From the IMG/VR virus record IMGVR_UViG_3300047560_000938, positions 1-35,140 of that record: a DNA stretch of 35,140 nucleotides. One strand, given 5' to 3'. A program made the translations under genes and the position numbers. This document shows positions 1-35,140 of this stretch, piece after piece. Each line of letters begins with the position of its first letter. Positions within the stretch are counted from its first letter, which is position 1. Origin of the DNA: a virus. Under the pieces are notes generated by a model, which was not told where the DNA came from, did no database searches, and saw only the letters and a list, made by a program, of their open reading frames with translations.

Positions 1-3
1 CGT

Positions 4-513
4 ATGACTATTGTAGAAAGAGCTAGGATTTTTGCTACTGCGGCACACGCTGCTATTGATCAGCGCCGTAAGTATACCAACGAACCTTACATTGTTCATC
101 CTAAACAAGTTGCAGCCTTTGTTGAAACAGCAGGAGGCTCTGAAGAAATGATTGCAGCCGCTTGGTTGCATGATGTTTTAGAAGATACCGCAGTTACTCC
201 AGATGCTTTGCGTGAAGAGTTCGGTGATGCTGTTACAGACTTGGTATTGTGGGTTACAGACGTAAGCAAGAAGGAAGATGGAAATCGTGCTACACGAAAA
301 GCCATTGACCGTCAGCACATTGCGGCTGCGCCGGGAGAGGCCCACACTATTAAGTTAGCAGACATTATCAGCAACTGTTCCAGCATTATGATGCACGATG
401 CAGACTTTGCCAAAGTTTACTTTGAAGAAAAGCGTTTGCTTTTAGAAGTATTAACCAAAGGTGACCAAGGTTTGTATAACTATGCCGAACGGCTGGTATT
501 AAATGAAGATTGA
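4..513 (+). CDS. HD-domain small alarmone (p)ppGpp hydrolase (MESH1/SpoT-like)
   Basis: 169-aa single-domain protein matching the hydrolase half of RelA/SpoT enzymes, which remove the 3'-pyrophosphate of (p)ppGpp using a metal ion. Visible signature: His32 in YIVHP, the HD pair His56-Asp57 followed by Glu60-Asp61 in HDVLEDT, and the downstream KLAD motif with Asp120 and Asn124. Length equals stand-alone MESH1-type hydrolases; there is no synthetase, TGS or ACT domain. The ATG is three bases from the window edge, so a longer upstream reading frame cannot be excluded. The 3' end overlaps the next gene by 11 nt, indicating one operon. Inferred role: lowering the host stringent-response signal (or a related toxic alarmone) during infection. 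Confidence 0.85.
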   Translation: MTIVERARIFATAAHAAIDQRRKYTNEPYIVHPKQVAAFVETAGGSEEMIAAAWLHDVLEDTAVTPDALREEFGDAVTDLVLWVTDVSKKEDGNRATRKAIDRQHIAAAPGEAHTIKLADIISNCSSIMMHDADFAKVYFEEKRLLLEVLTKGDQGLYNYAERLVLNED

Positions 514-775
514 TCCTTGTTTTAAAGGATGGAACGACCCGGAGTTAAACACTGCGGGTCGTTGCTGTTGTAACTGTAGGTATCAAAGACCTATTGTTGG
601 TCACCCCTGGAACAAAAATGAGTTGACAAAAGGCAGCATTACTCGTACAATAGGTTATGGGTGTAATGCACCCGAACTAGAATCAACTGTATTCTTTGAC
701 TTTGAACATAGTATGTGTGAAATGCACGACTTCAAAGACAATGTTCACCAATTGAAAAGAGTAGAAGATGTTTAA
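503..775 (+). CDS. small Cys-rich hypothetical protein
   Basis: 90-aa protein that I do not recognise. It has a cysteine cluster near the N-terminus (Cys-Cys-Cys-Asn-Cys around residues 21-25) and two more cysteines further on, which could bind a metal, but the spacing does not match a classical zinc finger. It begins inside the last codons of the alarmone-hydrolase gene and ends 8 nt inside the RNA-ligase gene, so the three genes are probably translated from one mRNA. Function unknown. Confidence 0.7.
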   Translation: MKIDPCFKGWNDPELNTAGRCCCNCRYQRPIVGHPWNKNELTKGSITRTIGYGCNAPELESTVFFDFEHSMCEMHDFKDNVHQLKRVEDV

Positions 776-1673
776 AGACGAATTAAAAAAGTATGTAGAA
801 ACTTCCAACCTTGTTAACAAGAAAGAAGCCGGTGACGGTATCTATGTACTAAAGTATAAAAAGAAAGTGTTCTATGATAACTTGTGGAACGAATATATTG
901 CGGAATGTCGCGGTACTATTGTTGACGCAGATTTTAACTTAGTGACATATCCCTTTACAAAGATCTATAATTACGGTATCGAAAAGGAAGCGCCTGTGCT
1001 ACCGGACGACACCAAAGTTACCGCTTTCCGTAAAGTCAATGGTTTTATGGTTGCTTTAACTGTATATAACGGAGAACTGTTAGTGTCTACTACTGGTAGC
1101 ACTGATAGCCCATACGTTGCTATGGCAAAGGAAATGATGCTAACACACGCCCCTTTGGCCGACTGGCGAATGATCCTAGGTACAACAGACAACCTAGGTA
1201 TGACTTTTATGTTTGAATGTGTGCATCCAGAAGATCCACACATTGTTCCAGAAAAGGCCGGTATGTATTTGCTAGGCTATCGTGAAAACGAATGGGGTAG
1301 CAATGTAGGACACGATCCACAAGTGTTGATTGATTTAGCTCATATGCTTAACTGCTATCGTGCCGAATCGGTTACTACTAACATGGCTCGACTAAAACAA
1401 CTAGCAAAGGAATGCAAGCACGAAGGTTATGTATTCTATACAGACGAGGGTGTGAGTGCTAAGATCAAGTCACCATACTACTTAACTTCAAAGTGGGTTG
1501 CTCGCAATCCAAGAACTGATAAGTTAGTAGACTTGAACAAGGACATCAAGCACAATCTAGACGAAGAGTATTACGGCCTTGTGGATGCTATTCGTGCTAA
1601 CATTGTTGAATATACTGCTATGGACGAGCAAGCTCGCCTTGCTTGGGTACGCAACTACATGGAGGTAGCCTGA
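768..1673 (+). CDS. T4 Rnl1-like RNA ligase
   Basis: 301-aa ATP-dependent RNA ligase of the nucleotidyltransferase superfamily. Motif I is Lys89-Val-Asn-Gly92 (KxxG, the AMP-accepting lysine), preceded by a conserved AECRG segment around residues 45-49. Motif III/IIIa is around FMFECVHP (Glu150). Motif IV is Glu219-Gly220 in HEGYVFY and motif V is Lys232/Lys234 in AKIKSPYY. T4 Rnl1 is 374 aa, so the C-terminal specificity domain is shorter here. In T4 the enzyme repairs host-nuclease-cut tRNA anticodon loops together with Pnkp; no polynucleotide kinase is visible in this window. The start overlaps the previous gene by 8 nt. Confidence 0.88.
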   Translation: MFKDELKKYVETSNLVNKKEAGDGIYVLKYKKKVFYDNLWNEYIAECRGTIVDADFNLVTYPFTKIYNYGIEKEAPVLPDDTKVTAFRKVNGFMVALTVYNGELLVSTTGSTDSPYVAMAKEMMLTHAPLADWRMILGTTDNLGMTFMFECVHPEDPHIVPEKAGMYLLGYRENEWGSNVGHDPQVLIDLAHMLNCYRAESVTTNMARLKQLAKECKHEGYVFYTDEGVSAKIKSPYYLTSKWVARNPRTDKLVDLNKDIKHNLDEEYYGLVDAIRANIVEYTAMDEQARLAWVRNYMEVA

Positions 1674-1680
1674 GGATGAA

Positions 1681-1893
1681 ATGTACGATGCCGGAGTAAG
1701 CGCAGGACCAGCACCAGGATTTCCTAAGTACAAATGGGAAGAATGGTTTGCTTGGTATCCTGTTAAAGTAAAAGGCAAACGTCGATGGCTCACTAAAGTG
1801 TGTCGCCGAGTTGCTATGCACAGAGACGATATGCACATCTATGCAGACTATGAGTATGGCGACATGTTTGACGTGCTAAAGGACGAACAATAA
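1681..1893 (+). CDS. small hypothetical protein
   Basis: 70-aa protein, basic and aromatic in the middle (WYPVKVKGKRRW) and acidic at the C-terminus. No family recognised. It lies 7 nt after the RNA ligase with a TGAGGA ribosome-binding site just before the ATG, and 4 nt before the SLOG-like gene, so it is an operon member. Open frames on the opposite strand here look like shadows. Confidence 0.65.
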   Translation: MYDAGVSAGPAPGFPKYKWEEWFAWYPVKVKGKRRWLTKVCRRVAMHRDDMHIYADYEYGDMFDVLKDEQ

Positions 1894-1897
1894 CTAT

Positions 1898-2299
1898 ATG
1901 AAAATTGGTGTTACGGGAACTAGAGAAGGAGCAAATGACGATCAGCTACTGAGAGTAATTTCTTTTATGGAGTCTCTTGGCACCGGTCACGAGTTGCATC
2001 ACGGCGATTGCACTGGTGTAGATATTCAAATTGCCGCAGTAGCAAAACAACTAGGTTGGCGAATTGTCTGTCATCCACCCAGAATGACAGAAACACAAGG
2101 ATATTTTGGTGGCGACGAAGTTCGTGAACCCCTAGGATATTTGCAAAGAGATCGTAATATAGTAGACCAAACAGAACTATTACTTGTGGTTCCGTTGCAG
2201 AACAAATGGCAACCAAAGGGCGGAACATGGTACACGCACGATTATGCCGTAAAGAAAGGCAAGACTGTGGAAGTATTTTACCCAGGAGAAGAGAAATGA
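1898..2299 (+). CDS. SLOG-superfamily nucleotide-binding protein (DUF2493/YspA-like)
   Basis: 133-aa Rossmann-like protein. The N-terminus MKIGVTGTREG is the first beta strand and phosphate-binding loop typical of the SLOG/DUF2493 family. LHHGDCTGVD (about residues 33-42) is the second conserved site, and an ERDRN-like segment (LQRDRNIV, about residue 83) and the TWYT segment near the C-terminus also match. SLOG proteins bind nucleotides or nucleotide-derived signals; the ligand here is unknown. Its 3' end overlaps the next start by 4 nt (ATGA). Small SLOG proteins are common in phages. Confidence 0.75.
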   Translation: MKIGVTGTREGANDDQLLRVISFMESLGTGHELHHGDCTGVDIQIAAVAKQLGWRIVCHPPRMTETQGYFGGDEVREPLGYLQRDRNIVDQTELLLVVPLQNKWQPKGGTWYTHDYAVKKGKTVEVFYPGEEK

Positions 2300-2535
2300 A
2301 GGATATGAAAGGCTATGCCTTTAATGTTGGATGTACTGTTGCCCGTGCCGTAATGTATGGCAAGAGTCCAATGATTGATCTTTGTACAGTTACACGAATT
2401 GAAAACGGCAAAGTATATCTCGATGAAAGCAAACAACCAATGAAGTTTCCAGAACGATTGCTTATCGTTGAGCAGGACAAATTATATAGAATGCTAAAGC
2501 AACACGACGAAACAACGGAGGACGAAAATGGATGA
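2296..2535 (+). CDS. small hypothetical phage protein
   Basis: 79-aa protein. I chose the ATG at 2296 because it overlaps the previous stop as ATGA and follows a GGAGAAGAG ribosome-binding site; the frame is open further upstream but that part runs through the SLOG gene. The sequence has alternating beta-like segments (VTRIENGKVYLD) and an acidic tail. No family assigned. It overlaps the next gene by 8 nt. Confidence 0.65.
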   Translation: MKDMKGYAFNVGCTVARAVMYGKSPMIDLCTVTRIENGKVYLDESKQPMKFPERLLIVEQDKLYRMLKQHDETTEDENG

Positions 2536-2752
2536 GCAAGATCTCGTTTATCGTTTGCGTAAACGATCCGAAATTCGCAGGCAAATTAGTACAAGGAAAA
2601 GTGTACAGGAAGGTAAGCCCGACAGGATGTCTGACTTATTAGACGAAGCCGCAGCAGAGATTGAATCGCTGAGAGCACAAGTATGTGCAGCAGAATCTCG
2701 ACTAAGCGATTTATATTGGCAGATAAATCCAGATAGGATGGGCGGCTGTTAA
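2528..2752 (+). CDS. small coiled-coil phage protein
   Basis: 74-aa protein with a likely helical coiled coil in the second half (MSDLLDEAAAEIESLRAQV, then further heptad-like residues). Proteins with a D(L)xxEAAxEIExLR segment are widespread small phage proteins of unknown role. It has a strong GGAGG ribosome-binding site (2517-2521). It is the last gene of this plus-strand run; the terminator begins within its stop codon. Confidence 0.72.
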   Translation: MDEQDLVYRLRKRSEIRRQISTRKSVQEGKPDRMSDLLDEAAAEIESLRAQVCAAESRLSDLYWQINPDRMGGC

Positions 2753-2774
2753 AGGACCGTTGGGTCCTTTTTTT
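2751..2774 (+). terminator. rho-independent terminator
   Basis: AAAGGACC (2751-2758), loop GTTG, GGTCCTTT (2763-2770) and a T tract to 2774. It ends the operon of genes 4-2752 and separates it from the strand-alternating island. Confidence 0.85.
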
Positions 2775-2793
2775 ACGACTAAAATTTCTCACA

Positions 2794-2800
2794 ATAAATA
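2794..2800 (+). promoter_or_regulatory. T4-late-like promoter motif (AATAAATAC)
   Basis: ATAAATA at 2794-2800 followed by C, 16 nt before the ATG at 2817. The expected transcript start (about 2806) would leave an 11-nt leader with an AGG ribosome-binding site. Confidence 0.5.
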
Positions 2801-2816
2801 CTTTTTTAGGTACAGA

Positions 2817-3425
2817 ATGTTCTCCCCGTATAAACTTACTTCAATTGAAAGTAATTCACATTACATATCATCAAATCACGATCTAGCAAACCGAATCGCT
2901 GAGTTTTTTACAAAACCAGAAATACAATTTCTTTGGGCAATTAACACCACTCGTCAGCGAGTAACTAAAGCATTACAAAACACTTGCATGGTTGCGCTTA
3001 GAGAACCAGTAGCTAATGCTGCATTGGTTAAAACAACACAAGACTGGAACCAGGTTACAACCATTCGAGACACAAATATCCTAAATTCTTTTCCTATATT
3101 CAAGGAAATGCGAAGCTGGCTAGAGCAAGCGTTGTTAGAAACCGGAGCATCAAAGGTAGAGTTTGGTCGTATATTCTTTAGTAAGCACTACGCTAACTCA
3201 GGGATCGATCTGCACACCGACTCTGGTGCATACTTTGATTACTATGATAGGTTTCATTTTGTTATCGATCAGGAAGATACTAAGAACATATTTCATATTC
3301 GAGATGAAGATGTATTATTAGAACAGGGAAAATTGTATTGGGTTAATAATCACGTACCTCATTGGTTGAAAAATGATTCTTCTAAGGATCGTATTAACTT
3401 AATTTTTGATGCAAGGCTAACATGA
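2817..3425 (+). CDS. 2OG-Fe(II) / Asp-Asn hydroxylase-like oxygenase
   Basis: 202-aa protein with the jelly-roll dioxygenase pattern: HTD (His133, Asp135) for iron, an RFHFVI strand (Arg145), distal His182 in NNHVPHWLKN, and Arg192, which would hold 2-oxoglutarate. The WVNNHVPHWLKN stretch resembles aspartyl/asparaginyl beta-hydroxylase-type phage oxygenases. I chose the ATG at 2817 rather than an upstream in-frame codon at 2760, because the latter lies inside the terminator and before the promoter motif. It overlaps the TauD-like gene by 4 nt, so the two form a unit. Substrate unknown. Confidence 0.7.
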   Translation: MFSPYKLTSIESNSHYISSNHDLANRIAEFFTKPEIQFLWAINTTRQRVTKALQNTCMVALREPVANAALVKTTQDWNQVTTIRDTNILNSFPIFKEMRSWLEQALLETGASKVEFGRIFFSKHYANSGIDLHTDSGAYFDYYDRFHFVIDQEDTKNIFHIRDEDVLLEQGKLYWVNNHVPHWLKNDSSKDRINLIFDARLT

Positions 3426-4306
3426 AACATAATAACATACACAATAAATGGGGCACAACTGTAGAGTTTGATAATCCTTTAGACTTTTTTAAAACTAATC
3501 CCGACGAATGGCGTAAGTTATTGTACGAACGTAACCTTATTGTTTTCAAGAACATGAATTTTACTAAGGCAGATTATGTTAAGTTTCTAATGAACTTCGG
3601 AAAGCCCTGGTCAAGTACTGATTACAAATACAGCAACGAAGCTACTGAACTGGTACCTATAAAAAATAACATTTTTACAGTTAGCCCTATTAGTAATAAG
3701 ATCAGCAAAAGATTAGGCAGAGGCGAAATGGCCTGGCATTCTGACATTCCTAATCGTTCTTTTAAACCGTTTCCTATTCGTTCGTTGTGGATGGTTAACA
3801 ATCCAGATCCTAATTCTGGCCTAACCACCTGGATGAACATCGAAGAAGGGATTAATAGCCTACCATCTGATTTAAAATCTCAAATACCTAACATTAAGAT
3901 TCAACAACAAAGCTGGTATAAAGAGAATACTGAAGTAGACCATTACGATTTTATCAAAATAAATCCTTACACAAACAGGAAATCTTTGAGATTAAATTAT
4001 TTTTGCGATCCGGAAAAGAAGATAACAGACGCCTGGATCAAAAGTGTTACAGTTAACGGTGAAAGAAAAGAATGCAAGCCAGTGCTAGGACCGTATTTAA
4101 AGTTCTTTGAATCTCAGCCCGACTTACTGTATACACACAAATGGGGCTTGTACGATATAGTCATTTATGATAATTGGCCGTTTGTTCACAACAGAACTAA
4201 ACTAGAAATTGCAGAAGACCAGGAACGTAAGTTCTTCAGGGCCAACGTTGATCATCTCAATGATAATGAATGGGTTGAAAATAAAGCTATTTTAAATTCG
4301 CTATAA
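3422..4306 (+). CDS. TauD/TfdA-family 2OG-Fe(II) dioxygenase
   Basis: 294-aa protein with full TauD-type layout: His106-x-Asp108 in AWHSDIP, a Thr-Thr pair (135-136) at the usual 2-oxoglutarate position, distal His256 in FVHNRT, and Arg273 in KFFRANVD. The early segment LIVFKNMNFT matches the family N-terminus. Such enzymes hydroxylate or cleave small molecules (taurine, carnitine-like compounds, alkyl acids); the substrate cannot be told. It starts in the ATGA overlap with the previous oxygenase and its 3' end overlaps the convergent gene 4287-4835 by 20 nt with no terminator. Confidence 0.85.
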   Translation: MKHNNIHNKWGTTVEFDNPLDFFKTNPDEWRKLLYERNLIVFKNMNFTKADYVKFLMNFGKPWSSTDYKYSNEATELVPIKNNIFTVSPISNKISKRLGRGEMAWHSDIPNRSFKPFPIRSLWMVNNPDPNSGLTTWMNIEEGINSLPSDLKSQIPNIKIQQQSWYKENTEVDHYDFIKINPYTNRKSLRLNYFCDPEKKITDAWIKSVTVNGERKECKPVLGPYLKFFESQPDLLYTHKWGLYDIVIYDNWPFVHNRTKLEIAEDQERKFFRANVDHLNDNEWVENKAILNSL

Positions 4307-4835
4307 AGCTAGGATTAGTAAATCTAATAGACAGAATAAATCTTCCCTTAGACGAGTTATTTGCCACTTTGTGAAAGGTTCCTACTTTTACAAAGTGTGA
4401 AGACAATAAAACTAGTCGATCAACCAACACTAGCTTTTCTGGCTCTTTGGGCTTAATTGAATCAGTATAAATCTGATTACTATCAAATCTCATTTCACCT
4501 GTATAATCAAACCATTCCTGATAATGGTTATCCGACGGAACATTAATTGGAATATTTAATGCCCAATATTTTTCTGTTATTTCTTTACCATCAACATGCG
4601 GCTCCAATTCCACACCAGGCGGCGTATAGAAAAATCTAGCAGTCCTTACAACAGTGCCGTGCTTAATAACTAAATCCTGAATAGGTGTGTAAAGAGATAA
4701 AAAGTTTTCAGGAGTCCAATCAACCTTTAATGTTTGCAGTTTGTCACCCGTTGCAAGGTGCCCGTGTTTTGCATATAACTCGTTTTGTATTAATTCTAAA
4801 TTAGATAAGTTGAAAGGAAAATAATTTACACTCAT
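4287..4835 (-). CDS. 2OG-Fe(II) oxygenase-like protein
   Basis: 182-aa protein with HVD (His80, Asp82), the WALNIPIN strand, distal His155 in GTFHKVANNSSKGR, and Arg165. It belongs to the same group as 8721-9308 and 9290-9829, which share a 'lN(F)xxPI ... H-x-V-x-N ... R ... S-x-RF' pattern. I chose the ATG at 4835 (MSVNYF); a longer frame reaching 4859 would run through the promoter motif. That motif, TATAAATA on this strand (4848-4841), stops 5 nt before the ATG, so the mRNA may be leaderless. It is divergent from 4863-5444 and overlaps 3422-4306 tail to tail. Confidence 0.68.
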   Translation of the reverse strand: MSVNYFPFNLSNLELIQNELYAKHGHLATGDKLQTLKVDWTPENFLSLYTPIQDLVIKHGTVVRTARFFYTPPGVELEPHVDGKEITEKYWALNIPINVPSDNHYQEWFDYTGEMRFDSNQIYTDSIKPKEPEKLVLVDRLVLLSSHFVKVGTFHKVANNSSKGRFILSIRFTNPSFIANLK

Positions 4836-4840
4836 AGAAA

Positions 4841-4855
4841 TATTTATAGTAAATA
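4841..4855. promoter_or_regulatory. back-to-back late-like promoter motifs
   Basis: TATAAATA reads on the minus strand (4848-4841), 5 nt from the ATG at 4835. GTAAATA reads on the plus strand (4849-4855), 7 nt before the GTG at 4863. The two motifs abut, forming a compact bidirectional element between divergent genes. Confidence 0.5.
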
Positions 4856-4862
4856 TCACACT

Positions 4863-5444
4863 GTGAAAAATATACTAATCATTGATATGTGCAAGGACAG
4901 GTCCCAAGATCATTTGTGGACCAACGAAATTGGTAACATACAGAATAGCAACGATCTTCTTAAAGAAAATTATACATCGATAAGTTTTGATAAATTTAAA
5001 TCGTTTACTATGCTAGTATCTGACAATAATGTTGTAGCATTTAGCGGATTACAGTTTTCTCCTGATCGTTGGAGCAACAATACAGCTCGTGTTCTTTCTA
5101 GATTTTACATATCGCCGCAGTATAGACACGGGGCTAATCTACTTACTGCTGATTTGTACACCAAGTATATGCTACCGATTCAGCTCGATGCCGCAAGACA
5201 ATTAGGTGTGTCGTCTGTGTTTATGTCTAGAGAACACGGATTACAGTCTTTTAACAAGTATATTTCTTACATAAACGAAACATTACCTGATACAAATTTT
5301 ATAATGTTAAATGGTAAGTATGATGTTTGCGGCATAGAAAATCCCGTTCCGGATAGTTGTAAGCAATTTGTTGCCTTGAAACTACTAACCGAAAACGGGA
5401 AGCGTGACTGGAATAATAAAATGTTATTCCGAAGATTTAGTTGA
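4863..5444 (+). CDS. possible GNAT-like protein
   Basis: 193-aa protein. A strand-turn-strand NNVVAFSGLQF followed by VLSRFYISPQYRHG resembles the central beta4-beta5 and acetyl-CoA loop region of GNAT acetyltransferases, but the loop is not canonical, so this is tentative. It probably starts at GTG 4863 because the N-terminal residues form a hydrophobic beta strand (NILIID); ATG 4887 is the alternative. It is divergent from the oxygenase at 4835 and overlaps the desaturase end by 21 nt. Confidence 0.5.
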   Translation: MKNILIIDMCKDRSQDHLWTNEIGNIQNSNDLLKENYTSISFDKFKSFTMLVSDNNVVAFSGLQFSPDRWSNNTARVLSRFYISPQYRHGANLLTADLYTKYMLPIQLDAARQLGVSSVFMSREHGLQSFNKYISYINETLPDTNFIMLNGKYDVCGIENPVPDSCKQFVALKLLTENGKRDWNNKMLFRRFS

Positions 5445-6212
5445 ACCCATCTTTAATAACGGAATAAAGATCTTACAAGGATCCCATTCCCACGATTTAA
5501 TTCCAAAATCGAACCTTGCAGGAAATTGGTGATGATTGTTATGCCATCCCTGACCCCAACCTAGATATCCTAATGGAAGAAAATTAGAACTATTATCCTT
5601 TGTGTCGAAGTTTCTATAACCTAGCTTTGGTGAATGTCCTAATACATTAACAAGGTTATCAGTTAGAATACTGATCATAGCAGCAATACAGTATCCATAA
5701 ATTAAAGCCTTCCATCCAAATACAATCAGGAAAGCCAACACAAATCCCCAAACTAGTTTATGATAATGCTTGTGAGCAAACATATGGGCTTTGTTTCTCA
5801 TCAACTTAACTGCATATTTGTGATTAATAGTTTGTGCGTTAACAAAGAATGTCCAACCGAGAAACGCATATAATATTCCTTTGGTAGGAGTATGAGGATC
5901 TTTTTCGGTGTCGCTATGCGGATGGTGATATCCTATATGCGTTGCTACCCACGTTAAACTACTGCTCTGGCAGGCCAGAGTACCACAGGCTAAAATAATG
6001 TTGTCTAACCAGGGTTTTAATTCGTATGTGCGGTGGCTGTAGATCCTGTGGAACCCTACAGCAATTCCTAGCCCGCTCAGCAATATCCAAAATACAAAAG
6101 TTAATGCTAGCCAAGCATATTCAGCATTAGCTATCATGTTGAACACGCCAAACAGACCTAGTGAAATCATTGGAGCGACAACCAAGGCAAAGTATTTGTA
6201 ATTTAATTTCAT
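5424..6212 (-). CDS. membrane fatty-acid desaturase (acyl-CoA/ACP delta-9 type)
   Basis: 262-aa integral membrane di-iron desaturase. All three histidine boxes are present: HRIYSH (55-60), HIGYHH (92-97) and GWHNNHH (His224, 227, 228), plus the conserved NxxGHxP region (NVLGHSP, about 189-194). Hydrophobic segments at about 8-28, 32-54 and 155-190 fit the family's membrane hairpins. Members introduce a cis double bond into saturated fatty acyl chains using O2 and an electron donor. It is the last gene of the four-gene minus operon starting with the acyl carrier protein; its ATG overlaps the GNAT stop by 4 nt. It looks intact and functional. Confidence 0.9.
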   Translation of the reverse strand: MKLNYKYFALVVAPMISLGLFGVFNMIANAEYAWLALTFVFWILLSGLGIAVGFHRIYSHRTYELKPWLDNIILACGTLACQSSSLTWVATHIGYHHPHSDTEKDPHTPTKGILYAFLGWTFFVNAQTINHKYAVKLMRNKAHMFAHKHYHKLVWGFVLAFLIVFGWKALIYGYCIAAMISILTDNLVNVLGHSPKLGYRNFDTKDNSSNFLPLGYLGWGQGWHNNHHQFPARFDFGIKSWEWDPCKIFIPLLKMGSTKSSE

Positions 6213-6811
6213 GTCTTTCCTGCAATCAAAATGTTTTCTCTATACTTTTGTTTTAAAAATGTACATCTAACTAACGAATCTACAGGTAATAAAATTCTGC
6301 CATACAATACCATCCAAGGCATTGTGTAAAGAACTCTGTGTTTAGCTGGGACTAGATATTCATCGAACGAGTCGTAACGTTCATTGTTCTTTTCGCTAAA
6401 TGCTAGTCGTCTATATACCCTGGCGTATTTAGCGTTCCACATAGAGTAGAATTTTAATCTACCATTTTTCTCGTTATAATCTATGACCTCATCTAAGATA
6501 GCAGGTATGACTTTCTTTCCGGCAGCATCTTTAGTTAAAACGTGTGTCCAATACCATTCGGCATTGTCAGATGATTCGTAGAATCCAATAAACCCTATTA
6601 CTTCTCCCTGGTCATTAAATGCCCCGAATGCGTGATAGGAGTTTAGACCCGAGAGATACGTGTTACAAAAGTTTACATAATAGGTGTTTTCAAAGTCGTA
6701 GGAACTGCCGATGAACGCATTGTCTTCGTGGGATACGCCCATCCATTTTTTAACACCAAACAAGGGTTTGATTGCTTCTTTATGCTCGCTGGTTAATTGT
6801 TCTACTCTCAT
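6209..6811 (-). CDS. GNAT-fold N-acyltransferase-like protein
   Basis: 200-aa protein. The segment HAFGAFNDQGEVIGFIGFYE followed by EWYWTHVLTKDAAGK and a helix (VIPAILDEVIDYNEKNG) is the usual GNAT arrangement: beta2-beta4, the CoA-binding turn, then alpha3. The acyl donor could be acetyl-CoA or an acyl-ACP; the ACP encoded two genes upstream in the same operon makes the latter attractive, as in GNAT-fold N-acyl amino acid synthases of the FeeM type. It has 4-nt ATGA overlaps with both neighbours. Confidence 0.65.
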   Translation of the reverse strand: MRVEQLTSEHKEAIKPLFGVKKWMGVSHEDNAFIGSSYDFENTYYVNFCNTYLSGLNSYHAFGAFNDQGEVIGFIGFYESSDNAEWYWTHVLTKDAAGKKVIPAILDEVIDYNEKNGRLKFYSMWNAKYARVYRRLAFSEKNNERYDSFDEYLVPAKHRVLYTMPWMVLYGRILLPVDSLVRCTFLKQKYRENILIAGKT

Positions 6812-7725
6812 AGTTTGCTTCTTAACTGTTTTAGTGCATCGTCGATTATGATACCATCAATAGTGGACTCTGTTCTCTTGACAAAGCCTCTCCAAATTTC
6901 GTGATAGCTTTCAAAGTTGAATGCTCTTAGTCTTTCAAACCCGTGTGTTTTTAACTTACGTCTAGTATCTGGATACAGTCCCTGAAGGATTCTATTCTTA
7001 GAACTAACAGACGACAACTTGTATTCAATCTTATTGTTGACTAAGTCTTGTATCGTTGGATGTTCTAGGTAATACAATACCATTTCCGGAGTGTAACTGA
7101 ACCACTCGTTAACTAACGGAAGGTTGTAGAGTTTGCTAAACCTCATAGCACTAGCATCTTCTAACTCACGGAAGGTATAATACCATTCGGGATTTTTTTT
7201 AATCTTCTTAGAAATGAGAAGTTCCCCTCCCATTACCGCCGGCGCACCTAACTTTAATATATTATGGTATACTGTTAGGTATGTAACTTGCGGACATTGA
7301 ATTGTGGCGCCGAATTCTTTTGCCTGTCCAGACATGTGAAAATCTATAACATCAAAGTTTAGAACTTCTAAGTCTAAATCAAGTTCAACGGCAATCTTCT
7401 GAGCTTCTAAAACATCGTAATCGTTATAATTGCCATCGAATTTAATAATGGCGCATTTAGGCTTTACACCAATTTCTAAAAAATTTCTAACAACAATCTC
7501 GCTATCAGTACCACCGGACAAGAATACCACTAGGTCTTTACCGAATTCTTTGTGTACTGAATCGGCTGTACGCTTTAACTCTTCACGCCAGCTACTGGTT
7601 CTATAAATGTCTGGATCGACAGCACCCATTGTAACTTTGTATGGTTCCCAGGGCTGTTCTCGATATCCAAATTCTCTACCACCTATTGAATATTGTAGAT
7701 GATTATTCAGCGTGTAATTTGTCAA
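6808..7725 (-). CDS. PP-loop ATPase (asparagine-synthetase-like, no glutaminase domain)
   Basis: 305-aa protein with the ATP pyrophosphatase loop Ser70-Gly-Gly-Thr-Asp-Ser75 after the beta strand DLVVFL. Such enzymes adenylate a substrate (carboxylate, urea or amide oxygen) with release of pyrophosphate, then a nucleophile attacks. The N-terminal glutamine amidotransferase domain of AsnB is missing, so nitrogen would have to come from another amine donor. It sits between the ACP gene and the GNAT gene in one operon with 4-nt overlaps. Inference: it may form an amide with or on the ACP-linked product. Confidence 0.75.
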   Translation of the reverse strand: MTNYTLNNHLQYSIGGREFGYREQPWEPYKVTMGAVDPDIYRTSSWREELKRTADSVHKEFGKDLVVFLSGGTDSEIVVRNFLEIGVKPKCAIIKFDGNYNDYDVLEAQKIAVELDLDLEVLNFDVIDFHMSGQAKEFGATIQCPQVTYLTVYHNILKLGAPAVMGGELLISKKIKKNPEWYYTFRELEDASAMRFSKLYNLPLVNEWFSYTPEMVLYYLEHPTIQDLVNNKIEYKLSSVSSKNRILQGLYPDTRRKLKTHGFERLRAFNFESYHEIWRGFVKRTESTIDGIIIDDALKQLRSKL

Positions 7726-7946
7726 GGCAGTAACTTCAATAAATCTTCAACGGTAACTAGTTCATAGTCGACTGTTGGTACTTCTACTTTAATGTCATCT
7801 TCATACTTCATTTGAAGTTCGACTAAATCCAGAGAGTCTATGTCTAGATCATCTATTAGAGTGGCAGGGGTTATGTCAGACGGTTCCTTTCCAAACTCAG
7901 TTATTAGAGTTTGTTTGAGCCAATTTAGCTTGTCTTCTATATTCAT
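7722..7946 (-). CDS. acyl carrier protein
   Basis: 74-aa acidic helical protein of typical ACP length. The phosphopantetheine attachment site is Asp37-Ser38-Leu39-Asp40 in DIDSLDLVEL, matching the DSL motif, followed by helix II. It needs a phosphopantetheinyl transferase for activation; none is seen in this window, so the host enzyme is probably used. It is the first gene of the minus operon ACP / PP-loop / GNAT / desaturase. A GAGG ribosome-binding site precedes the ATG. The motif TATAAACA on this strand (7969-7962) may be its promoter. Confidence 0.9.
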   Translation of the reverse strand: MNIEDKLNWLKQTLITEFGKEPSDITPATLIDDLDIDSLDLVELQMKYEDDIKVEVPTVDYELVTVEDLLKLLP

Positions 7947-7961
7947 TTTGTGCCTCGTGCG

Positions 7962-7973
7962 TGTTTATAAATA
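7962..7973. promoter_or_regulatory. overlapping divergent late-like promoter motifs
   Basis: TATAAATA reads on the plus strand at 7966-7973 (towards the gene at 8011) and the near match TATAAACA reads on the minus strand at 7969-7962 (towards the ACP gene). The expected minus-strand start leaves a leader of about 10 nt containing GAGG. Confidence 0.5.
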
Positions 7974-8010
7974 TAATTATCAGACTAGATAACTTTTCTC
8001 GGTAATATTG

Positions 8011-8733
8011 ATGGAACCAATTGACATTTTATACACACCCCTAGACATTCCTCCTGTCCCAGATATTGATGTTGGAGCAGTTGAACAATGGATGAAAGAC
8101 ATTTATCCGCAGTCCATCTTAAACGAAGTCCCTGGATCAAAAAGAACGCAGGCAACATTCGGAGATCAATATCCCTGGGATTTAGCATTTGTTAAATTTG
8201 GACAAGTTGGGTGGCGCGATGGGTTTGAATTTCGATTCCCAGAATTAGCAAGGTACATGAGCGAAGCATACGGATTAGATCCAGAGGATCTAAATTCAAT
8301 TACATTGTTACCTATGCGTCCAAATGTTACTGGACTAGGATTCTGGCATGCAGATAACGACGAATCGGGATTAAGATTTTATCTTAGAAACGATGCAGGT
8401 GACGAAAATCCATTGTTGTTAAGACAAACTGTTTTACCTCATACATCTAGAACTGAAGAAATGAAAGCATTTATTTCCAAGGATCTAAATTTTAAAAATC
8501 ACATATTCAGAGATGAAGTTTTAATAGGAAAGTTGCCCACCCCAAGATGCGGCTTCTACGTAAACAATGTCAGGGCCATTCATAGTCCATTTATCACAAA
8601 GTACTCTCCTAGAATTGCTTGCTTCTTGCAGCCCAATGCTGCCGGAATGGAACGTGTAAAACAAAAAACTAGACAGCTAATTCTAGACTCTGCTGAAAAA
8701 TACAAGGAATATGCTTTACTATGGAAACCTTAA
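8011..8733 (+). CDS. putative 2OG-Fe(II) oxygenase-like protein
   Basis: 240-aa protein with a likely iron facial triad: HAD (His113, Asp115) in GFWHADND, His191 in VRAIHSPF, and Arg201 ten residues later. The GFYVNNVRAIHSP segment resembles the NN(V)xxxH strand of the other oxygenases here, but overall similarity is low. It starts at ATG 8011; an in-frame TTG lies directly before it. No clear ribosome-binding site. Its 3' end overlaps the next oxygenase gene by 13 nt. Substrate unknown. Confidence 0.58.
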   Translation: MEPIDILYTPLDIPPVPDIDVGAVEQWMKDIYPQSILNEVPGSKRTQATFGDQYPWDLAFVKFGQVGWRDGFEFRFPELARYMSEAYGLDPEDLNSITLLPMRPNVTGLGFWHADNDESGLRFYLRNDAGDENPLLLRQTVLPHTSRTEEMKAFISKDLNFKNHIFRDEVLIGKLPTPRCGFYVNNVRAIHSPFITKYSPRIACFLQPNAAGMERVKQKTRQLILDSAEKYKEYALLWKP

Positions 8734-9308
8734 CACCTCATTTATATACAACCTATGAATGGAGTGATACGTTTCGAAAACTTCAGGAATGGGGTTCACA
8801 TCTTGTAAACGAAAACAAGGCTTTAGAAGTATCAAAACTAACGCGAGAGCGACACAACATTGTTAATCGTGTTTTAGGACATGAATTACCTCAATGGATT
8901 AAAGATTTGTTTCAGGTTAGAATTAGTCACGTTCAGTTATTTTCAGCAGAACCAGGAGCTGTTGGTTCTATTCATAAAGATGGATCGGACAGGTTATGTG
9001 CTTTCAACGTGCCAATAGCTAACACCGATCAGGGAATAATGGAATGGTTGGATGGTCCTGTAGAAGGACGCTTATTAGAATTAGAACACACATCTATTCG
9101 TTTGCTTAAAGACAGAAGTGAAGCAACATTATTATCAAGCACAGCAAGAATATTACTAGAAAACCCAACATTGGTTAACACAAACGAATGGCATCGAGTA
9201 AACAACCTAGCTAATACCAAATGGCGTCACGTGTTAAGCGTGAGATTCCTAGACAATCCGGATTACCTTTCAGTAAAATCTATATTAGATCAGGCACTAA
9301 CTAAGTGA
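8721..9308 (+). CDS. 2OG-Fe(II) oxygenase-like protein
   Basis: 195-aa protein with HKD (His85, Asp87) in GSIHKDGSD, the strand CAFNVPI, distal His158 in NEWHRVNN and Arg169 in KWRHVLSVRF. Clearly of the same subfamily as 4287-4835 and 9290-9829. Translation is probably coupled to the upstream oxygenase through a 13-nt overlap. It converges on 9290-9829 with a 19-nt overlap. Confidence 0.7.
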   Translation: METLTPHLYTTYEWSDTFRKLQEWGSHLVNENKALEVSKLTRERHNIVNRVLGHELPQWIKDLFQVRISHVQLFSAEPGAVGSIHKDGSDRLCAFNVPIANTDQGIMEWLDGPVEGRLLELEHTSIRLLKDRSEATLLSSTARILLENPTLVNTNEWHRVNNLANTKWRHVLSVRFLDNPDYLSVKSILDQALTK

Positions 9309-9829
9309 TACGGATCTTTAACAAACCTAAAACTTATAGATATTCTAGGATTTAGTGTTGGGTTATGGACTGCATGTGGAACTTTGGTATTGATAATAGT
9401 GGGCTTTTCTAAATCAATTCTTGCAATTTCTTCTAATTCTGCCTGTTCAAAATTGTCCCATTCTACACCGTTAGGCAACGTCTTTCTAATGACTTCTCCG
9501 CTTACAACTTTGTAAAATCCTGTATAAGTATTTTTGGTATTTTTAATACTAAAGTTTAATGCAAGATCGTTTACTTGTGTATCTGTGTGCGTTCCTCGTA
9601 GATCAGCACCGGGCGGCTGTATTATAAGAGCGCAAACCCTAGGCATTAATCCAGCATTCAACATCCATTCAAATGTTTTAGGACAAGCATTCATCATTTC
9701 TGGTAAATTTACCAGATTAAATGCTTCTGTATAATTAGGAATCTGCGATAGGGCATAACTCCTAACTTCATTATGAATAGCATCAAGCTCTGGGATATCT
9801 ATCACCTTATACACAAAATTATTGGTCAT
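9290..9829 (-). CDS. 2OG-Fe(II) oxygenase-like protein
   Basis: 179-aa protein with HTD (His81, Asp83) in GTHTDTQ, LALNFSI, distal His152 in KVPHAVHN and Arg162 before SISFRF. Third member of the subfamily that includes 4287-4835 and 8721-9308. TTAAATA on this strand (9840-9834) ends 4 nt before the ATG, with no room for a ribosome-binding site if it is the promoter. It is divergent from the tail-fibre gene. Confidence 0.7.
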   Translation of the reverse strand: MTNNFVYKVIDIPELDAIHNEVRSYALSQIPNYTEAFNLVNLPEMMNACPKTFEWMLNAGLMPRVCALIIQPPGADLRGTHTDTQVNDLALNFSIKNTKNTYTGFYKVVSGEVIRKTLPNGVEWDNFEQAELEEIARIDLEKPTIINTKVPHAVHNPTLNPRISISFRFVKDPYHLVSA

Positions 9830-9833
9830 ATTG

Positions 9834-9840
9834 TATTTAA
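9834..9840 (-). promoter_or_regulatory. late-like promoter motif adjacent to start codon
   Basis: TTAAATAC on the minus strand; the ATG at 9829 begins 4 nt after the A of TTAAATA. Confidence 0.42.
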
Positions 9841-9886
9841 CTGACCAGTTAACTATTTTTAAGGATTTAGATATATTGGCACCAGG

Positions 9887-9893
9887 ATAAATA
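9887..9893 (+). promoter_or_regulatory. late-like promoter motif of tail-fibre gene
   Basis: GATAAATAC (ATAAATA at 9887-9893). The predicted leader to the ATG at 9925 is about 26 nt and contains a GGAG ribosome-binding site, unlike several neighbouring genes. Confidence 0.55.
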
Positions 9894-9924
9894 CTACATT
9901 AATTAGAAACCTTGGAGTTTTACT

Positions 9925-10881
9925 ATGCCCTTACAGATTCGCAGAGGCAATACCGCTGAAATCAACTCTATCACGCCATTAGTGGGCGAGATTATTTACA
10001 ATACACAAACCGGAAGCCTCCACATTGGTAACGGTACAGATGCAGGTGGTGTAGTTGCCACGTCATATTCTAACGAAGAAGCTAAAGATGCTGCTGCTGA
10101 GTCTATTGCAGATGGTACGCATACTAACATATCGTTTACCTACAACCCAACAACTAGAGCCCTAAGTGCAGCGTTACCTGCAACAATTGTAGCTGATGTT
10201 AAAGGATCCTTATACGACAGCTTGGATGTTTTGTTGTTAGACCATACTACAAACATGTACTACGGAAACGTTGATGCTACTTCAGGTGTGAGCCAATTTA
10301 GCTCTATTAATATCCTTAGCAACGTTTACAGTAATACTACTAACTTGTTCTCTGTAACACAGGCACACGAAACTGTCGATGCGAGAAACGTTGCATTTTC
10401 TAGAGCAAGAGGAACGATCCAAACCCCAACAAAAGTTTCCAACGGAGACGAATTATCCGAATTAACTTTTGTAGGATACGCCGACAGTCAATATTTAATC
10501 GGTGGTAGGATAACTTGTACTGTTGACGATGCCGCTGTTAGTAACACTAGCATGAAGTCTAAAATTGACTTTGCAACTAACAACGGAGCAGGTACATCTA
10601 TAGTTAGAGTAACTATTGATTCTACAGGTTTGTTAAAAGCACTTTATGGTATTACCAACAACACTATCACTATCGATAACAATAAAATTTCAACTATTGT
10701 TTCTAACGCAGATATTGAATTAGATCCAAACGGTACCGGTACTGTGGATTTTGTTGTTGCTGAACAAACAACTGTTGGTGCAGCAGGCGGAGCAAGTGCT
10801 CTTCCAGCAACACCTACAAAATACTTTAATATTAAAGTAAACGGTGTAAGCTACGTTGTTCCTGCATACGCAGTATCTTAA
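9925..10881 (+). CDS. tail fibre / receptor-binding protein with Mtd_N-like head
   Basis: 318-aa structural protein. The first 40 residues (LQIRRGNTAEIN, then GEIIYNTQTGSLHIGNGTDAGG) match the N-terminal repeat of major-tropism-determinant and hyaluronidase-like tail proteins. The middle is Ser/Thr/Asn-rich beta structure with a RISTIVSNADIELDPNGTG-like region near residues 255-275, typical of trimeric phage fibres. It has a GGAG ribosome-binding site, its own late-like motif and a terminator after the stop. It is the only obvious structural gene inside the metabolic island. Confidence 0.8.
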   Translation: MPLQIRRGNTAEINSITPLVGEIIYNTQTGSLHIGNGTDAGGVVATSYSNEEAKDAAAESIADGTHTNISFTYNPTTRALSAALPATIVADVKGSLYDSLDVLLLDHTTNMYYGNVDATSGVSQFSSINILSNVYSNTTNLFSVTQAHETVDARNVAFSRARGTIQTPTKVSNGDELSELTFVGYADSQYLIGGRITCTVDDAAVSNTSMKSKIDFATNNGAGTSIVRVTIDSTGLLKALYGITNNTITIDNNKISTIVSNADIELDPNGTGTVDFVVAEQTTVGAAGGASALPATPTKYFNIKVNGVSYVVPAYAVS

Positions 10882-10894
10882 TAGGAACAGATAT

Positions 10895-10924
10895 AAAAAT
10901 AGGACCTCTGGGTCCTATTTTTTT
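10895..10924 (+). terminator. rho-independent terminator, probably bidirectional
   Basis: AGGACC (10901-10906), loop TCTG, GGTCCT (10911-10916), flanked by A-rich and T-rich arms (AAAAAT / ATTTTTTT). The 3' arm contains the stop codon of the convergent gene 10915-11412. Confidence 0.85.
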
Positions 10925-11412
10925 GAGTATTCTTTATACCAGGCTACAACATCGTGATAATTTGTTTGCTTGGGCATTATCAGTGTAAACAAAATTCGGT
11001 CTCGTTTATCGAGATTTATAACAGTATGACGCTCCTGTGAATTAAAAATATACCAGGTTTCGGGTTTATACTTTAATTCAACAAAGGGCTCTACATATTT
11101 GTTATCTCTTTCTGGATGAATAAACAAGGTATGAGAATTATATTCTTCTAGAACCATGTTTAAGGAACATCCAATATTGGCATCTTTGTGCCAATGATAA
11201 ACGTAATTAGATGGAACTTTATATAATTTTAAATGCCCGCCAAACTGTGTTGCTATTTCTTTAATGAACGGATCAAACGACAAACTTTCAAAAAAGTTAT
11301 CAGCAACAGTCATGTACGGAATCCATTGCCAGCTAGCATTAGAAATAGACTGTTTGACCGATTTGATATTTGTGTAAGGCTCGTCTATCTGATAAAAGTA
11401 ATTACTAGTCAT
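10915..11412 (-). CDS. 2OG-Fe(II) / Asp-Asn hydroxylase-like oxygenase
   Basis: 165-aa protein with HKD (His75, Asp77) in YHWHKDAN, a LNMVLEEYNSHTLFI strand pair, His129 in NSQERHTVIN and Arg137/Arg139 before ILFTLIM. The PETWYIFNSQERHTVINLD stretch is the standard C-terminal metal-binding strand of this group. Its ATG overlaps the upstream GNAT stop, so the two minus-strand genes form a unit. Related in pattern to 2817-3425 and 18517-19305. Confidence 0.72.
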   Translation of the reverse strand: MTSNYFYQIDEPYTNIKSVKQSISNASWQWIPYMTVADNFFESLSFDPFIKEIATQFGGHLKLYKVPSNYVYHWHKDANIGCSLNMVLEEYNSHTLFIHPERDNKYVEPFVELKYKPETWYIFNSQERHTVINLDKRDRILFTLIMPKQTNYHDVVAWYKEYSKK

Positions 11413-11848
11413 CTAATCTTCGTTCCATAATAACCATAACTCCTTTGTATCCTACTGATTTTCCGATTTGAAACATTTTTTGATTGTTAACATTCATCCA
11501 GGTAACAACACGATTGCGTCCTAAATCTTTAGTTATAGAGGATAAGAAATTATGCAGTTCTTTGTAAATTCCTTGCTGGCGAAATTCTGTATCTACATAT
11601 GCCAACACTACCCAAACCCCACTACTGTCTTTAGATCGTTCTAGGTCGTAGAATAATGCCCCAACAACCTCGTTGTTTATTTTGGCCCATATTACTCCGT
11701 GTACATCAGGCAATGAATTTTTTATAGACCTACCGTGGTTTGCAGAATTGAGTTCTGTTAATTTCTTAACAAAATATTCGTTTTCTTCAGTACAAGGCTC
11801 GTGTGTCAATACTACTTCAATTCCTTTTTGAGTTTTAAATGTGATCAT
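11405..11848 (-). CDS. GNAT-family N-acetyltransferase
   Basis: 147-aa protein. GALFYDLERSKDSSGVWVVLAYVDTEFRQQGIYKELHNFL is a clear GNAT core: the beta4 strand, then the Q/RxxGx CoA loop as Arg-Gln-Gln-Gly-Ile, then helix alpha3; the C-terminal NNQKMFQIGKSVGYKG is the usual last motif. Substrate unknown. I placed the start at ATG 11848; the frame is open to 11920, but that part runs across the motif ATAAATA (11862-11856, minus strand) and the divergent gene's start. It overlaps the downstream oxygenase gene. Confidence 0.78.
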   Translation of the reverse strand: MITFKTQKGIEVVLTHEPCTEENEYFVKKLTELNSANHGRSIKNSLPDVHGVIWAKINNEVVGALFYDLERSKDSSGVWVVLAYVDTEFRQQGIYKELHNFLSSITKDLGRNRVVTWMNVNNQKMFQIGKSVGYKGVMVIMERRLDD

Positions 11849-11855
11849 GGCCTGA

Positions 11856-11887
11856 TATTTATTGTGTAAAAATGCCAGCAATAAATA
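11856..11887. promoter_or_regulatory. divergent late-like promoter pair
   Basis: ATAAATA on the minus strand (11862-11856), 7 nt before ATG 11848, and ATAAATA on the plus strand (11881-11887), exactly 5 nt before ATG 11893. Confidence 0.5.
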
Positions 11888-11892
11888 ATAGT

Positions 11893-12786
11893 ATGAACTA
11901 CACAGACCTATTCGGTTCACGTTATCCGATTATTGCAGCACCAATGAATAAGGTGTCTGATTTAAAATTAGCAATAGCCTGTCATAACGCAGGAATCTTA
12001 CCTAGCTTGTCACTATACACGTACTTTGTAATAGACAGACTGCGGTTAGATTTGTTTGATGCTGCACTAAAAGAATTTAAAAATCAAACAGGATCAAACA
12101 AGATTCTAGTAAGTGTATTAACTTCTGATATGTTTAACAAGAATGTTCAAAAAATTCTTTTAGATAATCAGATAGAACTATTAGAAATTATAGACGATAA
12201 AACAATTGTTAACGGCGAAGTCTGGGAGTTCTTTAAAAACGAAATACAGTCGTTACAGGAATCCGGCATTAAAATTTTTCTTAAGGCGTTGACATCTAGA
12301 AACGCTGACCTGTTAATAGATGGTGTAATTTTAAAAAGCAATGCAGGTGCCGGGCGGGGCATAGATCATTTAAGCATCGACGACGAATTAAAAAAGGTAC
12401 AGGAAAAATATGTAGGATTGCCTGTTGTTATGAGTGGTGGTATTTCTACTTCAGCAGATGTTATGAAATACTTGGACCTTGGGTGCATTGCTGTTGCTGT
12501 TGGAACTTTAATTGCAGCAGCAGAAGAAAGCCCTATTAGCAACGAAAGCAAACAAAAAATGATAGAGTCTACATATGCTGATGTTGTACGATTTGGAAAA
12601 GCAAATCAAAATGCGCTAATCTTTAAACCTATAGCAGAAGACGATCACAACAATACAGGTTCATTGGTACAAGGTATAAAAAGTCCAGACACAGGTATTT
12701 TATTTGCCGGGCGGGCTCTTAATAATATTAAAGAAATTCGTCCAGTAAAAGATATAATAAACGATTTAATAAAGGATTTAAAATAA
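11893..12786 (+). CDS. nitronate monooxygenase / 2-nitropropane dioxygenase-like flavoprotein
   Basis: 297-aa TIM-barrel protein. Family landmarks: PIIAAPMNKVSD at the N-terminus (FMN phosphate side), SNAGAGRGID in the middle, VVMSGGISTSADV and AVAVGTLIAAAEES (phosphate-binding loops). These enzymes bind FMN and oxidise alkyl nitronates or act as related reductases. At 297 aa it is slightly shorter than typical members (about 320-350). I chose the ATG at 11893 because the family N-terminus starts there and it lies 5 nt after ATAAATA. Its stop shares an A with the Rieske start, so the two are co-translated. Confidence 0.78.
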   Translation: MNYTDLFGSRYPIIAAPMNKVSDLKLAIACHNAGILPSLSLYTYFVIDRLRLDLFDAALKEFKNQTGSNKILVSVLTSDMFNKNVQKILLDNQIELLEIIDDKTIVNGEVWEFFKNEIQSLQESGIKIFLKALTSRNADLLIDGVILKSNAGAGRGIDHLSIDDELKKVQEKYVGLPVVMSGGISTSADVMKYLDLGCIAVAVGTLIAAAEESPISNESKQKMIESTYADVVRFGKANQNALIFKPIAEDDHNNTGSLVQGIKSPDTGILFAGRALNNIKEIRPVKDIINDLIKDLK

Positions 12787-13607
12787 TGTTTGTAGGTCAT
12801 GTAAGTGATATTCGAGAGAACGAATATGTACCATTGAAGCAGTTTAATAACAAAAAAGTTCTTGCGAATTCTGACTCGCTACAAATCATTTCTAACGTTT
12901 GTCCGCACCAGAAGAGTTTACTAAGTGTTGAGAAAGGAACTGGCGCTAGGGTATGTCCCTACCACGGTTGGAGTTTTGATATAAACGGAAACCCACTAGG
13001 TTCGGGACTAACAGCTTGTAAAAATACCAAGGGTCTAACCAATGAACCGGTGTATGAATGGAATAATTTGTTATTCACAAAACCTATCTCAGTTCCGGAA
13101 GCAAACTTTATTAATACTAAAAATATGCGTTTAGTGGAAACCAGAGTTGATCATGTTAAAGCATCTGCCAATAACATAATGGATTTATTTCTTGACGTAG
13201 ATCATATTGAACTAGTTCACGCAGGTGTGTATGACGAGCTTGGCATGCCAGACATTCGTGAAGTTGATTGGCATTATTATGATTGGGGTAGTTTACAACT
13301 AGTCCCTGGTCCTACTGGTTACGGCGCAGCCTGGCTTGCTGTGTATCCAAATACTATGATAGAATGGCAAGAAGGGGCTTTGTTCATTACTGTTGCAAAC
13401 GACTTAGGAAATGGTTCTAGTGACGTTGTTGTTTACAAATATCGAGACCCAGCGTTCGTATATGAATTGTGGGAAACCAATAGTAGGATATGGGAAACTG
13501 CCTGGGGGCAAGATAAAGCTCAGGCAGAACTGTTAACTGAATTCAATAACGACTATCTAGAACCAGCAAAACAACATTTTAGAAATTACTTGTTCTCTTC
13601 TGTATAA
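12786..13607 (+). CDS. Rieske non-heme iron oxygenase (alpha-subunit type)
   Basis: 273-aa protein. Rieske [2Fe-2S] ligands: Cys39-Pro-His41 (VCPHQK) and Cys57-Pro-Tyr-His60 (VCPYHGWSF). Catalytic mononuclear iron site: Asp139-His140...His145 in DVDHIELVH, preceded by the NNIMD bridging segment. Both centres are present, so this is an oxygenase rather than a lone ferredoxin, though at 273 aa it is shorter than most (about 330-450). It needs a reductase; the FMN protein immediately upstream is its translational partner but is not a known Rieske reductase. Possible reactions include hydroxylation or demethylation. Its 3' end overlaps the convergent gene by 22 nt. Confidence 0.85.
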   Translation: MFVGHVSDIRENEYVPLKQFNNKKVLANSDSLQIISNVCPHQKSLLSVEKGTGARVCPYHGWSFDINGNPLGSGLTACKNTKGLTNEPVYEWNNLLFTKPISVPEANFINTKNMRLVETRVDHVKASANNIMDLFLDVDHIELVHAGVYDELGMPDIREVDWHYYDWGSLQLVPGPTGYGAAWLAVYPNTMIEWQEGALFITVANDLGNGSSDVVVYKYRDPAFVYELWETNSRIWETAWGQDKAQAELLTEFNNDYLEPAKQHFRNYLFSSV

Positions 13608-14500
13608 GAGATATTTTCATAGAATCTGCGTGTTTCGCCTGTATAAGATTTTAAAAACTTAATAAAATCTCTGAAAGGGGTCTTCATCGCATGTTTATTA
13701 TAATCTAGCGGTGCTTTCAGAAACGGCACTTTTTCAAATCCTGCATACTTAGGAAAATAGATTAGTTCGTCTCTCCAATACTTACCGTATATTAAAGGCT
13801 TGATATAATAATCCCACCTATCCACAGTTTGCAATTGTACACCTTCTTTACTTAGACCGTTGAATGCAAAGTAAGGCCAGGAGTACATACAAGAGTGCAA
13901 GATTTCTTCGTCTAGTATGCTCGCAAGGAATTCGCTGGTGTCTCCGTAAAAATGAAACTTACCTTTGCGAGGCAATAATTCAAATGCTCGTTGTCTTGCA
14001 ATTTCGGGAGTGTTGTATCCCATAAACCAATATGAGGCTCGTTCTTTGATAGAGATCACAACATACGGGTCGTGAGTTATTGAAACAAAATCGTAATCGT
14101 CTGGGAGTAAACTTAAAAACTTCTTTTGAATTATAGAATTTACCTGAATGCCTGTAGCTGCCGCTTCGGCTTCTAGATCTTCTTGATAATCATACGGATC
14201 AAAATCGACAATGTGAGTTTTGATACCATACTTCTTGTCGATGATTTTTAAATTGTTATATTCGTTGTCGTTGTATCCGGGTAGATACAAAAACGCTGTT
14301 TCAACAGGGATGTCTTGCGTAACAAAACTATGTAGGACACTTTGACTATCAATGCCGGAACTTAAACTAATCATTATCTTATCACTGGAGTTTGCAATGT
14401 CTACAGCTCGTTTATCTGATTCTTGTCGCATATTGCCGACAGGGCGTGTACAAGTTTTGTAATCAATATACCACTTGCCATTTTCAAATCCGTGAATCAT
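13586..14500 (-). CDS. PP-loop ATPase (asparagine-synthetase-like)
   Basis: 304-aa protein with a slightly altered PP-loop Ser47-Ser-Gly-Ile-Asp-Ser52 after KIMISL; the canonical motif is SGGxDS, so Gly is replaced by Ser at one position. The length and the following YLPGYNDNEYNNLKIIDKKYG region resemble 6808-7725 (KFDGNYNDYDVLEAQKIA), so the two are probably paralogues. No glutaminase domain. A GGA element lies 5' of the ATG and TTAAATA on this strand (14533-14527) may be its promoter. It is divergent from the next PP-loop gene. Confidence 0.7.
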   Translation of the reverse strand: MIHGFENGKWYIDYKTCTRPVGNMRQESDKRAVDIANSSDKIMISLSSGIDSQSVLHSFVTQDIPVETAFLYLPGYNDNEYNNLKIIDKKYGIKTHIVDFDPYDYQEDLEAEAAATGIQVNSIIQKKFLSLLPDDYDFVSITHDPYVVISIKERASYWFMGYNTPEIARQRAFELLPRKGKFHFYGDTSEFLASILDEEILHSCMYSWPYFAFNGLSKEGVQLQTVDRWDYYIKPLIYGKYWRDELIYFPKYAGFEKVPFLKAPLDYNKHAMKTPFRDFIKFLKSYTGETRRFYENISYTEENK

Positions 14501-14526
14501 TCCGTATCCTTATAATTAATGACACG

Positions 14527-14545
14527 TATTTAACGCCTATAAATA
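14527..14545. promoter_or_regulatory. divergent late-like promoter pair
   Basis: TTAAATAC on the minus strand (TTAAATA at 14533-14527) and a perfect TATAAATAC on the plus strand (TATAAATA at 14538-14545), 4 nt apart and pointing away from each other. Expected leaders are about 21 nt (minus) and 11 nt (plus). Confidence 0.55.
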
Positions 14546-14561
14546 CGGTACGGAAATAATT

Positions 14562-15722
14562 ATGTTAGATAAAAAATTAGGCTACTATATTTGTAACGGT
14601 CAACACTTTGATTCCAAAATCAAAGCATTTATGTATTCACTGGAAGTAAAACAACCAGTTGCTTGGAACTTTAACAATCGTGCATTCAAAGAAAATAATT
14701 GGGCCTTAGAACCTGTAGAAACATTGGATCAATTGTATGATGCTCGTGCTAGAGAACTTCGAGACAAGTATGATTATATTATGTTGAGCTACAGTGGTGG
14801 CGCAGATAGTCATAATATCCTAATGGCGTTTATTAGACAAAATTTACATATTGACGAAATCGTTGTTAACACAATGACCAAAGCTACAGAAAAATTTACT
14901 GTACTAGATCCCAATAACAAAGAGAATAAAAATGCTGCTGCTGAATACGCACTGCAAACTTTACCTCGTCTAAAAGAAGTTGAACATCAAATTCCTAAAA
15001 CTAAAATCACTGTGTTAGATTTAACAGATCATTTATTCAATATGCTCGAAGATGTAGGCGATGCTAGTTGGATTATGGAAAAACGAGAACAGGTAAACAT
15101 TGCAGGAGCCACACGATTTAATTACACACACTTTGATACTATTCGTAAGCAGTTTGATAAAGATAAAAGAATTGCGTTAGTATTAGGTTTAGAAAAACCA
15201 AGGACATACATCGACAATGGAAACCTTTATATTGTATTTCACGATCGTGCTGCTAACATGGTTACTGTGGCAGAACATATTAGAGATTACACAAACAGCG
15301 CAGTCGAGTACTTCTACTGGAGTCCTGACGCCCTTAGGATTTTAACCAAACAAGCACACGTTATTAAACATTGGTTAGAAGCGTTTCCGGAAAATCAAAC
15401 ATTGTGGGCAAAAGAAAACTTCACCCCAGAAAGTTATAGATTTATACACGAGCGTATACTTCGAGGGCTGTTATACACAACCTGGGATAATAATTGGTAT
15501 CAGGCTGACAAGGCAGTTAAAGATTGGTATAGTGAGTTTGATGCTTGGTTCTATAACGGATACGCAGATACAAAAGCCTTCCATGTTTGGCAGGAAGGCT
15601 TACAGTATTTAGAAAGTAATCTTGGCCCTTACGTAAAGAAAGCCAAGGACGGAACAGCAGACGCTCTTATTTCTCTGTCTCAGACGTATCTGGTTGGTCC
15701 GATACGGACTTACCCCAAGTAA
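14562..15722 (+). CDS. PP-loop ATPase, paralogue 1 of a pair
   Basis: 386-aa protein with the loop Ser78-Gly-Gly-Ala-Asp-Ser83 in YIMLSYSGGADSHNIL. It is a paralogue of 16163-17365: both share (Y)G(Y/C)(Y/W)..N..F.SK..A at the N-terminus, the R(A/E)xxLRDKYxY segment just before the loop, SGG(A/S)DSHNIL, an EHIR/EERVEAFYWSPE-type region and a C-terminal segment around ILRGLLYTTWD. The extra 80 or so residues after the core, compared with the 304-aa PP-loop proteins, are not recognised. It is preceded by a perfect TATAAATA. Its 3' end overlaps the DUF2061 gene by 56 nt. Confidence 0.72.
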   Translation: MLDKKLGYYICNGQHFDSKIKAFMYSLEVKQPVAWNFNNRAFKENNWALEPVETLDQLYDARARELRDKYDYIMLSYSGGADSHNILMAFIRQNLHIDEIVVNTMTKATEKFTVLDPNNKENKNAAAEYALQTLPRLKEVEHQIPKTKITVLDLTDHLFNMLEDVGDASWIMEKREQVNIAGATRFNYTHFDTIRKQFDKDKRIALVLGLEKPRTYIDNGNLYIVFHDRAANMVTVAEHIRDYTNSAVEYFYWSPDALRILTKQAHVIKHWLEAFPENQTLWAKENFTPESYRFIHERILRGLLYTTWDNNWYQADKAVKDWYSEFDAWFYNGYADTKAFHVWQEGLQYLESNLGPYVKKAKDGTADALISLSQTYLVGPIRTYPK

Positions 15723-16131
15723 CCCTATTCCAGGCACGTTCGTGTAAGTAGTAAATTGCAATGTTCATAAACGTTGCTATGGTTAGAAACGCTGCGGCAG
15801 CTTTCCAAGAGCCGGTCATTAGGTACGGGATCATAAAATTATTAAATGTAATTAAAATTCGCCAGGTAATCGACTTGCTAATTGTTCTGGGTTGGCCGTC
15901 AACAAACATATTTGTGTCGCCGGGCTTGCGATTCCACTGTGCCCAATTCCAAACTCGTTCGTGTAACCAATGCAAGCACATATTAATAACTGCTGCTACA
16001 CCTAAAATTTGAGCACCAATAATCCAAGATCCGGATACAATAAATCCGTTAATCAAGTGACTAAGTGAGAATAATACTCGAATAGTCAGTGTCTTTGCTA
16101 TGCTTCGAGATTGTGTCTCTGTATATTGCAT
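15667..16131 (-). CDS. DUF2061 membrane protein, internally duplicated
   Basis: 154-aa protein made of two copies of the DUF2061 unit: residues about 9-66 and 83-139. Each has R-S/T-I-(A/S)-K-(T/S)-(L/I)-T-(I/W)-R near the start, a hydrophobic stretch, then LHER(V/A)WN at the end (WLHERVWNWAQW, YLHERAWNRVTW). Two to four membrane segments are predicted by eye. Family function is unknown. A weak motif GATAAGTA lies upstream on this strand. It sits between the two paralogous PP-loop genes on the opposite strand, overlapping one by 56 nt. Confidence 0.82.
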   Translation of the reverse strand: MQYTETQSRSIAKTLTIRVLFSLSHLINGFIVSGSWIIGAQILGVAAVINMCLHWLHERVWNWAQWNRKPGDTNMFVDGQPRTISKSITWRILITFNNFMIPYLMTGSWKAAAAFLTIATFMNIAIYYLHERAWNRVTWGKSVSDQPDTSETEK

Positions 16132-16162
16132 ACTAATCCTTAAAGAAAATACTTATCTTAAA

Positions 16163-17365
16163 ATGCAATCCATAAATACCGTTGTGAATAATGTTCCTCC
16201 AATTTTAAACAGCAAATACGGTTGCTGGTTTGTTAACAAAATTCCGTTTACTTCAAAACTAGAAGCATTGCAATATGCTAGTAGTAACGGAAATCCAAAA
16301 GTCTATTATTATTTTCACAACCATGTATGGGATGGAATAGATAAATCTCTTCTAGGAAAAATTCCGTTAACAACACTTTACAAAGACCGTGCCCAACAAT
16401 TACGAGACAAGTACAGCTATCTAGTTTTACATTATTCTGGAGGCTCTGATAGCCATAACATATTACATACGTTTTTATCTAACAACATAAAATTAGACGA
16501 AGTTACAGTAAGATGGCCAAAGCCATTAGTGGACGGAAAGTTCTATACTCCTAACGTCCAGGACAAATCTGCTAGGAATAGTCCAAGCGAATGGGACTTT
16601 GCTATTAAACCCACATTAGACTATCTCAAACAGTATCATCCGGAAATTAAAATAAACATAGTTGACTACGGATCGAATCTTACTGATCGATTATTAGATG
16701 CTGATCATATCGAATCTCGTATAAAATTTACCAGCATTGCAAGAGGCGGGCTAGCTAGTACGCTGTGGCACGTTGATCCAAAGATAGAAACAGCAATGAG
16801 TCAAGTAAAGTCTAATAATATTGGACACATTTTTGGAATTGAAAAACCAGTTTTATATTTTAAAGATAATGCTATTTGGTTTCAATTTATGGATGGTGTT
16901 TGGGACACTGCTATTATGCCTCGACAGAAATTAGAGGAACGTGTAGAGGCATTTTACTGGAGTCCGGAAATTCCAATGCTGCCGGTAGAACAAGCATACC
17001 AATCTGCACTTTGGTTTAAACACAACAAAGAGAATCAAAATGTAATTACGGAAAGATCAGGAATGTCTGATGCTGATTATCTAAAACAATTTACGGACCA
17101 GGGAGAAATACATAAAAGGATTTTGTATAAAGAATCCTGGGATTTAAATAAATTCCAAGCAGGAAAACCTAACATTTCGAGAAGTGATTGGTTCTTCTGG
17201 GTATTCGAACATCCCGAAATGGAGCAACTAAGAAAGAATTGGGAAACTGCCATGGTACACGTAGCAGACGGCATACACAATAATTATCTTACAGTGATTA
17301 GCGATCGCGTTAAACTACTCAGACCCATACATACAAAATTATTTCACTTGTTGGATCTCAATTAA
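16163..17365 (+). CDS. PP-loop ATPase, paralogue 2 of a pair
   Basis: 400-aa protein with Ser92-Gly-Gly-Ser-Asp-Ser97 in HYSGGSDSHNIL; see 14562-15722 for the shared segments. The start is uncertain. ATG 16163 has no good ribosome-binding site. An ATAAATAC motif lies just inside the gene (16172-16178), exactly 5 nt before an in-frame GTG at 16184, which would be the start if that motif is the promoter. Homology begins at SKYGCWF, downstream of both. An open frame to 16100 overlaps the divergent DUF2061 gene and is unlikely. Confidence 0.7.
   Translation: MQSINTVVNNVPPILNSKYGCWFVNKIPFTSKLEALQYASSNGNPKVYYYFHNHVWDGIDKSLLGKIPLTTLYKDRAQQLRDKYSYLVLHYSGGSDSHNILHTFLSNNIKLDEVTVRWPKPLVDGKFYTPNVQDKSARNSPSEWDFAIKPTLDYLKQYHPEIKINIVDYGSNLTDRLLDADHIESRIKFTSIARGGLASTLWHVDPKIETAMSQVKSNNIGHIFGIEKPVLYFKDNAIWFQFMDGVWDTAIMPRQKLEERVEAFYWSPEIPMLPVEQAYQSALWFKHNKENQNVITERSGMSDADYLKQFTDQGEIHKRILYKESWDLNKFQAGKPNISRSDWFFWVFEHPEMEQLRKNWETAMVHVADGIHNNYLTVISDRVKLLRPIHTKLFHLLDLN
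16172..16178 (+). promoter_or_regulatory. late-like promoter motif overlapping gene start
   Basis: ATAAATAC lies between the candidate ATG (16163) and the candidate GTG (16184) starts of the PP-loop gene, with the same 5-nt gap to the GTG as seen at other genes here. Confidence 0.42.
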
Positions 17366-17368
17366 ATA
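17362..17368 (+). promoter_or_regulatory. late-like promoter motif of TctC gene
   Basis: TTAAATACC just after the PP-loop stop codon; the expected leader to ATG 17392 is about 18 nt with an AAGGAAAA ribosome-binding site. Confidence 0.45.
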
Positions 17369-17391
17369 CCGTTATACAATCAAGGAAAACC

Positions 17392-18324
17392 ATGACATTA
17401 ATAAAAATAATGGCAGCATTTGTTGCATCGTTCACTATTCTATCTGCAGGAGCTAACCCGTATCAAGAAATCCCTAAGAATATTACATTTTTAAATCCAT
17501 ACGGACCCGGAGGAATTGTTGATGTACAATACCAACCGTTTGAAAAATTTATGGCTAGCAAGGGAGTACAGATGCAAATCTCATACAAGCCCGGAGCTAA
17601 CAGTTCAATTGCTGCACAAGAATTTTTATCAGGTCCTAAGGACGGATCTGTTATTATGATGAACTCAACTAGCAATTCTTGGCTAGCAGAAAAAAGATTA
17701 GGCCAAAAAGTAATTGAACCAATTATATCCACTGGCGGTGTTGCTAATGTTATTATCACTCAACCTGGAAACAAATACGAAAAGTATGAAGATTTTGTTA
17801 AAGGTTTAAAGGCAGGTGATACAGATATTAAAATAGGCTGGCACGCGGTATCTAATGTTCTTATGGCTCATCAATTTTCTAACGCTGTTAATGCTTCTGT
17901 GCCGTTATTGGTCCCTTATAAAACCAGTATAGATTCTGCAAGAGATGTTGTAGGAGGGCATCTGCCGTTTGCGTTTAGTCCTATGAGTACTGTTAAACCG
18001 TTATTAGAGTCTGGAAAAGTTAAGATTGTTTTTGGATTTGCATCAAACCCTAATACATTGCCGCCAGGAACACTCGATATTAAAAAACGTATCCCTAACT
18101 GGAGGCATGGTGAAATTTTCTTTGTAGGTCTACCACCTGGTACTGATGAGAGAATTATTAAAGCCTGGACCGCAATATGGAAAGAATATCTAAGTTTAAA
18201 AGAGACAGACGAAGCATTGCAAAAAGCATTCATTGGTAAAGATATCGGAAATGCTGATCATGTCAACAGTATGATACAACACCAAGCTGATGGCTTCAAA
18301 AAATACAATATTGAAATGAAGTAA
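17392..18324 (+). CDS. TctC/Bug-family periplasmic solute-binding protein
   Basis: 310-aa protein with an N-terminal signal peptide (MTLIKIMAAFVASFTILSAG, cleavage near residue 20). It then has the tripartite-tricarboxylate-transporter receptor pattern: ITFLNPYGPGGIVDV (ligand loop), ISYKPGANSSIAAQEF, a VPYKTSIDSARDVVGGHLPFAF middle region and a VGLPPGTDERIIKAW C-terminal region. The length matches the family (about 300-330 aa). Bug receptors bind small carboxylates or amides in the periplasm and are especially numerous in betaproteobacteria. No TctA/TctB permease genes are present, so it would have to use a host permease or serve another purpose. An unusual phage cargo gene, probably host-derived. 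Confidence 0.85.
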   Translation: MTLIKIMAAFVASFTILSAGANPYQEIPKNITFLNPYGPGGIVDVQYQPFEKFMASKGVQMQISYKPGANSSIAAQEFLSGPKDGSVIMMNSTSNSWLAEKRLGQKVIEPIISTGGVANVIITQPGNKYEKYEDFVKGLKAGDTDIKIGWHAVSNVLMAHQFSNAVNASVPLLVPYKTSIDSARDVVGGHLPFAFSPMSTVKPLLESGKVKIVFGFASNPNTLPPGTLDIKKRIPNWRHGEIFFVGLPPGTDERIIKAWTAIWKEYLSLKETDEALQKAFIGKDIGNADHVNSMIQHQADGFKKYNIEMK

Positions 18325-18328
18325 ATAA

Positions 18329-18517
18329 ATGGCTATTGATACATCTAAATTTAAAACAAGAAACTGGAAGGAAGGAGTTCTTCCTCCCGAAGACGCAACT
18401 CGTCCTAGGTGTAAGGTCCTTTATTCGTATGATGGAATAAACGGGACTCTCGACGAGGATGAGACAGACTTAGTTGACTGGCTTATTGTTATTGGTTATG
18501 AAGCAAAGGAAAATTAA
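18329..18517 (+). CDS. small hypothetical protein
   Basis: 62-aa protein, 4 nt after the TctC stop and overlapping the next start by 1 nt. It has the acidic segment NGTLDEDETDLVDW and ends IVIGYEAKEN. No family recognised. Position suggests it is co-translated with the following oxygenase. Confidence 0.6.
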   Translation: MAIDTSKFKTRNWKEGVLPPEDATRPRCKVLYSYDGINGTLDEDETDLVDWLIVIGYEAKEN

Positions 18518-19305
18518 TGGATCCGAAAAAATACGAAGATCGTGCAAAGTTTAAATCTATACCCCTAGACTTTCAATATCAGGACGCTGTAGATTATGAA
18601 AGCAACTATGAGTACCTCAAGGAAAAGTTTTGCAACTATCACTTTGATAAATGGAAGGAAGATCCGGAAGGAGAGTACTTTAATCTATTGGGAAGATTCG
18701 AATGGACTGAAGAACAACGAAAGTCTGTAGAAGAATTATTACCCTGGCTTGAACAAGAATCAAAAAATGTTGGATGGAATGAATTAACCACGAAACAGGC
18801 TCACCCCGGATTTCCGGGTGGAATTAGTCCAATGCACGGACAAGAAGAATATGACAGAGACAAGTTCGGCGGCATTGAATTTACACAAGTTGTCCCAGAA
18901 CCTAAAATTACAGATATTCCTGTTCTAAAACAAATGGCAGATTACTGGAAACTAAAACGTTGTAGGACTAGGATTCATACTCAGATGCCTGGACAAACAT
19001 TTCCTATGCACATTGATAAGTTATGGCACAGATATCCAGCAGCACCGCATAAGTTAACTAGGATGATTATTCACTTACAAGATTACGAGCCCGGTCAACT
19101 TATGCAATACGGCAACTATGTACACACGGGTTGGAAAGCGGGAGATATTCATATCTTTGATACACTCAACGTTCCTCACGGAACAGTTAACATGAGTCGA
19201 GTTCCTAGGACTATCTTTGTGCTAACAGCAGTTCGCACCGACGAAACTGACGAGATATTGCGTTCTTGCAGCAAGGACAGCATTCACAGAATTGGTGATA
19301 AATAA
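18517..19305 (+). CDS. aspartyl/asparaginyl beta-hydroxylase-like 2OG oxygenase
   Basis: 262-aa protein with the best-preserved Asp/Asn hydroxylase pattern in the window: RIHTQMPGQTFPMHIDKLWH (His165, Asp167), the strand RMIIHLQDYEPGQLM, GWKAGDIHIF, distal His221 in NVPHGTVNMS and Arg231 in PRTIFVLTAV. The 150-residue N-terminal region is not recognised. Members hydroxylate Asp, Asn or free amino acid derivatives. Similar proteins are often seen in T4-like marine phages, but the target is unknown. The stop codon lies inside the promoter-like motif of the next gene. Confidence 0.8.
   Translation: MDPKKYEDRAKFKSIPLDFQYQDAVDYESNYEYLKEKFCNYHFDKWKEDPEGEYFNLLGRFEWTEEQRKSVEELLPWLEQESKNVGWNELTTKQAHPGFPGGISPMHGQEEYDRDKFGGIEFTQVVPEPKITDIPVLKQMADYWKLKRCRTRIHTQMPGQTFPMHIDKLWHRYPAAPHKLTRMIIHLQDYEPGQLMQYGNYVHTGWKAGDIHIFDTLNVPHGTVNMSRVPRTIFVLTAVRTDETDEILRSCSKDSIHRIGDK
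19298..19304 (+). promoter_or_regulatory. late-like promoter motif
   Basis: GATAAATA overlapping the stop codon of the oxygenase gene; the expected leader to ATG 19333 is about 23 nt with a CAGGAA ribosome-binding site. Confidence 0.42.
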
Positions 19306-19332
19306 ACGCAGTAATATCTTACAGGAACTATT

Positions 19333-19638
19333 ATGGCATTTAAAGTAACTACCGTTTATACACGCCCAAATTTAGGAGTGCCTTGGCATATCCAGTGGTT
19401 TTTTGGCAAGTATTCTCAGCAATACATCGACTGTCAACAAATATACATGATGGAACTGCGTAGGGTCATTAAGGGCGTCGAGGGTTTAACCCTAACTATC
19501 GAAAATACTTGGGATAGTGAAGAACAGTTTAACGTATATTCAAACAATCTGGGTGTTGTAAATCATATGGCTAGGGTTGAGGAATATCATCAATCTTGCG
19601 GAATTACTACCGAGCCTAGGAAGTTTGAAGTAGTTTAA
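19333..19638 (+). CDS. hypothetical protein, possibly an alpha-beta barrel
   Basis: 101-aa protein with alternating strands and helices (MAFKVTTVYTRP, then a helix around residues 28-45, LTLTIENTWDSEEQFNVY, then a helix around VVNHMARVEEY). This resembles small dimeric alpha-beta-barrel (ABM/ferredoxin-like) proteins, but no conserved active site is visible. It is the last plus-strand gene before the terminator. Confidence 0.6.
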   Translation: MAFKVTTVYTRPNLGVPWHIQWFFGKYSQQYIDCQQIYMMELRRVIKGVEGLTLTIENTWDSEEQFNVYSNNLGVVNHMARVEEYHQSCGITTEPRKFEVV

Positions 19639-19650
19639 TTTTTTTAGATT

Positions 19651-19680
19651 AAAAAAAAGGACCCCAGGGGTCCTTTTTTA
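19651..19680 (+). terminator. rho-independent terminator
   Basis: Strong hairpin AAAAAAGGACCC / CAG / GGGTCCTTTTTT. It lies between the convergent genes 19333-19638 and 19694-20257 and its symmetric A/T arms allow termination in both directions. Confidence 0.9.
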
Positions 19681-19693
19681 TTGGATACTTACA

Positions 19694-20257
19694 TTAGAAT
19701 GATCGGCTATATCCCATTACCCAGATGTCTTGATTAAGATCACCGCGAACGCGATCAAATCTTACTGCAACACTGTCTCGTGGAGTAATAGCATACGACA
19801 GTGTAGTTCTCCATGTTTTAGTTTCATCAGCATTTGCTGCGGAGTCATACGCATTACGATACCTCCAACCTAACTTAGCAGTAAAGCCAGTATTTGCAAT
19901 TGGCATTGAAACGCCTGGTTCAACTGAGTAGTATGTAAAGTTTGTTGTGGTTGTAAACTTCTGTCCAGTTGCTACTCGAACGTATGGCTTAAACAATCCG
20001 TAAGATGCAGAACCTGTTAGGCCGCCTTCTAGGCGTGAGCTAGATACTGAACCATTACTTTCTTTAGCAGTAGTAACCATGCTTACATCTCCAGAGAAGT
20101 TATTGTTAATCTTTTCCGAAATGCCTAAACGATAGTTCCGTGAATCTGCTGTTCCTTGTACACCAGTAACATCTTGATATTCAATTGTGCCGGTTGCAGC
20201 AAAGGTTGTGCCGATTGATAATAATGATAGCGTTAAAATAGCTAATAGCTTTTTCAT
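19694..20257 (-). CDS. outer-membrane beta-barrel protein
   Basis: 187-aa protein with a signal peptide (MKKLLAILTLSLLSIGTTFA, cleavage after residue 20). The mature part consists of alternating amphipathic strands (about eight: EYQDVTG, YRLGISEK, GDVSMVTTAK, SRLEGGLTG, PYVRVATGQ, YYSVEPGVS, TAKLGWRYR, TTLSYAI, SVAVRFDRV, WVMGYSRSF). It ends with an aromatic phenylalanine, the usual signal for outer-membrane assembly. The size fits an eight-stranded OmpA/OmpW-like barrel. It has an AAGGAG ribosome-binding site and a sigma70-type promoter. A phage-encoded outer-membrane protein could block superinfection or change host permeability (inference). Confidence 0.8.
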   Translation of the reverse strand: MKKLLAILTLSLLSIGTTFAATGTIEYQDVTGVQGTADSRNYRLGISEKINNNFSGDVSMVTTAKESNGSVSSSRLEGGLTGSASYGLFKPYVRVATGQKFTTTTNFTYYSVEPGVSMPIANTGFTAKLGWRYRNAYDSAANADETKTWRTTLSYAITPRDSVAVRFDRVRGDLNQDIWVMGYSRSF

Positions 20258-20280
20258 GTAAACTCCTTAATAAAAAGTAC

Positions 20281-20309
20281 AATATATATCCTGTGTAGTT
20301 TTCGTACAA
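20281..20309 (-). promoter_or_regulatory. sigma70-type promoter of the outer-membrane protein gene
   Basis: Minus strand: -35 TTGTAC (20309-20304), 17-bp spacer, -10 TATATT (20286-20281). The expected start at about 20274 leaves a 17-nt leader with AAGGAG. Confidence 0.6.
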
Positions 20310-20353
20310 CAAATTTGTGGCTTTGGATTTTGTCAAAAATGAGCAATAATCTG

Positions 20354-20382
20354 TTGTATAATTGCAATCTAGGTTATATAAT
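20354..20382 (+). promoter_or_regulatory. sigma70-type promoter of the tRNA-like gene
   Basis: -35 TTGTAT (20354-20359), 17-bp spacer, -10 TATAAT (20377-20382). The expected start lies 7 nt downstream at 20389, the first base of the tRNA acceptor stem. Confidence 0.65.
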
Positions 20383-20388
20383 ATACTT

Positions 20389-20499
20389 GTGGTCGTGAGT
20401 GGAATTGGCAGACCTGCCGCTTCTCCTTTTTGGAAAGCTGGTGTTGGGGCGCAGTCGTAGACGCAGCCTTTGTAGGTTCGAAACCTACCGACCACACCA
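20389..20499 (+). tRNA. atypical class II tRNA (or tRNA-like RNA), CCA encoded
   Basis: Clear tRNA ends: a 7-bp acceptor stem GTGGTCG / CGACCAC (20389-20395 with 20489-20495), discriminator A, encoded CCA, and a perfect T arm GTAGG-TTCGAAA-CCTAC. GGAATTGGCAGA is a Leu/Ser-type D loop. The total of 111 nt (108 without CCA) is about 20 nt longer than a normal class II tRNA. The D stem pairs only with a bulged T. The anticodon region (CCGCT ... AGCTGG) leaves a 14-nt loop containing a small hairpin, and the variable region is about 30 nt. I cannot assign an anticodon. It could be a tRNA with a small insertion, a decayed tRNA or a tRNA mimic. Confidence 0.65.
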
Positions 20500-20539
20500 A
20501 ATACTTTTATAAGTAGAATACATATTATAAGGAAACCAT

Positions 20540-20734
20540 ATGTCAAATACAGTAGAACAATTAAAAGCAGACTTCGAAGCATTCTTAGCAGAAGATGCGA
20601 AATTTACAGCAGGTAACGGTGCAGCAGGAACAAGAGCACGTAAAGCCCTACAAGAAGTTGCAAAAGGTGTAAAGGCCCGTCGCAATGAAATCACTGAAGA
20701 AAAGAACGCACGTAAAGAAGCCAAGGCAAGCTAA
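20540..20734 (+). CDS. Hc1-like (histone H1-like) small basic protein
   Basis: 64-aa Lys/Arg/Ala-rich helical protein. The sequence VEQLKADFEAF, the GNGAAGTRARKALQEVAK core and the terminal RRNEITEEKNARKEAK match the chlamydial Hc1-like family found in bacteria and many T4-like phages. Expected to bind DNA non-specifically. It has an AAGGAAA ribosome-binding site and follows the tRNA-like gene by 40 nt, perhaps on the same transcript. Confidence 0.78.
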   Translation: MSNTVEQLKADFEAFLAEDAKFTAGNGAAGTRARKALQEVAKGVKARRNEITEEKNARKEAKAS

Positions 20735-20735
20735 A

Positions 20736-21266
20736 GTGCTAACTGACGAACAGTCAAAGATATTAGAATCGGCCCAGTCTGGGTCGGTTACTGATACGTT
20801 AGACATAAACGACATGGTGATAGATCTAGGTGGCTACGGTGCTCAGGGATCGACCACTATTTCAACTATTGACACTATTACTATTACTGGCGCCGGTGCA
20901 GGTTATTCGTTAGGAACTCTAACATCGCCTACTTATAGTTCAGGAATGACTGTAGGCGGCATTACAACTTCTAACAGTTGGAATGGTACTAGTGGGGGCA
21001 GTTATTATACCATAGCCGGTGCAGGGGGTCCTACATCTAAAAATGTTAATATCGATACTAACGGAATAGATTTAACAGCAGGAGCCGATGTAAAAATTGA
21101 TGGCAAAAGTTTAAAAGACTTTATGACAAAGATGGAGCAACGACTGGCTATACTAGTGCCAGACCCAGAAAAACTAGCAAAGTTCGAAGCTCTTAAAAAA
21201 GCCTACGAACATTACAAAACAATGGAAAGCCTTTGTTTTGATGAACCAGAAGAAGACAAAGAATGA
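20736..21266 (+). CDS. conserved phage protein, probably structural
   Basis: 176-aa protein. I chose GTG 20736, immediately after the Hc1 stop and preceded by AAGG at 20722-20725; ATG 20685 is in frame but lies inside the Hc1 gene. The first third resembles a virion-associated segment (LDINDMVIDLGGYG), the middle is Gly/Ser/Thr-rich, and the last 60 residues contain VKIDGKSLKDFMTKMEQRLAIL-type helix and LKKAYEHYKTMES. The middle suggests a beta-rich structural or decoration role. The C-terminal KKAYEHY motif recurs in 21927-22307. The stop overlaps ThyX by 4 nt. Confidence 0.65.
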   Translation: MLTDEQSKILESAQSGSVTDTLDINDMVIDLGGYGAQGSTTISTIDTITITGAGAGYSLGTLTSPTYSSGMTVGGITTSNSWNGTSGGSYYTIAGAGGPTSKNVNIDTNGIDLTAGADVKIDGKSLKDFMTKMEQRLAILVPDPEKLAKFEALKKAYEHYKTMESLCFDEPEEDKE

Positions 21267-21934
21267 ACGTTAGACTTTTATCATACAGTCAACCAACAGA
21301 AGATTTTGCTAACCAAGGCATCGACGATGCACAAGAACTAATTGCATATTGTGCTAGGGTCAGCAATCCTTCAAACCAATTTAACACAGAGACATCTGAG
21401 AAATTAATCAAGTATTTGGTTAAACACCAACACTGGTCACCACTTGAAATGGTTTCAGCTTGCGTGGAAATCGAAACAACTCGTGACATTGCAAGACAAA
21501 TCTTGCGTCACAGAAGTTTTAGCTTCCAGGAGTACTCACAACGATACGCTGATCCAACAAAGGATCTTGAATTTGTATTGCGAGAGGCAAGACTTCAGGA
21601 CACCAAGAATAGACAGAATAGCATCGAAACTGATGATCCTGAGCTCGAAGCAGAATGGCATCGTCGTCAACAGCTAGTCATCGATCTTGTAAAAGAACAA
21701 TATACCTGGGCTGTTAGCAAAGGTATTGCTAAAGAACAAGCTCGCGTAGTTCTGCCAGAAGGCAACACTGTAAGCCGAATGTACATGAACGGTACCTTGC
21801 GTTCCTGGATTCATTTTATTACGTTGCGTTCAGCAAACGGTACACAGAAAGAGCATCAACTAGTTGCATTGGCCTGTGCTAAAGCAATTGCTGTAATCTT
21901 TCCAATGGCTGAAACTTTGATCACAAATGGATGA
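21263..21934 (+). CDS. thyX: flavin-dependent thymidylate synthase
   Basis: 223-aa ThyX. The signature RHRxxSxQxxSxR is complete as Arg82-His-Arg-Ser-Phe-Ser-Phe-Gln-Glu-Tyr-Ser-Gln-Arg94. It converts dUMP to dTMP using methylene-tetrahydrofolate and NADPH with FAD, supplying thymidine for phage DNA synthesis. The length is normal for the family. It overlaps the preceding gene by 4 nt and the following gene by 8 nt. The sequence looks intact. Confidence 0.95.
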   Translation: MNVRLLSYSQPTEDFANQGIDDAQELIAYCARVSNPSNQFNTETSEKLIKYLVKHQHWSPLEMVSACVEIETTRDIARQILRHRSFSFQEYSQRYADPTKDLEFVLREARLQDTKNRQNSIETDDPELEAEWHRRQQLVIDLVKEQYTWAVSKGIAKEQARVVLPEGNTVSRMYMNGTLRSWIHFITLRSANGTQKEHQLVALACAKAIAVIFPMAETLITNG

Positions 21935-22307
21935 AAAACTAAAAAACTTCTGTAAGAATTACGAAGTTAAAATAGTTAACGATACTGGGCGATATGCTCG
22001 GTATCGTCCTCCAACATTCTTTTGCGATCCAGAACGTGCAGATCTTGTAAGAAATGATTTAGAAGATTTTAGAACTGAAACGTTATACACTATTCAAATA
22101 CCAGAAAGCAGGTTACAAACATTGGTAGAGTTGGAAAAACGTTTTTACAATCATCGCAATTCGGAAGGAATGCGAGATATGTTTGAAGTACTAATGGAAA
22201 AAGAACGCGAAGAATTGCATCTTCGAAATTCAAATGAAGGTATCAAGAAAGCCTACGAGCACTACAGTGTTTTGCTTAATTTGGCAGGATATCAAAGAAA
22301 ATTCTAA
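21927..22307 (+). CDS. hypothetical protein with KKAYEHY motif
   Basis: 126-aa acidic protein with an N-terminal beta region and a helical C-terminal half (ELEKRFYNHRNSEGMRDMFEVLMEKERE). Near the end it carries IKKAYEHYSVLLNL, the same KKAYEHY motif found at the end of 20736-21266, on the other side of thyX. Function unknown. It starts inside the thyX 3' end. Confidence 0.65.
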   Translation: MDEKLKNFCKNYEVKIVNDTGRYARYRPPTFFCDPERADLVRNDLEDFRTETLYTIQIPESRLQTLVELEKRFYNHRNSEGMRDMFEVLMEKEREELHLRNSNEGIKKAYEHYSVLLNLAGYQRKF

Positions 22308-22311
22308 CATC

Positions 22312-22340
22312 TTGACAAGCTGTTGTTTTGACTATATAAT
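22312..22340 (+). promoter_or_regulatory. consensus sigma70 promoter, leaderless geometry
   Basis: Perfect TTGACA (22312-22317), 17-bp spacer and perfect TATAAT (22335-22340). Six bases later comes the ATG at 22347, the expected +1. Probably a strong early promoter. Confidence 0.85.
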
Positions 22341-22346
22341 TATCGT

Positions 22347-23150
22347 ATGAGAGCAAGATATTGGACATGTGGATCGTTTGCTGACTGGCTTCGCGGAACG
22401 CCAAAGCCCGGTGCTGAGACTAGCAAAGGTTGGCGAAACTGGAAAAAGGCAGCAAAGGCAGCACACCCCTTTCGTTATTGGTTAGCGGAAGAATTTCTTC
22501 ACAAACTTCAAAACATAGTAAGCTGGCCAGGAGACAAACTCAATGATCTACGATATTATATCAATAATCGGTATATTAGTCATAGTCACGCTCTTACTGC
22601 CCATCCTAGAGATATTTCTCCGGGTTCTTGGTGTGACGTTGGTAATCGCTTTTTGCCTTGTATGTTCAACGAGCTTGTTGACTTTATTGAGGTAGAGCAA
22701 GCCTGGCATCATTGTGCGTGGAGCGAAGAAGCAGGTAAGAAATATAATATACCCTGGTCTCGCTCATTCTTTCGTTTTAGAACTTGGCGTTGCCCAGAAG
22801 CCGGAATGGATTATCTTGTTTGGGCTTCTGGATTGATGATGGACGACAATTCTGGGCCTACACAACAAGCTATCAATGCAAAAGAACTAATCGACTTGTA
22901 CGTTTGGTGGACAGCTATCCGCCCACAACGACCAGACCCTTACGAAGCCAGTGGCTGGAGTGCATTGTGCGAAAAGCGTAGAAAAAATAATGACGACGAT
23001 GATCTCTTTTTCGAGGACGAGACTCCAGAAGATAAAGCCCTGAGTCGTGAAGCTCTTGACAAATGTCATGCAATGGAAGAACAATATGAGCAAGAGGACG
23101 AAGAAATGATGATTCGGTTGATCAAGGTAAGACGAGGACTGTGGACATGA
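22347..23150 (+). CDS. conserved phage hypothetical protein
   Basis: 267-aa Trp-rich protein (RYWTCGSFADWLRG at the start, FRTWRCPEAGMDYL in the middle, YVWWTAIRPQRPDPYEASGW near residue 200) ending in an acidic region and RRGLWT. The RPxRPDPxExSGW segment recurs in hypothetical proteins of T4-like phages; function unknown. It starts at the expected transcript start of a perfect sigma70 promoter, so the mRNA is predicted to be leaderless. The stop overlaps the next start as ATGA. Confidence 0.75.
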   Translation: MRARYWTCGSFADWLRGTPKPGAETSKGWRNWKKAAKAAHPFRYWLAEEFLHKLQNIVSWPGDKLNDLRYYINNRYISHSHALTAHPRDISPGSWCDVGNRFLPCMFNELVDFIEVEQAWHHCAWSEEAGKKYNIPWSRSFFRFRTWRCPEAGMDYLVWASGLMMDDNSGPTQQAINAKELIDLYVWWTAIRPQRPDPYEASGWSALCEKRRKNNDDDDLFFEDETPEDKALSREALDKCHAMEEQYEQEDEEMMIRLIKVRRGLWT

Positions 23151-23560
23151 AATCACAAACACCAGCAGAAGGCATCTTGAAAAGAGGCGACTACGGTGAT
23201 AGTAAGTTCTATCAGGTTGTCTGCGGGTGTGGTCAGGAGTACCATGATCACAACGTAGAAGTAGAAGCAGCCGATACTGGTATCAACGTTAACTTGTATA
23301 TTACTGTCAAAACTGATTACTGGTCTGATCTGGTCGAAAAGCGTTACGATATCAATAGTCCCTGGTTGCAAGAACTTGATTGGTTTGCTAAAGATCTAAT
23401 CAATGGCCTTTGGACTCGTTTAAAAGTTACTTGGCAACTATGGACCACCGGTGCAGTAACAGCACAAAGCACTATTGCAATGAGTGAACAACAAGCATTA
23501 AACTATGCAGAAACTTTAAAAGCTGCTGTTAAAGATGTCAAAGATTTCAAAAAGCCCTGA
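23147..23560 (+). CDS. hypothetical phage protein
   Basis: 137-aa protein with an N-terminal beta-rich part (FYQVVCGCGQEYHDHNVEVE) that includes a Cys-Gly-Cys and several His residues, then a helical region. I chose ATG 23147 because it overlaps the previous stop as ATGA. No family named. It overlaps the next gene by 26 nt. Confidence 0.65.
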   Translation: MKSQTPAEGILKRGDYGDSKFYQVVCGCGQEYHDHNVEVEAADTGINVNLYITVKTDYWSDLVEKRYDINSPWLQELDWFAKDLINGLWTRLKVTWQLWTTGAVTAQSTIAMSEQQALNYAETLKAAVKDVKDFKKP

Positions 23561-24068
23561 ACGACATACTTTCCAAAAGGAAGGATATCTCAAGCGTCAG
23601 GCTGAGAAGAACGAACCCATTAACGAAGATTATCTCAAAATGTTTGAAGCTATTATTGCACAAGACAATAAAAAGTTTGAAGATGCAGAAGCTCGAAAAG
23701 ATAATTTAGAATACGATCTCCTAACCACTCCGTGGATTTTAGAGAAAGTTCGCGCCAGCGATACCTATGCTCAAAATTTATATGCCGCAATGTGCAATCG
23801 TGATTTTCAACGTTTGGACGTCTTGCCTCTATTAAAAGAGCAAACATGGTCTTGCTCTTGGAGGTATGCCGGTGGTATTATAGCAGACATGCGCCAGAAA
23901 GGTGATTACATTGACTGGTACTGTTCCGGAATCGGCGGTGGCTTAGGAAACGGCGACGAAGACGGAACAAAAGAATATGTCGGCGAAGGCCGAGTTACTG
24001 ATAAAATTAGAGAGGACCTTAAGCGTCTAGGCTGGATTGTTCTAGATGACGAAATGGATGACCAATGA
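23535..24068 (+). CDS. conserved phage hypothetical protein
   Basis: 177-aa protein. The C-terminal half, with SCSWRYAGGIIADMRQKGDY followed by IDWYCSGIGGG, resembles conserved proteins of unknown function in T4-like phages; the N-terminal 60 residues are helical and charged. It overlaps the previous gene by 26 nt and the next by 4 nt. No catalytic motif recognised. Confidence 0.7.
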   Translation: MSKISKSPERHTFQKEGYLKRQAEKNEPINEDYLKMFEAIIAQDNKKFEDAEARKDNLEYDLLTTPWILEKVRASDTYAQNLYAAMCNRDFQRLDVLPLLKEQTWSCSWRYAGGIIADMRQKGDYIDWYCSGIGGGLGNGDEDGTKEYVGEGRVTDKIREDLKRLGWIVLDDEMDDQ

Positions 24069-24262
24069 GCTTTTTGCTATTTGAAGTTTGGGCCGAGGAT
24101 GACGACGGCCATGAAGAACTAATCGAAACTACTGCTAGTCAAACCGAAGCGTTTGCGCTTGCAGAACAAATTGTGATGGACGGTGCGTTCGCTGCCACAG
24201 TCTATCAGGAAGACGACAGCGGCGATTCTATTGAAATTCAACGGTTTGAAAGTGAGGAATAA
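24065..24262 (+). CDS. small acidic hypothetical protein
   Basis: 65-aa very acidic protein with a beta-alpha-beta pattern (FLLFEVWAEDD, helix SQTEAFALAEQIVM, FAATVYQEDD, IEIQRFESEE). The strand-helix-strand order resembles small domains that interact with nucleic-acid enzymes, but nothing is diagnostic. ATGA overlap with the previous gene and 1-nt overlap with the next. Confidence 0.65.
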   Translation: MSFLLFEVWAEDDDGHEELIETTASQTEAFALAEQIVMDGAFAATVYQEDDSGDSIEIQRFESEE

Positions 24263-25422
24263 TGGCAACACATCTAGATAAAGTTCGTGCCGCTAAAGGC
24301 AAAGATTATAGCCCTAAATGGGATAACGTTGATTCGTTATCAGATGAACAATTTTCTAAACATTTCCGCCAGAGCATGGATTGGTATCGTTTAGAATCCA
24401 GCGCCAAGGAACTTAAACCAAAAGTGATCAATTGGATGGCTGCAAACGGTTATACCAAAGATCAAATTGCAGAGTTCAAGAAAACAAAAGATAATCGTTG
24501 CGGACTAACAATGGGTGCCATTGCGGCAAACCTGTTAAAGGGAATGCCGGCTGTTAGGGCAGATTTTAACGATGGTCGAAGCACCGCTGATTGGCTAAAA
24601 GAATCTATTGCAAAAGTTGTAGCAGATGGCAAGAACGATATTGAAGACGATGAAGAAGGTGCTGATTCTAAACCGGTAATTGCTGGTCCGAGCATTCAGG
24701 AACGTGTCCGAGATGCTAGCATGGCAATGACTAGTGAGATTGAGGATGCTATCGAAGCGTTTCAAACAGACCCCGAAACATTTGAACCCAAGGCATTCAA
24801 AGTACTTAATGTGTTAAAGGGCTATCAGGCTAAAGCAGCACACGCTCGCATTATTAAGGGTTTTTACGAACGTAATCTTACCGAACTACTCGAAGTACCA
24901 GGTACCAAGGATGAACAGCTTAAAGAAGGTTATAAGCATCTTAGCAAAGCTAATCTAAAGAAGATTACTACATTCTATCAGGAAATTGATAGTGCTTGCA
25001 CTATGCTTATGCAAGAAGCCAAGGTTAACCGTGCTCCTCGTAAAACTAAAGCAGTTAGCAAGGACAAGATTGTTAGCAAGCTCAAATATAAGAAAACCGA
25101 TGAGCCACTAAAGTTGGTCAGTATCAATCCTGCAGACATTATTGGTAGCAAAGAACTCTGGGTTTACAACAGTAAATCTCGAAAGTTGGGCAAATACGTT
25201 GCTTCAGAATTTCACGATTTAGGAGTTAAGGGTACTAGCATTACAGGGTTTGATGAGTTTAAGAGCATACAAAAAACCCTGCGTAAGCCTGCAGAGCAAA
25301 TTAAAGCGTTTAAAGATGCTGGAAAAGTAGCGTTACGTAAGTTTTTAGACGATATTAACGCTGTTGATACAAAGCTAAACGGACGTATCAACGAAGAAAT
25401 TATGCTGTTGAAAGTAGTGTAA
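24262..25422 (+). CDS. conserved phage hypothetical protein
   Basis: 386-aa Lys-rich, mostly helical protein. The N-terminal third (HFRQSMDWYRLESSAKELKP, INWMAANGYTKDQI) is a conserved module; it is followed by an acidic linker (about residues 130-145) and a C-terminal domain with KKTDEPLKLVSINPADIIGSKELWVYNSKSR-type beta strands. This arrangement is found in large T4-like phages as an unknown, sometimes near replication or structural genes. Function unknown. Confidence 0.75.
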   Translation: MATHLDKVRAAKGKDYSPKWDNVDSLSDEQFSKHFRQSMDWYRLESSAKELKPKVINWMAANGYTKDQIAEFKKTKDNRCGLTMGAIAANLLKGMPAVRADFNDGRSTADWLKESIAKVVADGKNDIEDDEEGADSKPVIAGPSIQERVRDASMAMTSEIEDAIEAFQTDPETFEPKAFKVLNVLKGYQAKAAHARIIKGFYERNLTELLEVPGTKDEQLKEGYKHLSKANLKKITTFYQEIDSACTMLMQEAKVNRAPRKTKAVSKDKIVSKLKYKKTDEPLKLVSINPADIIGSKELWVYNSKSRKLGKYVASEFHDLGVKGTSITGFDEFKSIQKTLRKPAEQIKAFKDAGKVALRKFLDDINAVDTKLNGRINEEIMLLKVV

Positions 25423-25439
25423 TGTTTGTTTAGAGATTG

Positions 25440-25446
25440 ATAAATA
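25440..25446 (+). promoter_or_regulatory. late-like promoter motif adjacent to start codon
   Basis: GATAAATA with ATAAATA at 25440-25446; the ATG of the tail-fibre gene (25452) follows after exactly 5 nt, the same spacing as at 4835, 11893 and 16184. Confidence 0.52.
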
Positions 25447-25451
25447 TTGGT

Positions 25452-26324
25452 ATGGACAATACTAATATGGATCAATCTCTACTTAACCTAAACGATGCGC
25501 TAAAAGCGTACCTAGAAGCCAACTTCTCTAGCTCACAAGAAGTCACTAAATTCCTCGAATTTCGCGCCAAGCAAGGCGGCGATAATTCCGGCAAGGGAAT
25601 TATTTGGAGTGGGCAAGGAACTACTAAGCAGCTGGTATTCCAAGCAAATCCTGATAGATTTTTCAGTTCAGAGACTATTAATTTAGACAAAGATAGAAAT
25701 ATTTCTATCGGCGGCTCTAAAGTTCTTGACAGTACGGAATTAGGTTCTACAGTCGTTAAGAGTAACTTACAGCAGGTTGGACGTCTAAAAGGTTTAATCG
25801 TTGACGGCTCTGTTAACATTAACCAGTATTTGATCTACAATGGAACTTCTGATCGTTTAGGCTTAGGTACTGATGCTCCTAACGCTGCATTCAGCGTTGC
25901 AGAAAATGCCATCGAGGTAATGGTTGGCACAAATGATGCTATGCACGGCATGGTAGGTACATTTGCTAGCACAGACTTTGATATTGTAACAGACAATACA
26001 GCAAGAATTAGTGTTAAGGCAAACGGCAACATTGATTTAGGCAATCCAAATCGTAATCCAATCCAGGTTAAAATCAACGGTAAACTAAGCGTTGGTGTTA
26101 ACAATCCAGACCCAAGTGTAGACCTACACGTTGCAGGTGCTGTTCGTTTAGGCGGAAGATTACAAACTTATGCAGAAACAACACCTTCCGAAGGAACATA
26201 TGTTGTTGGCGATATCGTTTGGAATGCAAATCCTAGAGTAGGCGGAACTGTCGGCTGGATCTGTCTAAGAGCAGGTAGCCCGGGTGCTTGGTATCCATTC
26301 GGCGAAATCAAAGAAAGAGGTTAA
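25452..26324 (+). CDS. tail fibre-like structural protein
   Basis: 290-aa protein. The N-terminus has a helical segment, then beta structure: LVFQANPDRFFSSETINLDKD, LGLGTDAPNAAFSVAENA (a GxGTxxPxxxxxV motif that precedes trimeric repeats in fibres), LSVGVNNPDPSVDLHVAGAVRLGG, and a C-terminal GTYVVGDIVWNANPRVGGTVGW segment of the carbohydrate-binding/fibre-tip kind. ATG 25452 is preferred over an in-frame TTG at 25437 that lies on the promoter motif. Confidence 0.78.
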   Translation: MDNTNMDQSLLNLNDALKAYLEANFSSSQEVTKFLEFRAKQGGDNSGKGIIWSGQGTTKQLVFQANPDRFFSSETINLDKDRNISIGGSKVLDSTELGSTVVKSNLQQVGRLKGLIVDGSVNINQYLIYNGTSDRLGLGTDAPNAAFSVAENAIEVMVGTNDAMHGMVGTFASTDFDIVTDNTARISVKANGNIDLGNPNRNPIQVKINGKLSVGVNNPDPSVDLHVAGAVRLGGRLQTYAETTPSEGTYVVGDIVWNANPRVGGTVGWICLRAGSPGAWYPFGEIKERG

Positions 26325-26327
26325 GCA

Positions 26328-26942
26328 ATGGGCAGTATTGCCCTAGCCATAGGCAACGGTGAAAGCCGCAGAGGCCTAGACCTTAAAGCTATCAAAAGTA
26401 AATTCATAACTGTAGGCTGCAATGCCTTACATAGAGACTTCATTCCTAACCATCTTGTGTGCTGTGATGCAAGGATGGTTAGAGAAGCACTCGAAAATCC
26501 TTTAACAGACAACTGTGAAATCCACGTAAGAGAAAACTGGCATCAATACTTTAGAAAAATTCTTAAGAATAAAAATGTCAAGCATCTTCCGGAACTTCCT
26601 TACCAGGGAACACTACGTCCAGATAATCACATACATTGGGGTTCCGGTCCATACGCTGTGTTAATTGCTGCAAGCCTTGCAGATACTGTATACCTTGTAG
26701 GGTTTGATCTATATGGTCACCAATCTCAAGTAAACAATATCTACAAAGACACAGAAAACTACCAGGGGTCACATACCGCAGCAGTGGATCCTAGTTATTG
26801 GATTTATCAAATAGCAAAAATATTTGATTGCTTTCCAGAAAAACAATTTATTGTGGTCAACCAAGAACTATGGAATTTGCCAGCAGAATGGCAAAAATCT
26901 AATACAAGTGTTGTATTTTCGTTAAATACCTTGTATAATTAA
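26328..26942 (+). CDS. Rossmann-like protein, possibly DUF115/MptE-like
   Basis: 204-aa protein. IALAIGNGESRRGLDL forms a strand plus Gly-rich turn, followed by FITVGCNALHRDFIPNHLVCCDARMV, a pattern seen in DUF115/MptE-like and some sugar-transferase Rossmann folds of phages. VYLVGFDLYGH is the central strand. Homologues sit in T4-like phage genomes near tail genes. Substrate unknown. The promoter of the next transcription unit lies inside the 3' end of this gene. Confidence 0.6.
   Translation: MGSIALAIGNGESRRGLDLKAIKSKFITVGCNALHRDFIPNHLVCCDARMVREALENPLTDNCEIHVRENWHQYFRKILKNKNVKHLPELPYQGTLRPDNHIHWGSGPYAVLIAASLADTVYLVGFDLYGHQSQVNNIYKDTENYQGSHTAAVDPSYWIYQIAKIFDCFPEKQFIVVNQELWNLPAEWQKSNTSVVFSLNTLYN
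26911..26939 (+). promoter_or_regulatory. sigma70-type promoter of riboswitch/QueD unit
   Basis: TTGTAT (26911-26916), 17-bp spacer, TATAAT (26934-26939). The expected start at about 26946 is two bases before the P1 stem of the preQ1-like aptamer. Confidence 0.7.
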
Positions 26943-26947
26943 AAGCT

Positions 26948-26988
26948 AGAGGACTTAGACGCTCATCCCTCTTTAAAAATTCTGCGTG
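26948..26988 (+). ncRNA. candidate preQ1 class I riboswitch
   Basis: P1 stem AGAGG (26948-26952) pairs with CCTCT (26968-26972) around a 15-nt loop. The A-rich tail TTTAAAAA follows, then TTCTG. The order and spacing (AGAGG, loop with TTAG and a C-rich 3' part, CCCTCT, then A tract, then a pyrimidine/purine 3' strand) match the known preQ1-I consensus (AGAGG...CCCUCU.UAAAAAACUA). The pseudoknot could form from loop UAGA with tail UCUG, or loop ACGC with tail GCGU. It lies directly after a sigma70 promoter and 5' of a QueD homologue, the usual gene for this aptamer. The QueD ribosome-binding site is about 20 nt further on, so the control mechanism is unclear. Confidence 0.68.
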
Positions 26989-27017
26989 TCATTGCTATTT
27001 TTCAAAAGGAGAATACA

Positions 27018-27524
27018 ATGGCAAATCTACAACCGGTACTTTACAAGTACACATCGACAAAAGAATATCACGATGCCTTTCCTTGTGCATACAGACAATG
27101 GCGTGCTGATAGTCACTGTAACCTAATTCACGGTTACAGTTTTTCAATGAAGTTCTACTTTGGAACAAATGACCTCGACGTTCGCAATTGGGCGGCTGAC
27201 TATGGCGGGTTAAAAGAACTAAAGAAGACGCTCGAAGATCAATTCGACCACACGCTTATTGTAGCAGCCGATGATCCAGAAATGGCTACCTACGAATTGC
27301 TACAAGAAAAGAAAATGGCTAAGATTGTTGTGCTACCTAAACTAGGCTGCGAAGGTCTTAGCGATATGCTTTACAAATACGTCAATGGTGTTTACATCCC
27401 CGAGATGTGGGGTCCTGCAGAAGCAGAGCGCCTGTGGTGTTATCGTGTTGAAGTTCGCGAAACACAAAGCAACATGGCTTTCCGTGAAGGCCACCGTGAG
27501 TGGAATGAAGACTTATTTGCATAA
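27018..27524 (+). CDS. QueD / 6-pyruvoyl-tetrahydropterin-synthase-like protein
   Basis: 168-aa protein of the T-fold. Family landmarks: the FPCAYRQWRADSHC segment with Cys34, LIHGYSFS (His38), ADYGGLKELKKTLEDQFDHTL (Asp77-His78) and a C-terminal CYRVEVRET strand. In bacterial QueD three histidines bind zinc (AAH and HGH); here two of them are tyrosine (Tyr25, Tyr40) and only His38 remains. The enzyme normally makes 6-carboxy-tetrahydropterin on the way to preQ0. The phage family member may have altered chemistry or metal binding. The AAAAGGAG ribosome-binding site is good. The preQ1-I-like aptamer lies directly upstream. Confidence 0.78.
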   Translation: MANLQPVLYKYTSTKEYHDAFPCAYRQWRADSHCNLIHGYSFSMKFYFGTNDLDVRNWAADYGGLKELKKTLEDQFDHTLIVAADDPEMATYELLQEKKMAKIVVLPKLGCEGLSDMLYKYVNGVYIPEMWGPAEAERLWCYRVEVRETQSNMAFREGHREWNEDLFA

Positions 27525-27675
27525 AGTTTGGAGACTATGGGCCAAAGCATTAGGGGAAAAGTCAGGGAACAATGATTCCGAAGCAAATAAAATTGCTTGT
27601 ATTCGAACCCTAATTGTTTTCTCATACATATTAACAAACTGTTTTATTATAGCCGGGGTGGTACGACATTGGTAA
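27505..27675 (+). CDS. small membrane protein
   Basis: 56-aa protein in another frame, starting at ATG 27505 inside the QueD 3' end. Charged first half (LWAKALGEKSGNNDSEANK), then one likely membrane segment (IACIRTLIVFSYILTNCFIIAG) ending VVRHW. I recall the same arrangement (ExxADKxAxxRT then a membrane helix ending with RHW) in small proteins of T4-like phages, so I regard it as real. Function unknown. Confidence 0.62.
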   Translation: MKTYLHKVWRLWAKALGEKSGNNDSEANKIACIRTLIVFSYILTNCFIIAGVVRHW

Positions 27676-28358
27676 CGGTGCTCTGCGTTAATTTTGGTAC
27701 TAAGTACAGCTTAGAGTATGTAAAAAAATTAAGGAACATGGTGTCAAGGCACTTAACTGTTCCTTACAAGTTTACCTGCCTTACAGACAATCCAACTCCG
27801 ATAGAAGGTGTTGAATTAATAGTTCAGCCATCTATGGGATATGCTAAGGGGTGGTGGCACAAAGTACATATGTTTGATCCCGGTCTACCATTGCAGGGTA
27901 GAATACTTTACTTTGACCTTGATGTTGTGATACACAACAACATTAACAAATTAGTAACAGATTCAACCGAGTTCTTTGGTATCAGAGATTTCAATAGAAA
28001 GTTTAGTCCAACCTGGAATACCTTAAACAGTTCTGCCTTAAGCTGGATAGCTGGTACACAAAGTGATATCTATCTTAGGTTCAAAAGCGATCCTAGCAAA
28101 GCCCAACGTCTTCACGGAGACCAGGATTGGATTTGGCAAATAGCCAAAGATAGAATTAAGTTTTGGCCCGACGCCTGGCTACAAAGCTACAAATGGGAAA
28201 TACGAAATAAAGGCGAGCTAATCTTTCAAAACGGACAACGCCGATTCAAGACTGTGCGCAATCCCGAAATTCCTAAAGACTGTAGTGTTGCGGTATTCCA
28301 CGGCGACCCAAATCCCCACGAAATACAAGATCCTTACGTAGTTGACAATTGGAAGTAA
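27669..28358 (+). CDS. glycosyltransferase (GT-A type, DxD)
   Basis: 229-aa protein from TTG 27669. VTVLCVNFGTKYSLEYVKKL is the first Rossmann strand and helix; the sugar-nucleotide/metal site is Asp83-Leu-Asp85 in ILYFDLDVVIHNN; HGDQDWIW near residue 140 and a VAVFHGDPNPHE segment near the C-terminus fit GT8/GT-A-like enzymes. The acceptor (DNA base, LPS, protein) is unknown. The start is uncertain: no ATG gives homology without long extra sequence. TTG 27669 overlaps the previous stop by 7 nt, consistent with coupled translation. Confidence 0.72.
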   Translation: MVTVLCVNFGTKYSLEYVKKLRNMVSRHLTVPYKFTCLTDNPTPIEGVELIVQPSMGYAKGWWHKVHMFDPGLPLQGRILYFDLDVVIHNNINKLVTDSTEFFGIRDFNRKFSPTWNTLNSSALSWIAGTQSDIYLRFKSDPSKAQRLHGDQDWIWQIAKDRIKFWPDAWLQSYKWEIRNKGELIFQNGQRRFKTVRNPEIPKDCSVAVFHGDPNPHEIQDPYVVDNWK

Positions 28359-28370
28359 TGGTGCTATACT
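28342..28370 (+). promoter_or_regulatory. sigma70 promoter, leaderless geometry
   Basis: TTGACA (28342-28347), 17-bp spacer, TATACT (28365-28370). The ATG at 28377 comes 6 nt later, exactly as at 22347. The promoter overlaps the 3' end of the glycosyltransferase gene. Confidence 0.78.
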
Positions 28371-28376
28371 AGCACT

Positions 28377-28715
28377 ATGGAACTTCTTAAACACTACAAT
28401 CTCGTTCGACAAGACCTCTTTGACTACTTCGGGTACGTTGAAGACTGGGTCGTTATTCCTGTAGATGATGCTACAAAGTATTACTGGCGTCTTACCGGTG
28501 AGGGCCGCGGCGACGAAGTGCAATTTGCAGATACTTTAGAAGAACTTGAAACCGAATCAGGCAATTACTACGCCAACGAAATCTACACACAACGGTTCTT
28601 GCCTAAGTGGGTCTACCGTGGCGACGAATACACTATGGTTGTTGTAGACACGCATACAGACGGTAATAAATTCTTACAAATTTTTGACAACAAGAAAGAA
28701 GTCAAACATGTCTGA
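28377..28715 (+). CDS. hypothetical phage protein
   Basis: 112-aa acidic protein (YFGYVEDWVVIPVDDATKYYW, DEVQFADTLEELETESGNYY, EYTMVVVDTHTDGNKFLQIF) with a mixed alpha/beta pattern. No family assigned. First gene of a probable operon with 28708-28935 and the UvdE gene. It has no ribosome-binding site because the promoter lies directly in front. Confidence 0.68.
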   Translation: MELLKHYNLVRQDLFDYFGYVEDWVVIPVDDATKYYWRLTGEGRGDEVQFADTLEELETESGNYYANEIYTQRFLPKWVYRGDEYTMVVVDTHTDGNKFLQIFDNKKEVKHV

Positions 28716-28935
28716 CGGATTAACTCCCAAACAAAGACGAACTGAAATTAAACGTTTGTTGTCTTTGCTAGACGAACACAATCGTTTAACATTTAAACGA
28801 ATGTACTCTCACCTAGATATCAGCAAAGATATTAATTTAGTGGTTGACGACATGCCTGCAAAGCAGTTACAATGGGCATTACAACAATGTCAAAATTCTT
28901 ATTACAAAATTTTTAAGGTTATCAAAAGTGCTTAA
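28708..28935 (+). CDS. small helical hypothetical protein
   Basis: 75-aa basic helical protein (MSDGLTPKQRRTEIKRLLSL, DEHNRLTFKRMYSHLDISK). I chose ATG 28708 within the ATGTCTGA overlap with the previous stop. Its stop overlaps the UvdE start by 8 nt. Role unknown; the context suggests co-expression with UvdE. Confidence 0.62.
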   Translation: MSDGLTPKQRRTEIKRLLSLLDEHNRLTFKRMYSHLDISKDINLVVDDMPAKQLQWALQQCQNSYYKIFKVIKSA

Positions 28936-29953
28936 ACGAATTGGCTTCGCCTGCAAGCTCATCGACGGTCCTAGTCAAATTAACGGCATCAAACAAGACG
29001 ATAATTGCAAACAATATAATACTGGTACTACTACTGTTGCTTGGTTAAATAGACAAAGCCAGCACATTGCTGAAGAACGGTTGTGGGACTTAATGAAACA
29101 CAACATCGAAGCATGTCGCTTGCTTGTTAAAAAGGTAGGCACATTTGATGAAAATCTTAGAATGGTACGACTCAGTAGCGATATACTTCCTGTGTTCACT
29201 CACCGCGATTGGCAGTTCTTTTACCGGTTATCCGATGTTAGAGCCTATTGCGAAAGAGCTTTTAGAGAAGTGGGAGATCTGGCTCGCGAGAATAACGTTC
29301 GGCTTAGTATGCACCCTGGTCAGTTTGTCGTGCTGGCATCTGATAACAATGGTATCGTAGATCGTTCAATTGAAGAATTTGAATATCATGCAACAATGGC
29401 TAAATGGATGGGATTTGGTCAAACGTTTCAAGACTTTAAGATCAACGTTCATATTGCTGGCAGACGAGGCCCCGATGGAATACGTGCTGTTCTGGGCCGC
29501 TTAACTCCCGAGGCACGTAACTGTATTACTATCGAAAACGAGGAAATGGCACATGGACTTTCAGACTGTCTTGAGCTTGCTGACGTTCTCCCTATTGTCC
29601 TGGATATACACCACCATTGGATTAGAGAAGGGGAATACATACAACCGAACGATCCTCGGGTACAACGGGTTATTGATTCGTGGCGTGGCGTTCGGCCTAC
29701 TTGCCATTATTCTGTTAGTCGTGAAGATATTCTCGTAGGACATTGTCCTAATACAATGCCAGACCATGCGGCACTGTTAGCTAATGGATACAAGAAAGCA
29801 AAACTCAGGGCACATTCGAACTTCTACTGGAATACAGAAGTTAACAAATGGGCGCTGAGTTTTAGAGATATCGCAGATATTATGTGCGAGAGCAAAGCCA
29901 AGAACTTAGCCAGCTCTGCACTCTACGAAGAAGCTAAACTATTAGGCTTGTGA
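28928..29953 (+). CDS. uvsE: UV damage endonuclease (UvdE/UvsE family)
   Basis: 341-aa TIM-barrel nuclease from GTG 28928, where homology begins (RIGFACKL). Metal and catalytic residues are visible: His129 in SMHPGQ, His175 in VHIAG, Glu203 and Glu205 in IENEE, Asp226, His228 and His229 in LDIHHH, and a late H-x-N region (RAHSNF). The full family length is present. UvdE nicks DNA 5' of UV photoproducts and other lesions. A frame opening at 28844 lies inside the previous gene and is not used. Converges on the Lys/Ala/Pro-rich gene with a 12-nt overlap. Confidence 0.88.
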   Translation: MLKRIGFACKLIDGPSQINGIKQDDNCKQYNTGTTTVAWLNRQSQHIAEERLWDLMKHNIEACRLLVKKVGTFDENLRMVRLSSDILPVFTHRDWQFFYRLSDVRAYCERAFREVGDLARENNVRLSMHPGQFVVLASDNNGIVDRSIEEFEYHATMAKWMGFGQTFQDFKINVHIAGRRGPDGIRAVLGRLTPEARNCITIENEEMAHGLSDCLELADVLPIVLDIHHHWIREGEYIQPNDPRVQRVIDSWRGVRPTCHYSVSREDILVGHCPNTMPDHAALLANGYKKAKLRAHSNFYWNTEVNKWALSFRDIADIMCESKAKNLASSALYEEAKLLGL

Positions 29954-30193
29954 CTTAGGAGCTCTAGGCTTCTTAGGTGCAGCAGGCTTTTTAGCAGCTG
30001 GTTTCTTAGCAGCTTTCTTAGCAGCTGGTTTTTTTGGCGCAGGTGCTTCAGCAACAACTGGCGTAACCTCTGGCGCGGTTTCAACAACTGGCTTAGGTTC
30101 AGCAACTGGTGCTACTTCAACTTTATATGGAACCTCTGGTGTTGTAGGTTCTACTGGTCTGCTACCAAATAATTTCTTAAAGAAATTGATCAT
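29942..30193 (-). CDS. Lys/Ala/Pro-rich protein with short hydrophobic start
   Basis: 83-aa protein. The N-terminus MINFFKKLFG is amphipathic/hydrophobic; residues 13-50 are Pro/Glu/Val-rich (PEVPYKVEVAPVAEPK); the C-terminal third is a histone-tail-like repeat (KKPAAKK, KPAAPKKPRAPK). Basic low-complexity tails like this bind nucleic acid or polyanions; similar small proteins occur in T4-like phages. It has an AAGGAG ribosome-binding site. CTAAATA on this strand (30221-30215) is a plausible promoter. Confidence 0.72.
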   Translation of the reverse strand: MINFFKKLFGSRPVEPTTPEVPYKVEVAPVAEPKPVVETAPEVTPVVAEAPAPKKPAAKKAAKKPAAKKPAAPKKPRAPKSQA

Positions 30194-30214
30194 GGTTAAA
30201 TCTCCTTGTGGTTT

Positions 30215-30231
30215 TATTTAGTTTATAAATA
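30215..30231. promoter_or_regulatory. divergent late-like promoter pair
   Basis: CTAAATA on the minus strand (30221-30215) towards the gene at 30193, and a perfect TATAAATA on the plus strand (30224-30231) with the QueC ATG at 30236 only 4 nt later. Confidence 0.55.
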
Positions 30232-30235
30232 CCAG

Positions 30236-30856
30236 ATGGTAATATATTGCGGGCCCGAATTTGATATCCGAACAGTAACGCTAGAACTTCCAACAGATCC
30301 TAGTAAAATTGGTATATTTGTTAGCGGAGGAATGGACAGTGCTATCCTGTATTATCTGCTTATGTTGGCAAATAAGAGCCAAAATAACATACACGAAATT
30401 GTTCCATTAACGGTTTTACGTAAAGAAGGGTCAAAAAACTTCTCGCAATTAGTCATAGCGCACGTTCAAAGTGCGTTTCATAAACCCTATTCCGAATCAT
30501 TAAAGGTCGGTGATAATACATTACCAGAGCCGGAACAAGTAAAATCAGGCGTACAGGACGCATTTAAACTAGGTTTTAAGCGTGTTTATACAGGACTGAT
30601 ACAGCAGCTACCACAACACATGATAGGCTGGGAACCGATACCCTATAAAGAATCTGATTTCTTTAAAGCACCGTTTAAAGATTTAAACAAAAGTCATATC
30701 GTAGATTTAATCTACAAACACAATCAAGAAGCATTATTCTACATAACTCATAGTTGTGCTGCTTGGGAAGTTAGTAGATGTTATAGCTGCAACGGCTGTA
30801 ACGAGCGCCGCTGGGGTTTTGAACAACTGCTCAAAACAGACCCAGGAACAATTTAA
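30236..30856 (+). CDS. QueC-like 7-cyano-7-deazaguanine synthase
   Basis: 206-aa PP-loop enzyme: Ser30-Gly-Gly-Met-Asp-Ser35 after GIFV, the KAPFKDLNKSHIVDL segment equivalent to the QueC P...L.K.E region, and a zinc site of four cysteines, Cys174, Cys182, Cys185 and Cys188, in HSCAAWEVSRCYSCNGC, followed by RRWGF. QueC converts 7-carboxy-7-deazaguanine to preQ0. I chose ATG 30236 because upstream in-frame codons cross the TATAAATA motif. Together with the QueD-like gene it covers two steps; QueE is not in this window. Convergent stops overlap by 4 nt. Confidence 0.82.
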   Translation: MVIYCGPEFDIRTVTLELPTDPSKIGIFVSGGMDSAILYYLLMLANKSQNNIHEIVPLTVLRKEGSKNFSQLVIAHVQSAFHKPYSESLKVGDNTLPEPEQVKSGVQDAFKLGFKRVYTGLIQQLPQHMIGWEPIPYKESDFFKAPFKDLNKSHIVDLIYKHNQEALFYITHSCAAWEVSRCYSCNGCNERRWGFEQLLKTDPGTI

Positions 30857-31140
30857 AACTTACCTACTGGTAATTCTGTACTAGCGGGCATATCCCAAAT
30901 TTTCTTACGCTCAACACCCTTACGTTGAGCAAAACGTTTAGCGTCACATTTTGAGCAAACGTGAAAATAGTTATTGCTCAACCGCTTGCTATTAACTTTT
31001 TTCAATTCTCTTTCAAATACGCAATCACAGTTATCGCAATGAAACACTGCGATAGTTTTATTTCTGGTATATGAGTGTTCCACTCCCAATTTACTGATCC
31101 TAACGTGTTGAGTTTGTTGGGTTTTTGTTTTTAAGAACAT
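30853..31140 (-). CDS. zinc-ribbon-like small protein
   Basis: 95-aa protein with two Cys pairs: Cys35-x-x-Cys38 (FHCDNCDCVFE) and Cys62-x-x-Cys65 (HVCSKCDAKRF), spaced as a zinc ribbon. It is followed by a basic stretch (QRKGVERKKIWDMP). Possibly a nucleic-acid-binding regulator; small zinc proteins of this shape are frequent in large phages. GTAAATA on this strand (31151-31145) ends 4 nt before the ATG at 31140, so the mRNA may be leaderless. Confidence 0.72.
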   Translation of the reverse strand: MFLKTKTQQTQHVRISKLGVEHSYTRNKTIAVFHCDNCDCVFERELKKVNSKRLSNNYFHVCSKCDAKRFAQRKGVERKKIWDMPASTELPVGKF

Positions 31141-31144
31141 AATG

Positions 31145-31180
31145 TATTTACATTAGGCTTATAAAATTTTTGGCTAAATA
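31145..31180. promoter_or_regulatory. divergent late-like promoter pair
   Basis: GTAAATAC on the minus strand (GTAAATA at 31151-31145) and CTAAATA on the plus strand (31174-31180). The plus-strand leader to ATG 31211 would be about 25 nt with a TAGGAT ribosome-binding site. Confidence 0.45.
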
Positions 31181-31210
31181 TCATAGATATCCATACACAT
31201 AGGATGAACT

Positions 31211-34200
31211 ATGGCAAGAAAAATTATTGACATCGGCGTTGTAGGCAACGACGGCACAGGCGATAGTATTCGCGACTCGTTTAGAAAAGTAAACGACAAC
31301 TTTAGAGAGCTATACAGCTCATTAGGTCTTGGCGAGAAATTAACATTCTTAGGCTTAGACGATGTAAAGCAAGATAACGCTAGCACACCTTACAAAGATG
31401 CTGGCGGTTATACTGGGCACGACAACGCTATTTTATCTGTTAACACAGATGCTAGCGGTATTGCATTTAAGCAAATTATTCCCGGCTCCGGTATTAGTTT
31501 AGACTTTACTACAAATACCAACGAAATTAGAATCAGTTCTGAGTTCTCTGAAGTTGTTGCTGATCCTACACCGCAGTTAGGCGGCGATTTAAGTGTCCAG
31601 TCCGGTGGCATTACTCACAGAATTGTTGACTTAGAGGAAAACAATGTTCCTCTAAAACCAATATATGAACACGAAGTAGTAAACAAAAATTACGCAGATA
31701 CAAAGATTTCCAGAGCAGGTGTTAATGCTATTGATCCAAGAACCAATACAGTTAACCCAGCATTTGGTACAATGAGTGGGCCGCTAATCTTATCTAGAGA
31801 TCCTCAACCAGATGACGATGAAACCTATGATGGTTTAATTGCTGCAACTAAGCGTTATGTAGATAACTCCGCTTTTGGTAGCAGTGTTAATTTATATGTC
31901 GCAACTTCCGGAGCAGATGATAGGGTAGGAGTTAGCACAGCGTTACAAGGTCGTGCATTAGCTTACGCTTATCGCACAATTGAAGCAGCTTGTAAAAGAG
32001 CGGAAGAAATCATGCTCGAATCTCGTTTAGAGATTGGACCATACAAGAAAATTTTAACATATAATAACGGCCAGGCCGAATGTACATTAAGCGACATTTC
32101 CGAGGCTCCGGGTGATGGTGCAGGATTTAGCGGCACTGTATTAATGAGTGTTGACACTATAGCTATTGCTAACGGTGGCGTCAACTATAGACCCGGTGAT
32201 ATTTTAACCATCGAAGGCGGCACATATACTCAGCCTGCTACTTACGAAGTATTGTCTATTACAGAAACCGGCAGTGTCTTAACAGTTAGACAACTAAGCT
32301 CCGGTGTATATACTGCATTACCTGTTGGTTCAGAGATTAGTACAACCACTGATAGTGAGTTTGGTGGCTTAGGTGGCGGGGCTGCTATTGTCACAGTTTC
32401 TCTAACATACAAAGTTAACAATGTTCAAATTAATGACGGTGGTTCGGGATACGGTTTAGTATCCGTTCGTATTGTGGGCGGTGGTGGTGCAGGTGCGTTC
32501 GGTACTGCTGACGTAGTTGGTGGCATTGTAATGGGAATTACTATTACAGATCAAGGTTCTGGATTTACTAGCTTACCAAACGTAGTTGTTAACCTTCCGA
32601 GATTCTTAATCAATACCGAAGGATATAAAACAGACTTCACAGGCGATTATTCTACTAGTACCCCTAGTGCTATTAGAGGCCGAGATGTAAGAGAAGGACT
32701 ATATCTAAGAGGCGAACAATCTGGGGCGCTTGCCCAGATTCTAGCACACACAGGATCATTAGACAGCGAAGGTAATGAGATATTCGACGTCGACATTAAG
32801 TACGGTTCTTTCATTATCGGTGAAGCAATTAGCTACGGTGATGTAACTAAGAACACACAAATCACAATCTTAGTTGAAAGTGGCATATACGAAGAAAACT
32901 ACCCACTCCGTGTCCCACAAAACGTATCTATTGTCGGTGATGAATTTAGACGTTGTATTATTCGTCCTAAGCCAGGCGTTAGCTCAAGTCCGTGGGCATT
33001 TATCAACTTCCGTAGAGATTTAACTATTGGTCAAGAGAACCTTGATCAGTTAACTATTGCTGATAGACTTTATGGTTATCATTATCTAACAGACAGCAGT
33101 ATTCCGGTTTATCCTATTGTTAATAATAAAGGATACTACAGATCAGCAGCTGAACTATTACAACTAAACAGACAGTTCATTCAGAAAGAAGTTATTGCCT
33201 GGATTAATTATCAAATTGTAAATCAAAATTCACCATTCCTAAGCAACTTTGTTTATGATCAAAATCTCTGCGAACGAGACGTTGGGTTGATTATTGACTC
33301 AATGACCTTTGATTTAAAGTGGGGCGGCTCTAATAGAACAATGTCTGCGGCATTAAAATATTACGGTAATGCTAGTGGATTGATTGCTATCGGCGCAACA
33401 CAGTTAAGTCAAACAATCGCCGGTATTCAAAGAGTTGGCACACTAGCCCAAATGGTTATCAGAAACGTTGCCATTCAGGATACCTATCAGGATATAATGC
33501 CTCAAATTGTTGATAATGCGTATGTTGCAGAAACAGGCTCCGGCGGTGTATCTTTTAATATTGGCAGCGCAACAAATGCTAATCCTGTAGTTGTTACAAC
33601 CACAACAAGTCACGGATTATTAACTGGCGATCAGATTGTGATCGGCGGTGCTAGTGGGATGACTGAAATCAATGGTAACGATTATTATGTAAGCGTAATT
33701 GATTCTACTTCTTTTGAATTATATGACGATCAGGCATTAACAGCATCGGTAAATGGTACTGATTATGGTACGTACACATCCAGTGGTTACGCAACGAACA
33801 CCGGAGGTGTAATTGGTGCTTTAATAAACGTTATCATAGATGTTATTGATAATTCCGGTAGCGTTAACTATCCTAAAGACAACGATCAAATGGACGTTGC
33901 CTTGTGTAATGATGCTGTTAGATTCCAAGCAATTACGTTCCAAGGACACGGAGGCTTTGCAATGGTACTTGACCCAGAGGGTCAGATTCTTGCTAAATCT
34001 CCATATGCACAAGAATGTGCATCTTTTGCTAAGAGTACAGGCGAACAAAGATTTGCTGGCGGACAATATGTTGACGGGTTTACAGGTAATTTAAAATTTA
34101 CCATCCTTTCAACTGAAGAAGCAGGTACATTCTTACGTGTTTCTGGTCTAAATAGGATGCCTCAACTTCCTGCATCTTTTATCGTGGAAGACACAGTTTA

Positions 34201-35140
34201 TCGAATCAACTATGTTAGAGACTATACATTTAGCACCACTGGTTCTACGGCATCGTTTATCCTAGACGAATCAACTCCTTGGCCATACGGAGTCTTTAGT
34301 TACGACAGCGATGCGTGTTACAGAGACGTTGGTTTAATCATTGACGGATTAGGATATGACATTGTCCTGGGAACTAACTATCATGCAAGAAAGGCAGGTT
34401 TAAGTTATCGCCAATTTAATGCGGCCGAGGTTATTAATACCCAATCTGACTTAACTGTTAGAGCAATCGAATATGCGTTTGACTTAGCGTATAATACCTT
34501 AGATCCTACACCAGCTGCCCAACCTGCTGTGTTAACTGATAAAAATATTGTATCAACTATTGTTCAGAACGGTACTACTTTTGCACCAACATTGCAGTTT
34601 ACATTGCCAACAGGATTGTCAGCAGGTAAAACAAATGCAAAGCTGTTACTAGAGAGTAACATAGATTTTATCAAAGACGAAACGATTGGTTACTTAAATT
34701 TTGATTTTCCATCACTAACATACAGTACAGAGTCTTGTGCTAGAGACGTTGGTTATATTATCGAAGCATTAATTTATGACTTAATCTATGGTGGCAATAG
34801 CGAAACAAGAAAGGCAGGTATCAAATACTATGATGCTGTAGGGTCTACAGAGTCTTTACAGATCCCAACTTCTCAATTAACTGAAACTGTTGCTGGTATT
34901 GACTATGCAAAATATCTAGCAAAACAAGTTGTTCAAAACTTAGCACCATTAAACATTTATTCTTCAACTCCTAGAATAGGTGGCACTGCTGCAACAGTTT
35001 CTGAAGTTAACACTATCGAAACACTGCTATCAAATGTTAGCGCCATTGTCGGAGCCGGGACTGGTTCAGCAGCAACTGAAGTGTTGCCTACTATAGATTC
35101 TACATATCTTCAAACATTAAGAGATGCAAAAGTATTACTA
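31211..35140 (+). CDS. giant virion structural protein (tail/baseplate), 3' truncated by window
   Basis: Open frame from ATG 31211 to the end of the window, 1310 codons with no stop. I checked the frame at several positions and saw no shift. The N-terminus MARKIIDIGVVGNDGTGDSIRDSFRKVNDNF is typical of large T4-like tail-fibre/baseplate proteins. Gly-rich turns (residues about 310-460), a segment with TILVESGIYEENYPLRVPQNVSIVG (about 556-580) that resembles a pectate-lyase-like beta-helix start, and three copies of a CxRDVGxIIxxxxxDxxxG motif (residues about 687, 1036 and 1176) are visible. It probably sits on the tail and contacts the host. Confidence 0.85.
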   Translation, partial: MARKIIDIGVVGNDGTGDSIRDSFRKVNDNFRELYSSLGLGEKLTFLGLDDVKQDNASTPYKDAGGYTGHDNAILSVNTDASGIAFKQIIPGSGISLDFTTNTNEIRISSEFSEVVADPTPQLGGDLSVQSGGITHRIVDLEENNVPLKPIYEHEVVNKNYADTKISRAGVNAIDPRTNTVNPAFGTMSGPLILSRDPQPDDDETYDGLIAATKRYVDNSAFGSSVNLYVATSGADDRVGVSTALQGRALAYAYRTIEAACKRAEEIMLESRLEIGPYKKILTYNNGQAECTLSDISEAPGDGAGFSGTVLMSVDTIAIANGGVNYRPGDILTIEGGTYTQPATYEVLSITETGSVLTVRQLSSGVYTALPVGSEISTTTDSEFGGLGGGAAIVTVSLTYKVNNVQINDGGSGYGLVSVRIVGGGGAGAFGTADVVGGIVMGITITDQGSGFTSLPNVVVNLPRFLINTEGYKTDFTGDYSTSTPSAIRGRDVREGLYLRGEQSGALAQILAHTGSLDSEGNEIFDVDIKYGSFIIGEAISYGDVTKNTQITILVESGIYEENYPLRVPQNVSIVGDEFRRCIIRPKPGVSSSPWAFINFRRDLTIGQENLDQLTIADRLYGYHYLTDSSIPVYPIVNNKGYYRSAAELLQLNRQFIQKEVIAWINYQIVNQNSPFLSNFVYDQNLCERDVGLIIDSMTFDLKWGGSNRTMSAALKYYGNASGLIAIGATQLSQTIAGIQRVGTLAQMVIRNVAIQDTYQDIMPQIVDNAYVAETGSGGVSFNIGSATNANPVVVTTTTSHGLLTGDQIVIGGASGMTEINGNDYYVSVIDSTSFELYDDQALTASVNGTDYGTYTSSGYATNTGGVIGALINVIIDVIDNSGSVNYPKDNDQMDVALCNDAVRFQAITFQGHGGFAMVLDPEGQILAKSPYAQECASFAKSTGEQRFAGGQYVDGFTGNLKFTILSTEEAGTFLRVSGLNRMPQLPASFIVEDTVYRINYVRDYTFSTTGSTASFILDESTPWPYGVFSYDSDACYRDVGLIIDGLGYDIVLGTNYHARKAGLSYRQFNAAEVINTQSDLTVRAIEYAFDLAYNTLDPTPAAQPAVLTDKNIVSTIVQNGTTFAPTLQFTLPTGLSAGKTNAKLLLESNIDFIKDETIGYLNFDFPSLTYSTESCARDVGYIIEALIYDLIYGGNSETRKAGIKYYDAVGSTESLQIPTSQLTETVAGIDYAKYLAKQVVQNLAPLNIYSSTPRIGGTAATVSEVNTIETLLSNVSAIVGAGTGSAATEVLPTIDSTYLQTLRDAKVLL
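33269..34834 (+). repeat. three dispersed CxRDVG repeat units in the giant structural protein
   Basis: Copies start at 33269, 34316 and 34736, each about 99 nt: CERDVGLIIDSMTFDLKWGG, CYRDVGLIIDGLGYDIVLGT and CARDVGYIIEALIYDLIYGG, each followed by an (R/M)xA(G/L)xxY helix. This is a protein-level repeat with an invariant Cys-x-Arg-Asp-Val-Gly. Confidence 0.85.

Follow-up and report, generated by a model that had tools for sequence, protein, structure and literature searches.

About 58 non-redundant viral contigs share a set of putative biosynthetic genes that forms a conserved module, and the enzyme classes predicted for it are consistent with an acyl-transfer or amide pathway. We tentatively favor the reading that this is a horizontally mobile phage biosynthetic cassette, which during infection would make a small molecule or lipid of the acylated amide type. 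The auxiliary genes known from phages mostly encode individual enzymes that supplement host pathways. The cassette is a conserved multi-enzyme set with predicted capacities for ATP-dependent ligation, acyl transfer and O2-dependent desaturation, sometimes with a private carrier protein, and selection maintains it in many uncultivated phages. One copy lies in the window analyzed here, which comprises positions 1 to 35,140 (35,140 nucleotides) of IMG/VR record IMGVR_UViG_3300047560_000938.

Genes and proteins of the cassette

The operon occupies the minus strand of the window. Its first gene codes for an acyl carrier protein (ACP, 74 residues, 7722–7946), followed by genes for a PP-loop protein (PP, 305 residues, TTG start, 6808–7725), a GNAT-fold protein (GN2, 200 residues, 6209–6811) and a membrane di-iron fatty-acyl desaturase (DES, 262 residues, 5424–6212). 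The original prediction described these four genes as consecutive on one strand with 4-nt overlaps, and the ORF coordinates confirm overlaps of exactly this length at 7722–7725 (ACP/PP), 6808–6811 (PP/GN2) and 6209–6212 (GN2/DES). A fifth cassette gene, absent from that four-gene set, is located on the plus strand (GN1w, 193 residues, 4863–5444) and converges with DES such that the 3' ends overlap by 21 nt. Its product is a second GNAT-like protein, recognized by homology to the GN1 proteins of related phages (hhalign 92.7%, E = 4.2e-7), which in most relatives are encoded upstream of ACP or PP. A recent common origin of GN1 and GN2 by duplication is unsupported (hhalign 3%). Also on the plus strand, two genes with a 4-nt overlap code for 2-oxoglutarate oxygenases of the Asp/Arg-hydroxylase family (2760–3425; PF05118, E = 1.6e-7) and the TauD/TfdA family (3422–4306; PF02668, E = 6.6e-14), both of which are likely accessory. 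Promoter and terminator scans gave signals at chance level.

The ACP scores 35.9 bits against PF00550 (cut-off 20.8; E = 9.4e-9). The predicted phosphopantetheine site, D37-S38-L39 with Ser38 as the serine, is invariant in 20 of 20 ACPs, and dN/dS among relatives is 0.03–0.06. In one relative (L029), GN1 and ACP are read in a single frame. Since we found no phosphopantetheinyl transferase (PPTase) in nine related virus records, the predicted modification of the ACP would rely on a host PPTase. DES matches PF00487 above the cut-off (E = 7.9e-18) and the structure of stearoyl-CoA desaturase (SCD1, PDB 4ymk) with E = 2e-22. It shares the full metal-ligand set of SCD1, that is, three His boxes and the NxxxH ligands: all ten residues (nine His and one Asn) are invariant in 24 of 24 homologues, so the assignment as a three-His-box desaturase stands. 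From its sequence, we predict that DES is a stearoyl-CoA-desaturase-like membrane enzyme.

Pfam matches of PP are weak (PF02540/PF06508, E about 0.08), and PF00733 is matched by 15 of 27 family members (best 4.6e-4). The motif SGGTDSE, a PP-loop signature of the SGGxDS type, is invariant in all 27 PP proteins. By sequence, the PP-loop half is closer to NAD synthetase and also matches QueC, MnmA and TtuA. In the AlphaFold model (pLDDT 88), PP adopts the fold of a synthetase domain, its C-terminal helical half included, with asparagine synthetase (TM 0.52) and beta-lactam synthetase (TM 0.51) as the top-scoring Foldseek matches; NadE, LarE, MnmA and TtuA, among the matches listed, reach TM 0.27–0.35. 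Because TM-scores near 0.52 are moderate, the asparagine-synthetase assignment holds at the level of the fold only. With about 60 residues ahead of the PP-loop, PP has no N-terminal glutaminase (Ntn) domain. Asparagine, beta-lactam and carbapenam synthetases share the PP-loop and the predicted domain fold with PP in their C-terminal domain, whereas they carry an Ntn domain (a glutaminase or its relic) and PP, at about 305 residues, does not; unlike them, PP is encoded in an operon with GNATs and a desaturase. The class proposed originally, a PP-loop ATPase, can be refined: PP is probably best described as a stand-alone, glutaminase-free amide ligase domain of the asparagine-synthetase type.

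GN2 is only weakly identified as a GNAT-fold protein from its sequence (PF00583, E = 0.0015, under the cut-off), but the AlphaFold model (pLDDT 84) supports this, matching SpeG and other GNATs with E about 1e-8. The acyl-CoA pyrophosphate loop (R/QxxGxG/A) is RxxGxN-like in most relatives and degenerate in the window copy, and a conserved C-terminal extension contains an invariant Arg182-Cys183 pair. The original prediction drew an analogy to FeeM and LuxI, to be examined by structure comparison. Ordinary acetyl-CoA GNATs (SpeG, RimI, PAT-like) make up the best 50 Foldseek matches, FeeM, LuxI and OlsB being absent from these, and the Pfam models of these three families do not match GN2; the OlsB-type model PF13444 matches neither GN2 nor GN1. 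We therefore reject the assignment of GN2 as a FeeM- or LuxI-type enzyme. Where an ACP is present, the cassette resembles FeeM/FeeL, related N-acyl amino acid synthases and LuxI in combining a GNAT-superfamily enzyme with an adjoining dedicated ACP, and acyl transfer to an amine is likely common to them. The cassette differs from FeeM/FeeL and LuxI in that the ACP is optional and further components are present, namely a ligase, a second GNAT and a desaturase.

Distribution and inheritance

The full-context set comprised 50 non-redundant IMG/VR contigs whose flanks extend for at least 3 kb on both sides. The PP-loop gene is accompanied by GN2 in all 50 contigs, by DES in 49 and by GN1 or GN1w in 47. 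In a reciprocal search with GN2, 71 of 74 loci contained the PP-loop gene, and the remaining three belong to contigs or stretches that span only 4.4–5.5 kb. (A scan with the desaturase as bait covered the best 80 loci, and its counts were taken qualitatively.) In distant phages whose PP is recognized by profile only (27–30% identical to that of the window in L223, L241 and L251), GN1-type, PP, GN2-like and DES genes are still found together, mostly in that order. Viral records carrying the cassette reach 525 kb. For the window itself, a TctC gene hints at a host among the betaproteobacteria.

All five cassette families are under strong purifying selection (dN/dS 0.03–0.11). Pairwise distances of PP correlate with those of GN2 (0.68) and ACP (0.56), but not with those of two neighboring non-cassette families (0.00 and 0.14), which correlate with each other (0.79). 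The cassette genes are thus inherited as a block and have a common history, from which that of the phage backbone genes differs. Co-occurrence by chance in one genome, named originally as one outcome that would refute the prediction, is contradicted by the conserved synteny, the reciprocal search, the purifying selection and the shared inheritance; recurrence and selection across relatives rule it out.

The recurrence of the gene set in other phages, proposed originally as a check, was found for PP, GN2 and DES but only in part for ACP, which is present in 22 and absent from 28 of the 50 full-context loci. Phages without ACP in the cassette encode none elsewhere, an ACP can be missing from the entire phage record, and at least seven gains or losses have occurred across the family. 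These data exclude the ACP as a fixed component; it is dispensable across the family, so dependence on acyl-ACP is not general. In 17 of 50 relatives a TauD-family gene lies no more than 5 kb from the cassette, and in several it is 3' of GN2 on the same strand. An Asp/Arg-hydroxylase-family gene lies within this distance in 15 of 50, and the family is represented in 9 of 10 virus records tested.

Among 50,697 phage records, we found weak desaturase matches only. Those in "Acinetobacter phage MD-2021a" are flanked by bacterial genes, probably represent bacterial DNA within a phage record, and were discarded. The cassette is essentially absent from annotated phage records, and we found no paper describing it in the open-access literature. 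Distant relatives occur in Bdellovibrionales chromosomes. The cassette also defines an unannotated ligase family common to phages and this order. One chromosomal locus (L039) combines PP, two desaturases, a GN2-like protein and an ACP. The GN2-like call (36 bits with the GN2 profile) is tentative, because this profile matches none of 60 relatives of that genome. At three other loci (L087, L094 and L041), a FeeM-looking protein of ~205 residues is encoded beside PP or desaturase genes. It has no informative Pfam or PDB match and none to GN1 or GN2, and was set aside.

A putative acyl-amide pathway and its alternatives

The product and chemistry that we infer can be outlined in four steps. The ligase would adenylate a carboxylate with ATP and form an amide from free ammonia or an amine, the nitrogen sources suggested by the missing glutaminase domain. 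One or both GNATs would then move an acyl group onto an amine. The donor could be the cassette ACP, charged by the PPTase and the fatty-acid synthase of the host or, in phages that lack this ACP, acyl-ACP or acyl-CoA of the host. The desaturase may introduce a double bond, or perform another O2-dependent oxidation, on the acyl chain, and hydroxylation of the product by the 2-oxoglutarate oxygenases encoded nearby may follow. The cassette would likely serve to change the membrane, surface or chemistry of the infected cell. A more specific version is somewhat less likely: a viral biosynthetic gene cluster dedicated to a bespoke lipid amide or secondary metabolite, which diverse tailed phages would exchange as a block, related to the Bdellovibrionales clusters, and combining a new family of glutaminase-free asparagine-synthetase-type ligases with GNATs and a desaturase. 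If a defined product is made, these phages would count as producers of specialized metabolites or lipids, and heterologous expression could reveal the compound.

Characterized assemblies contain parts of this combination. The JamABC terminal-alkyne cassette pairs a membrane desaturase with a free-standing ACP, to which the phage cassette adds GNATs and the ligase. JamA is an acyl-ACP synthetase of the AMP-binding family; such an enzyme (PF00501) does not occur near the phage cassette and is encoded elsewhere in two of nine virus records. In SB-203208 biosynthesis, SbzB, SbzG/K and SbzC/SbzI likewise unite an ATP-dependent activating enzyme, free-standing ACPs and two GNATs that form acyl bonds, SbzC and SbzI taking their donors from ACPs beside adenylate-forming enzymes (PMC6331615). 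SbzB and SbzL are adenylate-forming enzymes according to this source, whereas the phages use a PP-loop ligase; the Sbz assembly is non-viral and described without a desaturase, in contrast to the viral cassette.

A somewhat unlikely alternative is that DES alters the unsaturation of host or phage-induced membrane lipids while polar head groups are assembled or decorated by the GNATs and the ligase, which would yield a modified membrane lipid and not a soluble signal. The SCD-like character of DES is consistent with this role. Enzymes of the Asp/Arg-hydroxylase and di-iron classes modify ornithine lipids. Formation of these lipids requires an N-acyltransferase and 3-hydroxyacyl-ACP (PMC11631085). 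However, neither GNAT has an OlsB-type match, and a PlsC/OlsA-type O-acyltransferase (PF01553) was found in none of ten, possibly incomplete, virus records, with control genomes positive. A classical lipid route completed by the phage's own PPTase, acyl-ACP synthetase or PlsC can be discarded, as in the nine virus records covered (ten for PlsC) these enzymes were not found or lie outside the cassette. Furthermore, a desaturase alone would need neither a ligase nor two GNATs, yet these nearly always accompany DES. Lipid desaturases of the same superfamily, also encoded by aquatic phages, have been reported from cyanophages (Roitman 2018, as cited in PMC11480375); DES differs from these enzymes, as from stearoyl-CoA desaturase, by its tie to a ligase–GNAT cassette. 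The isolated Pelagibacter phage Mosig (MT647606) groups desaturase, TauD, Asp/Arg-hydroxylase and N-acetyltransferase genes, but unlike the cassette this island has no annotated PP-loop ligase or ACP, and its desaturase is 29% identical to the query over 71% of the query only. Phage desaturase homologues can act simply on membrane lipids, which counts against the amide pathway.

It is unlikely that the ligase acts on an amino-acid-like core, closing or amidating it in the manner of beta-lactam and carbapenam synthetases, with GNATs and 2-oxoglutarate oxygenases as tailoring enzymes and the acyl/desaturase part providing a side chain of a soluble specialized metabolite. Beta-lactam synthetase is among the top-scoring folds for PP, and ligase genes adjoin 2-oxoglutarate oxygenases and GNATs repeatedly in both phages and Bdellovibrionales. 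Yet the fold match is common to asparagine synthetase, the beta-lactam synthetase catalytic residues could not be located in PP, and membrane desaturases are unusual in such pathways.

Modification of tRNA, DNA or a virion protein (lysidine-, thio- or acyl-type) by PP and the GNATs, with an acyl group supplied by the ACP or desaturase, appears more improbable still. PP-loop enzymes commonly modify tRNA, and the sequence matches of the PP-loop half to NAD synthetase, QueC, MnmA and TtuA point in this direction, but the whole-domain fold is closest to asparagine and beta-lactam synthetases instead of tRNA-modifying enzymes, and a membrane desaturase would be an odd partner. The near-conserved Cys144 of PP is replaced in L030 and many distant members, which argues against thiolation. 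Finally, unrelated oxygenase, radical-SAM and transferase genes abound in the region, but that the cassette itself is a transient island of auxiliary genes with no common pathway is scarcely credible, since the association is near-invariant, gene order is kept and the genes are under selection, so that this reading is already contradicted for the PP–GN2–DES–GN1 core.

Recurrence and inheritance of the gene set

Inspection of the window ORFs confirmed the predicted series of four consecutive minus-strand genes with exact 4-nt overlaps, coding for an ACP (7722–7946), a PP-loop protein (PP, 6808–7725), a GNAT protein (GN2, 6209–6811) and a desaturase (5424–6212). The ACP and the desaturase have clear Pfam assignments; those of the PP-loop and GNAT proteins are weak by sequence and backed by predicted structure models. 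The original prediction overlooked a second GNAT-like protein (GN1w, 4863–5444, plus strand), a homologue of the GN1 protein that most relatives encode upstream of ACP or PP.

About 58 non-redundant viral contigs carry a relative of PP. With PP as bait, 50 loci offered at least 3 kb on either side of this gene, and they contain GN2 (50/50), the desaturase (49/50), a GN1-type gene (47/50) and ACP (22/50). Because PP served as bait in this count, the reverse search from GN2 carries weight: it recovered a PP-loop gene in 71 of 74 loci, and the other three are contigs or stretches of just 4.4–5.5 kb. Distant phage versions (L223, L241 and L251), with PP proteins 27–30% identical and detected by profile alone, retain GN1-type, PP, GN2-like and desaturase genes side by side.

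All five families show dN/dS of 0.03–0.11 in close pairs. Pairwise distances of PP correlate with those of GN2 (0.68), ACP (0.56), the desaturase (0.46) and, less tightly, GN1 (0.32), but hardly with two adjacent non-cassette families (0.00 and 0.14) that correlate with each other (0.79); these values count pairs of related sequences and do not constitute a formal test. The simplest reading of these sequence comparisons is that the cassette moves between phage genomes as a block. Recurrence, reciprocal search, selection and distance correlations all contradict chance co-occurrence in one genome; the association is not accidental.

Predicted enzymes and possible chemistry

The most fitting description of PP is a synthetase domain of the asparagine-synthetase type that lacks a glutaminase domain. 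Its structure model gave the highest TM-scores with asparagine and β-lactam synthetases, the SGGTDSE motif is present in 27 of 27 PP-loop proteins, and 15 of these 27 match PF00733. Because the first half of PP also resembles NAD synthetase by sequence, this evidence is fold-level, not family-level. GN2 is predicted to adopt an ordinary GNAT fold and has an invariant Arg-Cys near the C terminus. The desaturase matches SCD1, with nine His and an Asn ligand invariant. At one locus (L029) GN1 and ACP form a single ORF, which would suit a physical partnership of the two proteins, although a single frameshift at the usual overlap could also produce it.

Cassette conservation, folds and conserved motifs are established from sequences and models; as for mechanism, we favor, judging from enzyme class, a pathway in which PP would ligate an amide, the GNATs would transfer an acyl group and the desaturase would desaturate the acyl chain. 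ATP-dependent activation, a free ACP and GNAT transfer have a documented precedent in SbzB, SbzG, SbzC and SbzI (PMC6331615). Oxygenases of the TauD type (17/50 loci) and the Asp/Arg-hydroxylase type (15/50) lie within 5 kb of the cassette, in several loci immediately after GN2.

The ACP, with its invariant DSL site, is an optional component, gained or lost at least seven times on the PP tree. Three ACP-containing virus records encode exactly one ACP each, six records of 125–525 kb with an ACP-less cassette encode none anywhere, and no PPTase gene turned up in nine records; any of these records may be incomplete. Chemistry based on acyl-ACP, if that is what the cassette performs, would therefore have to rely on the host for ACP modification and for acyl groups, with host ACP or CoA standing in for the missing carrier in ACP-less versions.

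Relatives outside the phage set

A scan of genome collections found PP relatives in Bdellovibrionales only (four loci), and a profile search of this order gave matches, some weak, in 28 of 141 genomes. On one chromosome, locus L039 combines PP with two desaturases and ACP, plus a protein weakly resembling GN2; its cluster (6534–20491) also includes a 344-aa protein of no named family, SDRs, split transketolase-like genes, two B12-radical-SAM proteins and an Asp/Arg-hydroxylase-type oxygenase. In Bdellovibrionales, L088, L089 and L090 carry tandem PP pairs, adjacent and on the same strand, with one copy divergent.

A search of 50,697 phage records with PP, GN2, GN1 and two distant PP versions gave no match. 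In BFVD there are relatives, of which the nearest bears only the name "uncharacterized". Among isolated phages, Pelagibacter phage Mosig has the most similar island, with genes for a desaturase, a TauD protein, an Asp/Arg-hydroxylase and an N-acetyltransferase; neither PP nor ACP is annotated in it.

Other genes in the window and its relatives

The window, from a 35-kb virus record in IMG/VR, is probably a fragment of a T4-like myovirus since it contains a T4 RnlA-like RNA ligase/tail-fibre-attachment gene. A TctC/Bug-type tripartite tricarboxylate receptor (17392–18324; PF03401, E = 4e-7) hints at a betaproteobacterial host, because this family is expanded in Burkholderiales; a TctC-like family also occurs close to several cassette relatives. 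A UvdE-type UV endonuclease lies at 28844–29953 (PF03851, E = 4e-38).

Adjoining the cassette, 8008–9829 encodes three successive proteins (two plus, one minus), one weakly matching 2OG-Fe dioxygenase, whose families recur next to the cassette in some relatives. A second enzyme group (11405–14500), which L042 also has as a set, comprises a GNAT (11405–11920, minus), a FabK/nitronate-monooxygenase-like protein (11872–12786, plus; best NCBIfam model FabK, 62 bits, far under its cutoff), a Rieske protein (12786–13607, plus) and a PP-loop paralogue (13586–14500, minus).

Downstream of the desaturase, distant cassette versions encode a second, larger PP-loop-like family (about 357–372 aa, weak Asn_synthase match; L241 6390–7508, L223 7905–8978). 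Two phage contigs (L259 and L264) have an ACP-first layout, in which no PP gene was found: ACP, a 276–468-aa protein, several proteins of about 215 aa, one of about 390 aa and a desaturase. CAKLQH020000002.1 (L320), titled Acinetobacter phage MD-2021a, is probably a bacterial chromosome filed as phage, because btuB, baeSR and trpC-like genes flank its desaturase.
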